This document shows positions 1 to 64,000 of a DNA stretch of 64,000 nt, piece after piece. Position 1 is the stretch's first letter; each line of letters begins with the position of its first letter. This stretch comes from Bacteroidales bacterium. GTDB taxonomy: Bacteria; Bacteroidota; Bacteroidia; Bacteroidales; VadinHA17. A program made the translations under genes and the position numbers. The notes beneath the pieces were generated by a model. It saw only the letters and a program-made list of their open reading frames with translations, was not told where the DNA came from and did not search any database. The DNA is taken from positions 1 to 64,000 of the forward strand of contig JALHSP010000138.1 in NCBI GenBank assembly GCA_022865305.1, given 5' to 3'.

Positions 1-25
1 GAGCAAAAACAAACCTTCCTTTATT

Positions 26-51
26 CACGGTTTTTCGCTAAAAATACCGTG
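26..51. terminator. Possible hairpin terminator of a gene left of the window
   Basis: A CACGGT arm pairs with ACCGTG, extended by a T/A stretch after one mismatch, with a 6-nt loop. No strong T-run follows, so this is weak. No coding sequence is visible between the window edge and position 163, so it could end a gene outside the window. Confidence 0.3.
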
Positions 52-163
52 ATTTGAAATCAAAAAATCAAAGAACTTCTATAATTTACTGAATTATAAT
101 ATTATACAAACTTTATTTTAAAAACAACGCAACACTAGTGAGCTGAATATTAAAACCATAAAT

Positions 164-829
164 ATGGACCATTATCTGAAAAAGTTAATCGCAGAGGGTG
201 AAAATCAACAGCTTGACTTTAAGTACTGCGTTTCTGACAGCAGAAAGATTGCAAGGACATTATCAGCTTTTGCAAACAGCGATGGTGGAAGATTACTTAT
301 TGGAGTAAGGGATAATGGAAGTATTGCCGGAGTTAAATCTGATGAAGAATATTATATGGTTGATACAGCTGCGCTGCTTTTTTGCCGGCCTGAAATTACT
401 TTCAGTACAAAACAACATACAACAGGCGGAAAAACCATACTGGAGGTTGAGGTGATCAAAGGAAAGAAAAGACCATATCAGGCTAAAGATGAAAACGGGA
501 AGTGGCTGTCATACTTCAGGCACCATGATCAGAACCTTGTAGCAAATAAAGTATTACTTCAGGTATGGAGAAAAGAGGAAAAGAGATCCGGGGTATTGGT
601 AAAATTCGGTAAGGCTGAAAACTCTCTGATGGATTATCTGGGGAAAAATGGATCAATTACATTATCAAAGTTCAGAAAAATGGCCCGGATTTCGTCATAT
701 AAAGCTGAATTGATACTGGCAAACCTTATTATATTCAAAGTTTTAATTATGAAGGCATCAGAAAAAGGTTTCAGTTATGAACTTAATCCAGATGAACCCT
801 TGAACTTAAATCACTATCCTATTAAGTGA
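164..829 (+). CDS. AlbA_2 (Schlafen-type) putative DNA-binding protein
   Basis: Predicted 221-residue cytoplasmic protein. The N-terminal ~120 residues carry the AlbA_2 pattern: an acidic/QLDFK stretch near residue 16, then a region ending SDGGRLLIGVRDNG (residues 39-52) that resembles the nucleotide- or nucleic-acid-binding core of this family. The C-terminal ~75 residues look like a winged-helix-type extension (helix-rich, TLSKFRKMARIS). In Bacteroidota such short AlbA_2 proteins are common and mostly uncharacterised; a regulatory role is inferred. It is monocistronic, with about 140 bp before the next gene. The ATG at 164 follows an AT-rich leader without a clear Shine-Dalgarno, as is usual in the phylum. 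Confidence 0.75.
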   Translation: MDHYLKKLIAEGENQQLDFKYCVSDSRKIARTLSAFANSDGGRLLIGVRDNGSIAGVKSDEEYYMVDTAALLFCRPEITFSTKQHTTGGKTILEVEVIKGKKRPYQAKDENGKWLSYFRHHDQNLVANKVLLQVWRKEEKRSGVLVKFGKAENSLMDYLGKNGSITLSKFRKMARISSYKAELILANLIIFKVLIMKASEKGFSYELNPDEPLNLNHYPIK

Positions 830-978
830 TGCAGCCGGGTTTTTTAAAAACTAATTGACCTTATTTCTGAAACCATATTTATTTTTTTATTATGCCTCCG
901 GAAATATCGCGAACTGAAAATTTTTCTAATATTGGAGTCCTGATATTAATTCTGACAATAATATTCTAAGTGAGTAAA

Positions 979-2505
979 ATGGGAATTACAAATCACACCG
1001 GATTTGATAATGATAAATACCTTAAGGAGCAGACATCTGCTATTCTCGAAAGAGTGAACCGGTTTAACCATAAACTTTACCTGGAATTTGGGGGCAAAAT
1101 TTTATATGATTATCATGCAGCCAGAGTGCTGCCGGGATTTGATCCGAACGTTAAGATGCGGCTTTTGCAAATATTAAAAGACAAGATTGATGTAATCTTA
1201 TGTATTCATGCAGGTGCAATTGAAAGAAGAAAAGTCAGGGCCGATTTTGGGATTACTTACGATGTTGATGCATTAAAAACAATTGATGATTTCAGGGACT
1301 GGGGGATAGATATCACAGCCGTGGTTATTACGCGTTATCAGAATCAATCACCTGCAAAAGCCTTTAAGAACAAGCTCGAGTTAAGGGGGATCAAGGTATA
1401 TTTACATTATCCTACAAAAGGATATCCTACAGATGTTGACCTGATTGTAAGCGACCAGGGATATGGGGCAAACGAATACATCAGGACCACGCATCCTATT
1501 GTAATCGTCACAGGGCCGGGGCCGGGCAGCGGTAAGCTTGCCACCTGCCTGTGCAATCTTTACCATGAGTATAAAAACGGAATTAAGGCCGGATATGCAA
1601 AATTTGAAACATTTCCGATCTGGGACCTGCCTGTCGATCATGAGGTAAATCTTGCCTATGAAGCCGCCACTGTTGATTTGGATGATAGAGTGTTAATTGA
1701 TGAACATCACTTAAGGGCTTATAATGTAAAGACTGTAAATTATAACCGTGATATAGAAGCGTTTCATTTGCTTAAAAGGATCATTGAAAAAATAACAGGC
1801 GGTGAGTCTATGTATCAATCTCCGACTGATATGGGAGTAAACCGTGCCAGTGCGGGCATTGTGAATGACAGTATAATCACAGAAGCATCTTATCAGGAGA
1901 TTATCAGGAGATACTTCAGGTGTGCTGTGGAATATGCAATGGGCTTACTTGATAAAGACACCCTCAATCGGATCATTGCAATCATGAAAAATACAGGTGT
2001 AAAAGTTGAAGACCGAAAAGTGGTGTTACCTGCTAGAGAAGCTGCAAAAGACGCTGAAAAAAGTGGAAAAGGCAATGCTGGATTCTATTGCGGAGCTGCC
2101 ATTGAATTGCATGACGGGACAATTATTACAGGCAAAAACTCGCCCCTGATGCATGCTTCTTCAAGTCTGATCTTAAATGCTACCAAACACCTGGCCGGAC
2201 TCCCCGATAAAATGTACCTTTTACCCGAAAACATAATTGATTCGGTAACACATCTGAAAAAAGACATATTGAATGGGAAAATGGTAAGTCTGGATGTGGA
2301 TGAGACATTGATTGTGCTTGGTATAAGTGCTTTATCTAATCCGGCTGCGAAAATGGCATTGGAAAACCTGAAATTGTTGCGTGATTGCGAAGTACATCTT
2401 ACGCATATCCCAACCCCGGGCGATGAAGCAGGATGGCGAAAATTAAAGGTAAACCTGACATGCGATCCTGAATATTCAAGTAAAAGCCTTTTTATTAGCG
2501 GATGA
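979..2505 (+). CDS. DUF1846 / UPF0371 family protein
   Basis: 508-residue protein that matches the DUF1846 (UPF0371) family from end to end: N-terminal GFDNDKYLKEQ, a P-loop-like TGPGPGSGKLATCL around residues 178-191 and a conserved C-terminal region with the LGISALSNPAAKMAL stretch. Family members are about 500 residues, so this is full length. The fold is known from structural genomics but the reaction is not established. A GTG at 970 could add three residues; I prefer ATG 979 because homologues begin directly before the GFDN motif. It converges on the GH5 gene, with a hairpin between them. Confidence 0.85.
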   Translation: MGITNHTGFDNDKYLKEQTSAILERVNRFNHKLYLEFGGKILYDYHAARVLPGFDPNVKMRLLQILKDKIDVILCIHAGAIERRKVRADFGITYDVDALKTIDDFRDWGIDITAVVITRYQNQSPAKAFKNKLELRGIKVYLHYPTKGYPTDVDLIVSDQGYGANEYIRTTHPIVIVTGPGPGSGKLATCLCNLYHEYKNGIKAGYAKFETFPIWDLPVDHEVNLAYEAATVDLDDRVLIDEHHLRAYNVKTVNYNRDIEAFHLLKRIIEKITGGESMYQSPTDMGVNRASAGIVNDSIITEASYQEIIRRYFRCAVEYAMGLLDKDTLNRIIAIMKNTGVKVEDRKVVLPAREAAKDAEKSGKGNAGFYCGAAIELHDGTIITGKNSPLMHASSSLILNATKHLAGLPDKMYLLPENIIDSVTHLKKDILNGKMVSLDVDETLIVLGISALSNPAAKMALENLKLLRDCEVHLTHIPTPGDEAGWRKLKVNLTCDPEYSSKSLFISG

Positions 2506-2596
2506 GTGATAATAAGGTAACTGGCTTCCCCACGTAAAGTCCGAATTATGTGCACGTTACAAAATCCGTCACCAATTCCGTCACCCTTTCAATAAA

Positions 2597-2626
2597 AATC
2601 CCGCAGATCATCGATCCTGCAGGATT
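2597..2626. terminator. Bidirectional terminator between convergent genes
   Basis: Arms AATCCCGCAG (2597-2606) and CTGCAGGATT (2617-2626) pair over 9 of 10 positions around a 10-nt loop. A T-rich stretch follows on the plus side and an A-run precedes it (T-run on the minus strand). It lies between the stops of the DUF1846 gene (+) and the GH5 gene (-). Confidence 0.5.
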
Positions 2627-2647
2627 AGCAGTTTGTTGTTTTTCTGA

Positions 2648-4321
2648 TCATTGTTGTATAACAATTATTTTTTTATTCAATATTGTTCTTGTTTCTTCTA
2701 TAATATGAAGTATATATTCTCCCGGTCTGAGATCAGAGATCCTGATTCTCCCATTTCCAACTGTGCCTGTGCACTTAAGCTGCCCGTTTAAATCATATAT
2801 CCGGTATTGATTAAAAGGTTTTATGTTTTCCACAATTAAGAATTGACTGGCCGGAATCGGGTAAACTTTTAACAGGCGGCTTTTGTCATCTGTAATGTTA
2901 TCTAAATCAGAGATCTGGATATTCATTGTATCTCTTATTGAATAATGTAATGTATTAACCTTGTCAATATATTCGGAATTGAAGACCAATGTGTAACTCC
3001 CGGATGCAAGCTTGCCTAACCGGACCGAATCAATACAAGAGTTGATTGAACTGCCCCGGGGAATTTGTTCTTTATGGTAGGTTGTTATTTTTATTTCAGA
3101 ACCTTTCACAGCTACTTTAACAGAATCCGTTTCAGTACAGGAATTTGGCATTTTAATAAACAACCTTACTAATATTGAATCATCTTCTGAGGCTTTCACC
3201 GGGCTGATGCTGATACCTTCAGAGGACCGTCCGTCAGAAATCACGGCACTATTCCCTGTCAGAGCTTCAACAAAGCCATTAAGCCATTTATTTTCAACAA
3301 TACTGTATGCTTTAAATACAACTCCAAAATCAAAATAACTCCAGCTGAATCCATTATTCTCAAATTGTGTTCTCACATAATTAGTCCATGTCAGACGGCT
3401 TTGATTATCTGCGAACATAATAGAGCCATATTCGCCGATTGTGACAGGACGTTTATTATTCCCTGACCAGTTCCTTATAATGGAAATATCTTCCAGGACA
3501 GCATTTTTTTCACTGCCTGTACCCGACCAGGTTGTCCCTAGGAACTGATTTAAATCTGTCCAGGTACTCCACCATGCACCCTGCTGGGCAAACTGATAAG
3601 GGAGGTAGTATCGTGTGCTTACAATAACATTTTGTTCTGATTGCGGGATATTCAGCTTTACGAGTGACTGATGACTTCCATAATCCGGGGCATCTATTAT
3701 CAGCGTTCTGTCGTTGTCTTTAACCCTTATGGTATCTATTATCTTTGGCATTAATTGATTCCATTTATCAGGGGTCAGATTAACTTCAGGTTCATTCAGC
3801 ACTTCAAAGAACAGACGTTCATGGTCAACTGACAGATAATGATCGGTCAGTTGCTTCCATATAGCAAAAAACATGCTTAAATAAAGTTGATCGTCAGGAT
3901 GTTCGTAAAGTTCATTGAAATGATGAATGGTAATAATAACAGCCAGATTTCTTACCAGGCACCAGTTCATTATTTCATCAACCCTTTGTAAAAAAGTGGT
4001 CTCAATGTTAAATGGATAGCTGCGGCTCATATGTGCCGACCAGCATATAGGCAGCCTGACTGAATTGAATCCGGCATCGGCAATAGCCTGAATATATGAT
4101 TCCTTTATTACGAGTCCCCACTCCCCTTCACGGGGAGCTTCAAGGGCATTCCCAAAATTTATGCCCCTGCCAATTTTTTTCTTCCTGGTAAAAGCTAATG
4201 AGGTATCAGCCTGGTTATTTACTTCTGCAATGACCTCGCTATCAGGAGAGAACCAACCAAAAAATAAAAACGCTATGCTTATAAAAAGCACAGATTGTTT
4301 TATTTTAAAGATGGTTTTCAT
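2648..4321 (-). CDS. Secreted GH5 endoglucanase-like glycoside hydrolase with T9SS sorting domain
   Basis: 557-residue exported protein. The N-terminus is a signal peptide (KIKQSVLFISIAFLFFGW). A GH5 TIM barrel spans about residues 45-350, with VRLPICW (Arg89), TIHH (133-134), acid/base in LNEP (Asn176-Glu177), nucleophile in IGEYG (Glu297) and a WSYFDFG strand. Between them the usual His-x-Tyr motif reads RYY: the His is replaced by Arg237. A beta-sandwich linker follows, and residues ~480-557 form a type A T9SS C-terminal domain (LLKVYPIPASQFLIVEN through GEYILHI), so it should be secreted or surface-anchored. Expected role: hydrolysis of beta-1,4/1,3-glucan or mannan. Start: ATG 4321 has an AAAGAA-type ribosome site; the upstream in-frame start at 4384 would overlap the preceding gene. 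Confidence 0.85.
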   Translation of the reverse strand: MKTIFKIKQSVLFISIAFLFFGWFSPDSEVIAEVNNQADTSLAFTRKKKIGRGINFGNALEAPREGEWGLVIKESYIQAIADAGFNSVRLPICWSAHMSRSYPFNIETTFLQRVDEIMNWCLVRNLAVIITIHHFNELYEHPDDQLYLSMFFAIWKQLTDHYLSVDHERLFFEVLNEPEVNLTPDKWNQLMPKIIDTIRVKDNDRTLIIDAPDYGSHQSLVKLNIPQSEQNVIVSTRYYLPYQFAQQGAWWSTWTDLNQFLGTTWSGTGSEKNAVLEDISIIRNWSGNNKRPVTIGEYGSIMFADNQSRLTWTNYVRTQFENNGFSWSYFDFGVVFKAYSIVENKWLNGFVEALTGNSAVISDGRSSEGISISPVKASEDDSILVRLFIKMPNSCTETDSVKVAVKGSEIKITTYHKEQIPRGSSINSCIDSVRLGKLASGSYTLVFNSEYIDKVNTLHYSIRDTMNIQISDLDNITDDKSRLLKVYPIPASQFLIVENIKPFNQYRIYDLNGQLKCTGTVGNGRIRISDLRPGEYILHIIEETRTILNKKIIVIQQ

Positions 4322-4349
4322 TTTATGTTCTTTTGAAATGATCTTTGAT

Positions 4350-5000
4350 TTAAGTCCCAGCAATATTCCTGTTTTTTTTGTCACGATAGAGTGTCCCTCC
4401 TTTGGTCAGCCATGACACACCGAAAGCAACAAGAGCAACAGTTTCAGCATAGAAAAGGAAGTCAGATTGCGGATGATTAGCTTCGAAGAAGATAAAGAAT
4501 AACATCATTGCAATCAGACAGGCAATCATGACTGATCCGCAAATAATATAAATTTTATTCCTTGTCAGTTTTCGCTTTGAAGGATTCACTTCTTTCCTGG
4601 TAAACAAAAACAGTGAAAATCCAGCAAGGATGAGAAAGAAACAAACCGCACAGATAAAATGTACTGTCGCTGAAAAGTTATATGGTCCTTCTTCAACCGT
4701 CGGAAACAGCGCAATTCCAACAGCAAAGAACCCAGCCAGATTCCCCGCCCGGTTATCCCATTTATCATAGCCTTTATAGAAAAACATAAATAAAGCTATT
4801 GCGCAAATTGCGCCGATAAAAACATCTCGCATCCCGCTGAAGTAATAAAGACTGATATTTCTTCGAACAATTTCTCCCTTAAAGAACAGAGATACTCCGA
4901 GCACCAGTACAAATGGCAATAAGATACCTATCCATCCGACTGTATTCCGTAAAGCCAGATATGAATAGGTCTGGTTTAAGTGTGTATCATTCGATCCCAT
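4350..5000 (-). CDS. Predicted six-helix membrane protein (DUF998-like)
   Basis: 216 residues with about six hydrophobic segments (roughly residues 18-40, 55-75, 85-103, 108-132, 148-172 and 180-198). The order of helices and the conserved-looking RRNISLYYFSGMRDVFIG segment after helix 1 recall DUF998-type integral membrane proteins; I am not certain of the family. It has no catalytic motif I can name. It lies 116 bp downstream of the ABC permease and 28 bp upstream of the GH5 start (4321), so it may share a transcript with either. Function unknown. Confidence 0.6.
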   Translation of the reverse strand: MGSNDTHLNQTYSYLALRNTVGWIGILLPFVLVLGVSLFFKGEIVRRNISLYYFSGMRDVFIGAICAIALFMFFYKGYDKWDNRAGNLAGFFAVGIALFPTVEEGPYNFSATVHFICAVCFFLILAGFSLFLFTRKEVNPSKRKLTRNKIYIICGSVMIACLIAMMLFFIFFEANHPQSDFLFYAETVALVAFGVSWLTKGGTLYRDKKNRNIAGT

Positions 5001-5088
5001 GTAAATACGGTTTTAATCTTATGCGAATTTAATTAATGCGAAATAGTCTGACAAAAATGGTCTTGCAAGTCATGCAGGTCGTTTGCTT

Positions 5089-5110
5089 TTCTCCTTTCTC
5101 CTTTTATCTT
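5089..5110 (+). repeat. CTCCTT pyrimidine repeat, copy 1
   Basis: TTCTCCTTTCTCCTT followed by TTATCTT, directly after the stop of the ABC permease gene. It matches the copy at 6853-6874 at 21 of 22 positions, in the same orientation. Confidence 0.6.
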
Positions 5111-5116
5111 TTATCT

Positions 5117-5926
5117 TTATATATAAATATCCTTCCGGTTATAAAGCCTGTAAGAGAGCACTGTCAGCAATAAAGAAATGCCGATAAAATATAACAGATG
5201 CCAAAAATCTATTGTATAGGCCGGGTTAGTTGCATCTGTATTAACATATCTGAACGGGCTCAGGTATCCTATTTTTGCAATGCCTTCCGTGATCTTTGAA
5301 AGAGTGAAAATAAAATAAAAAATTAAAACCAATCCTATGCTGAAAGTTGTGATCGGCTTTGCCCTTTTAACAAGGGTTGACAAAAAAAGCCCGATAGCAC
5401 CGAACAGGATATTCAGCAGCAGGGTATAGAGGGAAAGAATTAAAAATGCCCTTATGCTGAAGGGGCCGTTCTTAAACAGCTCCAGCGATATAAATCCTGC
5501 CAGGGCAGTTACAAGGTTCAATAAAAACACATTAAGGGTAAGAACTGCCAGCTTGCTGACGAATATCTCGCTGCGGGTAAGGGGACGTGTAAGCAGATAT
5601 TCTGCAGTTTTATTGTATTCTTCCTTGAGCAGGATACCTGAAGAGAGTACAATGGCATAAATACTACCGAGCACCATCATGTAGATGATATTGTTGACAG
5701 CATAGAATCCAAGTACAGAAAGAAAATCGTTGAAATTCGAAATGCCTTTGAACTGAAGCAATTCACCGGGAATCAGACTCATCATACCTATGATCTTTGA
5801 CTGGTTTTCCACAAAAACAGGGTAGACTGCCATAGTAACCGAAATGAATAAGGTTATTACGATCATCCACACTATGAGACTGAGTGCGTTTCTTCTCAGC
5901 TCCTTTAAAAACAGGTTCCTGTTCAT
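5117..5926 (-). CDS. ABC transporter permease (ABC-2 type)
   Basis: 269-residue inner-membrane protein with about six transmembrane helices (near residues 18-36, 70-100, 110-130, 140-165, 172-195 and 240-258). The sequence LLKEEYNKTAEYLLTRPLTRSEIFVSKL, after helix 2, is the cytoplasmic coupling region typical of ABC-2 exporters of the NosY/drug-export kind. It lies 12 bp downstream of the ATPase gene, on the same strand, so the two form one exporter. Substrate unknown. Confidence 0.85.
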   Translation of the reverse strand: MNRNLFLKELRRNALSLIVWMIVITLFISVTMAVYPVFVENQSKIIGMMSLIPGELLQFKGISNFNDFLSVLGFYAVNNIIYMMVLGSIYAIVLSSGILLKEEYNKTAEYLLTRPLTRSEIFVSKLAVLTLNVFLLNLVTALAGFISLELFKNGPFSIRAFLILSLYTLLLNILFGAIGLFLSTLVKRAKPITTFSIGLVLIFYFIFTLSKITEGIAKIGYLSPFRYVNTDATNPAYTIDFWHLLYFIGISLLLTVLSYRLYNRKDIYI

Positions 5927-5938
5927 TTATCCTCTGCC

Positions 5939-6829
5939 TTATAATTTGTAATAGTGCATGAAAATTTCGTCAAGTGACGGTTCTTCGATCATCAGGTTAG
6001 TTATCTTATTTCCCGACAGCATACTGACAAGCTCATTGATATTACCCGAGTACATAAAGGATAATATGTTGCCAGATCCGGTGATTACACTTTCACTGCC
6101 AGGGATGCTGAAGTTTTCTTTCCCCACCTGATCTTCAAACTCGATATACACCTTTTTCAATTGTTTTTTTCTCAGGGTTTCAATGTCCTCCACCTGAATG
6201 ATTTTTCCTTCTTTAATGATGGCTACTCTTTTACAGAGCATCTGAACCTCACCGAGTATATGTGAAGAGAAAAAGATGGTCATCCCTTTCTGGTTCTCTG
6301 AACGCAACAGTTCAAAGAAAACCGATTGCATCAGAGGGTCGAGCCCTGTTGTCGGCTCATCAAGTATGAGAAGCTTAGGGCTGTGCAGCAGGCTCTGAAC
6401 AATGGATACTTTCTTCCGGTTTCCCATGGAGAGGTCTGCAATTTTCCGGTTAAGGTCCAGTTCAAACATTCCCGAGAGCTCAGCTATCCTCTGCTCCCCG
6501 TTCTGTACCTGGTAAAAACGGATACAATAGCTCAGGAATTCATGTACATCCATGGAAAAATATGCGCTGGCATCGGAAGGGATGTATCCGACCTGGCTTT
6601 TGATCTTCTTCGTTTCCCTGATAACATCCATTCCCATTATCCTTGCACTGCCACCGGTCGGGAAGATCATGTTCATCAATATCCGTATCGTTGTCGATTT
6701 GCCGGCTCCATTGGGTCCTATAAAACCAAAAATCTCTCCTTCACCGATCTCCAGGTTAACATGTTCAATGCCCCTGGCTTTCCCGTAGAATTTTGAAAGA
6801 TCTGTTATATCAATAATTGGTGTCTTCAT
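5939..6829 (-). CDS. ABC transporter ATP-binding protein
   Basis: 296-residue cytoplasmic ATPase. Walker A GPNGAGKST is at 38-46, the signature LSMGN at 133-137, Walker B LLILDEP at 153-159 and the switch His in FFSSHILGE near 190. The C-terminal ~80 residues form the accessory domain seen in NatA/NosF-type exporters, ending LMIEEPSLDEIFMHYYKL. It is cotranscribed with the permease downstream. With no substrate-binding protein nearby, export or lipid handling is more likely than import. Confidence 0.9.
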   Translation of the reverse strand: MKTPIIDITDLSKFYGKARGIEHVNLEIGEGEIFGFIGPNGAGKSTTIRILMNMIFPTGGSARIMGMDVIRETKKIKSQVGYIPSDASAYFSMDVHEFLSYCIRFYQVQNGEQRIAELSGMFELDLNRKIADLSMGNRKKVSIVQSLLHSPKLLILDEPTTGLDPLMQSVFFELLRSENQKGMTIFFSSHILGEVQMLCKRVAIIKEGKIIQVEDIETLRKKQLKKVYIEFEDQVGKENFSIPGSESVITGSGNILSFMYSGNINELVSMLSGNKITNLMIEEPSLDEIFMHYYKL

Positions 6830-6852
6830 TAATTATTTCACTTTGTTATACT

Positions 6853-6874
6853 TTCTCCTTTCTCCTTCTATCTT
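6853..6874 (+). repeat. CTCCTT pyrimidine repeat, copy 2
   Basis: TTCTCCTTTCTCCTT followed by CTATCTT, 24 bp upstream of the ABC ATPase start. One base differs from the copy at 5089-5110; together they bracket the ATPase-permease pair. Confidence 0.6.
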
Positions 6875-7020
6875 AATGCTCCGCCCCGTAAGTCACAGGG
6901 TAAAATAACGAACAAACTGGTTGTTTGCCTCAAATGGTGTGTTACTCAACAAATACAATTCTCACAGATAGCATTGTTTACCAAATTTACACCCGATAAA
7001 ATCACCCCGTCATTTCCATT

Positions 7021-7045
7021 GTCGCGCGTCCTGCGCCTTACGTCG
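7021..7045 (+). repeat. GC-rich 25-mer intergenic repeat, copy 1
   Basis: Core CGTCCTGCGCCTTACGTCG. Copies lie at 7728-7752 and 11384-11408, each differing from this one at 2-4 positions. The stop codon of the methyltransferase gene (7038-7040) falls inside this copy. Confidence 0.65.
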
Positions 7046-7619
7046 CGTGTTCTAATCCTCGCTTTGCCGCTAGTAACACTGTCCGGCTTAGAGATATCTT
7101 TGGCCTCTCAATAATTTCCAGGCCTGCTGATTCTGTTCTGGCAATCATCTTTTTGAATGACTTTTCTGTAACATGGATCTTCGGCTCTATGATCCAGATC
7201 CTTCCACCCGGATTCAGGACAGACTTCAGTTCCTCAAACATCCTCTGCTGATCCGGCACTTCATGGACCATCCAGAATGCCAGGACAAAATCCACCTTCC
7301 CCGGAATGCCAATCCTGTCACTCTGACAAAGATGTATTTCAACCCTCTTCTCCAGGTCCGTTCCCCTGATCTTACTGGCCATCTTTTCCAGCATCCTCAG
7401 CTGAAGATCAGCAGCAATAACCCTGCCTTCTTCACCTGCCAGCCTCGCAAGCTCTGCCGTAAAGTAACCGGGTCCGCAGCCTAAATCGAGCACAGTCATA
7501 CCTTCTCTGATGTACGGTCCCAGTATCTTCCGTGGTTTGTGCACTAACCTCCTTAGCAGGTTGTCGAGAGTGCCGGCTAACTCAGCCGGACAAACATATG
7601 GTTGTTTCTCTTTACCCAT
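7038..7619 (-). CDS. Class I SAM-dependent methyltransferase (UbiE-like)
   Basis: 193-residue cytoplasmic enzyme. Motif I VLDLGCGPGYF (about 44-54) binds SAM, VIAADLQLRML (about 68-78) is the acidic ribose-binding strand, and VDFVLAFWMVHEVPD (about 109-123) is the motif IV region. The fold is complete but short, and the acceptor is unknown. The last residues (HAT and stop) are encoded by a GC-rich intergenic repeat, so the natural C-terminus may have been replaced. A -7-like box TATATTTG (minus strand, 7643-7650) lies just upstream. Confidence 0.8.
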   Translation of the reverse strand: MGKEKQPYVCPAELAGTLDNLLRRLVHKPRKILGPYIREGMTVLDLGCGPGYFTAELARLAGEEGRVIAADLQLRMLEKMASKIRGTDLEKRVEIHLCQSDRIGIPGKVDFVLAFWMVHEVPDQQRMFEELKSVLNPGGRIWIIEPKIHVTEKSFKKMIARTESAGLEIIERPKISLSRTVLLAAKRGLEHAT

Positions 7620-7642
7620 GACGTTCTTTGCGAAATGTTATT

Positions 7643-7650
7643 CAAATATA
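7643..7650 (-). promoter_or_regulatory. Putative Bacteroidota -7 box for the methyltransferase gene
   Basis: Minus-strand TATATTTG fits TAnnTTTG, 24-31 bp upstream of the start at 7619. No clear -33 TTG at the expected spacing. Confidence 0.35.
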
Positions 7651-7727
7651 GCTTTTTGCACGGGTGAATAATTTATTTATAGCTATTTGATGAATGAAGA
7701 ATGCAGAACAAACAAACAGCGAAGTAA

Positions 7728-7752
7728 GTCGTGCGTCCTGCGCCTTGCGTCG
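7728..7752 (+). repeat. GC-rich 25-mer intergenic repeat, copy 2
   Basis: Core CGTCCTGCGCCTTGCGTCG, in the same orientation as the copies at 7021 and 11384. It lies between the methyltransferase start and the end of the decayed beta-helix gene. Confidence 0.65.
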
Positions 7753-7794
7753 ATAATTTTGATGCTGATTTCGGAAAGTGCTATAGAATGGATA

Positions 7795-10700
7795 CTAGTT
7801 TTTAATAATTTTTACGATGTACCTTTTGTCGCTATTCAGGATGAGGAAATAACTGCCGGATTCGATATCCATAACATCTATATTTACTGTAGCAGAACAG
7901 ACAGTCAATCTTTTAACCAGGTTGCCGTGCAGGTTATAAATTTCTATTTCTGTCTCTTTATCACCCGGTAATCTTTCAATAGTGAGTGTCTCAGAAACCG
8001 GATTGGGATAGAGCCTTAGTTCGTTTTTATCCAGAGACTCTGCTGAAGTACAAATAACGTTTTTTACATCTGATGGCAAAGAGATACAATCCGATTCATT
8101 TGTAACTGTCACATAATATTCCCCGCTTTTGTCAACAACATATTTCTGTTTATTTGCACCTGTTATGGCGGAATTATTAAAGTACCACTGGTTACCCGAA
8201 ACAGCACTTGATATCAGCGTATCAACATTTTGTGTTATTAGCGGCTTTCCGGGGACAGGATGTACCACCAGGGTCAGAATAATTACGCTGTCACATCCTG
8301 ATATATCTGTATATTTTATCTGATATACTCCTGATTCAGTAAAGCCCTGGTAGTTCTCACCGGAACAAATTTCCTTTTCAATTTCAGTTGCAGAACATGG
8401 TGTTCCATACTCAAATGCTCCCACATCAACTATGGCACTCTCTTTTCCTGTCGCATTCCAGATACGTACTTTACCATCAAAATCTGTCAGGAAATTTACA
8501 AACTCGTTTGCACCCGCATCAATACAGGGAGAACCCTGGTTTAAATGAAAATCACCTGATGTAACAGATAAATACATCGGATCTTCAGAAATATTGTTAC
8601 TCCCGTTTGGAATTCCGGTAAGGGAGTTAACATCTGAACTTTCAATGACCAGGCTGTCACAAATGCCTGATGGATTGCCCGATATCCCGTTATCCCAGAG
8701 ATTTGTATTATAAATGAACACCTTATTTGCATCCATCCTGATAACAGGATTGTTGTTGTAAATGACAGAGTTGTAAAACTTTGCATTTATAGTACAACGT
8801 GATCTATTTACCCGTTCTGTTATTATCCCTTTGGCATTATTATAGATTATGCAATTTTCCGAGTTAAAGTCTACAGTGCCATATCTGTTGACAATCGGAG
8901 AATAACTTGAACTGGAAATCCCGTACGATTTTATTTTGATTGAGTTACTTCCATTACCTGAAACCACGGAGTTCTTTAACAGGAAATTGATGCGTGCGCT
9001 TTGGTAGGTCGGGACGTATGTTCCTGATGCGTAAGCATTTGAATACAGGTCAATCCCATATTCATCGTTATCCAGAATATTACATGATGAAAAAGTACCT
9101 GTAACGCTTCCGTAACTATAATTGGCTGAGGCATTGGCATAAATCCCGGACCTGTTATCTGAGAAGTTTGTATTATCCACATTTGCAGTTACAGTTTTCT
9201 GCAGGCCGGAAATATTTAATCCGGCATTTGAATTATTACCCCATTCCAAATTCCTTTATAATGAGGAATTGAGATCATCCTGACCGGATCAGACAGAGTG
9301 CCTGTAGCCTTTATGATTCCGTTTGCGGTTATTGACACAGGATTGACCTTATCGGGTCTTGCAATGATCAATACACCCTTTTCAATTATTAACGTCTGAT
9401 CCGTGGGAACGGTTACAGGACAGGTCAGCAAATAGTTTTGTGAATTATTTAATGTACCTGATATTTCTCCGCATAATTCAGTCAGTTCTTTATCGGAGTA
9501 AAGAAAAGACTCTTTGGAATTATAGTAAATAATCTCGTTTAATCTGAATGTTAAATCGACAAGACCCTCAGTATGAGGCGGACATGATAATATCAGTAAA
9601 GTATCACTCCATGTTTGATATGACAGTGCTTCGGTTTGATCGAATATGACCCTCAACCCATCACGGCTTTGGCCAAATAATTCACCTGAAATTCTGATTT
9701 GCGGATTTCAGCTGGTGAAAGAAAATAACGGATCATATCTGGTCATCAGGGGAGGCACAAATGAAAAACAGTTTTCAGCATACCCGGTTTTACCATCATT
9801 AGTTACTATCGTAATATCTACAGCATCCGGTAAATGTGCAGGGGTTATACATATTATAGTATCTTTTTTCCACAGAAGATACTGCGGAGATTCAGTATCC
9901 CCCAAAATAACTTTTCCATTGCCCCTGGCGTCGAGGAAGCGGGAACCAGCGATTATCAGGGTATCTTTCCCAAATATTCTTCCCTTCCGGGGAGATAAGA
10001 AACTGATTCGCGGAAAAGATTCGGAAACGGCTGCTTCATCAGTATTCCCGTAGGCGCCCATGTTTATTCTTCCCCCATTATCAGATGGTTCAAGGTTGTA
10101 AGGGGAAGCAGGATCCCCTGCATCAATGCAGGGTGATATAGCCTTCAGATGGTAATCATTGTTATTACTATTTACAAACTGAGGATCCAGATTATAGATC
10201 ATCCCCTTCCCGATCTTCATTGTACTTCCTGTCAGCACATCCTCCTGTACAAGATTGTATAGCACTGATGAATAATAAGTGTGACAGATCAAAGATGCTT
10301 CATTTTCTCAGAAAATATTATTGACTATTTTGCATCTGGCACCGGAATAAATACCAGATACACCATTACCAGTGATCGTATTATTTGCAATTACTATGGT
10401 GTAACTGGAAGTGAATGCAGATAGGATATAAACGCCAAATTCCTTATTTTTGGCAATTACGCAGTTTTGTATATTAAAGGTTGTTTGGTTACTAAAAACA
10501 CCATAGGAGTCATTTGCTGTTATTTCGGAGTTCGAAAGAAGGACTTTGGAATTTCTGAAAGAGAGAGCGCCATAGTAATATTTTGACTCCAGAGATGTAA
10601 TATATTTTCCATATTCGACTTTACAGTATTTTATTGAGGATGATGTACCTGCAGTTGTGGGAAATGCTATGCAGCCCCAGAAGCCGGAATCGCCCTGGCG

Positions 10701-11006
10701 AGTGAAAAGTATCCGTTCACCGGGAGTACCTTCTGCGATCATATCACCCTTTATATAGAGAAGCCCGCCATTAACAAATTTATTACTGTAATCATAAATA
10801 GTTCCCGTTTTGAACCTTATTACCGCTCCCGGTTCAATTATAAGCGTCTCTCCGGAAGGTACAGTCGCCAGGCCGTTGATTAAATATGGTGAATTGGCTT
10901 TTGTCCAGGTACCTTATACTTCAGTACTATCATTGATAATGGTTTGTGCATTCAGCAACAGACCTGTTAATATTAATGTTGTCAGAAAAAAAGCTGCTTT
11001 TTTCAT
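7795..11006 (-). pseudogene. Decayed T9SS-secreted beta-helix protein (three stops, one frameshift)
   Basis: About 1,070 codons when read through. The signal peptide starts at ATG 11006 (KKAAFFLTTLILTGLLLNAQ). GTWTKANSPYLINGL and the following region form a right-handed beta-helix of the parallel-repeat kind. Two IPT/TIG-like segments follow (ISFLSPRKGRIFGKDTLIIAG and PQIRISGELFG), then a second beta-helix region, an Ig-like segment, and a type A T9SS domain (LRLYPNPVSETLTIE to YIVKIIKN). The frame is broken by TAA at 10914-10916, TGA at 10308-10310, TGA at 9708-9710 and a one-base shift at the C-run 9239-9242. The first three breaks leave the reading frame unchanged, so they are nonsense codons. 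Each could derive from a TCA serine codon by one substitution. Likely a dead surface protein; sequencing error could explain the homopolymer shift but not easily the three stops. Confidence 0.85.
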
Positions 11007-11462
11007 CGTGGAAATAGTTTTTGGATTGTAACAACTTTCATTAATACTTCCAAAAGTTGATAATGATGCTTTTGCCGGTGCAAAAACACAAGTCAAGATT
11101 ATGCTATCTTTAATATTTAATCCCGCGGGGGGTATTTCTAACACATTAGCCTCAAACCAGGCTATGTCATCACCAGAAAAATTGTCTCATGATGGTCATC
11201 CTTGAGAATTAATTTCAACAAGTTTTACAGTAAAGCATAATTACTTATGCGAACACTGCAAGAACATCAACAATAAATTCGTAATTAGCAAGTTAAGTCT
11301 ATTCTCAGGACAATGCAAATTTTTATTGCATTTGGGGAAGGTGTCTGGTACAAAATTCTTCATCAAATCCCTGCCTGCCTTGCGTCGTGTGTCCTGCGCC
11401 TTGCGTCCTGCGTCTTGCGCCGTTGTACCTTATTTTGTATCTTGCAGACTAAATCATAAATC
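11007..11462. other. 456-bp intergenic region
   Basis: Holds no convincing gene. A perfect 7-bp hairpin, AATGCAA with TTGCATT around 7 nt, lies at 11312-11332. A GC-rich tandem block at about 11371-11423 is built from TGCGTCC/TGCGCC units and includes the 25-mer repeat at 11384-11408. The start of the sugar isomerase gene follows. Confidence 0.6.
11384..11408 (+). repeat. GC-rich 25-mer intergenic repeat, copy 3
   Basis: Core TGTCCTGCGCCTTGCGTCC, embedded in a longer degenerate tandem of TGCGTCC and TGCGCC units (about 11371-11423). Same orientation as the copies at 7021 and 7728. Confidence 0.6.
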
Positions 11463-12332
11463 ATGAAGAAACTATCAAGAAGAGAATTTCTCGGTAAAAG
11501 TGCCCTCGGAATGGGAACAGCTGTTCTTGCATCACAACTTCCGCTTGACCTTAACGCCGGGGTATCCTCCGGCTCCATCAAAATGCCCATCGGTTTTCAG
11601 GTGTGGACCGTAAAGGATTTACTCGTTAAAGATTTTCCCGGAACACTTAAAATGATGGCTGATCTGGGTTATCAAAGCCTTGAAATGTGCTCACCTCCGG
11701 GATATGAATCTTCAGGCTTTGGCCCTCTTATGAAATTGAAACCCAAAGAGATGAAAAAAATCATAAGAGATGCCGGCCTTAAATGCATAAGTTCTCATTA
11801 TGGAATGAGTGAACTCAGAGAGCACCTGGATGAACGGTTAACATTTGCATTGGAATCGGGTCAGACGCAGATGATCCTTTCCAGCTTTGGATTACCCGGA
11901 AAAGCAACCCTCGATGACTGGTTAAAAGCAGCAGATGAACTGAATAAAATGGGTGTAAAAGCAAAAAATGCCGGGATTCAGATGGGCTTCCATAATCATC
12001 ATATGGAATTCCAGCAAATTGACGGGAAATTAATTTATGATGCCCTGATGAACCAATTTGATCCTGAATACATCAAAATGCAATTCCAGGTAGCAGTCAT
12101 CAATATCGGATATAAAGCATCCGCATATTTTACAAAATACCCCGGCAGGTTCATCTCTGCCCATCTGGCTGACTGGTCTGCGGAGAAAAAGACAGAAGTG
12201 CCGGTCGGACAGGGTATTGTCGGCTGGAAGGAATTTTTTGCTGCGCTTAAAACCGGGGGAGTTAAAAATATCTTTGTGGAAATGGGTCAGGATACCTTTA
12301 AAGAGAGTGCCGCTTACCTGAAGAATATCTGA
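11463..12332 (+). CDS. Tat-exported sugar isomerase/epimerase-like TIM-barrel protein
   Basis: 289 residues. The N-terminal SRREFLGKS followed by a hydrophobic stretch is a twin-arginine signal, so the folded enzyme should sit in the periplasm. The rest is an AP-endonuclease-2/xylose-isomerase-like barrel: GFQVWTVKDLL, SSHYGM, FHNHHMEFQ (metal-binding His) and FVEMGQ near the C-terminus. The aspartate usual in LDxGW is Gln here (MQFQVAV), so it belongs to a subfamily with an altered metal site. Relatives act on 3-keto-glycosides or sugars; a role in oxidative glycoside cleavage with the Gfo/Idh/MocA protein at 18.4 kb is inference only. Confidence 0.8.
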   Translation: MKKLSRREFLGKSALGMGTAVLASQLPLDLNAGVSSGSIKMPIGFQVWTVKDLLVKDFPGTLKMMADLGYQSLEMCSPPGYESSGFGPLMKLKPKEMKKIIRDAGLKCISSHYGMSELREHLDERLTFALESGQTQMILSSFGLPGKATLDDWLKAADELNKMGVKAKNAGIQMGFHNHHMEFQQIDGKLIYDALMNQFDPEYIKMQFQVAVINIGYKASAYFTKYPGRFISAHLADWSAEKKTEVPVGQGIVGWKEFFAALKTGGVKNIFVEMGQDTFKESAAYLKNI

Positions 12333-12400
12333 TACATACTCTTTGAAACCTCTAAAGGCTGTCTCACGGAAGTCCCTGGTGTCCCTTTATGATTAAACAT

Positions 12401-12408
12401 TATATTTG
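12401..12408 (+). promoter_or_regulatory. Putative -7 box for the DUF362 gene
   Basis: TATATTTG fits TAnnTTTG, 49-56 bp upstream of the ATG at 12457. The -33 region is not convincing. Confidence 0.4.
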
Positions 12409-12456
12409 CAGCAACCATATAACAGAAAATAATCCATCATTGTAAATTCAAAAGGT

Positions 12457-14019
12457 ATGAAGAATATTGTTAACAGAATACTTAACCGGATAGGTCTCAT
12501 TAAAAAGACCACCTGGCTCAAAATCACATTTATATTAACCGGGATTGCTTCAACGATCTGGTTCCTTGTACGCGTTATCCCAAAGCCTCAGAGAGCGACA
12601 TACCCCTGTATGCGGGTGGCGGCGCCTATGATGTCGGGATTTGTCATTTACCTCCTCTCGCTGGTCGGATCGGTTGCCGCTTTTAAAAAAGCAAAGCTGA
12701 ATTTTATACGGTCAAATTATCTGTATGGCGCTTTATTCCTGCTGATAGCTCTTGCAGGTTCGCTATTTGTGACAAGCAGGGAAACAGGATCTGCTTCAGC
12801 AAAAAGTAATGCGGAATGGATCATTATGCCAAATCAACCTGTCGGCACAGCAAAAGGGATCTTCCCGGGCAGGGTTGTCTGGGTTCATGATCCGGCTGTA
12901 GCCGGATGGGACGGAACAACAGGCAACTGGTGGGATGAAAATGTCACCTCACAGTCAGAAACCGATAAGATGATGAACGAATCCCTGACATCCCTTACAG
13001 GCGCAAAGACAGAAAAGAACGCATGGACAGCTCTTTTCAAATACTTCAATTCAAAACACAACAGGAAAAATCAGGGTTATAAGCCCGGTCAGAAAATTGC
13101 CATTAAAATAAACACCAACAATACCTACAGCCACCAGGATTCACCGGAGATCAATGCAACCCCCCAGCTGGTGCTTTCATTGCTGAAAAGCCTGGTCACT
13201 GAGGCCGGAATTCCACAGGATAAAATTACAGTATTTGATGCCAGCCGGTTCATTACAGATAATATCTTCAATAAATGCCATGCTGTTTATCCTGGTGTTG
13301 TTTTCGTGGATAATGTCGGCGGCGACGGACGTACAAAATCAACTTATGCCAACAATGCAATACCTTATTCGGTTGACAACGGCAAACTGGCCACAGGGCT
13401 GGCCACCTGTGCCGTAGAGGCTGATTATCTGATAAATATGGCATTGCTGAAAGGACATGTGGGACAGGGTGTGACATTATGTGCAAAGAATTATTATGGG
13501 GTAACCAGCATTGAAAATAACTGGCGGAAAAATGCCCATAACAATTTCAATCCCAACCGGGAAGGTAAACCCCAGTATCTGACTTTTGTTGACTTTATGG
13601 CGCATAAAGACCTTGGAGATAAAACCATGTTGTTCCTTATCGATGGCATTTATGGATCTAAACTGGTTAATGGTGTTCCTGCTCCAAAATGGAAAATGGA
13701 GCCATTCAATAACAGCTGGGCATGCAGCCTGCTTGCATCGCAGGATCCGGTAGCAATCGATGCAGTCGGTCTTGATTTCCTGCGATGTGAATTTCCGGAT
13801 GCGCCGGACATGGCGTTCAGTGACCAGTACCTGATTGAAGCTGCATTGGCGGATAATCCTCCGTCAAAAGTAAAATATGATCCGCAGCGGAATAAAGCCA
13901 GTATATCCAGTCTGGGTGTGATGGAACACTGGAACAATGCAAAAGAAAAGAAATACAGCAGGAATCTCGGTAAAAAAGAGGGGATTGAACTGGTACAAAA
14001 GTCAATACCTGTAAAATAA
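12457..14019 (+). CDS. DUF362 domain membrane-anchored protein
   Basis: 520 residues. Three predicted transmembrane segments (about 23-43, 60-76 and 92-110) precede a large extracytoplasmic domain. The domain reads as DUF362: PGRVVWVHDPAVAGWDG, KIAIKINTNNTYSH, a search-like LLKSLVTEAGIPQDKITVFDASR, LINMALLKGHVGQGVTLCAKNYYG and SQDPVAIDAVGLDFL. DUF362 proteins are uncharacterised; some are fused to ferredoxin domains, which this one lacks. It sits 35 bp upstream of the GH10 gene and may be cotranscribed with it. Function unknown. Confidence 0.8.
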   Translation: MKNIVNRILNRIGLIKKTTWLKITFILTGIASTIWFLVRVIPKPQRATYPCMRVAAPMMSGFVIYLLSLVGSVAAFKKAKLNFIRSNYLYGALFLLIALAGSLFVTSRETGSASAKSNAEWIIMPNQPVGTAKGIFPGRVVWVHDPAVAGWDGTTGNWWDENVTSQSETDKMMNESLTSLTGAKTEKNAWTALFKYFNSKHNRKNQGYKPGQKIAIKINTNNTYSHQDSPEINATPQLVLSLLKSLVTEAGIPQDKITVFDASRFITDNIFNKCHAVYPGVVFVDNVGGDGRTKSTYANNAIPYSVDNGKLATGLATCAVEADYLINMALLKGHVGQGVTLCAKNYYGVTSIENNWRKNAHNNFNPNREGKPQYLTFVDFMAHKDLGDKTMLFLIDGIYGSKLVNGVPAPKWKMEPFNNSWACSLLASQDPVAIDAVGLDFLRCEFPDAPDMAFSDQYLIEAALADNPPSKVKYDPQRNKASISSLGVMEHWNNAKEKKYSRNLGKKEGIELVQKSIPVK

Positions 14020-14054
14020 AAACTTCAAACCTTTAGATCAGATCTGTCTAAAAA

Positions 14055-15335
14055 ATGACTGACATGAAATATTTTAATCCTGCAATCAAAAAATTATTAT
14101 TCTGCTTTTTTACCATTTGCTTCTTTCAGATTGCATATCTGCCGGAAGTAAACGCCCAGTATCCTGGCATTGACGAGTCTATAGCAAAGCACCGGAAAGG
14201 TGAGCTCATCATAAAAGCAAAACGGGGCGACAAGGTAACTGTTGAGCAACTGAGCCATGAATTCTGGTTTGGATGTGCAATAAGCAATGGTCTAGCCGGG
14301 GGTTCGATGTCGGAAAATGATATCAGGCAATACAAGGAAAAATTCCTGGAAAATTTCAATTCAGCTGTCACTGAGAATGCTGTGAAGTGGGGAAATATGG
14401 AACGCCGGAAAGGTGAAGTGAATTATACTGTGGTAGATGCAATTCTGAAATGGACAGAGGAAAATCAAATCCCTCTAAGGGGGCATAACCTGTTCTGGGG
14501 GATTCCTCAGTTTGTACAATCATGGGTGAAGGAACTGGATGACAATGAACTCAGACAGACATTGCAGAACAGGGCTGAGACAGTAACCAGACGTTATAAA
14601 GGACGGTTTGCCGAATACGACCTGAACAATGAGATGATCCACGGGAACTATTACGAAGACCGGCTTGGTCCAGAAATAACAAAACTCATGGCACAATGGG
14701 CACATAACGGCGACCCCGATGCAAAGCTCTGGCTAAATGATTACGATATTCTGACAGGCAACAGGCTGTCCGACTATATGACACAAATCCGCACCTTACT
14801 GAAACAGGGAGTTCCCATCGCCGGTATTGGTGTCCAGGGGCACCTGCACTCAGAAACGTTCGACCGCAGCCAGCTTAAGAACGCGCTGGATTCACTGGCG
14901 GTTTTTAAATTACCAATCCGCATTACCGAGTTTAACATGCCAGGCCAGCGTTCCAAATATTACAAAGACAGAACACTTAAAATGACACCTGAGGAAGAAC
15001 AATTAAATGCCAGGGAAATTGTTGATTATTACAAAATTTGTTTCGCACATCCGGCAGTAGACGGCATCCTTATGTGGGGATTCTGGGAAGGTGCAAACTG
15101 GATTCCGGTTTCATCGCTGTATAAACGCGACTGGTCACCTACTCCATCAGCAGAAGCTTATCAGAATCTGATTTTTAAGGAGTGGTGGACCAAAGAATCC
15201 GGGAGTGCCGGGAAAAAGGGGATTTTTTCAATTTCAGCATTCTTTGGAAAATATAAAGTAACGGTCAATGGTATTTCAAAAGAGGTTGATCTGACCAAAG
15301 AGAGAGGAAAAGTGATTGTGGATTTCAAAAAATAG
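14055..15335 (+). CDS. Exported GH10 endo-beta-1,4-xylanase
   Basis: 426 residues with a signal peptide (KKLLFCFFTICFFQIAYLPEVNAQ). A short N-terminal module (IAKHRKGELIIKAKRGDK) leads into the GH10 barrel: ENAVKWGNME (107-116), RGHNLFW (142-148), acid/base Glu193 in LNNEM, NDY (228-230), GVQGHLH (259-265), nucleophile Glu292 in ITEF, and the WGFWEG strand. All GH10 landmarks are present, and the product should hydrolyse xylan-type chains outside the cytoplasm. No T9SS domain is present, so it is probably periplasmic. ATG at 14064 is an alternative start giving the same signal peptide. Confidence 0.9.
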   Translation: MTDMKYFNPAIKKLLFCFFTICFFQIAYLPEVNAQYPGIDESIAKHRKGELIIKAKRGDKVTVEQLSHEFWFGCAISNGLAGGSMSENDIRQYKEKFLENFNSAVTENAVKWGNMERRKGEVNYTVVDAILKWTEENQIPLRGHNLFWGIPQFVQSWVKELDDNELRQTLQNRAETVTRRYKGRFAEYDLNNEMIHGNYYEDRLGPEITKLMAQWAHNGDPDAKLWLNDYDILTGNRLSDYMTQIRTLLKQGVPIAGIGVQGHLHSETFDRSQLKNALDSLAVFKLPIRITEFNMPGQRSKYYKDRTLKMTPEEEQLNAREIVDYYKICFAHPAVDGILMWGFWEGANWIPVSSLYKRDWSPTPSAEAYQNLIFKEWWTKESGSAGKKGIFSISAFFGKYKVTVNGISKEVDLTKERGKVIVDFKK

Positions 15336-15415
15336 TTACCCCCGGAGATACTTCGCCTATATTTTGCACAGCACTGCCGGGTGGCAGGAAAACGAAATCA
15401 GAACATAAAAGGAAA

Positions 15416-15856
15416 ATGATAAAGAAAATCCTATTTATTAAGATCCTCTTATTATTCCTTCTCCCTTCCATGAATTTGAATGCTCAGAATGTGGAGGTTA
15501 TCATAACAGGGATCAGGGCAGAGAAAGGACAGATTGCAATAGGTGTTTTTAAAGACGATAAAACCTTTCAGAAAGAAGAAGCATTCCTGAATAAGAAGTT
15601 TGTAAAGAATAGTATTTCAAACGGAGAAATGAGAGCTCAGTTCAGCCTGGAACCAGGCACTTATGGCCTCTCTTTACTGGATGACGAGAACAGCAATGGC
15701 AAAATGGAATATAATTTCCTGAGAATGCCGAAAGAAGGATTTGGATTCTCCGATTATTATCATAAAGGATTCACAAAACCAAAATTTGATTTCTTCAAAT
15801 TCACCATAAATAAAGATCAGATAAAGAGAATTACGATCAGAATCAGGTATATGTGA
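15416..15856 (+). CDS. DUF2141 exported protein
   Basis: 146 residues with a signal peptide ending LNAQ. The mature part matches DUF2141: VIITGIRAEKGQIAIGVFKDD, then LEPGTYGLSLLDDENSNGKMEYNFLRMPKEGFGFSDY. The DDENSNGKME stretch resembles a calcium-binding acidic loop. The family is a small beta-sandwich of unknown function, common in Bacteroidota envelopes. Monocistronic. Confidence 0.85.
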   Translation: MIKKILFIKILLLFLLPSMNLNAQNVEVIITGIRAEKGQIAIGVFKDDKTFQKEEAFLNKKFVKNSISNGEMRAQFSLEPGTYGLSLLDDENSNGKMEYNFLRMPKEGFGFSDYYHKGFTKPKFDFFKFTINKDQIKRITIRIRYM

Positions 15857-16178
15857 CAATGTTTAGTGTTTAGCGTTTACCGTTTAGCATTTTCTCCTCC
15901 TCATTTATTAACCACTGAGTAACACGGAGTTTCACGGAGTTTTTCACGGAGTCGTCTCTGAGTCCCTCTGTCACTAAGTCTCTAAGTCCCTTAGTCACCC
16001 ACTTCCGCTGCGCGGAATTTCATCGCGGAGTTTACCCTGCAGGGCGGGGCTCCTCAACCTCTGCGCCTTTATGCCGTTGTGCCGTTGATTTTTCTGCGAG
16101 ATTTCTTGGAATTAATCCGGGAAAATCGCGTAACTTGCTTTAACAGTTTGATTATTAATTCTTGTAATACTTAAAATC
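15857..16178. repeat. 322-bp intergenic region of degenerate short tandem repeats
   Basis: Four short-unit arrays follow each other: GTTTAGTGTTTAGCGTTTA units (about 15862-15888), CACGGAGT units (about 15918-15950), CTAAGTC units (about 15974-15996), and GCCGTTGTGCCGTTG (about 16072-16086). A GCGGAATTTC/CGCGGAG segment lies between. No gene is visible. The array type recurs at 18213-18290. Confidence 0.6.
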
Positions 16179-17561
16179 ATGAAAAGTTTTAATAATTTCA
16201 GTGTGAGATACAGATGTCTCAGAAGCTATTCTTTTATCCCTTTCTTTGCTGTGCTGATCCTGTTTTTCACATCATGCACAAGCAAGCCTGAACCTTATTC
16301 CATTCTGGAATTTCCAGGCGAAGAATGTGTATATAATTATTCCAAATCGGGCATTCTGAGGTTCGGCGAATCAGACAGTCTGAATCCCATGGCAGTATTG
16401 AGTAGCATCGGCGACCTGTTTATGTTTGACGAGGGTAACATTTTTATTTATAACGACACCTCCTCACAAAACAGATTTTCATTTAAATCCCTTGATGGGG
16501 TACTATATGTCAACGATAAAATATATGCAATTGAAATCCCGGACAATGATAACATGATCCCCTGGTTTGAAAATATGAAAGAGAGGGATTTCTCAGCGCT
16601 TCAGTTTATCAACTTTAGTTCAAAGATGCCGGAAAGCTATCTTCCTTACCTGACAAAGCTGGCTGAAATCAAACCCGATGCAGGCCTCTTCTTCGAAGGA
16701 GACTTTGGAGATATGGCAGGCCTTTTAAAGATCTTTAAGCCACGGTATGTTGCCGGACCGGATCTGCTCCGGAATGACTATGACATGCTGTCAGGGCTTA
16801 CAAACCTTGAGATACTGATGATATCACTGAAAGATTCGGTGATCAATGACCCGTTGCCCTCTATGCCTGAACTGAAACAGCTTTTACTGACTGAAATAGG
16901 TAAGAAAATTGTGTTAACGAATAATTTCCTGATAAACAATAAGCAGATTGAAAGAGTTTTCATTCAGAAACAGGGAAGCTTTGATTTCTCATTACTTAAA
17001 CCTCTTGAAAATTTGAAGGAGCTGGTTATTACCGAACCCGATGCAATCATAAATCTTGATCTGATAAACGATCATAAGAAGCTTGAGGTATTTTCAGTTA
17101 CAGGCGATGGACTGGATTATAATCCAGCTCTGATCAGATTACCTTCTCTCCGATGGATGACTTTTTCATCAAATTTAACACAGGAAGAATTCAATTCGTT
17201 TGTTGAAACTCATCCTGATCTTGAAATCATCCAGTTGTTCGCAAATGACACAATCAGCAGCCTTCAGGCTTTATCAGGGCTCATTAAACTCTCCGGATTG
17301 ACTGTAACCGATACCGTAGCGGATATTGCCTCAATTAAAACTCTCAGGAACTTAAAGTACCTTTCCCTGCCTTATGATTTTCTGGATGACTCGGTTAATA
17401 AAGTTGAATTACAAAAATCTCTACCCGGTACCCGCATCGTTCCAAATGAAGGTTTCTGTCTGGGTTCCGGCTGGCTTCTGCTTCTGATCCCGCTTGTGCT
17501 TATAATCAGGTTTTTTGGCAGGCAGGAAAAACAAAGGCTTCAGGATGAGATAAAGTCTTAA
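16179..17561 (+). CDS. Leucine-rich-repeat-like lipoprotein with C-terminal membrane helix
   Basis: 460 residues. The hydrophobic stretch FIPFFAVLILFFTSCTS has a lipobox-like Cys. Residues ~180-420 contain irregular leucine-rich units (LSGLTNLEILMISL, MPELKQLLLTEI, LKPLENLKELVITE, LSGLIKLSGLTVTD, IKTLRNLKYLSLP). The end is a transmembrane helix (WLLLLIPLVLIIRFFG) followed by a basic tail. I do not recognise a named family. It is 9 bp upstream of the CPBP protease gene and on the same strand, so the two are probably cotranscribed and may work together at the membrane. Confidence 0.7.
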   Translation: MKSFNNFSVRYRCLRSYSFIPFFAVLILFFTSCTSKPEPYSILEFPGEECVYNYSKSGILRFGESDSLNPMAVLSSIGDLFMFDEGNIFIYNDTSSQNRFSFKSLDGVLYVNDKIYAIEIPDNDNMIPWFENMKERDFSALQFINFSSKMPESYLPYLTKLAEIKPDAGLFFEGDFGDMAGLLKIFKPRYVAGPDLLRNDYDMLSGLTNLEILMISLKDSVINDPLPSMPELKQLLLTEIGKKIVLTNNFLINNKQIERVFIQKQGSFDFSLLKPLENLKELVITEPDAIINLDLINDHKKLEVFSVTGDGLDYNPALIRLPSLRWMTFSSNLTQEEFNSFVETHPDLEIIQLFANDTISSLQALSGLIKLSGLTVTDTVADIASIKTLRNLKYLSLPYDFLDDSVNKVELQKSLPGTRIVPNEGFCLGSGWLLLLIPLVLIIRFFGRQEKQRLQDEIKS

Positions 17562-17570
17562 TAACCTGTA

Positions 17571-18212
17571 ATGTCAGGGAGAAAAAGATTTACTCTTTTG
17601 GCTGAGGCAACTCTTTGCAGCTTCGGGTTAATGGTCTTTTCATTTTTTATTCATTATAAATTCCCGTTACAGCTGCTCTCTTTTGCAGCCCTTTTGATAT
17701 CTGCCCTTATTATCAGCAGAAATCTCAGGTCGTTTTCAGACCTGAAAAAGATAACCGGTGAAAATATTTCCTTTAAGATCACTCTTCTGTACATAATTTT
17801 CGGGATTGCGTTGGGTATTGTGCTTGCAGTCCGGTATCGCCGGCATCTGGATATCAGTTTATTCCCGGAATCATTTCATCTTTTCGTAATTGCTGCAGCA
17901 TTTATCGGTTGTATGGAGGAACTTGTTTTCAGGGGATTTATACAGGAATATGTTAAAAGTATAAATAGACCATTTTCCATTCTATTCAGCACATTATCAC
18001 ATACAGGGTATAAATGCTGTCTGTTCCTTTCACCGGTAATAACGACAAATGTTGATGTTGGCTTTTTGGCCTTCTGGACCTTCATTGTGGGAATATTATT
18101 CGGCACAATCAGGCATTTATCAAAAAGCCTGCTGCCATCCCTGTCAGCACATGTCTTGTTTGATATTCTGGTTTATGCAGAATTTGTCCGTGCACCCTGG
18201 TGGGTATGGTGA
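17571..18212 (+). CDS. CPBP family intramembrane metalloprotease
   Basis: 213-residue integral membrane protein with about six helices. The CPBP (Abi/Rce1-like) motifs are intact: EELVFRG (Glu116, Glu117, Arg121), FSTLSHTG (His144) and SAHVLFD (His194, Asp198). Such enzymes cleave prenylated or peptide substrates in the membrane; the substrate here is unknown. It is translated immediately after the LRR-like lipoprotein gene. The spacer after its stop holds degenerate AAAGTTAAAAGT repeats. Confidence 0.85.
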   Translation: MSGRKRFTLLAEATLCSFGLMVFSFFIHYKFPLQLLSFAALLISALIISRNLRSFSDLKKITGENISFKITLLYIIFGIALGIVLAVRYRRHLDISLFPESFHLFVIAAAFIGCMEELVFRGFIQEYVKSINRPFSILFSTLSHTGYKCCLFLSPVITTNVDVGFLAFWTFIVGILFGTIRHLSKSLLPSLSAHVLFDILVYAEFVRAPWWVW

Positions 18213-18290
18213 GGGAAGTCGAAAGTTAAAAGTTAAAAGTCGAAAGTTAAAGGCCGTGAGTATTGAGTCGTGCGCCGTGAGTCGAAAGAA
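18213..18290 (+). repeat. Degenerate short tandem repeat
   Basis: GTCGAAAGTTAAAAGTTAAA units, then GCCGTGAGTATTGAGTCG and GCCGTGAGTCGAAAG. It starts directly after the CPBP protease stop codon and resembles in kind the arrays at 15857-16178. Confidence 0.55.
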
Positions 18291-18292
18291 AA

Positions 18293-18308
18293 TAAATTTG
18301 TAACTTTG
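18293..18308 (+). promoter_or_regulatory. Two tandem -7-like boxes before the Gfo/Idh/MocA gene
   Basis: TAAATTTG and TAACTTTG are adjacent, both fitting TAnnTTTG, and lie 66-81 bp before the ATG. No convincing -33 TTG at 19-21 bp. Confidence 0.35.
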
Positions 18309-18373
18309 ATTAGCAACTGCAAATAATTACGAAACCTGAAAGTATTTAAACAAAATCCATAATTCCTCAAATC

Positions 18374-19747
18374 ATGACCGATCATACTTTTTCATCATCA
18401 CGCCGGAAGTTTTTACAAACGGCTGCAACTGCCGCCATTGCCGCGCCGTTCATACTCAGATGCTCATCTAAGGGCACATCGCCGAAAAGCAAGCTCAACC
18501 ATGCCTGCATAGGAGTCGGGGGTATGGGGTGGTCCGACCTCCAGAAATTCAAAGAGGATCCGAATGTACAGATTGTAGCAATCTGTGATGTGGACACTGA
18601 CAATCTGAAAAAAGCCTCAGAAGCTCTCCCTGAAGCCCGTACCTACACGGACTGGCGTGAACTTCTTAAGAAGGAGGTGGATAATATTGACTCTGTCAAC
18701 GTTACTGTACCGGATCATAATCACTTCCCTATCGCTTACCAGTTCATTCGAAAGGGAAAGAATGTTTATTGTCAGAAACCGATGTGCCACGATGTAGCTG
18801 AGGTACGTGCTCTTACTGAAGCATCGGTCAGATACGGTGTTATTACACAGCTAGGCACACAGATAGCATCAAGGCAAGGTGACCGGACAGCGGTTCATCT
18901 GATCAAAGACGGAGCGATAGGTAAGGTCAAACATGCTTATCTCTGCTCAAACCGTCCGGGTGCGGTAGAGAATTACCGGCTCAAAGGACCTCGTCCTACT
19001 CAGGGACAGGCAGCACCGGCAAATCTGAACTGGGACCTGTGGATTGGCACTGCTCCGGTGCGTCCCTATGCACCTGAAATTTATCATCAGACCAAGTGGA
19101 GGGCATGGCTTGACTTCGGAACGGGATGGTCAGGTGACATCGGTTGCCATATATTTGATGCTGTATGGAAAGGTCTTGGTTTAAAACCGCCCATTTCTGT
19201 TATAGCCGAGGTTCAGAAGTCCTGGCAGGAGTCGCCGGAACGGAAATCTGATAACTGGCCGCAGGGCGACCATATCACCTGGATGTTCCCCGGCAACGAC
19301 CGAACTGATTCAGATGTGCTGCCGCTGGAATGGTTCGATGGCGAGTTTTATCCGCCACAGGACATTCGGGACTTATACTCCGGCAAAGAGTATCCGGCCG
19401 AATCAGCAATGCTGATTGGTACGGAAGGGGCACTGCTTATTCCGCATAACGAAATGCCGGTTCTTCTGCCAGAAAGCAAATTAAGTAATTACACTACTCC
19501 CCAGTTTGAAGCTGGTAATCATTACCACAGCTTTGTGGTTGCCTGTCTGGGTGGTCCGAAAACCGAGTCACATTTTGCTCAGACGGGACCGATGACAGAA
19601 GCTATCCTCCTGGGAACTGTGGCAATTCGTGTGCCGGACAAGCTGCTGGAGTGGGATGCTGTCAATATGAAGTTCCCCAATAATCCCGATGCCGAAAAAT
19701 ACCTTCGCCGCAATTACCGTAAAGGCTGGAAGGTTGCAGGATTCTGA
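18374..19747 (+). CDS. Tat-exported Gfo/Idh/MocA family oxidoreductase
   Basis: 457 residues. SSRRKFLQTAATAAIAAPFIL is a twin-arginine signal. A Rossmann-like NAD(P) domain follows (CIGVGGMGWSDLQKF, IVAICDVDTDNL, NVTVPDHNHFPIAYQFIRKGKNVYCQKPM with the family Lys-Pro), then the GFO_IDH_MocA C-terminal domain (W..W.D.GTGWSGDIGCHIFD). Expected to oxidise or reduce a sugar or glycoside in the periplasm with tightly bound cofactor. TAAATTTG and TAACTTTG, both matching TAnnTTTG, lie in tandem at 18293-18308. A hairpin follows the stop. Confidence 0.85.
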   Translation: MTDHTFSSSRRKFLQTAATAAIAAPFILRCSSKGTSPKSKLNHACIGVGGMGWSDLQKFKEDPNVQIVAICDVDTDNLKKASEALPEARTYTDWRELLKKEVDNIDSVNVTVPDHNHFPIAYQFIRKGKNVYCQKPMCHDVAEVRALTEASVRYGVITQLGTQIASRQGDRTAVHLIKDGAIGKVKHAYLCSNRPGAVENYRLKGPRPTQGQAAPANLNWDLWIGTAPVRPYAPEIYHQTKWRAWLDFGTGWSGDIGCHIFDAVWKGLGLKPPISVIAEVQKSWQESPERKSDNWPQGDHITWMFPGNDRTDSDVLPLEWFDGEFYPPQDIRDLYSGKEYPAESAMLIGTEGALLIPHNEMPVLLPESKLSNYTTPQFEAGNHYHSFVVACLGGPKTESHFAQTGPMTEAILLGTVAIRVPDKLLEWDAVNMKFPNNPDAEKYLRRNYRKGWKVAGF

Positions 19748-19768
19748 ATGTGGTCTTACAGCCAATCA

Positions 19769-19790
19769 GAAACGCCATGCAAGGTGTTTC
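19769..19790. terminator. Hairpin between convergent genes
   Basis: GAAACGCC pairs with GGTGTTTC (one G-T wobble) around ATGCAA. It lies between the oxidoreductase stop and the CDF stop, and may serve both directions. Confidence 0.5.
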
Positions 19791-19791
19791 T

Positions 19792-20556
19792 TCAGCTGTT
19801 CTCTACATCAATATAAATATACCTGGCATTGGAATAATTACGGGTAATATCGCTTTTGATCTGCTCCGTAATGCTTTCGATTGTGATTCCTTGTGAAAAA
19901 TTTTCCGCATCAACGGAGATTAACAGGATAAAATTATTATTCCCTATATACATCGACCGGATATTGTTAATATGCCGGATAACGGAATGTTTCATAATAA
20001 TTGCCCGGATGTCTTTTCTCATCTGGCGCGGAATGCTCTCTCCCACCATCAGTTTTCTTAATTCATTTGCTAAAAAATACGACATAATGATCAGCAGGCA
20101 TCCTACAAGGAAAGTCCCTACAATATCAAAAAACGGATTTATCAGAGATAGAAGAGTTGAGATCAATACAATGGTTAAACCGGTCAATGCAGAGAAATCC
20201 TCAACCAGGATCACAAAGAGATTGGTATCTGTGGAGTCCTTGACCGACTGAATCAAACCTTTGGATGAGGTCTTTCTGAATTCCCTGAATGCCACAGAGA
20301 ATGACTTGGATTCCAAAATTATTGCGGACACAATAACAAGAAATATATAACCATAGTTGTCAATCGGTTCAGGATTCATGAATTTATGGATCCCTTCATA
20401 TATTGAATAACAACCTCCCAGGAAGAATAGCAGAACGGCAACCAGGAATCCCCAGAAGTACTCCTCCTTCCCGTAACCAAATGAATGTATTTCATCGGCT
20501 TCTTTCCGGGACCGTTTCCTTCCGATAAGGAGAAACACCTGGTTGGTCGTATCCAC
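19792..20556 (-). pseudogene. CDF (SLC30A9-like) cation efflux transporter, N-terminally truncated
   Basis: 254 codons from GTG 20556. The remaining sequence is a good CDF protein of the SLC30A9-like group: FLLIGRKRSRKEADEIHSFGYGKEEYFWGFLVA, four more helices, LVEDFSALTGL in TM5 and a cytoplasmic metallochaperone-like C-terminal domain. Upstream of GTG the frame still encodes AIHSLVD, the HxxxD metal motif of TM2, but the expected TM1 and the GSSAMLAE segment are absent in all three frames, and a stop lies four codons further up. The gene has lost about 35-40 N-terminal residues, apparently at a junction near 20,575, so it is probably non-functional. Confidence 0.75.
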
Positions 20557-20878
20557 CAGCGAATGAATTGCTTTCTTTTTTCATTCAGATTAACATTGTT
20601 GGTTCGCAAGCTGACAGCCTCATATTTAAACGATTTTTATGCAATTTATGATAATTTCGCATAAACCGCACGAGTTTCGTAACCACCGAAATACAAAATC
20701 CCGCAACTCTTAAAACACCCACAAGGATTAACATAAGAAAACCGGAAAATAACATTTTTGTTGATAAACTAACAAATAAATTGATGACTGTGCATAAGTA
20801 TTTGATGAACGGTTTTCAACTGATTCACGGAATCAATAAATTTGTTTAATTATATTAGTTACAAGAACTTAACAAATC
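20557..20878. other. 322-bp intergenic region
   Basis: Contains the remnant AIHSLVD codons of the truncated CDF gene (to about 20575) and an AT-rich upstream region for the SiaC-like gene. TAAATTTG at 20837-20844 fits the Bacteroidota -7 box, but no good -33 element is in place. I see no gene or strong hairpin. Confidence 0.5.
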
Positions 20879-21340
20879 ATGGAAGAATCTATCAGCCTGA
20901 TTATTGAACAGACATCAAAGACTCCCCAGATTGACTTTAATCAATTATCGGGTGAGCTTATTTTAGCTGGCAGATCAATTCCGGAAAATGCTGCCAAATT
21001 ATATGAACCAGTATTCAACTGGGCAAAAGAATATATTTTGCATTCCAGACCAGTTACCAATTTAAGGCTCAATCTTGAGTATTTCAACACTGCATCATCA
21101 ATCTGGATATCAAAAATACTTAAGGTCCTTACACAGATTAATAATCCGGATTATGTTTTAAATGTGCACCTTTATCTGCCTCTTGAGGAATATGATGAAA
21201 TGAATGAGCTTGATGATATTAAGGACGCATTCTCCCCTATCGTAAATATTTTTCAGGATGCAATACCAAGTATCGGCATAAAACTATATGGCACTAACGA
21301 CAAATTTGAAATAATTAAAGATGCCATGGTATTTATCTAG
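20879..21340 (+). CDS. DUF1987 / SiaC-family protein
   Basis: 153 residues. GELILAGRSIPENAAKLYEPVFNWAKEYI and NLRLNLEYFNTASSIWISKILKVLTQI match SiaC (DUF1987), a one-domain anti-sigma-antagonist-like phosphoprotein. In Pseudomonas, SiaC is phosphorylated by the kinase SiaB and dephosphorylated by SiaA to tune diguanylate cyclase output. The Thr/Ser in the NTASS segment is the candidate phosphosite. The protein is about 25 residues longer than usual, mostly at the C-terminus. No SiaB kinase or PP2C phosphatase lies next to it, so its partners are elsewhere. Confidence 0.8.
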   Translation: MEESISLIIEQTSKTPQIDFNQLSGELILAGRSIPENAAKLYEPVFNWAKEYILHSRPVTNLRLNLEYFNTASSIWISKILKVLTQINNPDYVLNVHLYLPLEEYDEMNELDDIKDAFSPIVNIFQDAIPSIGIKLYGTNDKFEIIKDAMVFI

Positions 21341-21714
21341 CCCCTGCTCTTCACAAACTTATAAGCAGCATACAGATAAATCATTATTTCACATCCTGTT
21401 TTTACACTTTCTCAACTATAAGGAGCATTACCAGCTGCAATAACATCTATTGCGTGATAATAGCACTTTATCCGGAAGATTAAAAGGAAAGCTTACAGAA
21501 ATATAATCCGGATGTCAGAATGGAGATTTATTTCTGTCCACTACGTTTATAAAGTTCATAAGCAGTGCCCGGTATGATTTACCAACCGGCAGATTTGTGA
21601 GTTTATCTCCGACGATCAGGCCCAGGGAACTTTCCCTGATTGTTTGTATCATCCTTTTGTTTACGATATTTAAATCAAAAATGAATTGCCAGAAACCGGC
21701 CGAACGCGGGAAAA
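21341..21714. other. 374-bp intergenic region with a possible small minus-strand ORF
   Basis: A 45-codon minus-strand reading frame, ATG 21652 to TGA 21515, lies just downstream of the MG2-like gene and has no recognisable family. Codon choice is unremarkable, and I cannot support it as a gene. The rest is AT-rich, with no clear repeat or hairpin. Confidence 0.4.
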
Positions 21715-23502
21715 TTATTCTACAATCAACGGAGTAGTGTAATAAACTCTTTGACCTCCGGAAGTAAATCCTTCGACGATAATTATGTATTCCATTCCTT
21801 CATCAGAAGTAAAAAATTCAATTGAGGCCGTACCACTTTCAGATGTAATGACATCCGGCTTCCAGTAAAGAGTATTCCGGAAATCAGGGATCCTGCCTGA
21901 CCTTAAAGAATCAGTACTGTAATCGGGCGAATAGAAATTCTTCTGATCCAGACATCCCTCAAATATCTGCCTGAAAACAGAATTGTCTGATTCAATGGCA
22001 CTTAAATTTCCTTTTTTTGAAACAAAACTTAGAATTCCTTCAAAAACATAATCGGAGTAAAAATACCGCGTATTAATAATATCTATTCTTTCCAGTTCCC
22101 TGGAACTGATATCCAGTAGTTTTTCAATATCATATACCGGGACTCCGTCAAAAAGTACCAGCGCCTGATTTTCAAATATCCGGTAAGGACTGCTGCTTAT
22201 AACCTTAAGAGCAGGTACTCTTTCCTTTCTTAATAAGGTTACCTCGGGCAGGATCTCTTTCACAACCTCCCTGATATCTGTCAGCTCTATAAAATCTGTC
22301 ATAATAACCCGGCGGCTGGGTTTGCCAAAAAAGTCATGCATTTGGACAGTTGCCAAACTATCACTTTGATCTCTGGCCTGTTCATAAATATTATTTACCT
22401 GCATACTGATCACTGCATTATTTATACTCTCTACCTTGTTGCTGTCCAGGATAAATGGAGCAGGTCTGTTGCCATTGAAAGTATTGCAGAATGGCAGATT
22501 TAGTTCAACATAACTTCCTGTAATATCATTGCGCAAAGGTTGTATTACAATTTCATCAAGCCCGGCCCGATCTTTAACTACAAAAATGAATTCTCCTTTG
22601 GTATTCGTTTTCATGAACTGGCATTTTGCAGTTTTTCCAACAAATGAAAGAGATATATCAGTCTCCCTCAATGGTTCATTTGTTGCTTTGTTTAAAATGA
22701 CACCACTGATCAGTTCTCCCTCCAGTTCAGGCAGATAAGACGGAATTTCAAATGAATAATTTATAAAGTTAGCAATACCAGATCTCTCAGTTTGATACTT
22801 CCGAAAAGTATCTGCCAGAAATGACTTTACAACAGATACTGATAAATCGGCATTAACAGGATTTCCAGCAGCGCCGAAAACTGAAATATCTAATTTAACC
22901 TTGTCCCTTGTCTGGTATTTCTTCTTATTAAGGTTTGTTTTTACTATTTCCTGGTTGCTTATCGCTTTGTCACCAGTAAGGTCTTCCCCTTCAGTATAAA
23001 AACGGATATCATCATTTATCTGACCGGAGACAGGAGTTACAAGATCACCGATATTTTTAAACGGATTGACAATGGTGATTGTTCTGTAAGAGAACAAATC
23101 CTCCGAAAAATTCTTCATCCAGTTTGTATAAGCCCTTAATAAATAATTGCCTGAACTCAGAGTATCAGATAACCAGATTACGGCGGATCCTGAAGTTCCG
23201 TCAATCCTGGTTTTGACCTGGATTACCGGATTATTGAAAACGTCAAGCAATTCAATATAAACGATTTTACTTATGTCGGACAGAGCGCCGGAAAGACCAT
23301 CCATTTTAAATACCTTGAGCCATACCTGCTCTCCTGTTATATAAATCTCCCTGTCGGTATCGATAAAAAGGTATTCCTGGTAATTTTTAATACTAAAGGA
23401 ATCAATATTTCTATCAGCATTTTGTCCCTGTAACCTGCTGTTTTTAATAAGGAATATAAACAAAATTATTATCAGCAAAAAACAGTTTCTCTTAATCCTC
23501 AT
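21715..23502 (-). CDS. Exported MG2-like protein with a TonB plug-like domain
   Basis: 595 residues with a signal peptide (CFLLIIILFIFLIKNSRLQGQ). Residues ~45-145 resemble an alpha-2-macroglobulin MG2 domain (LFIDTDREIYITGEQVWLKV, SGNYLLRAYTNWM). Residues ~265-330 read as a carboxypeptidase-regulatory-like beta-sandwich. Residues ~405-500 look like a TonB receptor plug (ELTDIREVVKEILPEV, LFDGVPVYDIEKLLDISSRELERIDII), but no beta-barrel follows; the protein ends with a further beta-domain. Such plug-bearing MG2 proteins are known in Bacteroidota but have no defined role. It is 12 bp downstream of the DUF4249 gene and cotranscribed with it. Confidence 0.75.
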   Translation of the reverse strand: MRIKRNCFLLIIILFIFLIKNSRLQGQNADRNIDSFSIKNYQEYLFIDTDREIYITGEQVWLKVFKMDGLSGALSDISKIVYIELLDVFNNPVIQVKTRIDGTSGSAVIWLSDTLSSGNYLLRAYTNWMKNFSEDLFSYRTITIVNPFKNIGDLVTPVSGQINDDIRFYTEGEDLTGDKAISNQEIVKTNLNKKKYQTRDKVKLDISVFGAAGNPVNADLSVSVVKSFLADTFRKYQTERSGIANFINYSFEIPSYLPELEGELISGVILNKATNEPLRETDISLSFVGKTAKCQFMKTNTKGEFIFVVKDRAGLDEIVIQPLRNDITGSYVELNLPFCNTFNGNRPAPFILDSNKVESINNAVISMQVNNIYEQARDQSDSLATVQMHDFFGKPSRRVIMTDFIELTDIREVVKEILPEVTLLRKERVPALKVISSSPYRIFENQALVLFDGVPVYDIEKLLDISSRELERIDIINTRYFYSDYVFEGILSFVSKKGNLSAIESDNSVFRQIFEGCLDQKNFYSPDYSTDSLRSGRIPDFRNTLYWKPDVITSESGTASIEFFTSDEGMEYIIIVEGFTSGGQRVYYTTPLIVE

Positions 23503-23514
23503 ACACTATTTAAC

Positions 23515-24747
23515 TTAATTCAGATCTATCCAAAAACCAGGCTTTTCAGAGAACCCTGTCAACTTGCAATCGGAGCAGTAATTTTGTACGAAAACCAGTT
23601 TTTCCAGCTGATGTGTTGTATTGTTATAAATGGGCTCTACAAATGTAAAATCCTTTCTACTCATAAACATATCATATAACTCATCCCAGGTCATCGGAGG
23701 CCTCATGGGCGCTGGAGGATAATCATCCGGCGAAACTACAAATCTTTTGCAATCATATTTAAACCATGGAAGATCCAACTCATCTAACTCACTTCTGGTT
23801 ATATAGGTTCTTTTCTGTTTTACCGCTGAAACCTGGAAGTAGCCCAGGACTTTTTCTCCGGGATTATTTACATTATTAATATTACTGATAACCGGATAAG
23901 GCTGAGTGTCAAAAATACTACCACCAGTTTCATTTACCTGTTTAAGGTTATTCCAAAACTCAAATGCTTCTTTTGAAAGGGAATATTGTTTAACGAGTAT
24001 GCTGTACCGGATTGTCAGTCGGTTTGATTTATCCGATCCAATGAAACAAATCGGCAACTTTTTAATGTAATTAGTCTGCCCCGGTAAAATTGAACTGTTC
24101 AGGATAACCGATGATTTCAGTGTCTTCCAGCAAAATTCTTCAACTTCTTCAAGTGGTACAATTAATGATTGGCCGATATAGTTAAAACGTTTATAGTCAG
24201 GTAGTCTGAACTTCCAGGTTTCTTCGTACTCCCAGCGGATATACTGACTATCTTCAGATCCATCCCCGGTATCGACAAAAATTCTAATCCCCTCATGCGT
24301 TTCGCTCTGGTTATCGGCATACTCCTCATCCTTCTCATAATAAATCTTATCAATTCCGGGTACAGGAAGCATTACAACCGGATCCGACTTATATTCTGCA
24401 CCATCAATGGTTGTTATATGCAAAATATAAGTCTTGCCTATTACTCCTGTGAATTCGGCTGAGTCTGTTTTATATGACCCATCACCGCAATTTTCCAGGT
24501 GTTCAGTTTTACCTGTCTCATCGGTAATAAAAACGTCGGCATCTGTTATTCTTTTGGGAACTGAATCTTCATGCTGAATGCTGCGAGACAGCCTGACTTC
24601 GTACGGAGCTTTTTCGTCAGTAATCAGGCCTTCAACTACCAGAAGAGATTCATATCCGCTCAGCTTTGGATTATATGGATCAATACAAGTAAAAAATACA
24701 AATATTAAAAACAAAAAACATGAAGCCTTTAGCCCTGATTTCAGCAT
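23515..24747 (-). CDS. DUF4249 lipoprotein
   Basis: 410 residues. A hydrophobic leader ends in FTCIDPYNP, a likely lipidated Cys. The body matches DUF4249: YESLLVVEGLITDEKAPYEVRLSRS, ITDADVFITDETGK, YKTDSAEFTGVIGKTYILHI and a C-terminal FSEKPGFWI. DUF4249 proteins accompany TonB-dependent receptors in Bacteroidota and are thought to sit at the outer membrane; their ligand is not known. Here the gene is divergent from, not adjacent to, a TonB receptor gene. A minus-strand TATTTTTG box (24799-24806) is a plausible promoter. Confidence 0.85.
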   Translation of the reverse strand: MLKSGLKASCFLFLIFVFFTCIDPYNPKLSGYESLLVVEGLITDEKAPYEVRLSRSIQHEDSVPKRITDADVFITDETGKTEHLENCGDGSYKTDSAEFTGVIGKTYILHITTIDGAEYKSDPVVMLPVPGIDKIYYEKDEEYADNQSETHEGIRIFVDTGDGSEDSQYIRWEYEETWKFRLPDYKRFNYIGQSLIVPLEEVEEFCWKTLKSSVILNSSILPGQTNYIKKLPICFIGSDKSNRLTIRYSILVKQYSLSKEAFEFWNNLKQVNETGGSIFDTQPYPVISNINNVNNPGEKVLGYFQVSAVKQKRTYITRSELDELDLPWFKYDCKRFVVSPDDYPPAPMRPPMTWDELYDMFMSRKDFTFVEPIYNNTTHQLEKLVFVQNYCSDCKLTGFSEKPGFWIDLN

Positions 24748-24798
24748 TTGCCGGTTGTATTTACTTTAACCATATCGGACCTCCGTTGAAAAGGAAAG

Positions 24799-24806
24799 CA
24801 AAAATA
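24799..24806 (-). promoter_or_regulatory. Putative -7 box for the DUF4249 operon
   Basis: Minus-strand TATTTTTG fits TAnnTTTG, about 52-59 bp upstream of the start at 24747, in the divergent spacer. Confidence 0.4.
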
Positions 24807-24941
24807 ACATATATTATATACTTTTAATAATCTATTGATAACCTTAAGGTGAATTTAATTTCATCAAAATAATGTGAATATAATTATTGCAGGTTCTGTA
24901 AAATTTTGTTATTTCGGCAAACTAAAATTGACCAGCCTTTA

Positions 24942-25706
24942 ATGATCAGGCATATTTTTTTATTGTTATTCCCGATTTTATCTGCTTCAGGTCAGATTCC
25001 TGATAATAATGAGAGAATATCTCAGGACTTAAATCAGCAGAAAAACTATTTGCGCAGGTTGTACTATGAGTCTGTTACTGTCCCGAATGAGATGATTAAC
25101 GGAAAAGAATATCTGCCCTATTTTTCCCACAGTAAAACTACTCCTTTATTATTTTCAGGGCAGAGATTAAACGCAATCCTGACCATTAAAAACAGAGAAT
25201 TTAAAAATATCAGGTTGCAATATGATACTTACCTGGATGAGCTTATATATACTGACACTACCCGTATGGTTAACTTTGAATACCCCCGGATTGCCCTGAA
25301 TAAAGATATTGTTGACGGATTCAATATCGAATTCAACGGTGACAGCATGCTCTTCAAATATTTGAAGTTTCCTGAAAATACTGAGAATGAACTGGAGAAT
25401 GGTTTCTATGAAGTTGCCTATGATGGTGTTACAAGGTTTATAATTAAACACAAGTCAGATAAATACATCCGTCAGGCTTTAAATGAATACGATTATTCTC
25501 CCGAAGGTTACATTCTTAACGGTGACAAATTTAAAGAGATTAAAAATAATAAAGCTTTCCTCCAAATGTTCCGGGAATGGTCAGCGGAAATAAAAGAGTT
25601 TTTGAAGAAATCGAAAATTAATATCAATAAAGCTGGTAAATATGACATAATCAAAGTCCTGGTATACATTGATTCAATGAAAAAATCAGAAGCCCTTACA
25701 AAATGA
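24942..25706 (+). CDS. Exported protein of unknown function coupled to a TonB receptor
   Basis: 254 residues from ATG 24942; an upstream TTG at 24906 would place extra polar residues before the signal peptide (IRHIFLLLFPILSASGQ), so I reject it. The mature protein is mostly beta-rich and ends in a basic helix (EIKEFLKKSKININKAGKYDIIKVLVYID). I do not recognise the family. Its TGA overlaps the ATG of the TonB receptor gene (ATGA), which indicates translational coupling and a shared role at the outer membrane. Confidence 0.7.
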   Translation: MIRHIFLLLFPILSASGQIPDNNERISQDLNQQKNYLRRLYYESVTVPNEMINGKEYLPYFSHSKTTPLLFSGQRLNAILTIKNREFKNIRLQYDTYLDELIYTDTTRMVNFEYPRIALNKDIVDGFNIEFNGDSMLFKYLKFPENTENELENGFYEVAYDGVTRFIIKHKSDKYIRQALNEYDYSPEGYILNGDKFKEIKNNKAFLQMFREWSAEIKEFLKKSKININKAGKYDIIKVLVYIDSMKKSEALTK

Positions 25707-28483
25707 AGAGACATTGGATCATATTTTCCTTTATTTTCTTTTCAGCAACACTCACAGCTCAGAATAATGCTTTATCTCTGCAGTTCAGCAAGATACTTTT
25801 TAAGGATCTGGCCGATACCATTGAAAAAATAATTCCTGTAAAAATCTATTATTCAAACAAGTGGGTTGATACACTTTATCTCGATGTAAATTCAGCAGGG
25901 GATTCATTAAATGGCTTGTTTAATAAATCACTGGCAAATACCGGATTCTCATTTATCATTACAGATAATAATAAACTGATCCTTTCAAAAGGATATCCAA
26001 TCAAGACAAACTTCAGCAAGGAATTACATGATTTTCTTAAATTAAGAGAGACCAGACCTGATACAATCAGGTATTTTCAGCCACCAGACAGAAATGAGGA
26101 ATTAGACATTAATGACGAGTACAAAATTTTTAAAATAGGAATCCCTTCAGCTTTGAAAAAATCCGAAACTGCTTCTTTGTCAGGAATTTTAAAAGATATC
26201 GAGACTGACGAACCTGTAGCTGGGGCAATAGTTTACGTTGATAAACTGAAAATAGGGGCAGCTACAAATAATGCCGGTTATTATTCTCTTGAACTGCCAA
26301 AAGGTCAACTACAGGTTGAATACAGAATGGTCGGAATGAAAACAACAAAACGAAATGTTATAATATATTCTGATGGAATGCTGAATGTTGGAATGACTCA
26401 AAGTACAAAACAGTTGAATGAGGTCATTGTCTCTGCCAGCAGGGAAAACAATATCCGTGATATTCAAATGGGAATTGAAAAGATCAATATTAAAATGCTG
26501 AAGCAGATTTTGATGGGAATGGGAGAAGCCGATCTGCTGAAAAGCTCTTTATTATTAGCGGGCGTTCAATCGGCAGGAGAGGCATCGGGTGGTTTTAATG
26601 TCCGCGGAGGAAGCGTTGATCAGAACCTGATACTTTTTGACGGGGCACCGATTATTAACCCTTCTCATTTTTTTGGATTTTTCTCTGCTTTCAACCCGGA
26701 TATTATCCAGGATGTTGTTCTTTATAAAAGCGGCATTCCGGCTAAATACGGAGGTAGGATTTCGTCTGTAATGGATATAAAATTAAAGGAAGGTTCCACT
26801 GAGAAAATCAACATTAGCGGAGGGATAAGTCCTTTTACAGGAAAGCTGTTGGTTGAAGCTCCTCTTATTAAAAAGAAAAGTTCATTCATTTTGAGCGGAA
26901 GAACAACTTACTCAGACTGGATACTCGGATTAATGAAAAATGTTCAGCTGCAGAAAAGTAGTGCAGGATTCAATGATGTCCAGGGACTGGTAACATTATC
27001 CATTGGCGCAAAAAACAGTGTTTCCTTTTCCGGATATTTAAGCAATGACAGGTTTGACTATTTTGAAGAAAGTGCCATCAGCTATTCGAATTTTACATCT
27101 TCAGTAAAATGGGATCACATATTTAGTCCAAAGCTGTTCTCTCAGGTTGCAGGAATAATTAGTAATTACAACTACCAGCTTGATTCAAAGCAAAGTCTGG
27201 TAACCTCCAATTCACTGAATTACAAGCTTAGCCAGCGAATCTTCAGAACCGGTTTTACTTATATCACGAATGAAAGCCATAATCTGGAATTCGGCCTTGA
27301 TGCAACAAATTATTCATTGGCTCCCGGGATTCAAAATCCTATCGGAATATTATCCGAAACTAAGCCAAAATCACTTGAAAAAGAGCAGGCTATAGAACCT
27401 TCATTATATATCAGCGATGAATTTGAATATTCGCCCAGGCTTGTTTTTTCAGGAGGACTCAGGTTCACACTGTTTACTTCATTTGGCCCTGAAACCAGAT
27501 TTATATATACTTCCGGAGCTACGAGATCACCTGAAAATATATCAGATACAGTTTTTTACAGGAAAGGACAAATATTAAAGGTTTATCCGAAATTTGAATT
27601 CAGGTTTTCTTCACGATTTATAGTTGCACCTGATTTATCCGTAAAAGCCGGAATTCAACGGAATTACCAGTACTTAAATATGATCTCCAATACCATATCA
27701 ATGTCGCCTACCGATATATGGAAATTAAGTGACAGTTATATAAAACCACAAAGGGGTGATCAGTTCTCTTTCGGAATCTATAAGAATTTCAACAGTAAAG
27801 CTTTTGAATCATCAGTCGAGGTTTATTACAAAAGCCTTGAAAATATAATCGACTATAAAGGTGGTGCAACATTGCTTATGAATGAACATATTGAAACAGA
27901 AATTCTGAATGGAAAGGGGAAGGCTTATGGGATTGAGCTAATGCTTAAAAAGCAAAACGGGAAATTTACAGGATGGATTAGCTATACTTATTCCAGATCG
28001 TTGATTAAAGTTGACGGTGTGTTTGAAGAAGAAAAAATAAACGGAGGAAAATTTTTCCCGGCAAATTTTGATAAGCCTCACGATCTTAAAATTGTTGGTA
28101 ATCTCCGATTACTCAGAAGACTGAACATAACATCAAATTTAATTTATAATACCGGTCGTCCTATCACATTCCCGGTTGCTTTTTATAACTTTTATAATGT
28201 AACAAGAGTTTTTTATTCGGAAAGGAATGAATTCCGCATTCCGGACTACCTTAGACTCGATTTTTCAGCAACACTAAACGGAAATCTCAAAGCAAGAAAA
28301 TTAAATCATTCATCATTATCATTAACTGTCTATAATTTACTTGGCAGAAAGAATCCGTATTCAATATTCTTTAAAGTTGAGGATGGAAAAGTGAATGGTT
28401 ATCAAATGTCAATTTTCGGACAACCTATCGTTTTGCTGACCTATAATTTCCGGATTCGTGGAAATGCATCCACTGATTTTTAA
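25703..28483 (+). CDS. TonB-dependent receptor with N-terminal STN domain
   Basis: 926 residues with a signal peptide ending LTAQ. An STN (secretin/TonB short N-terminal) domain covers residues ~27-95 (LQFSKILFKDLADTIEKIIPVKIYY), as in receptors that signal to FecR-type anti-sigma factors. A carboxypeptidase-regulatory-like domain follows at ~165-235, then the plug at ~260-350 (GGFNVRGGSVDQNLILFDGAPIINPSHFFGFFSAFNPDIIQDVVLYKSG) and a 22-strand-type barrel. No SusD or FecR/ECF pair is adjacent, so it is not a standard polysaccharide-utilisation system. The partner genes are the coupled unknown upstream and probably the divergent DUF4249/MG2 pair. Confidence 0.9.
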   Translation: MKRHWIIFSFIFFSATLTAQNNALSLQFSKILFKDLADTIEKIIPVKIYYSNKWVDTLYLDVNSAGDSLNGLFNKSLANTGFSFIITDNNKLILSKGYPIKTNFSKELHDFLKLRETRPDTIRYFQPPDRNEELDINDEYKIFKIGIPSALKKSETASLSGILKDIETDEPVAGAIVYVDKLKIGAATNNAGYYSLELPKGQLQVEYRMVGMKTTKRNVIIYSDGMLNVGMTQSTKQLNEVIVSASRENNIRDIQMGIEKINIKMLKQILMGMGEADLLKSSLLLAGVQSAGEASGGFNVRGGSVDQNLILFDGAPIINPSHFFGFFSAFNPDIIQDVVLYKSGIPAKYGGRISSVMDIKLKEGSTEKINISGGISPFTGKLLVEAPLIKKKSSFILSGRTTYSDWILGLMKNVQLQKSSAGFNDVQGLVTLSIGAKNSVSFSGYLSNDRFDYFEESAISYSNFTSSVKWDHIFSPKLFSQVAGIISNYNYQLDSKQSLVTSNSLNYKLSQRIFRTGFTYITNESHNLEFGLDATNYSLAPGIQNPIGILSETKPKSLEKEQAIEPSLYISDEFEYSPRLVFSGGLRFTLFTSFGPETRFIYTSGATRSPENISDTVFYRKGQILKVYPKFEFRFSSRFIVAPDLSVKAGIQRNYQYLNMISNTISMSPTDIWKLSDSYIKPQRGDQFSFGIYKNFNSKAFESSVEVYYKSLENIIDYKGGATLLMNEHIETEILNGKGKAYGIELMLKKQNGKFTGWISYTYSRSLIKVDGVFEEEKINGGKFFPANFDKPHDLKIVGNLRLLRRLNITSNLIYNTGRPITFPVAFYNFYNVTRVFYSERNEFRIPDYLRLDFSATLNGNLKARKLNHSSLSLTVYNLLGRKNPYSIFFKVEDGKVNGYQMSIFGQPIVLLTYNFRIRGNASTDF

Positions 28484-28520
28484 TAGACAGGAATTGAGAA
28501 AAAGATGAAAAATCCGGGGA

Positions 28521-29003
28521 TCACAGGTCCTTCATCATCCAGATATTACAACCAAAGTGGCCTGAATCGCCCATTTTGCAATTGATAAACCTGAATCCAG
28601 CCCTTTCGTATAAACTGATTGCTTTCCCCAGTTCTGGCAAAGATTCGAGATATACCTGTTTGTACCCGATGTTCTTTGCAGATTCTATGCTCATCTCCAG
28701 CAATTGTCTCCCAATTCCCTGTCTCCGGTAGGAAGAATGAAGATATAGCTTCACCAGCTCTCCGCAACCTTCGGGAAGGTTTTGTGTTGGAAAGATTCCG
28801 CATCCCCCTATAATCTTATTATCATCTTCTGCAATCCAGTATATTGAACCTGGCGTCTGGAACAGTGAGTAAAGGTCATCCGTCGTCGGATCAAAATAAA
28901 CGGTACCCGGACGGTCTATTTTAAACTCCCTGAAGACAGCCCGGATAAGATCTGCAATAGCCTTGTTATCCTTCCTTTCAATATGTCTGAATGTAATATC
29001 CAT
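28521..29003 (-). CDS. GNAT family N-acetyltransferase
   Basis: 160 residues. ITFRHIERKDNKAIADLIR opens the fold. YWIAEDDNKIIGGCGIFP gives the central strands. ELVKLYLHSSYRRQGIGRQLLEMSIESAKNIGYKQVYLES is motif A with the acetyl-CoA-binding RRQGIG (about 105-110). LYERAGFRFI is motif B. The acceptor is unknown. It converges with the TonB receptor gene, 37 bp away. Confidence 0.9.
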   Translation of the reverse strand: MDITFRHIERKDNKAIADLIRAVFREFKIDRPGTVYFDPTTDDLYSLFQTPGSIYWIAEDDNKIIGGCGIFPTQNLPEGCGELVKLYLHSSYRRQGIGRQLLEMSIESAKNIGYKQVYLESLPELGKAISLYERAGFRFINCKMGDSGHFGCNIWMMKDL

Positions 29004-29113
29004 TTTTCAACAGATTATGAGGCCTCTGTTCCAGAGTAAATAAAAATTACAAGCTAAAGTTAACTGATTCTTCACACTATCGTTTATGATCGGTATGTCA
29101 TATTTCTTTTTGC

Positions 29114-29121
29114 TACCTTTG
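29114..29121 (+). promoter_or_regulatory. Putative -7 box for the exported TIM-barrel protein gene
   Basis: TACCTTTG fits TAnnTTTG, 35-42 bp upstream of the proposed TTG start at 29156. No clear -33 TTG. Confidence 0.35.
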
Positions 29122-29155
29122 ATTTTTTAAAAACCGGGCATTGAGAGGGGCTTCA

Positions 29156-31885
29156 TTGACGAAATATACCAGATCTGAACAGTACCGGAGATTTTTTTTG
29201 GTGGTTGTAATATTCCGGCTGGTAACCTGCTACGCAGTATCCCGCGAATTTATGGTAACAGGAAGGATTACAGATGCTTCCGGCAGTTATGTTCCCTATG
29301 CCAAAGTATCAATGATTGCAGGAACCACCGAATTTGCGGCAGTTTCCGGATCAGATGGCACATATTCGTTAAGAATATCCGGGATATATGGGGATATTAC
29401 GGGTCTTATTGAACCTGGTATACCTCATCCCAATCCCTTCACCTATTCTATTAATATTCCATTTATTATCAACAGCTCCGGGGATATTCATTTTGCTGTT
29501 TACAGCCTGACGGGTCAGAAAATAAAAGATGCCGTATTCCCTTCAACACTTGCCGGAAGCTACCGTATAATATGGGATGGCTGTAACGATAATGGTGCTC
29601 CGATGCGCCAGGGATTTTATGTTTATGCTATTACCTTCAAAGGAAAAACCTGGTCGGGGAGGCTGATAAAAGCAGGAGGGGTTTCATCTTATTCGTCCGG
29701 TACTTTTCTTGTACCGGTCATGATGTCACTCCAGACACTCCCTCCCGCCGCTGTGCTCCGTTTCCCGGTTATCACTTCAGTTACATGTAAGGATTTTTAC
29801 CCCGTAAGGCTCACCGATATAACAATTGGACGCGATACAGTAATTGATTTTGAACTTGCCCGTAAACAGGCTCTTCCTTTCAAAACATCAGCAACCCATA
29901 TCACTATGTTTACTGACCCTGATTACCGGCCACTCCTGCTTAAGGGCATCAACCTGGGATCATCTCCCCCAGGATATTTCCCTGGAGAGATTGCCTATGC
30001 CATAACACCCGACATGTATGAAAAATGGATCCGGCAGATCGCTGAAACGGGATTTAACAGCATAAGAATTTACACTCTTCATCCGCCTGTTTTCTATGAG
30101 AAACTGGCTGAGTACAATGAACGTCATCAGGATGAACCTCTCCTGCTTTTCCAGGGTATCTGGCTGGGTGAAATAGACGATCCGGCAAATCCCGATGAAT
30201 ATGACCTGACACTTCGTACAACGACTTTCAGGGCAGAGATCAGGGAGGTTATAGATTGTATTCATGGTAAAAGAAATATTGCTTTCAGACCCGGAAAAGC
30301 TTATGGCAGTTATCTTACCGATATCTCAAGATGGACTGCAGGTTATATTATCGGCAGGGAGATAGCACCGCAGGAGGTTGACAGCACAAATTATTTTCAT
30401 CCATCAATGACCTCATACGCAGGAAGTCAGTTCAGCATTACCGGAGCTGCTGCAACTGAAGTTTTTATTACCCGGATGCTGGATGAGACTGTTGCTTTTG
30501 AGGCACAGAATTACTCTGTAAGACGTCCTGTAAGCATTTCAAGCTGGCCAACTCTCGATCCGCTTGATCATCCCACTGAGATTCATACTGATGAGGATAA
30601 GGTTTCATTTGATATCCTAAAAATCAGCGGTAAAAATCTTAATGCGGGATTATTCGCGTGTTACCATGCATACCCGTACTATCCCAATTTCATCAGTCAG
30701 CAACCGGAATACCAGGAATACTCGGACGGAGAGGGTCAAAACAGCTACCTTGGTTATATAACAGATCTGAAAAACCACTATAACGGAATCCCGCTTGTCA
30801 TTGGTGAATTCGGAGTTCCTTCAAGCTGGGGAAGTGCACACCAGTCGTTCAGCAACATGCACCATGGAGAATATTCCGAGGAACAGCAGGGTGAAAAGAA
30901 TATGAGATTAATGCATAATATTATTGAAGCCGAATGTGGCGGAGGATTCATGTTTTCATGGATGGATGAATGGTTTAAGCCAACCTGGATTGTCTCTTAC
31001 CTGGAGGCATATGGTTTCCTTTCAGGAGAAATTACAATTCCAACAAGGCAATTATGGCATAACTTAACCTCTCCGGAACAAAATTTTGGTCTTATTTCTT
31101 TCAATCAGGCTGAGGTGCTCCCCTTTATATCTTATCAGACTGACAAACCTTCAGGACCATTTAACAAAACAGAAGCAACAAATGATAACAGGTTTCTTTA
31201 TCTCAATTTTGAAGCTTCAGAGAATATTGCAACGGGTGATACAATGATGATCGCCTTTGATACTTACCTGAGCAATACAGGAGAATCAAGGCTTCCGAAC
31301 GGGAAGCTCCTCAGCAACAGGTCAGAGTTTCTTCTTACAATGGTTTTTGGAGATGATACGGCTCACCATCATGTTACAGAAGCCTATGATATGAACGGAT
31401 TGACTTCGAGGTTCAACCTTTCTGATTCTTTAGTCCAGAAGTACTGTAGTACTGTTACTGACGGAGCACCATGGAAGGAAATGCAATGGTTAAATGACGG
31501 ATTTGAGCTTACAAAAGATAATATAGGTTGTCTTCCGATGGAAAATGCAGTTGATTTCGCGGCCGGACAGCGCACTGCGGTGGCATGGTCAGGTAACAGG
31601 ATTAGAATAAGAATACCATGGACGATGCTTTATTTTTATGATCCGACACAAATGAAAGTTATTAATGGAGCGACTCCGCATGATGGTGGCAGGACATATG
31701 AGATAGAGACTGCTTTATCGGACGGGATTGCCGTTTCAGCATATTATAAAGGTATTGTGACTTCTTCAACCACCAGGTATAACTGGCTTCCGTGGCTGGT
31801 AGTTCCCCCGACTTCCGCCGGTGAGAAAAAATCGCTTCAGGTGGTTGAAGCCGGTTTATTTCTCCTCCCCAGGTTTACCGACTGA
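29156..31885 (+). CDS. Large exported glycosidase-like protein of the exopolysaccharide locus
   Basis: About 909 residues. Domains in order: signal peptide (FFLVVVIFRLVTCYA); a carboxypeptidase-regulatory-like beta-sandwich (~35-75); a FlgD Ig-like/sorting-like module (~85-175, with GSYRIIWDGCNDNGAPMRQGFYVYAI); a TIM barrel of GH5/GH2-like type (~245-620: LLKGINLGSSPPGYFPG, IAETGFNSIRIYT, candidate nucleophile in VIGEFGVP, GFMFSWMDEW); and a C-terminal beta-domain (~640-909). Start: TTG 29156 is preceded by AGGGG at 5 nt; TTG 29141 is possible. Its last 49 nt overlap the 3' end of the convergent GT2 synthase gene. By analogy with PgaB or BcsZ it could trim or modify the polymer made by that locus; that is inference. 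Confidence 0.7.
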   Translation: MTKYTRSEQYRRFFLVVVIFRLVTCYAVSREFMVTGRITDASGSYVPYAKVSMIAGTTEFAAVSGSDGTYSLRISGIYGDITGLIEPGIPHPNPFTYSINIPFIINSSGDIHFAVYSLTGQKIKDAVFPSTLAGSYRIIWDGCNDNGAPMRQGFYVYAITFKGKTWSGRLIKAGGVSSYSSGTFLVPVMMSLQTLPPAAVLRFPVITSVTCKDFYPVRLTDITIGRDTVIDFELARKQALPFKTSATHITMFTDPDYRPLLLKGINLGSSPPGYFPGEIAYAITPDMYEKWIRQIAETGFNSIRIYTLHPPVFYEKLAEYNERHQDEPLLLFQGIWLGEIDDPANPDEYDLTLRTTTFRAEIREVIDCIHGKRNIAFRPGKAYGSYLTDISRWTAGYIIGREIAPQEVDSTNYFHPSMTSYAGSQFSITGAAATEVFITRMLDETVAFEAQNYSVRRPVSISSWPTLDPLDHPTEIHTDEDKVSFDILKISGKNLNAGLFACYHAYPYYPNFISQQPEYQEYSDGEGQNSYLGYITDLKNHYNGIPLVIGEFGVPSSWGSAHQSFSNMHHGEYSEEQQGEKNMRLMHNIIEAECGGGFMFSWMDEWFKPTWIVSYLEAYGFLSGEITIPTRQLWHNLTSPEQNFGLISFNQAEVLPFISYQTDKPSGPFNKTEATNDNRFLYLNFEASENIATGDTMMIAFDTYLSNTGESRLPNGKLLSNRSEFLLTMVFGDDTAHHHVTEAYDMNGLTSRFNLSDSLVQKYCSTVTDGAPWKEMQWLNDGFELTKDNIGCLPMENAVDFAAGQRTAVAWSGNRIRIRIPWTMLYFYDPTQMKVINGATPHDGGRTYEIETALSDGIAVSAYYKGIVTSSTTRYNWLPWLVVPPTSAGEKKSLQVVEAGLFLLPRFTD

Positions 31886-33309
31886 CGTAAGGTCAGACGA
31901 CGCAGGGGTTTCTTTTTCTTTTCAAATCCTTTTCTTTCCGCTTTGCCCCACGCTTTTTTGCCTCTTATAGCTTCAATATTCCCCCTGATTGCAAAATAGG
32001 TATGAATCGGATAAATAAAAGGTTCCAGCAGGGCAACTGCCAGTAGTTTGAGCACATCCCGTTTTCTTCTGTATTTATGAAAAGTGATCTCTTCAAAGAG
32101 TACCGCCCACGTAGAAAGAAGCACTGCAAAGGTGTAAACAAAAAGGAAAAGGAGCAGGTAAAACGGCCAGTTAAGTGAATTTGTTATTATAAGAAAGAAT
32201 GTATAAACAAACCCTCCGAAGGCGATCAGCGGTGCCAGCCATTCAAAGAAAAACCAGTAGGGAAATCCCAGCAGACCCAGACGGCTATATTTCTTATTGA
32301 AAAACATTTTCCGATGTGTTCTGAGAGATTCCACCAGACCGCGGGTCCACCGTGTCCGCTGCTTGCGTAACGATCTCAGGTCAGACGGGACTTCTGTCCA
32401 GCAGAGCGGATCAGGGATATATGTCACCTCATATTTCATGCTGTGTTCAGCCATATATCTCCTCATCCTGAGTACCAGCTCCATATCTTCACCAACAGTT
32501 TTGATACTGTAGCCGCCGGCTTTAATAACTGTTTCACGGTCAAAAATACCCATAGCCCCTGAGATCAGCATTAATCCGTCGAGTTGGCTCCATGCCATCC
32601 TCCCAAGAAGAAAAGCACGGGTATAATCAAGAACCTGAAGACGGGGCAATATCCTGCTGGGAACCTTTATTTCACGGATATGACCACGTTCCACATCGCA
32701 CGAATTGACTATCCTGATTACTCCTCCGGTTCCTATAACTTTGCAGTCTTTTTCTTCAAGAAATGGCTTAACAAGCTTAAGTATCGAGTCCGCTTCAATG
32801 ATCGAATCAGCATCGATAGAAACAAAAAGAGTGCTCTTACAGATATTTATGCCTGCATTGAGTGAGTCAGCCTTGCCTCCATTGTTTTTATCCAGCACTG
32901 TAAGCCTGTTATATGACGGATTTTTTGACTTATATACACCTTTTATCCTCTCACACGGGATCCGGTAATCAAAATAATAATTGACCCTTTCCAGGTCATA
33001 TGCTTCTGTAACCAGTTCAAAGGTATTGTCAGTTGAACCGTCATTTACGAGGATCACTTCAAAATTGTTATAATAAAGCGAAAGAAGTGTGCGGACATTG
33101 TCGATGATAGTCTTGCTTTCGTTAAAGGCCGGAGCAATAACTGAGATTTTCGGACTTAATGGCGACAGCACCAGGGAGTTATAATTAACATAGCTGTTTT
33201 TACGCAGGTATTTACGGAGTGCCAGGGCAGAAAATATACCGAGGAGCAGATATGATCCGAAAATGATAAGTGTAAAAATAAAGATTATATGTCCAAAAAT
33301 CAATTCCAT
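31837..33309 (-). CDS. Processive GT2 polysaccharide synthase
   Basis: 490-residue inner-membrane glycosyltransferase. An N-terminal helix (4-30) precedes the GT2 catalytic domain: VND (Asp90), DAD (166-168), GED (273-275) and QRTRW (317-321), the D,D,D,QxxRW set of processive synthases such as PgaC, BcsA and HasA. Four or so C-terminal helices (about 350-440) form the export channel, and a very basic tail follows. The sugar cannot be read from sequence; the PgaC-like layout suggests a beta-linked hexosamine or glucan. It is the last gene of a four-gene operon, 6 bp after the SPOR-HEAT gene. Its basic tail is encoded in the 49-nt overlap with the convergent glycosidase-like gene. Confidence 0.88.
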   Translation of the reverse strand: MELIFGHIIFIFTLIIFGSYLLLGIFSALALRKYLRKNSYVNYNSLVLSPLSPKISVIAPAFNESKTIIDNVRTLLSLYYNNFEVILVNDGSTDNTFELVTEAYDLERVNYYFDYRIPCERIKGVYKSKNPSYNRLTVLDKNNGGKADSLNAGINICKSTLFVSIDADSIIEADSILKLVKPFLEEKDCKVIGTGGVIRIVNSCDVERGHIREIKVPSRILPRLQVLDYTRAFLLGRMAWSQLDGLMLISGAMGIFDRETVIKAGGYSIKTVGEDMELVLRMRRYMAEHSMKYEVTYIPDPLCWTEVPSDLRSLRKQRTRWTRGLVESLRTHRKMFFNKKYSRLGLLGFPYWFFFEWLAPLIAFGGFVYTFFLIITNSLNWPFYLLLFLFVYTFAVLLSTWAVLFEEITFHKYRRKRDVLKLLAVALLEPFIYPIHTYFAIRGNIEAIRGKKAWGKAERKGFEKKKKPLRRLTLRQSVNLGRRNKPASTT

Positions 33310-33315
33310 AGTCTT

Positions 33316-34911
33316 TCAGAATATCCTTCTGTCAAGCACATGCCTTACAATAATATTATAGTTTTTATATTCCGATTTCATAATTTTTACCAGAGCCTTA
33401 ACACCTTCCTCCCCGTTGTTTTCAATTGCTTTTGTTGCCTCGATCTGCAACTGAACATCGTCTTCCTTGTCAAGAACCAGTTTCAGGAATCCCATCATTG
33501 AAAGGTCAGGCATTTTACCCATCGATTTTACGATCTCAAGGCAGACGTTGTATTCCTGATTTTTGTACATGCGCTTCATTGTCTCAAGAGTTGAACGCAT
33601 ATTCAGATCGCCCGCAACCTGTATGGCAAGTTGTCTGACGGCAGTAGCGGTATGCAAAATGGTAATATTAACATCTTCTTCAGCATCATTCTGTTTGAAC
33701 TCCCTGATCATCCGGAGAGCAAACATGACAACCGTAGGATTTGGAGAGGTCAGCCACTTTTTAAATGAAGGAGCAGCTATATTATGCTGAATAAGCAATT
33801 CATGAAGCGTAATCTGCTCCCATAATGAGAAAGGCCTGGTAAGATGCGAAAGAAACTCAAAAGGGTTATCATCACTCAGCCTTACAAGAGCAATCTGGGC
33901 TTCCATTCTGAGTATTTCGTTCGAAGAATTAAGAGCTTGATAAATTGTCTCATTCGCATCTTTAATATTCATGAAAGCCAGCTCGCGGAATCCCTTTATT
34001 TTCTTGTGCCAGCGGCGATCATTAGCCCTGGTTATTGAATCCCTGTCCAGACCGAGATGTTTATAGAGACTGATAAGTTTTTTGGCTTCTTCTCCCTTCA
34101 GGTTAATACTGACATCTATCATCTGGTCAATAAGCACCTGACGGCAGTAAGTATCTGAAGCTACTGAACGAAAATCGTCAGCGGTGGTACTTCCGAACAG
34201 ATAGTCAATTATAAGACTCTGGTATTTCTCCAGTAAATACTGACGCAAACGCTCTACCTTCTCCATCCTTCTTCTGTTCAGAAGAATAATTATCAATAAT
34301 ATTATCATTGAAGCAGTAGAAATCACTATTGTTATAATCAGGGCATTGATAAACATAAAGGATTTGCCCATATAGTTTATTCTCTTCAGCCACGGACTAT
34401 CCCCTTTGATGAAAAGGATTTTATTAACACCTGTTTTTGCTTTTTCAAGGGTATCTGGAGTACCGGAAATTACGGCATTTGCCACCGAGGTGTCAGATAC
34501 AACTGAAGAGGTCTGAATGATACCGTTGCCAGCAGAATCAGGAAGTTCCTTTGCTGGCTGACCAGAGTTTTCTTCAGACCCAGGAATTCTGGCTATCCGT
34601 ACTTTGTAATATCCATCTTCATCTATTATTATTGCATCATTATCAATAAATTCCCTGACGTTTTTAAGAAATGCCTTTGCATTTGATTTTAACCTGAAGG
34701 CTCCAAGCTGAACCGGATATTTACCTTTCGATGATGTAACAAACCCCTCAAAAGTAACGCCCATCATGTTAAAGTCAAAAAAGACATTTGCAACGGGTGC
34801 CGTCTCTTGCACATGCACTGAGCCGGAAAAAGAATTTGCAGCTGATGTGTAAGCCTGCAATCCGGTAATTGATAAAAAGGATAATATTATCAGTAATGCG
34901 AACTTCTTCAT
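33316..34911 (-). CDS. SPOR-transmembrane-HEAT repeat protein of the exopolysaccharide locus
   Basis: 531 residues. Signal peptide 1-20. A SPOR-like domain follows at about 62-108 (KYPVQLGAFRLKSNAKAFLKNV, then DEDGYYKVRIA), which in other proteins binds denuded peptidoglycan. A Ser/Pro-rich linker leads to one transmembrane helix (about 185-211) with a stop-transfer RRRMEKVER, then about 300 cytoplasmic residues of HEAT-like helical repeats (LRMEAQIALVRLSDDNP, AVRQLAIQVAGDLNM, VQLQIEATKAIENNG). The topology would join the cell wall to a cytoplasmic scaffold next to the synthase. Its start overlaps the YaiO gene stop by 4 nt. No named family known to me has this order; I infer a co-polymerase or assembly role. 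Confidence 0.75.
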   Translation of the reverse strand: MKKFALLIILSFLSITGLQAYTSAANSFSGSVHVQETAPVANVFFDFNMMGVTFEGFVTSSKGKYPVQLGAFRLKSNAKAFLKNVREFIDNDAIIIDEDGYYKVRIARIPGSEENSGQPAKELPDSAGNGIIQTSSVVSDTSVANAVISGTPDTLEKAKTGVNKILFIKGDSPWLKRINYMGKSFMFINALIITIVISTASMIILLIIILLNRRRMEKVERLRQYLLEKYQSLIIDYLFGSTTADDFRSVASDTYCRQVLIDQMIDVSINLKGEEAKKLISLYKHLGLDRDSITRANDRRWHKKIKGFRELAFMNIKDANETIYQALNSSNEILRMEAQIALVRLSDDNPFEFLSHLTRPFSLWEQITLHELLIQHNIAAPSFKKWLTSPNPTVVMFALRMIREFKQNDAEEDVNITILHTATAVRQLAIQVAGDLNMRSTLETMKRMYKNQEYNVCLEIVKSMGKMPDLSMMGFLKLVLDKEDDVQLQIEATKAIENNGEEGVKALVKIMKSEYKNYNIIVRHVLDRRIF

Positions 34912-35987
34912 TTCATTTTTATGGCATAAATGAAATTAATATTACCCTCAAACCTGTTGCGCCATATGGCTTCTGCATACTCTTCACGGGAATATCCTGC
35001 TCCTATGCGCATTGTCAGTTTGTTAATCAGCATGACATTATAAAACAGCCTGATGCTATTAGCACTTAACCTCATAATATCTGTCTGTACGTCAAAAGGT
35101 TCATCCGGAGCTGTCCCGGTGCCAAGAGTAAGCTGCAGATAGTCAATGTCGTTAAAATATCTTCTTGCGTTGAAGTAGAAGGAAGCCGTGGGACCGTCGT
35201 CTTTAAAATAGACAAAACTTTTTGCCGAGAGCCAGTATCTGCCAAGATATTTCTCGACTGACAATCCTGCAATAAAAATGTTCCGGTCAAAATAATAATA
35301 ATTCAGGCCTGCCGACAGAGCCCAGCCTTCAGGCAGGATCTGCCATACTTCAAGTGCAGCCCTGTGACGGGGAAAATAAGTGCCCGGGCTAAAAGCATAT
35401 GCAAGGAATGCATAATTTTTATCAGAAAGCTTTGGCCAGGCTTCAGCCTCAAGTTGTAATTCAGTAGCAATTGCCGGAGAAGGCTCCCCTATTCTGATAT
35501 TTCCTATGTTCAATCCCGCTGAAGCAGGACCCCAGTTAAAACGATGTCCGGCACCGGCTTTGAATACCTGCCAGAAACGGTTATATGGCTCTGTGAAGCT
35601 GTCAAACGAATAACCTGCCCTGATATCGGTAGATACAGGTGTGTTTTCTTTGGACCAGAGGGAAATATCTCTTCTGGCAGACAATGCGTCAGCGTTGTTA
35701 GGTTCAGCCAGAAGAAGTGTATCAATTACTGCCGCTGCCTGTTTATAATCTTTCTGCCAGGCAAGAATACGGCCAAGAAGAATCCTTGCATCGCCATAAT
35801 CGGGAAAAGCATTGATCAGGCTGCGTGCTGCTGCTGCTGCAGCGGCATAATCTCCATTAAATGCAATTGTCCGCACCCTGAGATATTCAGCCTCCGGGTC
35901 CTTAATCTCCTGTGAATAGACTAATAATGGAGTTGAAAATCCGGTTAATAAAAATATAAATACAACCAGAGCCAGAAACCTGTTCAT
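34908..35987 (-). CDS. TPR plus YaiO-family outer-membrane beta-barrel protein
   Basis: 359 residues. Signal peptide 1-26. About two TPR-like repeats follow (AEYLRVRTIAFNGDYAAAAAAARSLI and ARILLGRILAWQKDYKQAAAVIDTLL, residues ~30-105), then a ~240-residue beta-barrel (~115-359) with alternating aromatic strands ending FEGNINFIYAIKMK. The TPR-then-barrel layout parallels PgaA and BcsC, the outer-membrane export pores of synthase-dependent exopolysaccharides. It is encoded between the response regulator (3 bp upstream) and the SPOR-HEAT protein (4-nt overlap), so it is probably the exit channel of this locus. Confidence 0.85.
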   Translation of the reverse strand: MNRFLALVVFIFLLTGFSTPLLVYSQEIKDPEAEYLRVRTIAFNGDYAAAAAAARSLINAFPDYGDARILLGRILAWQKDYKQAAAVIDTLLLAEPNNADALSARRDISLWSKENTPVSTDIRAGYSFDSFTEPYNRFWQVFKAGAGHRFNWGPASAGLNIGNIRIGEPSPAIATELQLEAEAWPKLSDKNYAFLAYAFSPGTYFPRHRAALEVWQILPEGWALSAGLNYYYFDRNIFIAGLSVEKYLGRYWLSAKSFVYFKDDGPTASFYFNARRYFNDIDYLQLTLGTGTAPDEPFDVQTDIMRLSANSIRLFYNVMLINKLTMRIGAGYSREEYAEAIWRNRFEGNINFIYAIKMK

Positions 35988-35990
35988 AAA

Positions 35991-36350
35991 TCATTTTTTA
36001 AGAATAGCTCTGATCTGCTTGATAATCTCCGAGGGATTAAATGGTTTGACAACATAGCCATTTATTCCCAGTTCACCCGCCTGCTTTTGCATCTGGGGAT
36101 CACTGAAGGCAGTCACAATCAATACGGGCGTTTTCTGCTTCAGATCGGACCGCAGATATTTAACCAGTTCCAGCCCGCTGTGATATGGCAGATGGATATC
36201 GACCAGAACAAGATCATATACCGTTTTTTGAAGAAGGGCAATGGCCTCGCTCCCATCAACTGCAGTTTCTGTCTTATATCCTTCCCTTTCAAGAATCACT
36301 GAAAGAGTTTTCGATGCCAGCATGTTATCTTCGCATATCAGTATTCCCAT
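35991..36350 (-). CDS. Single-domain response regulator of the exopolysaccharide operon
   Basis: 119 residues from ATG 36350; a TTG at 36362 would add four residues. It is a bare receiver domain: acidic pocket Glu7-Asp8, phosphoacceptor Asp51 (LVLVDIHLP), Thr80 (IVTAFSD) and Lys102 (VVKPFN). There is no output domain, so it must act by binding a partner. As first gene of the operon it could gate polymer synthesis in response to phosphorylation. No histidine kinase is encoded nearby. The upstream spacer shows no good TAnnTTTG box. Confidence 0.88.
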   Translation of the reverse strand: MGILICEDNMLASKTLSVILEREGYKTETAVDGSEAIALLQKTVYDLVLVDIHLPYHSGLELVKYLRSDLKQKTPVLIVTAFSDPQMQKQAGELGINGYVVKPFNPSEIIKQIRAILKK

Positions 36351-36543
36351 TTCATCAGCCAATAAGATCGATCTCCCTGATCGGATTTAACCTTTTACCA
36401 GATTTTGCCTGTAAAATTGGCGATTTTTGGCAGGGTGACCAAGGAAATTATGCATTATTTGATAACTACCTTTATTTCAAGGATTAATGTCTGCCAGCCT
36501 AAGGTGAACATTATAAAAGGTCCCATAGTATATTGAGATACAC

Positions 36544-39225
36544 TTACAATGAGAACCAGTAATTTAACTTAATTAGAAAAATATTATTCGGAAAAACATC
36601 CTGCAGTTGCCGGAATGAATCCCCTATTGAAGCTCCCGAGGAATTATTCCTTCCTGTCCGATCACCTGACCAGACAAGATAGATGAAAGATCCAAGGCGA
36701 TATTCCCATTTTGCAACAAGATTGGAACGGTACTGGTGAAAATTAAAATCCGGATTACCTATGGAATAATCTGCACGCGTGCTACTGTCAAAATCATATA
36801 ACTGGTATGATCCCCCTGAAAGTACAGGATCCTGGTACAAAGCAAACCGGTCTTCATAGTTATCTGCTTCAGGATTCATGATACGTTTTAATTCTGAATA
36901 AGTACCCCGTGATACAAAAGGGCTGCCATAATATTGAATAGAAAACTCCGGCGAGAGATTCAGATCTACCCTGAATGTAAGGCCTAATGTTTTTTGATCA
37001 ATTGTCCCTAAAATATATCTTTGCCCGAGATCGGGATCCACAAGGTTCTTTCTTGTTATATATTGAAGCTCATCATGGTTACCTGTGAAATTTGCGGTTA
37101 CTCCTATCTTAAGTGAATTAAAGGGACGGACAGATATACCCGGCCCAATTCCATAAGTTCTGGCAGAACTGTTTCCTGAACCTTCATAGTCAAAGCCAAA
37201 TTCAAAAATGATTCTTTTTGACGGATCTGTTTTTACCTGACTGAATGTCATCAGGCTGTAAGGCATAATCATTCCCGGGCCTCCGCGCAGTTTCCGTGTA
37301 TCAATTGCCTGTGAATGCAAAATAAGATTTGTACTGAAGGAATAGTTATTCACGAATTCTGAACTGAATGACAGATGCCCCCCCGAACCAAGGTATGTAC
37401 CATTAAAGTTCCACGAATTGAACTGTTCCAGTTCTATCCTGTAAGAATGAAAAATAGAAACAGACTGATTGACAAAGTAGGCAATGTCGTTTTCCTGGCT
37501 TATCTCATCAGCCTCATTCATATAGCCAAGGTCATTAAGCTCAAGACCGGGAGTAAGCCATGATACTCCTGTAGAATACCGCCAGAATCCCTTGGAGCCT
37601 TTCCCGATCTTTAACTTTCCTCCAAAACCGCTCATACCGGTATTTGTCGTATCATAATCCAGGTAGTCTGCACCGGGTCTCTGGTAATAACGGGCAGATG
37701 ATTCCTGCAAGGCAGTAATTGCCTCCCTGCTTCCGTTCACAAAGCTTCCCAGCAATTTTGCATCAACAAAAAACTCCTTGTCTTTCCAGTGATGCAAAAG
37801 ATCCAGCCCGCCGGTGAAAGCATTTCTGCTCAGAAAATCCAGGCTTTTATCCTCAATGAAGCGGTTTGTTGAAGTAAGCATCCCTCCGACAGTAGTGTTG
37901 CCGGCATTGTAACCCTTCTGGATCCGTGCAACCATGTAATTTGTAAAAGGTTCTACTTTACTCTTGCTTATGTTACCGTCCTGGTCGCTGATCCTCGCAA
38001 ACTCATTTGTAGTAATGCTTTGTATCAATCCGAGTGACAGTCCTTTTGAGGTTGTGCCGCTGAACTTGAATGCGCTCAGAATGGTGGTCTTGTCTGGCGA
38101 GCTGACAAATGTTGTGTCAGTCGGATTGATGGTAAGTGAAGGAGAGTGCCCTATACGCCGTGAATAAAAAATACTCTGGTCATCAAATTCGTAATCAAAA
38201 ATCGTTAATCCTTCGAGGAAAAACGGACGTTTCTCCTCATAGAAAGTCTCAAAAGCAGAAAGGTTCATAACCGATGGATCAGATTCCACCTGGCCAAAAT
38301 CGGGATTGACTGTCAGATCAATAGTGAAATTGCTCGATATGCCGATTTTTGCATCAAGTCCAATATTGCCGCCCCATTTTCTTCCATTTTCAGTGAATGG
38401 ATTATCTGGTTCCTTTTCCATAGTTTTAAGATCCCCCAGGACGAACGGCATTATTTCAAGACGCCGTGATTTTTTCAGGCCGTTTATCCCTCTCAGCTCC
38501 CCGAAGTTGTAAAGCATGCCCGGGCCTGTTTTAGATTGTATTTCCCAGTTGCTTTCCTCCTGTATCCTGGATATCCATCTCCATGTATGCATACCCCATA
38601 CCTGCTCATCCTTGCTGCTGTAACGCAACTGGTTTAACGGAACCTCAAGTTCAGCAACCCAGGCTGAGTCTTCCATTCCCACTTTCCCCTTCCATACGGC
38701 ATTCCAGTTAAAATCCCAGTTCATCGGGTTAAACAGGACAAGATCAACTTTCTGTCCCCATGCTGTTATGGTAAACTCAAATCCCGTTCTGTAATCACGA
38801 TAGCTGTCCAGTGTCAATCCAACCATATCTCCGACAGTCTCATCTCGTACACCTGACATCTTCACTATTTTATCGGGTTCGTCATCATAAGCGCGAAAAG
38901 CTATGTAAAGATTCCTGTCATCATATTGAATATTTAGTTCTGTCGGATAGGTCGGCTTTGCCCCTTCATTCGGAACGAACTGGTGGTAGTCACCTGCCCA
39001 TGTTCCATGTTTCCAGCAATCATCATCAAGCTTTCCGTCAATTACCGGCTTGGATGTAACCAGACGTGAAGTAGTATAGACGGGTTGTTTGGTTGTCGAT
39101 TTCTGTTTTGGAACAGTATCCTGCTGAAAAATATTATCTGTCCCGGCAAAAGAGGAAAGGCTGAAAGCAGTAACTAAAATGAAAAGAAGAAACAGAAATT
39201 GTAACCTTATATTGTGTCGTTTCAT
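36544..39225 (-). CDS. DUF5916 outer-membrane protein with CBM9-like N-terminal domain
   Basis: 893 residues from ATG 39225; the upstream in-frame start at 39252 precedes a polar stretch before the signal peptide (IRLQFLFLLFILVTAFSLSSFAG). Residues ~50-240 form a family-9 carbohydrate-binding-like beta-sandwich (KPVIDGKLDDDCWKHG, LNIQYDDRNLYIAFRAYDDEP, DSYRDYRTGFEFTI, WNAVWKGKV). The rest is DUF5916, a large beta-barrel (DFGQVESDPSVMNLSAFETFYEEKRPFFLEG is characteristic). Probably an outer-membrane barrel; the ligand is unknown. Monocistronic, with a TATTTTTG box at 39261-39268 on the minus strand. Confidence 0.85.
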   Translation of the reverse strand: MKRHNIRLQFLFLLFILVTAFSLSSFAGTDNIFQQDTVPKQKSTTKQPVYTTSRLVTSKPVIDGKLDDDCWKHGTWAGDYHQFVPNEGAKPTYPTELNIQYDDRNLYIAFRAYDDEPDKIVKMSGVRDETVGDMVGLTLDSYRDYRTGFEFTITAWGQKVDLVLFNPMNWDFNWNAVWKGKVGMEDSAWVAELEVPLNQLRYSSKDEQVWGMHTWRWISRIQEESNWEIQSKTGPGMLYNFGELRGINGLKKSRRLEIMPFVLGDLKTMEKEPDNPFTENGRKWGGNIGLDAKIGISSNFTIDLTVNPDFGQVESDPSVMNLSAFETFYEEKRPFFLEGLTIFDYEFDDQSIFYSRRIGHSPSLTINPTDTTFVSSPDKTTILSAFKFSGTTSKGLSLGLIQSITTNEFARISDQDGNISKSKVEPFTNYMVARIQKGYNAGNTTVGGMLTSTNRFIEDKSLDFLSRNAFTGGLDLLHHWKDKEFFVDAKLLGSFVNGSREAITALQESSARYYQRPGADYLDYDTTNTGMSGFGGKLKIGKGSKGFWRYSTGVSWLTPGLELNDLGYMNEADEISQENDIAYFVNQSVSIFHSYRIELEQFNSWNFNGTYLGSGGHLSFSSEFVNNYSFSTNLILHSQAIDTRKLRGGPGMIMPYSLMTFSQVKTDPSKRIIFEFGFDYEGSGNSSARTYGIGPGISVRPFNSLKIGVTANFTGNHDELQYITRKNLVDPDLGQRYILGTIDQKTLGLTFRVDLNLSPEFSIQYYGSPFVSRGTYSELKRIMNPEADNYEDRFALYQDPVLSGGSYQLYDFDSSTRADYSIGNPDFNFHQYRSNLVAKWEYRLGSFIYLVWSGDRTGRNNSSGASIGDSFRQLQDVFPNNIFLIKLNYWFSL

Positions 39226-39260
39226 TTTGGGTAATAAATCTGGAGTTTTCAATAAAATTC

Positions 39261-39268
39261 CAAAAATA
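39261..39268 (-). promoter_or_regulatory. Putative -7 box for the DUF5916 gene
   Basis: Minus-strand TATTTTTG fits TAnnTTTG, 36-43 bp upstream of ATG 39225. Confidence 0.4.
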
Positions 39269-39366
39269 GAAGAATTAGTGATTCTTAATTATGATTTTCT
39301 GAAATATATCCCTGAAAAAATCAAATTCAACAAATTCGAGTATTTTCACATGAAAAAATAGATAGT

Positions 39367-39374
39367 TAATTTTG
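39367..39374 (+). promoter_or_regulatory. Putative -7 box for the GH36 gene
   Basis: TAATTTTG fits TAnnTTTG, 55-62 bp upstream of ATG 39429. The -33 position shows only TTTTC. Confidence 0.4.
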
Positions 39375-39428
39375 AGTTGACATAATAATTCATTTTAAGA
39401 ATAAGACAAAATTAAAATAGAGAACACC

Positions 39429-41639
39429 ATGAAAAAATTACTCTCATTATTTATTGTTATCTGTTCTGTAAGTTTTACAGCAAGTGCACAGGATCCTATG
39501 GGACCTCCTCCCGTGGGACAACCGCAGATGAAGCAGACACCGGATATCTTTATCCCGGTCAGCACCAGGAATACCGACCTGGTTTTCAGGGTTAATGGCA
39601 GGGATGGAAGGTTATACCAGGCGTATTTTGGCCCAAAACTCGTCAACAGTGATAATCTTAAACAGATGAGGGATGCCGGTCACCTGGCATATGCAACATT
39701 TGGTACCGATAACCTTTTTGAGCCGGCTATACGTGCTACTCACAATGATGGTAATCCTTCCCTTGACCTGAAATATGTCAGTCATCATTTTGAAACAATT
39801 GGCACCAATGTTATTCTGAACAGAATCCTTCTTAAGGATCCTGAATACCCCTTCGAAGTCACACTTAACATTAAAACCTTTGCTGACGAGGATGTAATTG
39901 AGCAGTGGGTTGAAATAAAGCATAATGAGAAAAAACCTCTGACAATTTTTAACTATGCCTCCTCAATGCTCCACTTTGATGCCGGCAGATACTGGCTCAC
40001 ACAATTTCATGGCGACTGGGCTGAAGAAATGAAAATCCAGGAGAGTGAACTTACAGCCGGTATAAAAATTTTAGATTCAAAGCTCGGAACACGTGCCCAT
40101 ATGTACCAGACACCCGTATTTTTATTATCACTGAACGGAAGATCAGATGAAAATAGCGGCGAAGTGCTGGCCGGGACACTGGGATGGTCGGGCAATTTCA
40201 GGTTCCTCTTTGAGGTGGATGAAAAAGGCTCACTGAGAGTTATTTCAGGGATAAATCCATTTGCCTCGGAATATACTATAGAACCGGGCAGGGTATTTAA
40301 AACACCTTCGATGATCCTTACTTATTCAACTTCCGGGAGAGGTCAGGCAAGCCGCAACCTGCATCGCTGGGCAATAAAATATGGAGTGCTGGATGGTACC
40401 GGCACACGTCTGACTCTTCTTAACAACTGGGAAGCAACAGGCTTCAATTTTGATGAAAAGAAACTCTCGGAAATTCTTGATGAGACAAAGAAAATGGGGC
40501 TGGATCTTTTCCTGCTTGATGATGGGTGGTTTGCCAATAAATATCCAAGGAACAATGATCGTGCAGGGTTGGGGGACTGGCAGGAGAACAAGGCAAAGCT
40601 ACCGGATGGACTGGGTTATCTGGTCAGGGAAGCTGACAAAAAGGGAGTTAAATTCGGTATATGGATCGAACCTGAAATGGTCAATCCTAAAAGCGAGCTT
40701 TACGAAAACCATCCTGACTGGATACTTAAGCTTCCGAACAGGCCGGAACATTATTTCAGGAACCAGCTTGTGCTTGACCTTTCAAATCCGAAAGTGCAGG
40801 AGTTTGTTTTCAATGTTGTTGACGAAATGCTGACTAAAAATCCCGGAATTGCATTTATCAAGTGGGATTGCAACAGGATGATGACAAATACTTATTCGGT
40901 CTACCTGAAGGACAAACAATCACATATTTATATCGATTATGTCAATAGCCTGTATAATGTACTTGACCGTTTGCGCAAAAAGTATCCCGCTCTCCCGATA
41001 ATGCTATGTTCCGGAGGGGGAGGAAGAGTTGATTATGGCGCTCTCCGTTACTTTACTGAATTCTGGGCAAGCGATAACACTGACGCTCTCGAAAGGATTT
41101 ATATCCAGTGGGGTTATTCATATTTTTTCCCGGCAATATCGGTCTGCAACCATATTACTTCGTGGGGAAGACAATCTTTAAAATTCAGAACAGATGTTGC
41201 AATGATGGGTAAAATGGGATATGATATCCGCGTAAATGAAATGACAGAGAATGAACTTAAATTCAGTCAGAATGCAATCGCCAATTATAAAAGGCTAAGT
41301 GATGTTATATGGCAAGGGGATCTTTACAGGCTTGCTTCTCCCTATGAAGAAAACAGGGCTGTACTGATGTATGTCAACAGTACAAAGACCAAAGCTGTTC
41401 TGTTCGGATATACTCTGAATGCAAGATACGGTGAAACATTTAATCGTGTAAGGTTACAGGGACTTGATCCGGGCAGGACATATAAAATTCAGGAGATAAA
41501 TACAGCCACTGAAGGAAGGCGGGGCATGGGAATGTCAGAAAGCGGAAGAAGCTATACAGGTGATTATCTTATGAAAGTAGGATTGAGTGTAGGTTCTGCT
41601 TCACCGTTGACAAGTACTGTATACGAAATATCAGAATAA
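39429..41639 (+). CDS. Exported GH36 alpha-galactosidase
   Basis: 736 residues with a signal peptide ending ASAQ. The N-terminal beta-supersandwich (~40-320) is followed by the GH36 barrel: LLNNWEATGFNFDE, FLLDDGWF (362-368), GIWIEPEMV (410-418), FIKWDCNR with nucleophile Asp480, CSGGGGRVDYG, and WASDNTDALER carrying the acid/base Asp (549/552 motif). A short C-terminal beta-domain ends the protein. Length and motifs agree with family GH36, so it should release alpha-1,6-galactose from oligosaccharides or galactomannan in the periplasm. No transporter or regulator adjoins it. Confidence 0.92.
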   Translation: MKKLLSLFIVICSVSFTASAQDPMGPPPVGQPQMKQTPDIFIPVSTRNTDLVFRVNGRDGRLYQAYFGPKLVNSDNLKQMRDAGHLAYATFGTDNLFEPAIRATHNDGNPSLDLKYVSHHFETIGTNVILNRILLKDPEYPFEVTLNIKTFADEDVIEQWVEIKHNEKKPLTIFNYASSMLHFDAGRYWLTQFHGDWAEEMKIQESELTAGIKILDSKLGTRAHMYQTPVFLLSLNGRSDENSGEVLAGTLGWSGNFRFLFEVDEKGSLRVISGINPFASEYTIEPGRVFKTPSMILTYSTSGRGQASRNLHRWAIKYGVLDGTGTRLTLLNNWEATGFNFDEKKLSEILDETKKMGLDLFLLDDGWFANKYPRNNDRAGLGDWQENKAKLPDGLGYLVREADKKGVKFGIWIEPEMVNPKSELYENHPDWILKLPNRPEHYFRNQLVLDLSNPKVQEFVFNVVDEMLTKNPGIAFIKWDCNRMMTNTYSVYLKDKQSHIYIDYVNSLYNVLDRLRKKYPALPIMLCSGGGGRVDYGALRYFTEFWASDNTDALERIYIQWGYSYFFPAISVCNHITSWGRQSLKFRTDVAMMGKMGYDIRVNEMTENELKFSQNAIANYKRLSDVIWQGDLYRLASPYEENRAVLMYVNSTKTKAVLFGYTLNARYGETFNRVRLQGLDPGRTYKIQEINTATEGRRGMGMSESGRSYTGDYLMKVGLSVGSASPLTSTVYEISE

Positions 41640-41646
41640 TCAGCGT

Positions 41647-41686
41647 AAATCTGCGAGATCTGCGGGAAACCAATCAGGGCAGATTT
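41647..41686. terminator. Possible terminator after the GH36 gene
   Basis: AAATCTGC pairs perfectly with GCAGATTT around a 24-nt loop, followed by TCTTTT. The right arm overlaps the final codons of the convergent ICMT-like gene. Confidence 0.35.
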
Positions 41687-42246
41687 CTTTTGGAAAAACG
41701 CAATGAAGGAAAGAAACGGGGAACCTGCTTCATATAATCCCTGTATTCCGGAATTCTTTTAATGAGATCCTGTTCTTCAAATTTTGTCTGGATAAAAATC
41801 CATATAAATCCCAGGACTGATGCTATTCCGGTTTGAAAAGATGGCCAGAGAATAAATAATCCGGCAAATTCAAGAAAAGTACCGCTGTGAATCGGATGAC
41901 GAATTATTGAATAAATCCCTTTTTTAACAAGGGTGTCTCCTGTTGAAGGGGCGGCAGCTTTTATTCTGATGCTGACCAGTGCAATAACAATGATAACTGC
42001 CCCAGAAAATATTATAATCCATCCTGTAATCAGGGCAAACAATGAATTTTCGTAAAGCAATCCTGCAGATTCACGGATTGCCATTATAAATCCTATCGCC
42101 CAGACTGGTATTCCAATAATATCTCTTAAGATAATTGTTAATAATGTACCCCTGGCTTTTCCCCACTTTTCAGAATAAAGCGTGGTAAAAGTGCTTGCCA
42201 CATTTGATGTAAAACCCAAAATAAGTGGTATCACAAACCAGTACAT
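41674..42246 (-). CDS. Isoprenylcysteine carboxyl methyltransferase-like membrane protein
   Basis: 190-residue membrane protein with about five helices. The C-terminal signature of the ICMT/PEMT-like methyltransferases is present: GIYSIIRHPIHSGTFLEFAGLFIL (about 111-134) and EEQDLIKRIPEYRDYMKQVPRFFP (about 157-180), which together bind SAM. The substrate is unknown; bacterial members methylate small lipids or thiols. ATG 42246 is the only reasonable start. Confidence 0.82.
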   Translation of the reverse strand: MYWFVIPLILGFTSNVASTFTTLYSEKWGKARGTLLTIILRDIIGIPVWAIGFIMAIRESAGLLYENSLFALITGWIIIFSGAVIIVIALVSIRIKAAAPSTGDTLVKKGIYSIIRHPIHSGTFLEFAGLFILWPSFQTGIASVLGFIWIFIQTKFEEQDLIKRIPEYRDYMKQVPRFFPSLRFSKRNLP

Positions 42247-42296
42247 CTTTCCCTCCTGTTATATGAAGAAATAAGATGTAAGTTACAAAATTTTAT

Positions 42297-43160
42297 TCAA
42301 TTGCCATTCCATCCTGCAAGCCGGGCCCATAGTGCCCAGGCAGCATAAGCTTTCTGGTTGGCATTAAGCGGCTGACTGTGTGCAGATGAGCAGCTATACC
42401 AGTCAACTCCCTCGGTGTGTGACTCTTGCCATAGTATAGCCCAGTTGCTGTCGAGTGATCCGTTTCCGTCACTGTCATAATCACAGGCATCATTTGGCTT
42501 CTTATCACCAAAATAGGTACCATGGGGATCATAACTTTCTATATCAGCAAAATCATATAATATCTTATTATTAGTCTTGCAATAATTTCTTATTTGGTCA
42601 TTACGAAGGTGAAGGTTGCCTGTCAGCCCTGATCCGTCAAGATGACCTGTCATATAAACAAATTTTACATTCGGAAAATCATTCTCCAGCGCAGCCATCA
42701 GATCGAGATAGGTTGTAATATCAGCCTCGGTAGCGGTTGATACCTGCCCGCACCATGACCAGATAATTACATTAACATCAGTATTGACCGCCAGATATGT
42801 TCTTGTCCTGTCAGCCCACGAGGTTCTGTCAGGATTACCCAGGTCTCCGGTCATAGCATAATCATGCAGATCAAGTGCTCCTCCGGTACCACCATCATTC
42901 CATGAATATGCAGTGCCTTTGAAAGATGCAAGTCCGGTCATGCCGTCAGTAAGCTGACTGCCATGTGATGTATGTCCGTAGGCAATATGAAGATTCTGTT
43001 TAGCTGCTGTAATCCACTCAGCAGGAATTGAATTCAGATCAGAGAAGCGATGATCCATCTTAAAATCGGATGGATCAATATTCTTGTTATCATCATCTTT
43101 GCTACATCCTGAAATAAAACCTAATAAAAGAATAACGGAAAGAAATCTTAAAGTTTTCAT
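42297..43160 (-). CDS. Lipoprotein of unknown function (SGNH-like features)
   Basis: 287 residues. The signal peptide ends LLLGFISGCSKDDDN, a clear lipobox with an acidic +2 region. The mature protein reads IAYGHTSHGSQLTDG, VIIWSWCGQVS and KFVYMTGHLDGSG, and ends with a Trp-rich WAILWQESHTEGVDWYSCSSAHSQPLNANQKAYAAWALWARLAGW. The GHTSHGSQ and GHLDGSG motifs suggest a hydrolase with Ser/His chemistry, perhaps SGNH-like, but I cannot assign a family. Probably anchored in the outer membrane. Monocistronic. Confidence 0.65.
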   Translation of the reverse strand: MKTLRFLSVILLLGFISGCSKDDDNKNIDPSDFKMDHRFSDLNSIPAEWITAAKQNLHIAYGHTSHGSQLTDGMTGLASFKGTAYSWNDGGTGGALDLHDYAMTGDLGNPDRTSWADRTRTYLAVNTDVNVIIWSWCGQVSTATEADITTYLDLMAALENDFPNVKFVYMTGHLDGSGLTGNLHLRNDQIRNYCKTNNKILYDFADIESYDPHGTYFGDKKPNDACDYDSDGNGSLDSNWAILWQESHTEGVDWYSCSSAHSQPLNANQKAYAAWALWARLAGWNGN

Positions 43161-43309
43161 AGTCCAAAAATTTTGGTAAAACTTATTAATAAAACAGTAT
43201 CCTTAATTATATAAAGCAGACCATCAACTAATAAGATACGTAAAATGATACAAAAGGTTGCAGGTAAAAGAGCTTTCCTGTAAACCGATTCTGAAAAAGA
43301 CATAATGTA

Positions 43310-44662
43310 TCAGCCCAATTCGGAGGTTTCAGCAGCAGGTTCAGTGGCAGTCTGGATTCCTGCAGCCACTTCAGGTATAATGCCCATTTTAACATAAACC
43401 GGACGGACAATATTTTTCAGTTCCGGAAGCTTTTTCAGAAATATCAATGCTCCTGTAAAACATGCAGTACCTCCTATAAATATTGTTGCCGGAGTTCCTA
43501 TTAGTTTTGCAAGAGTACCGGCCAGAAGGCTTCCGAAAGGCGCTGTACCCACAATTGCCAGTGTATAAAAACTCATTACTCTGCCGCGCTTGTCATCATC
43601 AGTGATAGTCTGAAGAATAGTATTGCTTGCTGCTGTGTGAAGCATCATCCCCGTCCCGGCAAAAACCAGCACTACGGCTGATAGCATAAAGAACCTGGAA
43701 AACGCCAGGGTTACCAAGCTCAGACCAAACAGCGCTGCGGCAATGGGGATAAGCCTTCCGAGCTTCAGTAGTGTCTCCCGTGACGCCAGATATATTGCAC
43801 CCAGCAGTGCTCCAAGTCCGGCAGCACCCATCATGAAGCCGAATGTCTGGGATCCTCCGTGCAATATCTCTTTTGCATATACCGGCATCAGGACCTGGTA
43901 TGATGAACCCATCAGGCTGACCAGACCAAGCAGAAGAAGAAGATGTTTTATCGGGGCAAATCCAAAAGTATAATTAAAACCTTCTTTAAGGTCCTTAAAG
44001 ATATGACTCTCTTTTCTTTGTACCTCTCTCTTTTGCACATGCATCATGAACAAAGAAATAATAACAAATATATAGCTGACGGCATTTATCAGGAAGCAGA
44101 TTCCTTCCCCTGCAGTTGCAAGGAGAAGTCCTGCAAGTGATGGGCCAATAAGTCTTGCTCCATTAAACATTAGGGAGTTAAGCGCGATTGCATTACCTAT
44201 ATCCTCTTTTTTCTCCACCATATCAAAAACAAAAGAGTGTCTCGCCGGCATATCAAAAGCATTAATGCAACCTAATGCAACACTTAATGAAACTAAATGC
44301 CATATCTCTATAACACCTGCCAGGGTGAGTATTGCAAGTATCAGTGCCTGTACCAACGAAACTATCTGTGTAATCAGTAATACTTTATATCTGTTGGATC
44401 TGTCAGTAATAACGCCTGCGACTGGTGCAAGCAGGAAAGTAGGTATCTGTCCAGCAAAGCTGACAACTCCGAGTAAAAAAGCCGATCCTGTCATATGATA
44501 AACCAGCCAGGGCATTGCAATGCGCTGCATCCATGTACCGATCAGGGAAACGCTCTGTCCGCTGAAAAACAGGCGATAATTCCTGTACTGAAGGGAACGG
44601 AAGATTATTTTAATCCTTGAAGAAAAGCTATTATTGTTATTTACAGGTTTCTCCTGTACCAC
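43310..44662 (-). CDS. MFS exporter, DHA3-type
   Basis: 450 residues with twelve predicted helices. The N-terminal LQYRNYRLFFSGQSVSLIGTWMQRIAMPWLVYHMTGSAFLLG is typical of the MFS_3/DHA3 group (enterobactin exporter EntS, macrolide exporter MefA). The motif A-like loop GVITDRSNRYKVLL follows helix 2. Likely a proton-driven efflux pump; the substrate is unknown. It lies next to the arsenic genes but is separated from them by a palindromic repeat, and is probably not part of that operon. Confidence 0.88.
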   Translation of the reverse strand: MVQEKPVNNNNSFSSRIKIIFRSLQYRNYRLFFSGQSVSLIGTWMQRIAMPWLVYHMTGSAFLLGVVSFAGQIPTFLLAPVAGVITDRSNRYKVLLITQIVSLVQALILAILTLAGVIEIWHLVSLSVALGCINAFDMPARHSFVFDMVEKKEDIGNAIALNSLMFNGARLIGPSLAGLLLATAGEGICFLINAVSYIFVIISLFMMHVQKREVQRKESHIFKDLKEGFNYTFGFAPIKHLLLLLGLVSLMGSSYQVLMPVYAKEILHGGSQTFGFMMGAAGLGALLGAIYLASRETLLKLGRLIPIAAALFGLSLVTLAFSRFFMLSAVVLVFAGTGMMLHTAASNTILQTITDDDKRGRVMSFYTLAIVGTAPFGSLLAGTLAKLIGTPATIFIGGTACFTGALIFLKKLPELKNIVRPVYVKMGIIPEVAAGIQTATEPAAETSELG

Positions 44663-44739
44663 CAGATATAATTTTCTTTAAATGTAATTGGTTTTAATAA
44701 AAGAAATCCATAATTAGATAATAACATTTAACAGCAATG

Positions 44740-44776
44740 CCCCCCTGCCCCCCTGAAGGGGGGTTGGGGGGTGAAC
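44740..44776. repeat. C/G-run palindromic repeat, copy A
   Basis: Nested hairpin: CCCCCC-TG-CCCCCC-TGAA-GGGGGG-TT-GGGGGG, then TGAAC. The flank CAGCAA and the inner sequence are shared with the copy at 63071-63150. It lies between the MFS gene start and the unknown membrane protein of the ars operon. Confidence 0.75.
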
Positions 44777-44819
44777 AGGTATGGTAAAAATCACCCGTTC
44801 CTGTTTTGACATTTTATTG

Positions 44820-45272
44820 TCATACCAATCCTGATAAAAACAAAACAGCTATAACAATTATAGTAATTGATGACACCCCTATCGGGAACCATACAGGAGC
44901 AATCCATGGAACAGGTATCAGAAAAAGGACATCGATTGTTTTAAGATTGGGAGGCCATTTTATAAGAACATACAGGGAGGCATAGTAGAAGAGATCCCAT
45001 AAAGCGAACGTCCACAGGAAAAATATCCCTTTTTCCAGCCATGTTTCTCCGGTCAGCCAGGCTATAACCAGTAGCATAATTATTGTGGCTGCTTCCCTCG
45101 TCATTTCGATATACAAATAGCGTTTCGGGAATTCCTTAACCGCTTCCTTATTTGAATCGGAATCCAGTAATCCCAGTGTTTTCCTCAGGTAAACAACCAC
45201 TACGCCTTCGAGGTGAGCCATTGCAATCCCGAAAACAGCAAGAAGCATGAGTTCTGCAAACAAAGAATCCAT
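44820..45272 (-). CDS. Unknown membrane protein, last gene of the arsC-arsM-acr3 operon
   Basis: 150 residues with four or five predicted helices (about 5-27, 52-70, 76-98 and 112-145). The cytoplasmic loop GLLDSDSNKEAVKEFPKRYLYIEMTREAATIIM between helices 1 and 2 holds conserved-looking Arg, Tyr and Glu. I recognise no family. Start: ATG 45272, with CAGG ribosome-site bases, 16 bp after the acr3 stop; the in-frame 45329 start would overlap acr3. Its position suggests a part in arsenical handling, such as a permease partner or envelope adaptor, but nothing in the sequence proves it. Confidence 0.65.
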   Translation of the reverse strand: MDSLFAELMLLAVFGIAMAHLEGVVVVYLRKTLGLLDSDSNKEAVKEFPKRYLYIEMTREAATIIMLLVIAWLTGETWLEKGIFFLWTFALWDLFYYASLYVLIKWPPNLKTIDVLFLIPVPWIAPVWFPIGVSSITIIVIAVLFLSGLV

Positions 45273-45288
45273 TGGTACCTGAATTAAT

Positions 45289-46329
45289 TCATGAAGTAAA
45301 ATACTTCTTCTTAAAATATAATGCAACATTCACCAGCATTATCAGGACGGGTACTTCTACCAGAGGTCCGATTACTGTTGCAAACGCGACCTGGGAATTA
45401 ATCCCGAATACTGCTACGGCAACTGCAATAGCAAGCTCGAAATCATTACTCCCGGCAGTAAAAGCCATAGTTGCAGATTTCTCATAATCCTGTCCCATCC
45501 ATTTTGCTATAAAAAATGTTGAAAAGAACATCACTGCAAAATATATTGTATACGGTATTGCAACTCTCAGTACATCCATTGGTAATTTAACGATGTTTTC
45601 ACCTTTAAGAGAGAACATGACAAAAATCGTAAATAACAGGGCAATGGGAGTTAACCATGATATTTTTGGAATAAATTTCCCATAGTACCATCCGTCACCT
45701 GATACCTTCCGAAGTATAGTATTTGTAATTAATCCGGCCAGAAATGGAATACCAAGGTATATTAAAACAGTCACTGCAATCTCGGATATAGATACTTCCA
45801 CTACGGAGCCACTAAGTCCAAATAAAGGGGGAAGAAGAGTAATAAATACATATGCATAAACTGAATAAAGGAATACCTGGAACAGAGCATTGAATGCCAC
45901 CAATCCCGCAGCCAGTTCAGTATCTCCTTTTGCCAGATCATTCCAAACAAGTACCATTGCAATACATCGTGCCAGGCCGACAAGTATAACACCGACCATA
46001 AGTCCGGGATGATTATGGAGAAATAATATTGCCAGTAAGAACATAACTATTGGTCCGACTATCCAGTTTTGTGTAAGAGACAAGCCTAAAAGTTTAAGGT
46101 TTTTGAAAACCAAAGGCAATTTTTCATATCTGACCTTTGCAAGAGGTGGATACATCATTAAAATAAGTCCAATAGCAATTGGAATATTTGTTGTGCCAGA
46201 GCTTAAAGAGTTCCAGAATCCTGAGATTCCTGGCATAAAATAACCAATTATCACTCCGGCAAACATTACCAGAAATATCCACAGAGTAAGATAGCGGTCA
46301 AAAAATGAAAGTTGTTTTGTTGTACTCAT
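45289..46329 (-). CDS. acr3: Arsenite efflux transporter Acr3
   Basis: 346-residue ten-helix transporter of the Acr3 (BASS superfamily) group. The diagnostic [17 protein letters not shown] (helix 4, with the essential Cys) and NALFQ are present, as are [34 protein letters not shown] (helix 9 region) and [10 protein letters not shown]. It exports arsenite from the cytoplasm, driven by the membrane potential or proton gradient. It lies 19 bp downstream of arsM and is the fourth gene of the operon starting with arsC. Confidence 0.95.
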
Positions 46330-46348
46330 ATTGCAAATCTATATTAAG

Positions 46349-47179
46349 TTAGCAAATACCGCCACAACTACAGCCAGCAGGTCTATCTGCTGACACTGTT
46401 ATACTGAAGATCCCTGTATCTCCGGCATTAAATGAATTTAATTCATTTTCATCATTGTATTTCGACAATAACGAATCCGGCAGAGATATTTCTTTTTGTT
46501 TATGTACTTTCAGGTTGAGAAATCCTGAATTCTCAATTATTTTCAGGTATTCAGTCATTTCACTTGCCCCGGACACACATCCTGCATACATTTCAGCATC
46601 CTTTTGCATTTTTTCAGGCAGGTTGCCCTTAATGACTACATCCGATACACAGAAGTGCCCTCCTGATTTAAGAACTCTGAAAATTTCACTGAATGCTTTT
46701 GCTTTATCAGGCACAAGGTTTAAAACACAGTTGGAAATTACAACATCGAACAACTTGTCATCAAATGGCATTTTTTCGATATCTCCAAGTACAAATTCAA
46801 CATTTTTGAAGTTCAGTTTTGCACAGTTTCCCCTGGCTTTTAAGATCATAGGCTCTGTCATATCGAGTCCGGTAACTTTACCATTTTCTCCAACTATTGC
46901 CCTTGCAACAAAACAATCATTTCCTGCACCGCTTCCCAGATCAAGAATATCGTCTCCTTTTTTTATCCCGGCATAATCTGTTGGAATACCACAACCAAGA
47001 TTCAGGTCAGCATCAGGATTATACCCTTCCTTATTTTCATAGCTTTCGCTTAAAAAAGTGTATCCTATATCAGGTCCACAACATGATGAGCTGCAACATG
47101 ACGATTTCTCACTGCTGCTTTCCTTGGCAATTCTGCCATATTTTTCTTTTACAATCTGTTTTAAATTTTCTGCTTTCAT
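46349..47179 (-). CDS. arsM: Arsenite S-adenosylmethionine methyltransferase ArsM
   Basis: 276 residues. SAM motif I DILDLGSGAGNDCFVA is at ~78-92. The three cysteines needed for arsenic(III) binding are in place: Cys63 (NLGCG), Cys151 (SNCVLNLVPDK) and Cys201 (YAGCVSGA). An extra CCSSSCCG cluster at 28-35 and a C-terminal CSCGGIC could bind more thiophilic metal. It converts arsenite to methylated arsenicals, for which arsP in this window is a likely exporter. Start: ATG 47179; the 47209 start would overlap the preceding gene. The leader carries TTTTCAAATTTTCAAATT, also found before arsP. Confidence 0.95.
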   Translation of the reverse strand: MKAENLKQIVKEKYGRIAKESSSEKSSCCSSSCCGPDIGYTFLSESYENKEGYNPDADLNLGCGIPTDYAGIKKGDDILDLGSGAGNDCFVARAIVGENGKVTGLDMTEPMILKARGNCAKLNFKNVEFVLGDIEKMPFDDKLFDVVISNCVLNLVPDKAKAFSEIFRVLKSGGHFCVSDVVIKGNLPEKMQKDAEMYAGCVSGASEMTEYLKIIENSGFLNLKVHKQKEISLPDSLLSKYNDENELNSFNAGDTGIFSITVSADRPAGCSCGGIC

Positions 47180-47205
47180 AATATAACAATTTGAAAATTT
47201 GAAAA

Positions 47206-47646
47206 TCATTTCATAAGCCTTTCAATAATGTTTACTGCATCCGTGATATACTTTTCGCACTTTATATCAAAGAGCTTCAGATCAACTATTTTCTGATGAT
47301 CGACAGGATCGTTCAGGTCAAGCCCGTCAAGGAGTACTTTGCAGTCCGTTGAACCATTAAGTTTCTTAAACTCGCTGAAGAATTCCTTCGTTTTTGAATA
47401 TGTCAGGATTTTCTTTTCCTCGGGATCGTTGATTGCTTTGCCATACTTTAGCCCGAGGACCATCAGGGCTCCGGTCACTGCACCGCAGGTATGTTGCTGC
47501 CGGCCCATTCCGCCTCCGAAAGCGCAGGCAATCTTCAGGCAGTCATCTTCAGGGATCCCATATTCACTTCCAAAAACAGCAAGCACAGATTGTGAACAGT
47601 TAAATTTGTTCCGGAAATACCTTACCGCTTCTTCCTGTTTATTCAT
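47206..47646 (-). CDS. C_GCAxxG_C_C family redox protein
   Basis: 146 residues. The family pattern is clear: FNCSQSVLAVFG (Cys17), then DDCLKIACAFGGGMGRQQHTCGAVTGALMVLGL (about residues 35-67), which contains the CAFGGG form of the GCAxxG motif. A further Cys (TDCKVLL) lies near 100. The family is thought to be redox-active or to bind a cofactor through its cysteines, and is often encoded beside arsenic or ferredoxin genes. It overlaps arsC by 4 nt (ATGA), so it is translated with it; a role in electron supply to arsenate reduction is inferred. Confidence 0.88.
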   Translation of the reverse strand: MNKQEEAVRYFRNKFNCSQSVLAVFGSEYGIPEDDCLKIACAFGGGMGRQQHTCGAVTGALMVLGLKYGKAINDPEEKKILTYSKTKEFFSEFKKLNGSTDCKVLLDGLDLNDPVDHQKIVDLKLFDIKCEKYITDAVNIIERLMK

Positions 47647-48092
47647 TTTATTTCTGGTTTGATTTTCTCAATATAGAACTTGTAAAACTCTCTCTTTATC
47701 TGGTCTCTGATCCTCCTGAATTCACCCATTATAAATTCATCTGTTCCGGTCATAAATGATGGATCCTCAAAACCAACATGCAAACGATGTTTAACCTTTC
47801 CTATAAAAACAGGACAAGTTTCATTTGCATCATCACACACAGTTATGACATAATCCCATTGATCATTCAGAAATTCATCAACTGATTTCGGTGTGTTCTT
47901 ACTTATATTAATTCCTGCTTCAGCCATTACTTCAATGGCTCTTGAGTTGACTTTTATGGCTGGAAATGTCCCTGCAGAATGCACTTCAACATTTTTGTCA
48001 AACGACTGCAAAAAACCTTGTGCCATTTGGCTGCGGCAACTATTACCAGTGCAAATGATCAGTATCTGTACAGAACCTTTTTTCAATATCAT
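47643..48092 (-). CDS. arsC: Arsenate reductase ArsC, thioredoxin-coupled type
   Basis: 149 residues of the low-molecular-weight phosphatase fold. The P-loop CTGNSCRS (Cys14 to Arg20) and the redox pair Cys86/Cys93 (VCDDANETCP) mark the thioredoxin-linked family of Staphylococcus pI258 and Bacillus ArsC. It reduces arsenate to arsenite for Acr3 export or ArsM methylation. Start: ATG 48092; longer in-frame starts up to 48182 would run through the shared arsR/arsC operator. First gene of the minus-strand operon arsC, C_GCAxxG_C_C, arsM, acr3, unknown membrane protein. Confidence 0.95.
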   Translation of the reverse strand: MILKKGSVQILIICTGNSCRSQMAQGFLQSFDKNVEVHSAGTFPAIKVNSRAIEVMAEAGINISKNTPKSVDEFLNDQWDYVITVCDDANETCPVFIGKVKHRLHVGFEDPSFMTGTDEFIMGEFRRIRDQIKREFYKFYIEKIKPEIK

Positions 48093-48107
48093 TAATTTGA
48101 TAAAATC

Positions 48108-48141
48108 TTTTGCGAATATATAAAAACATTTCGTATATTTG
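48108..48141 (+). promoter_or_regulatory. Bacteroidota-type promoter of the arsR operon
   Basis: A -33 element TTTTG (48108-48112) is followed after 21 bp by TATATTTG (48134-48141), a match to the -7 box TAnnTTTG. The -7 box is exactly the spacer of the operator palindrome, so bound ArsR would block sigma binding. A start site near 48148 would leave a ~20-nt leader before ATG 48169. Confidence 0.7.
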
Positions 48142-48147
48142 CGAAAT
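48128..48147. promoter_or_regulatory. ArsR operator, site 1 (arsR/arsC divergent region)
   Basis: ATTTCGTATATTTGCGAAAT: perfect 6-bp arms ATTTCG/CGAAAT around 8 bp. It lies between the divergent arsR and arsC starts. Related sites stand at 49969-49988 and, on the minus strand, 55080-55099. An additional TTGCGAATATA at 48110-48120 repeats part of it. Confidence 0.75.
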
Positions 48148-48168
48148 ATAAAAATAAAAATCCAACTA

Positions 48169-48525
48169 ATGATGTCAGGCAAGTTAGATTTTACACAGGA
48201 AGTACAGCAGATTGCCAGAATTTCTAAAGCTCTGAGTCATCCGGTAAGGGTATATATTCTGCAGAAGCTCTCCAAGATGGACTCCTGCTGCTACAGCGGA
48301 GATCTGGTTGAGGAACTTCCTGTGGGTCGCTCTACTCTTTCACAACATTTAAAAGAATTGAAATATGCAGGATTAATCCAGGGAGAGATTAATCCTCCTT
48401 ATATAAAGTACTGTATAAACAGGGAAAATTGGGAAAAGGCAAAGAAGCTGCTTGATGATTTCCTTAATGACAATAAATCGCTAAATATCTCCTGTGAGGA
48501 AACAGAATCTCTTATACGAAAATAA
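48169..48525 (+). CDS. arsR: ArsR/SmtB-family arsenic repressor (first copy)
   Basis: 118 residues, winged-helix ArsR fold: ISKALSHPVRVYILQKLSKMDSCCYSGDLVEELPVGRSTLSQHLKELKYAGLIQGE, with the recognition helix in GRSTLSQHLKEL. The CC pair in MDSCCYSG is the likely As(III) ligand, perhaps with Cys of YIKYCIN. Arsenite binding should release the operator 48128-48147. The downstream genes (small thioredoxin, arsF, arsG) follow within 45 bp, 11 bp and 4 bp. Start: ATG 48169 or 48172. It is a paralogue of the regulator at 54664-54996 (shared CC, PPxxxYCIN and ENW). Confidence 0.93.
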   Translation: MMSGKLDFTQEVQQIARISKALSHPVRVYILQKLSKMDSCCYSGDLVEELPVGRSTLSQHLKELKYAGLIQGEINPPYIKYCINRENWEKAKKLLDDFLNDNKSLNISCEETESLIRK

Positions 48526-48570
48526 TTTTTTACCGGCAAATTAAGTTTACACATAAATAAGAAGGAGAAA

Positions 48571-48810
48571 ATGGATATAAAAATTTTGGGACCTGGTTGC
48601 GTCCGCTGTAAAACCCTTGAAAAATTAGTAATTAATACCTTAGCAGAATTAGATATAGCTGCAAATGTAAGTAAAGTTGAGGATATAATGAAAATTATGG
48701 AATATAGAATAATGCATACTCCTGGTCTGGTAATTAATGAAAAGGTTATAGTGAGCGGTCGTATTCCATCACCTGCCGAGATGAAAGAAATTTTAACAAA
48801 TAATAAATAA
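48571..48810 (+). CDS. Small thioredoxin-fold redox protein (MTH895/TM0996-like)
   Basis: 79 residues. MDIKILGPGCVRCKTLEKLV has the CxxC (Cys10, Cys13) at the end of strand 1, followed by the short beta-alpha-beta fold with HTPGLVINEKVIVSGRIPSPAEM, the cis-Pro region. This is the compact thioredoxin/glutaredoxin-like family often encoded beside ArsP-type permeases and arsenic genes. It probably supplies reducing power, for example to ArsC or ArsF. It lies 45 bp after arsR and 11 bp before arsF. Confidence 0.88.
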   Translation: MDIKILGPGCVRCKTLEKLVINTLAELDIAANVSKVEDIMKIMEYRIMHTPGLVINEKVIVSGRIPSPAEMKEILTNNK

Positions 48811-48821
48811 ATCAATAATTT

Positions 48822-49250
48822 ATGAAGACATTCAGATTATTATTAGGAATTGTATTATTCATTCCATTATTAGCCTGTAACGCCCAATCTCCAAAAAAAG
48901 ATGTTAAAGCTTCTGATAACAATTCTGATAAAATTGAAGCCTATTATTTCCATTTCACTGCCAGATGTGTTACCTGCAGAACCATTGAGGCTAGAGCCAA
49001 AGAGAATCTGGAAACACTTTATCCAAACCAGTTTAAGCAGGGTTTAATAACATTTCAATCTCTTAATCTTGAAGAAGCATCAAACAAACCTCTGGCAGAA
49101 AAACTTGGTGTATCAGGGCAGACACTTCTGATTGTTAAGGGCGACCAGAAAATAAACCTCACCAACGAAGGATTCATGTACGCTGTTGCCAAACCCGAAA
49201 AATTCAAAGAGATAATCAACGAAAAAGTTGATGGTTTGCTGATCAAATAG
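48822..49250 (+). CDS. arsF: ArsF-family thioredoxin-like lipoprotein
   Basis: 142 residues. The signal peptide ends LLACNAQ, a lipobox. The mature domain reads AYYFHFTARCVTCRTIEARAKENLETLYPNQF, with a CVTC pair, and continues as a thioredoxin-like fold (LAEKLGVSGQTLLIVKGDQKINLTNEGF). The family is annotated in Bacteroides ars operons as ArsF, a subunit linked to nitrophenyl-arsenical reduction together with ArsG. It probably acts in the periplasm facing ArsG, whose gene begins 4 bp after its stop. Confidence 0.85.
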   Translation: MKTFRLLLGIVLFIPLLACNAQSPKKDVKASDNNSDKIEAYYFHFTARCVTCRTIEARAKENLETLYPNQFKQGLITFQSLNLEEASNKPLAEKLGVSGQTLLIVKGDQKINLTNEGFMYAVAKPEKFKEIINEKVDGLLIK

Positions 49251-49254
49251 CTTA

Positions 49255-49953
49255 ATGGAATTTCTCACAAACCTTTTAGATAACAGCACAATGCCGTGGT
49301 TGACGGCATTGTTGCTGGGTTTAATGACTGCAATAAGTCCCTGCCCTCTTGCTACAAATATCACCGCGATCGGATTTATCAGCAGAGACCTTGAGGATCG
49401 TAACAGGGTCTTTTTTAACGGATTATTTTATACCCTTGGCAGGGCTATAACATATACAGTATTAGCGTTAATCATTTTCCTTGGAGCCGATCAGCTGAAA
49501 TTTTCGGGCTTTTTTCAACGTTACGGTGAAAAAATTATTGGCCCGTTGCTGATATTAATCGGTTTGTTCATGCTCGATGTTTTCAAAATAAATTTTCCTG
49601 GATTTAACAGACTGACATCCGGGTTACAAAATAAGAAGAAGTGGGGTTATCTTGATGCTGTTTTACTGGGACTGATTTTTGCACTGGCATTTTGTCCTTA
49701 CAGCGGTGTGCTCTATTTCGGAATGCTGGTTCCCCTGACTATTGCCAGTGCTTCAGGATTATACCTGCCGATTGTATTTGCCATAGCCACAGGGATACCA
49801 GTAATAATATTTGCATGGATAATCGCATATACAATCTCAGGCATTGGCGGTATTTATAATAAGCTTAAAACATTCGAGCTCTGGTTCAGACGCATTATTG
49901 CAATCTTATTCATAGCAGTCGGTATATATTACATTTTCAGGGTTTACCTGTAA
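49255..49953 (+). CDS. arsG: ArsG-family permease (DsbD/CcdA-like)
   Basis: 232-residue membrane protein with six helices in the DsbD/CcdA two-repeat arrangement: MTAISPCPLATNITAIGFISRD (first repeat, with Cys-Pro) and LALAFCPYSGVLYFGMLVPL (second repeat, with Cys-Pro). In Bacteroides ars operons this family is annotated ArsG and linked to efflux of aromatic aminobenzyl-arsenicals; the DsbD-like core suggests it may instead, or also, move electrons to ArsF. The small spacing to arsF supports a complex. Confidence 0.85.
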   Translation: MEFLTNLLDNSTMPWLTALLLGLMTAISPCPLATNITAIGFISRDLEDRNRVFFNGLFYTLGRAITYTVLALIIFLGADQLKFSGFFQRYGEKIIGPLLILIGLFMLDVFKINFPGFNRLTSGLQNKKKWGYLDAVLLGLIFALAFCPYSGVLYFGMLVPLTIASASGLYLPIVFAIATGIPVIIFAWIIAYTISGIGGIYNKLKTFELWFRRIIAILFIAVGIYYIFRVYL

Positions 49954-49968
49954 TTTTTTTACTAAAAC

Positions 49969-49988
49969 AATTCGTATATATACAAAAT
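49969..49988. promoter_or_regulatory. ArsR operator-like site 2 (upstream of arsP)
   Basis: AATTCGTATATATACAAAAT: core GTATATATAC is a perfect palindrome, with ATT and AAT ends. 16 of 20 positions match site 1. It lies 38 bp before the arsP ATG, after the arsG stop. Confidence 0.65.
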
Positions 49989-50025
49989 GACAAATTATCA
50001 AATTTTCAAATTTTCAAATTAAAAA

Positions 50026-51366
50026 ATGGAACTCAAAAAAGAACTTAAAATACTTTCCTGGATCATTATTGCATTTGCATTTGCATTTTTCCTACCGATT
50101 GAAAGTATCCGTTTTAATACCGCAGTTGCAGCATCTCTCGATCTTGTAAAATGGTACGCGCGTGAACATGTTGTTTTATGTCTGCTGCCGGCATTTTTTA
50201 TTGCAGGGGTAATATCTGTTTTTGTCAGTCAGGCCTCAGTATTAAAGTATTTTGGTGCACAGGCAAAAAAATGGGTGGCATATACAGTTGCTGCAGTTTC
50301 AGGTACAATTCTGGCCGTATGTTCATGCACGGTACTTCCCTTGTTTTCAAGTATTCACAAACGGGGAGCAGGTCTTGGTCCTGCAATAGCTTTCCTCTAC
50401 TCAGGGCCTGCAATTAATATCCTGGCAATTATTCTTACAGCCCGTATTCTGGGATTTGAGATGGGAGTTGCAAGGACTATCGGGGCTGTGTCGTTCAGTG
50501 TTCTGATTGGACTTTCAATGGCTTTTATTTACTGCAAGGAAGAAAAAGCCAAAAAAGAGGAACAGATGAATATTACCGCATCACCTGAGAAACGACCGAT
50601 GTGGCATACAGCATTCCACTTCTTTACACTTGTCCTTATACTTGTTTTTGCCAATTGGGGCAGACCGGCTGAAGGAGATACATCAAGCACCTGGTATCAT
50701 ATCTGGGCAAATAAATGGTATATCACAGGTTTCTTTGGACTGATGCTTGGATATTCGTTGATCAAAATATTAAAAATCAAGTGGCAATGGGTTCTTGGAG
50801 CAGTATTGATAACAGCCGTTTCTGCAGTACTGGCTTCTAATTTCATTGATAATCAAAAACTTAGTGTACTGGTGCCGATGCTGACCGGTATTGTTGCATT
50901 AAGTGTCATCACTCTGAAAGACAAAAATATTACTGAAAATTGTGAATGGACATTAGCCACCTGGGATTTTGCTAAACTGATTTTACCATTGCTTGCATTA
51001 GGTGTAGTTGCTGCAGGATTTCTTCTGGGTTCGACTCATGATGGTAAAACTATTGCAGGGGTAATTCCCAATGAATGGATTTCTACTCTTGTCGGAGGAA
51101 ATTCTGTATTTTCCAATTTCTTTGCATCAGTAGTTGGTGCTTTTATGTATTTCGCCACCCTGACAGAGGTACCGATTGTTCAGGGACTTCTGGCAGCAGG
51201 AATGGGTAAAGGGCCCGCACTTGCTCTTCTTCTTGCGGGACCTTCACTTTCATTACCAAGTATGCTTGTTATCCGGAAAGTAATGGGAACTCAAAAGACA
51301 GTTGTTTATGTAACTCTTGTTGTTATCTTTTCAACAATTGCTGGTTTGATCTTTGGCACATTTTAA
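50026..51366 (+). CDS. arsP: ArsP-family organoarsenical efflux permease
   Basis: 446 residues in two homologous halves of about four helices each (family PF03773). The first half has CSCTVLPLFSSIHKRGAGLGPAIAFLYSGPAINILAIILTARILG (about residues 98-142). The second half has LTEVPIVQGLLAAGMGKGPALALLLAGPSLSLPSMLVIRKVMG. ArsP exports trivalent methylated and aromatic arsenicals. With arsM in the divergent operon, its natural substrate here may be methylarsenite made by the cell. It has its own operator-like site and a TTTTCAAATTTTCAAATT leader like that of arsM. Confidence 0.88.
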   Translation: MELKKELKILSWIIIAFAFAFFLPIESIRFNTAVAASLDLVKWYAREHVVLCLLPAFFIAGVISVFVSQASVLKYFGAQAKKWVAYTVAAVSGTILAVCSCTVLPLFSSIHKRGAGLGPAIAFLYSGPAINILAIILTARILGFEMGVARTIGAVSFSVLIGLSMAFIYCKEEKAKKEEQMNITASPEKRPMWHTAFHFFTLVLILVFANWGRPAEGDTSSTWYHIWANKWYITGFFGLMLGYSLIKILKIKWQWVLGAVLITAVSAVLASNFIDNQKLSVLVPMLTGIVALSVITLKDKNITENCEWTLATWDFAKLILPLLALGVVAAGFLLGSTHDGKTIAGVIPNEWISTLVGGNSVFSNFFASVVGAFMYFATLTEVPIVQGLLAAGMGKGPALALLLAGPSLSLPSMLVIRKVMGTQKTVVYVTLVVIFSTIAGLIFGTF

Positions 51367-51418
51367 AAGAAGAGTGTAACAAAGATTGTACAAGAATATT
51401 AATATTAAATAATTTACA

Positions 51419-51826
51419 ATGAGTTTATTGAAAAATTTCAGAGGATTAGTTTTGACCACTGCATTAATTTACCTTTTTCTGGGGTGCAATTCCCAGCAGA
51501 AACCAAATACACAAAATGAAAAACAAGGTACAAAAGAACCTGTGTATAAAGTTACTTTTATAGAATTGGGTTCGGTCCGTTGCATCCCCTGTCAAAAGAT
51601 GCAACCGATTATGAAATCCATTGAACAAAAATACAGCACACAGGTAAAAGTTGTATTTCATGATGTCTGGACAGAGGCAGGGGCACCTTATTCTAAACAG
51701 TACGGTATTGAAGCAATTCCAACGCAGGTATTTCTTGATAAAGACGGGAAAGAATATTTCAGACATGTAGGATTTTTCCCTGAAGAACAGCTGATAAAAG
51801 TGCTTAATCAGAAAGGAGTCAAATGA
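51419..51826 (+). CDS. Thioredoxin-family lipoprotein of the arsP operon
   Basis: 135 residues. The signal peptide ends ALIYLFLGCNSQQ, a likely lipobox. The mature domain is a compact thioredoxin: VTFIELGSVRCIPCQKMQPIMKSIEQKY (CIPC near 58-61), IEAIPTQVFLDKDGKE (cis-Pro), then VGFFPEEQLIKVL. It lies 52 bp downstream of arsP and is probably cotranscribed. As an exported thioredoxin beside an arsenical permease it may keep periplasmic thiols or arsenicals reduced. Confidence 0.85.
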   Translation: MSLLKNFRGLVLTTALIYLFLGCNSQQKPNTQNEKQGTKEPVYKVTFIELGSVRCIPCQKMQPIMKSIEQKYSTQVKVVFHDVWTEAGAPYSKQYGIEAIPTQVFLDKDGKEYFRHVGFFPEEQLIKVLNQKGVK

Positions 51827-51845
51827 AAATACCTGTTCAAAAAAA

Positions 51846-51891
51846 TTACGGTATTTGCCGGCTTCCATACAGAAGCCTTCAAATACCGTAA
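51846..51891. terminator. Strong bidirectional terminator with nested stems
   Basis: TTACGGTATTTG (51846-51857) pairs perfectly with CAAATACCGTAA (51880-51891). Inside, GGCTTC pairs perfectly with GAAGCC around CATACA. A-run before, and TCTTTTATT after, give U-runs in both directions. It lies between the thioredoxin lipoprotein (+) and Cys-rich protein (-) stops. Confidence 0.85.
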
Positions 51892-51914
51892 AATCTTTTA
51901 TTCTTGTAAAATAC

Positions 51915-52265
51915 TTATTTTACCACCGTGTTCCTGGTATGGCATGTACCAGTGCAGGCAGCTGTTTGTACGCATGCCTGATTTCCCTTTTGCGCACCCT
52001 CTTTATGAGCTATACATGTTGCAGGATCACATTTCCCGTCTTTATGATCGCAGTTCATTTCTTTGCACTTCTCAGGATCACATGTTGCAGTTTTGTTCTC
52101 TATTGAGTGGATACAGGCAGCAGAGCAAGGTGCTGTAGCTTCATCTTTTTTAACTTCAGTTTTGACTTTTTTGGTTTCTTTTTTTGAATCACCGGCATTT
52201 ACAAATAATACAACCACAAATACCATGATTAATATACTTCCGATACTGACTATTAGTTTTTTCAT
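51915..52265 (-). CDS. Small exported cysteine-rich protein next to the arsenic operon
   Basis: 116 residues. A strong signal peptide (LIVSIGSILIMVFVVVLFVNAG) is followed by a Lys-rich linker (residues ~26-43) and about 70 residues with ten Cys and three His in repeated units: APCSAACIHS, ATCDPEKCKEMNCDHKDGKCDPATCIAHK, QACVQTAACTGTCH. I recognise no family. The regular CxxxC and CDPxxC spacing suggests a metal- or metalloid-binding protein in the periplasm; binding of arsenite there is inference from context. A minus-strand TATTTTTG box lies at 52295-52302. Start: ATG 52265. Confidence 0.75.
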   Translation of the reverse strand: MKKLIVSIGSILIMVFVVVLFVNAGDSKKETKKVKTEVKKDEATAPCSAACIHSIENKTATCDPEKCKEMNCDHKDGKCDPATCIAHKEGAQKGNQACVQTAACTGTCHTRNTVVK

Positions 52266-52294
52266 ATTTTTTAAATTTTAGTCATAATCCAATA

Positions 52295-52302
52295 CAAAAA
52301 TA
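52295..52302 (-). promoter_or_regulatory. Putative -7 box for the Cys-rich protein gene
   Basis: Minus-strand TATTTTTG fits TAnnTTTG, 30-37 bp upstream of ATG 52265. No ArsR-operator-like palindrome is visible here. Confidence 0.4.
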
Positions 52303-52438
52303 TAAAAATTAATATTCTCTCCATATTAAAACAGGGTTAATTCATGCTAAGCCGATGTTAATCAGATTTATCTATTTAAAAACTGTGTATTTTTAATGGA
52401 TAATGATGTTCTTTTTTATTTTTTATCAGGCTAAATAC

Positions 52439-53308
52439 TTATCGTTGGTTTAGGCTTCTAAAAACCCTCGGAATAAATTTGGGAACTGACTTTCTGTAAT
52501 CAGAATACCCGGGATATTTTTCACTGCTAATCCGTTCAGTCAGATTAGTGCTCCCTAAAAACAGAAGAACAAGCAGCACAGGGCCAATTAGGGTCCAGTT
52601 GATCCATTGACCGGAAGCTGCAACACCAAAAAAGTAAAAACTTATCCATATGCCCTGCTCGGATGCAAAATTCGGATGCCTTATATATCTCCATAATCCT
52701 TCAGTTAAAAACCCCCTTTTCAATGATTCCGTGAAGAGCTTTTCTTCCCTCTCGCCTTTCTTTTTTTCACGATGGAAATTGAACAGCTGGTTATCAGCAA
52801 TACTTTCAGTTATAATAAAAATCAACATCAGGATTGCAGCTAAAAGATCAATTATCGTCAAAGACTTATCAGGGTACTGAGAAGCAAGCAGCAGAGGAGA
52901 TGAGAATAAGAGTATCACTATGTTCTGGTAAATGGATATAAAGAGCAGATTAAATAATCCGAACCTTAATCTGCCCTTCAGTTTTGGGTGATCCCTCATT
53001 ATCTTCCATCGGTAATCTTCCTCTCCTTTCCATGGAATAATATTATATCCTCCCTTCCTGTAAAAATTATAGCTCAGACGTATTCCCCATAGTGTAACCA
53101 GAGAGGCCATAACAGCTAAGCGGGGCGAAGGGAAAGTTACAAGTGTTATCCAGCTGTAAGCTATCGGTATCAGGCTCCACAGCTTATCAACCTGGCTGTA
53201 ATTACGGGTAATCTCGCTAACCAGGAAACATACAATGGCCACAATACCCATGACTATAATCCAGGTGGAGACTAGATTTTGAAAATGAACTTCATTTCCG
53301 GAAATCAT
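52439..53308 (-). CDS. DUF1295 / steroid 5-alpha-reductase-like membrane protein
   Basis: 289 residues with about seven helices. The DUF1295 signature is present: DKLWSLIPIAYSWI, WGIRLSYNFYRKGGYN, EDYRWK, then LFTESLKRGFLTEGLWRYIRHPNFASEQGIWISFYFFG, the ICMT/5-alpha-reductase-like cofactor region, and SEKYPGYSDYRKSVPKFIP at the end. Substrate unknown; relatives reduce or methylate lipids. It is followed on the same strand by the Cys-rich protein gene, but with a 173-bp gap. Confidence 0.85.
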   Translation of the reverse strand: MISGNEVHFQNLVSTWIIVMGIVAIVCFLVSEITRNYSQVDKLWSLIPIAYSWITLVTFPSPRLAVMASLVTLWGIRLSYNFYRKGGYNIIPWKGEEDYRWKIMRDHPKLKGRLRFGLFNLLFISIYQNIVILLFSSPLLLASQYPDKSLTIIDLLAAILMLIFIITESIADNQLFNFHREKKKGEREEKLFTESLKRGFLTEGLWRYIRHPNFASEQGIWISFYFFGVAASGQWINWTLIGPVLLVLLFLGSTNLTERISSEKYPGYSDYRKSVPKFIPRVFRSLNQR

Positions 53309-53357
53309 AAATTGTAAAGCATTAGTAAATGATTATTGTGCTGTCAAAGGTTATATT

Positions 53358-54131
53358 TTATGGTTTTATCTTTTCAAATAAACCGACCAGTTTGGTTTTG
53401 TAAATCTCAGCAATCTGTGATTCATGTTCCCCGATAGGTTTTACAGGTATCAGGTCAATAACCTCTTCCGGTTTTAGCCCCGATTTGTACATCAGGTTTA
53501 ATGATGCAATTATAGTTTCGTTTATGGAATCCTTACTTTCCTTTTCAGACAAACCAATTTTTTGTCCTATTTCAGCCAGCTCTTTCCACTGAAACCAGAA
53601 ATAGGTGGGTAGCATCGCCGACATGATTGCATAACTCTCAAGTTTTTCTTCAGATACTTCGAAAGTATGACCCATATTTTTCAGTAATTCCAGTATCTCC
53701 TGCTTTTCTGCTTTGTCAAATCCTGCAGAAAATGTAACCGGATTATAACCTTCATTAATATAAGATGTAGCGTTGGGTATCAGTCGTGCAATGTTATTAA
53801 CCTGTCCAAGTTTTGATGAAAGCTTAGCAAGATTGATCTTTGGAGCCAGTGAAATAACTGTTGCCTCTGCTCTTACATCATTTTTTATAAGCTCCAGCGT
53901 ATCCATAACCATTGGGGGATGCAGTGCAATGAAAACTATATCCTGGCCGGCAGCATCTTTAGCTTCAACAGACATTACTTCAGGAAATTGTTTCTTAAGA
54001 TTTGCCAGAACTTCCGGATTAGTGTCAGCAACTACAACTTTTTCGAATCCGACATTCTTATTCTTAAAACCCTGCAGAAGGATCCTTGTAACTCTTCCGC
54101 CACCGATAAAACCTAATGATCTTGTTTTCAT
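53358..54131 (-). CDS. ProC-like NAD(P)-dependent reductase
   Basis: 257 residues from ATG 54131. LGFIGGGRVTRILLQGF is the Rossmann GxGxx(A/T) nucleotide motif, VVVADTNPEVLANL the second strand, and IVFIALHPPMVMDTL and RLIPNATSYINEGYNP match the pyrroline-5-carboxylate reductase / F420-dependent oxidoreductase superfamily. The C-terminal helical domain is present, but the conserved ProC substrate signature (AGxTVxG) is not evident, so proline synthesis is doubtful. It precedes no clear partner; a role linked to the arsR2-rhodanese operon is possible but unsupported. Confidence 0.75.
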   Translation of the reverse strand: MKTRSLGFIGGGRVTRILLQGFKNKNVGFEKVVVADTNPEVLANLKKQFPEVMSVEAKDAAGQDIVFIALHPPMVMDTLELIKNDVRAEATVISLAPKINLAKLSSKLGQVNNIARLIPNATSYINEGYNPVTFSAGFDKAEKQEILELLKNMGHTFEVSEEKLESYAIMSAMLPTYFWFQWKELAEIGQKIGLSEKESKDSINETIIASLNLMYKSGLKPEEVIDLIPVKPIGEHESQIAEIYKTKLVGLFEKIKP

Positions 54132-54232
54132 AATTTTTATGTTTTCATTCAAAATTTAATAATTTTCCAATCACTTTTTCTCCGTCTGATCCACTCTCCC
54201 ATTCTCCCCTTCATCATCCTACACCTTTGGAT

Positions 54233-54652
54233 TCACTCCCTTCTGCCTTCCCTGGGTTTAAGCTGACACATACACGACCCGGAAAGGCGTGAAGTAACAT
54301 CAGTAGTTACAGGTAAATTGTCCCTCTCCCAGTCAACAATTCCTCCTGCCATATTTGCAGCATTTTCATAACCATGAGTATTCATGAACAGGACACTTTC
54401 ACGGCTTCTTAATCCTACTGCATCAGCAAAAATTAAAGGTTGGTCAACCGGCAGGTCACGATAAGAATTTTCGAGCTCACTATAAGGAAGGTAAAGTACT
54501 TTATCAACATGAAACATTTTGAAGTTGTTCATGTAAGATTCCCTGACATCGACAATTATCGCCCCTTCCTTACATAATTCGAAGCTTTCTTTCGGAGTCA
54601 GATTTAAGACTCCTTGTGCAAAAAAACTTGTTTTAAACCACGTATTCTTCAC
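54233..54652 (-). CDS. Rhodanese-like protein lacking the catalytic Cys, with a CxC tail
   Basis: 139 residues. A rhodanese fold is visible: SFELCKEGAIIVDVRES, VLYLPYSELENSYRDLP, then PLIFADAVGLRSRESVLFMNTHGYENAANMAGGIVDWERDNLPV. The active-site loop, normally CxxGxRS, reads DAVGLRS, so the nucleophilic Cys is Asp and sulfurtransfer by this site is unlikely. The C-terminus carries SGSCMCQLKPR, a CxC pair after the domain. It starts (GTG 54652) 11 bp after the second arsR, so the two are one operon. It may sense or bind arsenicals, or present them to the regulator; this is inference. Confidence 0.8.
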   Translation of the reverse strand: MKNTWFKTSFFAQGVLNLTPKESFELCKEGAIIVDVRESYMNNFKMFHVDKVLYLPYSELENSYRDLPVDQPLIFADAVGLRSRESVLFMNTHGYENAANMAGGIVDWERDNLPVTTDVTSRLSGSCMCQLKPREGRRE

Positions 54653-54663
54653 TTTGCGAGAGG

Positions 54664-54996
54664 TTATTTGTTTTTATCGATTTGTGCAATTTTGATTTTA
54701 GTAAATTCCTTGAAGTACTTCCTGGCCTGCTTCCAGTTTTCTGTATTGATGCAATACTGGACCCTGGGAGGTTTAAAACTTCCCTGTATAAGCCCCGCAT
54801 CTTTAAGTTCATTCATATGTTGTGATACAGTTGAATCAGCAAGAGGCAGCTCTTTTGATATCTCATTAAAGCAACAGTTATCCAGTGAAGCCAGATGACG
54901 AAGTATTGCAATTCTTGCGGGATGGGCCAATGCTTTTGCATACCTTGCCAGCCTGATATCTTCCCTGGCATATTTCTCCTTTTTCGCAGATGCCAT
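54664..54996 (-). CDS. arsR: ArsR/SmtB-family regulator (second copy)
   Basis: 110 residues. Winged helix: [75 protein letters not shown]. The CC pair (LDNCCFNE), the QYCIN Cys and the [11 protein letters not shown] recognition helix align with the first ArsR, so it probably senses the same or a similar metalloid. It is divergent from nothing nearby and drives the rhodanese-like gene. An operator-like palindrome lies 84-103 bp upstream of its ATG. Confidence 0.9.
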
Positions 54997-55079
54997 TTGT
55001 CAAATAAATTATTTAAAACGAACAGATAAATTTAAACATAATATATCTTGGAGGAATCCATGTTTAAACTTAATCACGT

Positions 55080-55099
55080 ATTTCGTAAATATACGATCT
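55080..55099. promoter_or_regulatory. ArsR operator-like site 3 (upstream of the second arsR)
   Basis: On the minus strand AGATCGTATATTTACGAAAT: inverted repeat TCGTA-N4-TACGA. It matches site 1 at 17 of 20 positions (16 of 17 in the core), in register with the transcribed strand. TATATTTA is close to a -7 box, so promoter and operator may overlap as at site 1. Confidence 0.7.
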
Positions 55100-55150
55100 A
55101 TTTTTAAATAATACAAGATATTTTATAAGAAAAAACCTGAATTTACCTGT

Positions 55151-55855
55151 TCAGGACCGGACTAAACATCCAGATAGCTTTTCGAGGTATGTTTCTATGT
55201 AACGCTGTTTTTCTTTTGATTTGTACTGCATTATGAACCGGGGGTGCTCAATGGGCACAATCCTTCCAAAAAAATGATTTTCGCTGTTAAGCTTTGAAAG
55301 GAATCTGAAGTTCTTACCGGTTCCAAGACATAAACAGGTATCCCGGTAAATGCCAAATTCAAGCTGCTTCTTCAGCGATTCAACAATGAAATCGTATATT
55401 ACATCAATCAGTTTTTTACTGTCGTAATAATTGTAATTAATTTCTTTTCTGTTTTTACCGGCCGATGTAAAACCCAAAGGACTTACTGAACTGATAAAAA
55501 AATCATTATAAAATTTTTCAGGACCACCGTACCTGTCGATCATCTCATAAATAAAGACTGAAGATGTTTCATAACTTTTAAGCCCGGGGATAGATATCCC
55601 GCATTTTTCTTTCAGTCTTATTGTATCGGTAAATGGAATTCCGGTTATTCCAGCACCAAACCTGCCAGGATTTATACCCAAGATTATATGTCTTGACCTT
55701 TTATCGTTATAAAACCGCTTATAGAATTGCGATATTGCAGATATAACATCAGGGTCATTCCTGAACGGATTCATAATGGATATCCTTTCTGGCAAAGATC
55801 TTTTAAGATCCAATTCCTTGCAGAAGGATATCATCTTTTCAGCAAATGTTTCCAC
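55151..55855 (-). CDS. SMUG2-type uracil-DNA glycosylase family protein
   Basis: 234 residues. The superfamily core is recognisable: SRHIILGINPGRFGAGITGIPFTD (motif 1 region with GINPG), a DFFISSVSPLGFT strand, then FRFLSKLNSENHFFGRIVPIEHPRFIMQY (motif 2 with HPRF). The length and C-terminal motif fit the SMUG2 branch. It should excise uracil or a related damaged base from DNA. Monocistronic; a strong hairpin precedes it on the transcribed strand. Confidence 0.85.
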   Translation of the reverse strand: METFAEKMISFCKELDLKRSLPERISIMNPFRNDPDVISAISQFYKRFYNDKRSRHIILGINPGRFGAGITGIPFTDTIRLKEKCGISIPGLKSYETSSVFIYEMIDRYGGPEKFYNDFFISSVSPLGFTSAGKNRKEINYNYYDSKKLIDVIYDFIVESLKKQLEFGIYRDTCLCLGTGKNFRFLSKLNSENHFFGRIVPIEHPRFIMQYKSKEKQRYIETYLEKLSGCLVRS

Positions 55856-55877
55856 TGACAGTAAATAATTGAAAAGA

Positions 55878-55908
55878 AATCCCCGGGATTTTTATAATCC
55901 CGGGGATT
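55878..55908. terminator. Terminator after the rubrerythrin gene
   Basis: AATCCCCGGGAT (55878-55889) pairs perfectly with ATCCCGGGGATT (55897-55908) around TTTTATA. Minus-strand sequence after the stem is TTTCTTTTC. It lies 11 bp beyond the rubrerythrin stop codon and before the SMUG2 gene start. Confidence 0.85.
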
Positions 55909-55919
55909 CAAAACGGCAA

Positions 55920-56543
55920 TCAGAAAACTATAAATTTATCTTTGGGTGTCATGCAGAAATCACATGTATTTGCCACAGTCGTTACATCATAAGTATTTCC
56001 GCAAACAGGACAAACAAACCATTGAGCAGGAAGAGACTTTTCACCTCCCGAATTTAATGCATCAAGGGCAGTTTTATAAAAAACTTTATGCTTCTTTTCA
56101 GTATCCAGAGCCCATGTAAACGATTTAACAGCATCAGAACATTTCTCTGCTTCTGCAGTAGAAATAAAGCCCGGATACATTGTATCAATTTCGCCTGATT
56201 CACCTTTACCAGCGTCAGCAATATTCTCAGCTGTAGTAAGAACTTCAAATGTCCCTATCTGAGGCCCGGCAATTTTTTCGCCAAGTTTTTCCATGACTTT
56301 CCTGTGATTTTCTGCATGAATTGCTTCTGCCTTTGAGGTAGCCATAAACATTACGGCTACAGTATCAAACCCTTCTGCTTTTGCTTTTTCAGCAAATGCT
56401 GCATATTTTGCACTTGCAGTTGATTCTCCGTTATAAGCATACTTCAGGTTTTCAATGGTTTTAACCGGTTTCTGGGCACAACCATAAACTAAACCTATGG
56501 TTACCATAATTAAAATCAGTTTAATTGTTGTCTTCATCGTCAT
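55920..56543 (-). CDS. Exported lipoprotein rubrerythrin
   Basis: 207 residues. The N-terminus is a signal peptide ending GLVYGCAQK, a probable lipobox, which is unusual because rubrerythrins are normally cytoplasmic. The ferritin-like di-iron domain follows: NLKYAYNGESTASAKYAAFAEKA, TSKAEAIHAENHRKVMEKLG, then the second pair of helices (STAEAEKCSDAVKSFTWALDTEKKHKVFYKTAL). A C-terminal rubredoxin-like domain has CPVCGNTY and CDFCMTPKDKF. It should reduce peroxide with electrons from a rubredoxin-type donor, here outside the cytoplasm. Followed by a strong terminator. Confidence 0.85.
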   Translation of the reverse strand: MTMKTTIKLILIMVTIGLVYGCAQKPVKTIENLKYAYNGESTASAKYAAFAEKAKAEGFDTVAVMFMATSKAEAIHAENHRKVMEKLGEKIAGPQIGTFEVLTTAENIADAGKGESGEIDTMYPGFISTAEAEKCSDAVKSFTWALDTEKKHKVFYKTALDALNSGGEKSLPAQWFVCPVCGNTYDVTTVANTCDFCMTPKDKFIVF

Positions 56544-56599
56544 TTATCAGGTTAGTTATTAAAAGTACCTATTTAAGTTATATTAAATTAAGTAGAAAA

Positions 56600-57031
56600 T
56601 CAGATAGGCATTAAATATTTATAGACCATTGTCCCTCCCATGAATCCGGTATATGATACTGCACCAAAGGCCAACAGGTAGAGTATGAAAACAATCCATT
56701 TAAGACTGGTATCTTCCTTTTTTCTGATAACAAGATAAATTCTAATTGTAGCACCGATAATCATAAGAATCATTGTAATAAGAGCACCGGTTTCATGTCT
56801 TTCAAATATGTTTACAACTTCTCCCTGGGCAGGTGCATTGGTAAAAAGTTGTCCCGTTACCCAAGCTGCAATTGCAGCCAGAGTACCAAGTACCATTAAG
56901 TAAAACCCGGTCTTTGAAAGACACTTTTCACTTCTGAAAAAAAGAAAAACTACATCAGCTAAAAAGCCGACCATTATTAGTGCAATTGGAAAATGCACTA
57001 TCATCGGATGGAAATCAGTAGTATCAAACAT
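56600..57031 (-). CDS. DUF2231 membrane protein
   Basis: 143 residues with four transmembrane helices. TTDFHPMIVHFPIALIMVGFLADVVFLF is the DUF2231 signature (HPMIVHFPIAL), followed by FYLMVLGTLAAIAAWVTGQLF, RHETGALITMILMIIGA and YLLAFGAVSYTGFMGGTMVYKY. The paired His residues (HP and VHF, RHE) suggest haem or metal binding; family members are often linked to haem proteins. Its gene is 56 bp upstream of the rubrerythrin gene on the same strand, so a shared role in electron transfer is possible. Confidence 0.85.
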   Translation of the reverse strand: MFDTTDFHPMIVHFPIALIMVGFLADVVFLFFRSEKCLSKTGFYLMVLGTLAAIAAWVTGQLFTNAPAQGEVVNIFERHETGALITMILMIIGATIRIYLVIRKKEDTSLKWIVFILYLLAFGAVSYTGFMGGTMVYKYLMPI

Positions 57032-57098
57032 AATTTATTAATTATCAAGAATTGTAAAATAATTTTTGAACAATTTTCTTAATCTTTGTCATGCTTAA

Positions 57099-57106
57099 CA
57101 AAAATA
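57099..57106 (-). promoter_or_regulatory. Putative -7 box for the DUF2231 gene
   Basis: Minus-strand TATTTTTG fits TAnnTTTG, 68-75 bp upstream of ATG 57031. Confidence 0.35.
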
Positions 57107-57230
57107 ATTCTTTTTTTAAATTGCTTATGGTATTAAAAAGAGATATTTAAATATAAAGTACTGTGAATCTTTATTATTCTTTTAAAAATTTCGTTTTTGT
57201 AGCCGATTAGCAAAACAATATTAAAATTTT

Positions 57231-57238
57231 TAACTTTG
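57231..57238 (+). promoter_or_regulatory. Putative -7 box for the dCMP deaminase gene
   Basis: TAACTTTG fits TAnnTTTG, 41-48 bp upstream of GTG 57279. A TTTTTG lies at 57194-57199, but 31 bp away, too far for a standard -33 element. Confidence 0.4.
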
Positions 57239-57278
57239 GGCGCTTCAAAATCTTTTTGCATAAGAAAGTATAGGAAAA

Positions 57279-57743
57279 GTGACAGAGATACTGAAACCAT
57301 ACGGAGATAAACAGAAGGCCTTCGACAAAAGGTATCTTGAAATGGCACTTATCTGGGCTCAGAATTCTTATTGCATAAGGCGCAAGGTCGGGGCTCTTAT
57401 TGTTAAAGGGAAGATGATAATTTCTGATGGCTATAATGGCACTCCGGCAGGATTTGAGAATGTATGCGAAGATGAAAACGATGTTACTAAATCTTATGTT
57501 CTTCATGCAGAAGCCAATGCGATCACAAAAGTAGCCAAGTCAAATAATTCAAGTGAGGATTCGACACTGTATGTGACAACATCACCATGCATGGAATGTG
57601 CAAAACTCATAATCCAGTCAGGTATTAAAAGAGTTGTTTACTGTAACAGGTACCGGATCACTGACGGTCTGGATTTGCTGAAACGCGCCGGAATTGAGTT
57701 AGTATTTATTGATACTGAAAAAGATATTTATGAGTTACAATAA
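57279..57743 (+). CDS. dCMP / deoxycytidylate deaminase
   Basis: 154 residues. Zinc ligands and catalytic base are intact: HAEANA (His76, Glu78) and PCMECAK (Cys104, Cys107). Sequence VGALIVKGKMIISDGYNGTPAGFENVCED is typical of ComEB/dCMP deaminases, which make dUMP for thymidylate synthesis. Start is GTG 57279 with AGGA 4 nt before it; the only internal ATG would remove the first strand. Its end overlaps the S41 protease gene by 14 nt, so the two are cotranscribed. Confidence 0.9.
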   Translation: MTEILKPYGDKQKAFDKRYLEMALIWAQNSYCIRRKVGALIVKGKMIISDGYNGTPAGFENVCEDENDVTKSYVLHAEANAITKVAKSNNSSEDSTLYVTTSPCMECAKLIIQSGIKRVVYCNRYRITDGLDLLKRAGIELVFIDTEKDIYELQ

Positions 57744-59340
57744 TCCGAAAAGGAGTATTTTCCTTCCTTTAATGCTGGCGTTATCACTAATCTTTGGTAT
57801 CCTGATAGGTATATTTCTTCCCAGGCAAAATCTTATGCCACAACATTCCAGTATAAGATCAAGAAATGACAAAATAAACAGCATCCTGAATATAATTGAA
57901 TCGAGTTATGTAGATTCAGTAAACCGTAACGATCTGGTAGAAACGGCTGTTCCGGCTATCCTGAAAAAGCTTGATCCGCATTCTGTATATATACCGGCTA
58001 AAGACCTCGTAAGGGCAAACGAACCTCTTCAGGGGAATTTTGAGGGTATCGGTATATCATTTACCACTCTATCAGATACCATCCTGGTTATTAGTACAAT
58101 ATCGGGTGGCCCTTCAGAAAAGCTTGGCCTTGAGGCGGGAGATAAGATAATTTATGTTAATGATTCACTCGTGGCCGGAAAACATATCAGCGACGAAGAC
58201 GTGATGAGAATGCTTAAGGGACCCAGGGGAACAGTTGTCAGGATCAAGATCCTGCGGAAGGGGCACAGTGACCTTCTGGCATTTGACATAACACGTGATA
58301 AAATACCACTTCCCAGTGTGGATAATTATATGGTGAATAATAATATAGGATACATCCGGATTAATAATTTTGCTGTTACCACGTTTGACGAATTCATGGA
58401 AAACCTCAGGGAACTTAAAGCTCAGGGCATGACAAAACTGATTTTGGACCTGCGGGGCAACTCGGGAGGGGTAATGGATCCGGCAATACAAATTGCAAAC
58501 CAGTTCCTTAAGGAAGGGCAGTTGATAGTCTATACAAAAGGACGGACTCAGCCGCGTCATGAAGCAAAGGCAACCGGTAAAGGTGAGTTTGAAACGGGTG
58601 ATCTTGTCATACTGATTGATGAATGGAGTGCCTCAGCCAGCGAGATCCTTGCCGGCGCTGTCCAGGATAACGACCGGGGAACAATTATCGGAAGAAGATC
58701 GTTCGGAAAAGGGCTGGTACAGGAACCTATCCAGTTTGCTGATGGCTCAGGAATGAGACTCACCATCGCACGTTATTACACTCCGACAGGAAGATCAATT
58801 CAAAAACCATATAAAAATGGTTTTGAAGAATATTACGATGATCTGAATGCAAGGTACGACAGGGGCGAATTTGAAATATCAGACAGCATTCATTTTTCCG
58901 ATTCCCTGAAGTTTACAACACCCGGAGGCAGAACTGTATATGGTGGTGGCGGAATAATGCCGGATAAATTTGTACCCGTCGATACATCAGGCATATCTCG
59001 CTATTTCCTGGAAGTAAGGCCTTTAATCTACCAGTTTGCTTTGAAATATACTGAAAAACACAGGGAAGCTCTCAAAAGATTCACCGAAGCAGGAGAGCTC
59101 GAAAAGTACCTTGATAAACAGAATCTCCTGGATCAGTTCACTGAATATGCCTTTATGAACGGCGCACAGGGAGCCGGAGTGAAAGCCGATCCCGAGGGAT
59201 TGAGGATTTCCGGTAGAATTATCCACATACAGATTAAATCTTATATTGCCAGGAATATACTTGATAATAAAGGCTTCTATCCGATCTGGGAACAGATAGA
59301 TACAACGCTGAAATACGCGATCGAGTATCTGAAGAAATAG
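57730..59340 (+). CDS. S41 family carboxyl-terminal processing protease
   Basis: 536 residues from ATG 57730. A membrane anchor (FLPLMLALSLIFGILIGIFLP) is followed by a PDZ domain (~95-175, GNFEGIGISF, GGPSEKLGLEAGDKIIYVND) and the S41 domain with LILDLRGNSGG, catalytic Ser302 in EWSASASEI and Lys327 in RSFGKGLVQ. The C-terminal ~150 residues carry a further helical region. It is a periplasmic Ctp-type protease, likely acting on envelope proteins. Its start lies inside the dCMP deaminase gene. Confidence 0.92.
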   Translation: MSYNNPKRSIFLPLMLALSLIFGILIGIFLPRQNLMPQHSSIRSRNDKINSILNIIESSYVDSVNRNDLVETAVPAILKKLDPHSVYIPAKDLVRANEPLQGNFEGIGISFTTLSDTILVISTISGGPSEKLGLEAGDKIIYVNDSLVAGKHISDEDVMRMLKGPRGTVVRIKILRKGHSDLLAFDITRDKIPLPSVDNYMVNNNIGYIRINNFAVTTFDEFMENLRELKAQGMTKLILDLRGNSGGVMDPAIQIANQFLKEGQLIVYTKGRTQPRHEAKATGKGEFETGDLVILIDEWSASASEILAGAVQDNDRGTIIGRRSFGKGLVQEPIQFADGSGMRLTIARYYTPTGRSIQKPYKNGFEEYYDDLNARYDRGEFEISDSIHFSDSLKFTTPGGRTVYGGGGIMPDKFVPVDTSGISRYFLEVRPLIYQFALKYTEKHREALKRFTEAGELEKYLDKQNLLDQFTEYAFMNGAQGAGVKADPEGLRISGRIIHIQIKSYIARNILDNKGFYPIWEQIDTTLKYAIEYLKK

Positions 59341-59358
59341 ATCTGAACAAACTCATAT

Positions 59359-59466
59359 ACTCACCCCCTTGTATTCCCCCTCTCTACTTTGAGGGGGAAT
59401 TGCTTAATACGCAATGTTATATCTCCCCCTCTTTGCGAAGCAGAGAGGGGGTCGGGGGGTGAGTAC
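59359..59466. repeat. C/G-run palindromic repeat, copy B, cloverleaf-like
   Basis: Outer arms ACTCACCCCC and GGGGGGTGAGT enclose three hairpins: ATTCCCCCTC/GAGGGGGAAT, ATTGC/GCAAT around TTAATAC, and CCCCCTC with GAGAGGGGG closed by TGC/GCA. It begins 18 bp after the S41 protease stop. The shared CCCCCT and GGGGGGTGA parts relate it to copies A and C. Confidence 0.75.
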
Positions 59467-59550
59467 GTGATACATGCAGGAGGTATATACCGACAGTAAT
59501 TGGAAGGGAAATAAGTACAAATAAATCTATCAGATGTAAAGATCTTTTGA

Positions 59551-60348
59551 CTAACCTATTTTCTTAATAAATTCAGTTAAAACTTTGAGAGAAAGTTCTT
59601 CTTCTTCGATAAATCCCAAATGACCGGAATTTTCAAGTATCACCACTTTTGCATTCAGGGGTAATCTGACTTTCGCCTGAACCTGCTCACAATCTATATA
59701 ATTATCCTTCGCACCAAGTATCCACAGGCAGGGAACTTTGCCCTCTTCCATCAGAGATAATCTGGATGGCCTTGACATCATACCCCGAAGAACGGCAATT
59801 ATACCTTCTCCTGAAATTTTTGAAGCTATTTTTCTGGAATGATAAAGTGCGTCCATAAATTTTTCAAGATTATCAGCGGCAAACATTTTTACAATATTAT
59901 CCGGATAAATCAGATCTTTCTCCCCTGCCTTTACAAGTTTAATCTCCCGTTCTCTTTTATCAAGAACCTCAGGGGAATCAGCAAAAGGATGGGAATGGAA
60001 CAGGCAGTATCCTGAAAGTGCATCCGGGTAAAGTTCAAGAAATGCCAGCGATACATACCCACCAAGTGAATGACCGGCAATAAATGCTTTTTCAACATTA
60101 AAATATTTGAGAAGATCTTTAACAACAGTCGCCATAAATTCCATAGTATGAGATTCTCCATATATATCAGAATGTCCATGCCCTGGCAGATCAACCGATA
60201 TCATCCTGAATCCGCCACTAAGTTTTTGAACAAAACTGTTCCACACTTCAGATGATTCAAGGTAACCATGAAGAAGAACTATCACTTCACCCATACCCAT
60301 ATCTGTATAATGTATCTTACCGTTCCTGTAATCAAAATATTTCTTCAT
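59551..60348 (-). CDS. Alpha/beta hydrolase
   Basis: 265 residues. IVLLHGYLESSEVWNSF holds the oxyanion-hole HG motif, ISVDLPGHGHSD a conserved loop, AGHSLGGYVSL the nucleophile elbow with Ser94, and LWILGAKDNYIDCEQVQ and ENSGHLGFIEE provide the acid and His of the triad. No leader is visible, so it is cytoplasmic. The substrate (ester, lactone or lipid) cannot be told. It converges on the S41 gene across the cloverleaf-like repeat. Confidence 0.9.
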   Translation of the reverse strand: MKKYFDYRNGKIHYTDMGMGEVIVLLHGYLESSEVWNSFVQKLSGGFRMISVDLPGHGHSDIYGESHTMEFMATVVKDLLKYFNVEKAFIAGHSLGGYVSLAFLELYPDALSGYCLFHSHPFADSPEVLDKREREIKLVKAGEKDLIYPDNIVKMFAADNLEKFMDALYHSRKIASKISGEGIIAVLRGMMSRPSRLSLMEEGKVPCLWILGAKDNYIDCEQVQAKVRLPLNAKVVILENSGHLGFIEEEELSLKVLTEFIKKIG

Positions 60349-60483
60349 CAGATTTTGTTTCTTGCTAAATTAATCGGATTTGATATTGAATGATGCTTGT
60401 TTATTGTTATTATTAATAATTAATTCTAATTTTAGAAAAACCATACCAATGAATGGAATTAACCTGTAAATATTTCATATCCA

Positions 60484-61128
60484 ATGAATAAGATTCTTTT
60501 TTCATCCATTTCCAAAAAATTTGTGTTGGCTCTGGCAGGGGTATTTCTGTTGATGTTCCTGCCTGTCCATCTCATAATAAACCTTATGCTTCTGAAAAGT
60601 GACCCGGAGCCGTTTAACAAGGCTGCCCATTTTATGGCAACATTTCCGGTAATAAAGATTATCGAGATCGTCCTGATAGCTGCAATACTTATACATATTT
60701 TCTATGGCATCTTTCTTCAGATCCAGAACTGGCTGGCTAGACCTGTAGGTTATGTTAGCGGAAATAAATCGGATACATCATTTTTCTCAAAATTTATGAT
60801 ATGGACAGGGGCATCAGTATTTACTTTCCTGGTGATTCATTTTTTCAATTTCTATTTCATCAGGCTTGGACTTGTCCGGGGTGATCCTGAAGATTTTTAC
60901 TCGGTTGTACATAGCCTGTTTAAGATACCGGTATACAATTATATTTACCTGGTTTGTTTCACACTGCTCGGACTACATCTTTTCCATGCATTTTCCTCAG
61001 CATTTCAGACACTTGGTCTAAATCACAGGATATGGACACCGGTGATCAATGTCATTGCATGGATTTATGCAATAGCACTGCCTCTTGGCTTTGCATTCAT
61101 TTCAATCACAATCTGGCAATTCAGGTAG
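60484..61128 (+). CDS. sdhC: Succinate dehydrogenase/fumarate reductase cytochrome b subunit
   Basis: 214-residue membrane anchor with five predicted helices, the Bacteroidota/Wolinella-type B arrangement in one subunit. His residues in helices I, II, IV and V ([38 protein letters not shown]) can ligate the two haems b. It passes electrons between quinone and the flavoprotein/iron-sulfur pair. The gene ends 14 bp before sdhA. ATG 60484 is the only plausible start. Confidence 0.9.
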
Positions 61129-61142
61129 AAAAACTTAAAATC

Positions 61143-63062
61143 ATGGGAAAACTAAATTCAAAGATACCCGATGGTCCTCTCGCTCAGAAATGGACAAAAT
61201 ACAAGGCTTCCGTAAAACTGGTCAATCCTGCAAATAAAAAGAAGCTTGAAATCATTGTTGTCGGTACCGGATTATCTGGAGCGAGTGCCGCGTCCGCATT
61301 GGGCGAACTGGGATACTCTGTAAAAAACTTCTGTTACCAGGATTCTCCTCGCAGGGCGCATTCGGTTGCCGCTCAGGGAGGTATTAATGCAGCAAAAAAT
61401 TACCAGAACGACGGCGACAGCATCTACAGGTTGTTTTATGATATGATAAAAGGTGGAGATTACAGGGCAAGGGAAGCCAATGTTTACAGGGCCGCAGAGG
61501 TGAGCAATGACGTAATTGACCATTATACCGCACTGGGTGTGCCATTTGCGCGCGATTACGGAGGAACTCTCGACACCCGTTCATTTGGAGGTGTACAGGT
61601 ATCCCGGACATTCTATGCAAAGGGACAAACCGGACAACAGTGCCTGCTGGGTTGCTATTCATCGCTGAACAGACAAATTAAAAAAGGCAATGTGACCATG
61701 TACCCACGCCGGGAAATGCTTGATCTTGTAGTTATTGACGGTAAAGCACGCGGTATAATTGCACGGAACCTCTTAACCGGAGAAATAGAAAGACACGCAG
61801 CTCATGCTGTTGTCCTTGCAACAGGAGGCTATGGGACAATTTATTACCTGTCGACACTTGCCGTAAACTCAAACGCCTCAGCAGCATGGAAGGCACATAA
61901 GAAAGGAGCTTTTTTTGCCAATCCCAGTTTTATCCAGATACATCCGACTTGTGTTCCTCAATTAAACGAGTTTCAGTCAAAGCTGACACTAATGTCGGAA
62001 TCATTACGGAATGATGGTCGTATATGGGTGCCTAAAATGAAAGACGATAAACGTCCGGCTAACTCAATTCCTGAAGAAGAGAGGGATTACTATCTTGAAC
62101 GCAGGTATCCTGCATTCGGGAATCTGGTGCCGAGGGATGTTGCTTCAAGGGCAGCCAAGGAACGGTGCGACGCGGGTTACGGAGTCGGGGAAACAGGTCT
62201 GGCTGTGAATCTCGATTTCAGGGATGCAATCAAAAAGCAGGGGAAAAAAGCTATTGAAAATAAATATGGGAATCTGTTTGAAATGTACAAGACAATCACC
62301 GGGATAGATCCATATGAAGAACCTATGCGTATATATCCTGCCGGCCATTATACTATGGGTGGGCTTTGGGTTGATTATGAACTGATGACGACCATCCCGG
62401 GCCTCTATGCTATAGGTGAATCGAACTTTTCAGATCACGGGGCAAACAGGCTGGGTGCCAGTTCGCTGATGCAGGCAGCCGGTGACGGGTATTTCGTTCT
62501 GCCCAATACCATCAGCAATTACCTTGCTGATGAGATTCGCGTCCCAAAAATTTCGACAGATAAACCGGAATTTGAAGAGACTGAAAACTCTGCTGTTGAA
62601 CGACTCAATAAACTGATCTCCATAAAAGGGAAACAGACTGCTTCCTCATTCCATAAACGTCTTGGCAAGATATTGTGGGATCACTGCGGAATGACACGTA
62701 ATGAAGAGGGTCTTAAGAAAGCACTTACCCTGATCAGTGAACTTAAGAAGGAATTCTGGAAAGACCTGAATGTTCCCGGTACAATCAATGAAATAAATAT
62801 GGAGCTTGAAAAGGCAGGCAGGGTAGCTGATTATTTTGAGCTTGCGGAGTTGCTTGTAACCGATGCACTTGACAGAAAAGAATCATGCGGCGCCCATTTC
62901 AGGGAGGAATTTCAGACACCTGATGGAGAAGCCCAACGTAATGATGAAAAATTTACATATGTAGCTGCGTGGGAATACGCAGGAGAAGGGAAACCTCATA
63001 TTCTTCATAAGGAGGAGCTTAAGTTTGAAGAAGTTGAGATGAAAGTAAGAAGTTATAAATAA
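61143..63062 (+). CDS. sdhA: Succinate dehydrogenase/fumarate reductase flavoprotein subunit
   Basis: 639 residues from ATG 61143. Upstream in-frame codons to 60954 overlap sdhC and do not resemble the family. FAD-binding [20 protein letters not shown], the covalent-flavin His region [24 protein letters not shown], active-site segment [27 protein letters not shown] and the C-terminal helical domain are all present. It interconverts succinate and fumarate at the membrane. SdhB is encoded 169 bp further on, after a palindromic repeat. Confidence 0.95.
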
Positions 63063-63070
63063 CGGTGCAA

Positions 63071-63150
63071 CAGCAACCCCCCTGCCCCCCTAAAAGGGGG
63101 ATTAATTAAGGTGTAGTTATTAGTCCCGCTTAGCGGGATTGGGGGGCGAA
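63071..63150. repeat. C/G-run palindromic repeat, copy C, between sdhA and sdhB
   Basis: CAGCAACCCCCCTGCCCCCC, then TAAAAGGGGG, a short ATTAATTAAGG segment, the hairpin TCCCGC-TTA-GCGGGA, and TTGGGGGGCGAAC. The outer C- and G-runs pair around the inner hairpins. It shares its left and right ends with copy A but carries an extra hairpin inside. Confidence 0.75.
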
Positions 63151-63231
63151 CCTCTCCGGCTGGGGTTGGGCGGTTGAAAAATGATACATATTTTTAAAAG
63201 AAATATTAAAAACAGAATAATTATATAGCAT

Positions 63232-63966
63232 ATGAACCTGATATTAAAGATATGGCGTCAGAAGAATCCCAAAACCATGGGAAATTTTGTCACTTACAGG
63301 ATGGATGATGTCTCACCGGAGATGTCATTTCTTGAGATGCTGGATGCACTCAATAAAAAGCTGGTTGAAGAGGATAAAGACCCGGTTGCATTTGATCATG
63401 ACTGCCGGGAAGGAATCTGTGGATCGTGCGGAATGTATATTAACGGGCATCCTCACGGGCCTGTTCCTGCAATCACAACATGCCATCTTTCAATGAGGTA
63501 TTTCAGGGACGGCGATACAATATGGGTAGAGCCATGGAGGGCAAAGCCTTTCCCGGTTATAAAAGATCTTATTGTCGACAGGAGTGCCTTTGACAAGATC
63601 CAGACTGCTGGCGGCTTCATATCAGTCAATACCGGGGCAGCACCTGAAGCCAATTCTATTCTTGTCAGGAAGAAAAAATCGGACGAAGCATTTGATTCAT
63701 CTGTTTGCATAGGCTGCGGAGCCTGTGTTGCTGCCTGTAAAAATGCTTCAGCAATGTTGTTTGTTTCAGCGAAAATTTCGCAGTTTGCTTTGCTTCCACA
63801 GGGACGAATTGAAGCAAAAGAGAGGGTGAGAGCCATGGTTGAGAAAATGGATGAGCTGGGATTTGGCAGCTGCTCCAATACAGGAGCCTGCGAGGCAGAA
63901 TGCCCCAAGCAAATCAAACTGACCAACATTGCCAGGCTGAACAGGGAATATTACAAAGCCTTTTAA
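63232..63966 (+). CDS. sdhB: Succinate dehydrogenase/fumarate reductase iron-sulfur subunit
   Basis: 244 residues. The [2Fe-2S] site is [22 protein letters not shown], the [4Fe-4S] site [19 protein letters not shown], and the [3Fe-4S] site [17 protein letters not shown]. It links the flavoprotein to the quinone-reducing anchor. All cluster ligands are present and the length is normal. The 169-bp spacer from sdhA contains a palindromic repeat; the other sdh spacer is only 14 bp, so sdhB expression may be affected. Confidence 0.95.
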
Positions 63967-64000
63967 ATACTTCTTTATCTGATTAATAATAATGAGGTTG

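Follow-up and report, generated by a model that had tools for sequence, protein, structure and literature searches.

The genome of a Bacteroidales bacterium (VadinHA17; assembly GCA_022865305.1) carries a compact gene cluster for a single-domain response regulator (REC), a YaiO-type outer-membrane protein, a HEAT-repeat protein and a family-2 glycosyltransferase (GT2), and this cluster is real and widespread across the phylum. Judged from sequence, the core of the system is REC, the membrane-anchored HEAT protein, GT2 and YaiO. It is likely a system undescribed in the literature searched and a variant within the synthase-dependent glycan export systems. On balance we favour the reading of a synthase-dependent glycan export machine under receiver control, whose parts and linkage are observed and whose polymerisation, export and control we infer.

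Locus organization and protein architecture

The analysed window comprises positions 1-64,000 of contig JALHSP010000138.1. The operon runs on the minus strand from REC through YaiO and HEAT to GT2, with a 3-bp gap between REC and YaiO, a 4-nt overlap between YaiO and HEAT, and a 6-bp gap between HEAT and GT2, and both coordinates and Pfam matches agree with the four-gene operon of the original prediction (Table 1). The large convergent exported gene that had been noted on the opposite strand was likewise recovered, its 3' end overlapping that of the GT2 gene by 49 bp. REC starts with TTG at 36362 (in-frame ATG alternative at 36350, the start used in the original prediction), and the start codon of the convergent glycosidase-like gene is uncertain, with no ATG near the N-terminus. 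The layout is not due to chance, as it recurs in most homologous loci examined, and the host genome's six remaining PF13641 loci lack HEAT, REC and YaiO out to about 1.5 kb.

Table 1. Features of the cluster, with coordinates in the window
Feature	Coordinates	Strand	Basis
Single-domain response regulator (REC), 123 aa	35991..36362	-	Pfam Response_reg 3e-28
Exported TPR + YaiO outer-membrane beta-barrel protein, 359 aa	34908..35987	-	PF19413 1.1e-31, TPR_19 7.8e-10
Inner-membrane HEAT protein, 531 aa	33316..34911	-	Pfam, hydropathy, model
SPOR-domain stretch, HEAT protein residues 62-110	34582..34728	-	PF05036 9.1e-6; 51/76 profile positions
HEAT-repeat solenoid, residues 244-531	33316..34182	-	HEAT_2 8.8e-12; helical repeats in model
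Processive-type family-2 glycosyltransferase (GT2), 490 aa	31837..33309	-	PF13641 7.9e-21
QxxRW motif (QRTRW), GT2 residues 317-321	32347..32361	-	Sequence motif
Exported glycosidase-like protein, 914 aa	29141..31885	+	Foldseek GH2/GH157; no Pfam GH family

All motifs expected of a processive GT2 were located (NDGS at residue 89, DAD at 166, GED at 273, QRTRW at 317), together with one hydrophobic N-terminal membrane segment and others at the C-terminus, as had been claimed. The D, DxD, ED and QxxRW motifs are invariant in 12 members of the family, which in QxxRW applies to Q, both R and W. Searches against sequences of solved structures returned solely other GT2s, cellulose synthase included, and Pfam detected neither PilZ nor another c-di-GMP domain. 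No NCBIfam equivalog cut-off was reached, the best model being PgaC (130.8 bits, cut-off 422.3); CelA scores 36.3 bits (cut-off 699). By this measure the GT2 belongs to no characterised equivalog family. The predicted TPR-YaiO barrel is equally well founded: the protein exceeds the curated cut-offs of PF19413 (110.6 bits against 23.9) and TIGR04390 (92.4 bits against 32), is the single PF19413 match in the host genome, and among solved-structure sequences matches only one designed TPR.

The HEAT protein has a signal-like N-terminus and, by hydropathy, a hydrophobic helix at residues 191-209; in the structural model a block with pLDDT of at least 85 extends from about residue 191 to 510, and Foldseek aligns the solenoid with alphaRep/ARM proteins. 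Its SPOR stretch is probably periplasmic, linked through one transmembrane helix to a presumably cytoplasmic HEAT solenoid. The original description as a SPOR-membrane-HEAT protein thus holds for the window, but not for the system: only 3 of 25 HEAT proteins match SPOR at E 0.01, and the window's alone passes the Pfam cut-off. SPOR was therefore rejected as a defining part and is regarded as lineage-specific.

Conservation of the cluster and its accessory genes

The genes were found to stay together elsewhere in Bacteroidota whichever of the three baits was used, as the original prediction implies for a distinct system. With GT2 as bait (best 80 of at least 542 relatives scanned), 70 of the 71 loci whose upstream flank reaches 1.7 kb or more have a HEAT gene immediately before GT2, either overlapping it or separated from it by up to 23 bp (71/73 at a 1.6-kb cut); these counts cover loci with enough flank. 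Where at least 3.5 kb was available (n=66), HEAT was present in 65 loci, a short REC in 62, YaiO in 61 and all three in 58. HEAT as bait gave 65 positive genomes in a phylum sample of 198, of which 37 had only matches below 90 bits and were not counted; the remaining 28 include the host. In the other 27 genomes all 31 matches of at least 90 bits abut this GT2, the 30 loci fetched contain a short REC in 27 cases and YaiO in 25, and YaiO occurs somewhere in every one of the 27 genomes. YaiO as bait outside the class recovered GT2 in 20/23 loci and HEAT in 19/23, the last six of the 23 having been chosen for a nearby GGDEF gene. The exceptions are these: one GT2 locus has no HEAT, REC or YaiO (L093), one has no HEAT but only 1,676 bp upstream, just under the 1.7-kb cut (L128), two show no YaiO in the fetched stretch (L083, L084), one consists of GT2 and YaiO only (L213), and two have YaiO without this GT2 (L215, L216). 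Some of the loci scanned come from cultured species, among them members of Flavobacterium, Polaribacter, Marinilabilia and Breznakibacter. A 390-aa membrane protein ("C6") is also recurrent; two members had no match in Pfam, and two had none in NCBIfam.

The glycosidase-like gene behaves differently. It was found in 21 of the 80 GT2-bait loci (best 80 of at least 542 relatives), and since its co-occurrence is nested within one Bacteroidales subclade, it is an accessory of that subclade and not of the system at large, for which it had originally been proposed as a part; it was rejected from the universal core. The prediction of an exported TIM-barrel enzyme is moderately supported, with a (beta/alpha)8 order and a core resembling clan GH-A, starting around residue 254, in an AlphaFold model of low confidence (mean pLDDT 58.9), and no GH match in Pfam. 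Foldseek retrieved GH2 and GH157 enzymes with TM-scores of at most 0.25 by query and 0.41 by target among the matches listed, and these are best treated as leads only, since the modelled fold does not allow assignment to a particular GH family. Clan GH-A enzymes carry Glu at the ends of beta4 and beta7; two invariant residues, E407 just after beta4 and E556 in beta7, would fit this arrangement in the low-confidence model of a protein with no GH sequence match. Solved-structure sequences gave FlgD-like matches alone, to the N-terminal domain, and the profile of the protein scores PgaB at -2.7 bits.

In other lineages an LtaS/OpgB-like domain is adjacent or fused to GT2, often in place of the glycosidase, and in none of 52 loci do the two occur together. 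Its NCBIfam scores (LtaS 49.5 bits; phosphoglycerol transferase I 41 and 45 bits) are all far under cut-off. These domains, and the SPOR stretch in the HEAT protein of the present lineage, would fit an envelope glycan that is periplasmic, lipid- or barrel-anchored and teichoic-acid-like, to which the LtaS-like enzyme adds glycerol-phosphate while SPOR ties the complex to peptidoglycan. We regard such a product as rather improbable, given that a TPR-plus-barrel protein is nearly always encoded with the synthase (61/66 GT2 loci), as in Pga and Nfr secretion, and that the window's own cluster has no LtaS-like gene.

The receiver and its relation to c-di-GMP

The bare receiver domain was recovered as described, with the full set of phospho-acceptor residues (acidic pair E11 and D12, D55, T84, K106). 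Among 96 short RECs from related loci, the first acidic site is E in 90 and acidic in all, the second is D in 94, and the phospho-acceptor Asp, Ser/Thr and Lys are kept in 94, 95 and 96, respectively; these counts cover all RECs shorter than 170 aa and above 60 bits in loci L056-L195, some of which are perhaps not the operon's own. REC is the first gene of the operon, and in the 11 loci of the genus its spacing to YaiO ranges from -4 to +3 nt. Kinases encoded near REC comprise a PAS-HisKA-REC-Hpt protein (L100), hybrid kinases (L105, L121) and GAF-kinases (L122, L202).

Single-domain receivers are often phosphate relays, and REC could be a phosphorelay intermediate or feed a transcriptional regulator without touching HEAT or GT2, the synthase and export machine otherwise being as proposed. 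Hpt domains occur in the nearby kinases, and DNA-binding regulators lie near some clusters: OmpR-type regulators with REC and Trans_reg_C domains by Pfam (L083, L096, L110), likely further ones judged by length and C-terminus (L084, L100), and a sigma-54 activator (L105, and probably L109 from its identical length). However, such regulators are found in few loci only, whereas REC stands first in the operon and is present in 62 of the 66 full GT2 loci, and a REC-GGDEF protein before HEAT-GT2 in one genus points to local control of the synthase. A role of this kind, as relay or as input to a transcriptional regulator, is a secondary option, to which we give about one chance in four.

A profile search of the host genome gave no match to GGDEF or PilZ. 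GGDEF was found in 108 of the 198 sampled genomes, two of which are of the same class, in a sample that holds at least 45 same-class genomes; its absence from the host is hence background, as GGDEF is rare in the whole class. At least eight GGDEF-bearing genomes from other classes encode a GGDEF protein within the cluster. Three loci of one genus (L219-L221; sister locus L211) have a REC-GGDEF protein in the position otherwise taken by the bare REC, with HEAT (a weak match, 13.5 to 21.7 bits), GT2 and YaiO coming after it, and in another family (L218, L222, L223) HEAT-GT2 has a GGDEF protein as its neighbour and no bare REC was seen. In GGDEF-poor Bacteroidia the HEAT-GT2 operon begins with a bare REC, and REC-GGDEF takes the same place in a GGDEF-bearing genus. 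The exchange is not clean, because one locus has both proteins (L212) and four GGDEF-bearing genomes (G141, G235, G152, G156) retain a bare REC next to HEAT (L205, L206, L193, L191), with no GGDEF protein noted there. The claim that a SPOR-HEAT protein and a receiver replace the known co-polymerases and c-di-GMP control stands in part: Pfam and NCBIfam found no known co-polymerase or c-di-GMP domain in the five cluster proteins, and the host has neither GGDEF nor PilZ, but the SPOR part falls away. A phylum-wide synthase whose c-di-GMP input was exchanged for a phosphorelay, with phosphorylated REC docking on a HEAT scaffold clamped to GT2, is a tentative extension that we hold to be possible but somewhat doubtful.

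Proposed mechanism and known systems

In the export machine that we favour, GT2 would build the chain from an activated sugar at the inner membrane, pushing it into the periplasm, and the membrane-anchored HEAT protein would serve as a cytoplasmic scaffold at its side. The chain might then move past the TPR region of the YaiO protein and exit through its outer-membrane barrel. A histidine kinase, encoded beside REC in several relatives, would phosphorylate REC, which may dock on the HEAT protein or GT2 and switch polymerisation, a function that c-di-GMP has in Pga, Bcs and Nfr. The polymer may be trimmed by the exported glycosidase in this lineage and decorated by the LtaS-like enzyme in others.

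Pga of E. coli (PgaABCD) combines a TPR-barrel exporter with a periplasmic enzyme, and Bcs a QxxRW-bearing GT2 with a TPR exporter. The present cluster was assigned to neither, because its scores fall short and parts of both systems are absent. That it is a divergent Pga (PNAG) operon is highly improbable. Among the four E. coli GT2s used for comparison PgaC is the closest (100.8 bits; 26.7% over 300 aa), and its NCBIfam model scores highest, but the window GT2 stays below a third of that model's cut-off, no cluster protein matches a PgaD or PgaB model, HEAT and REC standing there instead, the YaiO profile scores PgaA at only 12.8 bits, and a very long branch leads to PgaC in the GT2 tree (built without the truncated GT2s of L059, L074, L094 and L097 and most duplicate copies of genomes). 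Bcs shares accessory types, a glycosidase (BcsZ) and a phosphoethanolamine transferase (BcsG), but the window GT2 has no PilZ and BcsA reaches only 21.3 bits. The E. coli yaiP-yaiO-yaiS locus, for which we know of no characterised function, also has a YaiO barrel near a GT2 gene (YaiP, 38.9 bits); its YaiO has 257 aa and matches the barrel part of the family profile only, and the locus holds an acyltransferase fragment and a putative deacetylase, with no HEAT or REC.

According to PMC8669469, Nfr (E. coli NfrB-NfrA-YbcH) likewise unites in one operon a GT2, a TPR-containing outer-membrane barrel and a scaffold-like third protein, and NfrB is under c-di-GMP control via MshEN; it differs by a marginal GT2 similarity (11.3 bits) and an operon without HEAT or REC. 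A model for the proposed receiver control is the Myxococcus single-domain response regulator EpsW, which when phosphorylated activates EpsZ by direct contact, as stated in PMC12802240, where the target is a phosphoglycosyl transferase of a Wzx/Wzy pathway and not a synthase. No description of a HEAT-GT2-YaiO-REC system was found in open-licence papers, and in the operon survey PMC7112194 a word search through the main text returned no Bacteroidetes, Bacteroidota or HEAT.

Control by c-di-GMP is common, though not universal, among the synthase-dependent systems studied in depth, and GGDEF is rare in this class (2 of the 108 positive genomes). The four-gene module offers a testable answer to how such bacteria may make and switch a synthase-made glycan.

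Architecture of the cluster and its relatives

The general kind of machine encoded here, a synthase-dependent glycan export system, is already known, while our literature searches found no description of the REC-HEAT arm or of a phylum-wide module. The GT2 family scored, among E. coli proteins, 100.8 bits with PgaC, 38.9 with YaiP, 21.3 with BcsA and 11.3 with NfrB, and the YaiO family 21.4 with YaiO, 20.0 with NfrA and 12.8 with PgaA. The nearest working analogue is Nfr, which likewise has a GT2, a TPR barrel and a scaffold (PMC8669469). The predicted tight four-gene operon was borne out: REC and YaiO lie 3 bp apart, YaiO and HEAT overlap by 4 nt, and 6 bp separate HEAT from GT2. The 3' ends of GT2 and the glycosidase-like gene overlap by 49 bp.

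Features of the cluster and its flanks in the window (families assigned with Pfam and NCBIfam)
Feature	Position	Strand	Length
Single-domain receiver (REC)	35991-36362	-	123 aa
TPR-YaiO outer-membrane barrel protein (YaiO)	34908-35987	-	359 aa
SPOR-TM-HEAT protein (HEAT)	33316-34911	-	531 aa
GT2	31837-33309	-	490 aa
Exported glycosidase-like protein	29141-31885	+ (convergent)	914 aa
DUF5916 protein	36544-39252		
GH36 gene	39429-41639		

GT2 carries the motifs NDGS, DAD, GED and QRTRW, whose key residues are invariant in 12 aligned family members. From its N-terminus, the HEAT protein comprises a signal-like stretch, a SPOR domain (62-110), a hydrophobic helix (191-209) with basic residues behind it and the HEAT solenoid, an order that suggests a periplasmic SPOR and a cytoplasmic HEAT domain. 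The flanking DUF5916 gene keeps its position in 9/11 genus loci and GH36 in three.

Conservation of linkage

The claim that these genes stay together across genomes held with GT2, HEAT and YaiO as baits in turn. A GT2 alignment was scanned over 84,980 species genomes and the best 80 of at least 542 relatives were kept. Among these, HEAT lies directly upstream of GT2, overlapping to 23 bp apart, in 70/71 loci whose upstream stretch reaches 1.7 kb or more. In the 66 loci with 3.5 kb or more upstream, HEAT appears in 65, a short REC in 62 and YaiO in 61, with the full set in 58. The sole exception among the 71, locus L093, lacks HEAT, REC and YaiO; its GT2 (7881-9860) bears a C-terminal extension that is SPOR-like by eye but gave no SPOR match in Pfam at 0.01. 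HEAT is likewise missing from the 1,676 bp upstream of GT2 in L128. As a negative control, the host's six remaining PF13641 loci had no HEAT, REC or YaiO within ~1.5 kb. A recurrent protein of ~390 aa (L126:11452-12609, L205:6642-7808 and others), hydrophobic near its N-terminus and matching no family, accompanies the cluster in 11 of the same best 80 loci. Two typical Bacteroidota loci sit in records titled Armatimonadetes (L059) and Beijerinckiaceae (L131), probably misbinned contigs.

In the reverse test, a 25-row HEAT profile found some match in 65 of 198 genomes of the phylum and matches of at least 90 bits in 28 (host counted). All 31 such matches in the 27 non-host genomes (30 fetched loci) adjoin a GT2 of this family, fused in six (L169, L175-L178, L183) to an LtaS-like domain, as verified by Pfam for L178; the 30 stretches hold a short REC in 27 and YaiO in 25. 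YaiO occurs in 49/198 genomes, among them each of the 28 with strong HEAT matches: within the host's class, Bacteroidia, both sets are the identical 23 genomes, and 26 YaiO genomes lie outside it. Loci from 17 of these 26 contain GT2 in 14 and HEAT in 13 (that of L212 identified by Pfam), and six further loci, selected for GGDEF near YaiO, contain both, giving totals of 20/23 for GT2 and 19/23 for HEAT. In four loci of one family of another class (L218, L222, L223, L214), a gene that is NAD-epimerase-like by eye precedes HEAT-GT2 and may be a clue to the sugar used.

Closer to the host, all five genes were matched in 12/18 fetched loci of the genus and order, including L042 with its broken GT2. 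Another of the 12 is L051, from a different family, in which all five are co-directional. The remaining six are ended by contig edges or broken (L049, L052, L053), retain YaiO-HEAT-GT2 (L050, L055) or have HEAT-GT2 plus a TPR barrel (L054). Frame breaks in GT2, HEAT or YaiO in three draft genomes (L042, L049, L052) are either assembly errors or decaying copies. In L055, YaiO-HEAT-GT2 is followed by a gene resembling cellobiose phosphorylase (GH94, by eye; 11810-14247) and a sugar transporter, a possible hint of a beta-glucan product.

Proposed receiver control and c-di-GMP

Direct observation covers the parts, motifs, linkage and nesting of the glycosidase-like gene within GT2-bearing genomes, and we lean towards a glycan machine under receiver control. 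GT2 would polymerise and translocate the glycan, scaffolded by HEAT on the cytoplasmic side; phosphorylated REC would dock at this scaffold and activate synthesis, YaiO would export the polymer and the glycosidase might trim it. REC retains its phosphorylation residues, and several loci encode kinases close by. Direct precedent comes from Myxococcus, where EpsW~P activates EpsZ, a phosphoglycosyl transferase (PMC12802240). A tentative alternative keeps the machine but has REC act elsewhere; it draws on OmpR-type regulators near L083, L096 and L110, others judged OmpR-type by length and C-terminus near L084 and L100, and a sigma-54 activator near L105. An envelope-bound product, compatible with REC control, seems unlikely.

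The Myxococcus paper describes c-di-GMP as frequently involved in post-translational control of synthase-dependent pathways (PMC12802240). The host genome (99.5% complete) yielded no GGDEF or PilZ match in searches that were positive in 8/14 and 5/14 control genomes, respectively, and GGDEF was missing in 24/27 non-host HEAT-bearing genomes. Since only two of the 108/198 GGDEF-positive genomes belong to the host's class, its absence there is background. Outside the host's class, at least eight genomes with GGDEF encode a GGDEF protein inside the cluster. This protein is a REC-GGDEF in one genus (G067, G109, G117, G214); at L219-L221, three of the genus's four loci, HEAT (13.5 to 21.7 bits), GT2 and YaiO follow, so that REC-GGDEF occupies the place of the bare REC, and in L211 it is REC-GGDEF-REC (Pfam), with no HEAT found. 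In G204, G103 and G107 (L218, L222, L223), the GGDEF protein adjoins YaiO or GT2 in a cluster that has HEAT-GT2 but lacks a short REC. G206 (L212) combines a GAF-PAS-GGDEF-EAL protein with REC, HEAT, GT2 and YaiO. Two observations speak against a clean exchange: GGDEF-bearing G141, G235, G152 and G156 keep a bare REC beside HEAT (L205, L206, L193, L191) and L213, whose genome is absent among the GGDEF positives listed, has GT2 and YaiO with neither.

Accessory enzymes

The glycosidase-like gene occurs in 15/60 genomes (host included), all within the 19/60 that have the GT2, a nesting with a chance probability of ~7e-11 (a figure that ignores kinship); in G030 and G048, the two lie on different contigs. 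In the GT2 tree, glycosidase-bearing loci are confined to one supported 30-row clade (20/30 rows with the gene, window counted). The gene is convergent in one part of this clade, and in another it lies upstream in the same direction. As for the proposed TIM barrel, the strands of the AlphaFold model, which is weak (pLDDT 58.9), follow a (beta/alpha)8 order that puts E407 directly behind beta4 and E556 within beta7; each of these glutamates is unchanged across 13 sequences. Foldseek returned enzymes of GH2 and GH157, with low TM-scores, but no Pfam GH family matched. We tentatively read the modelled protein as clan GH-A-like. The L051 copy ends in a type IX sorting domain (30.9 bits against a cut-off of 27), which makes its export to the surface probable. 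The window protein has a FlgD/T9SS-sorting-tail-like domain (TIGR04183, 24.3 bits, cut-off 23) at residues 97-177, near the N-terminus instead and apparently within a CarboxypepD_reg-like domain.

In other lineages, a membrane enzyme of the Sulfatase family (PF00884) adjoins GT2 or is fused to it; it weakly resembles LtaS and phosphoglycerol transferase I, scoring far below the cut-offs. The fusions (L130:7974-11513, L169, L175-L178, L183; 1134-1260 aa) would be a polymerase plus modifier in one protein. Among 52 loci with 5 kb on either side, the glycosidase is present in 12 and the LtaS-like gene in 13; no locus has the two together, and 27 lack either. The pattern suggests a single backbone machine whose finishing enzymes can be swapped, comparable to BcsZ and BcsG in Bcs.
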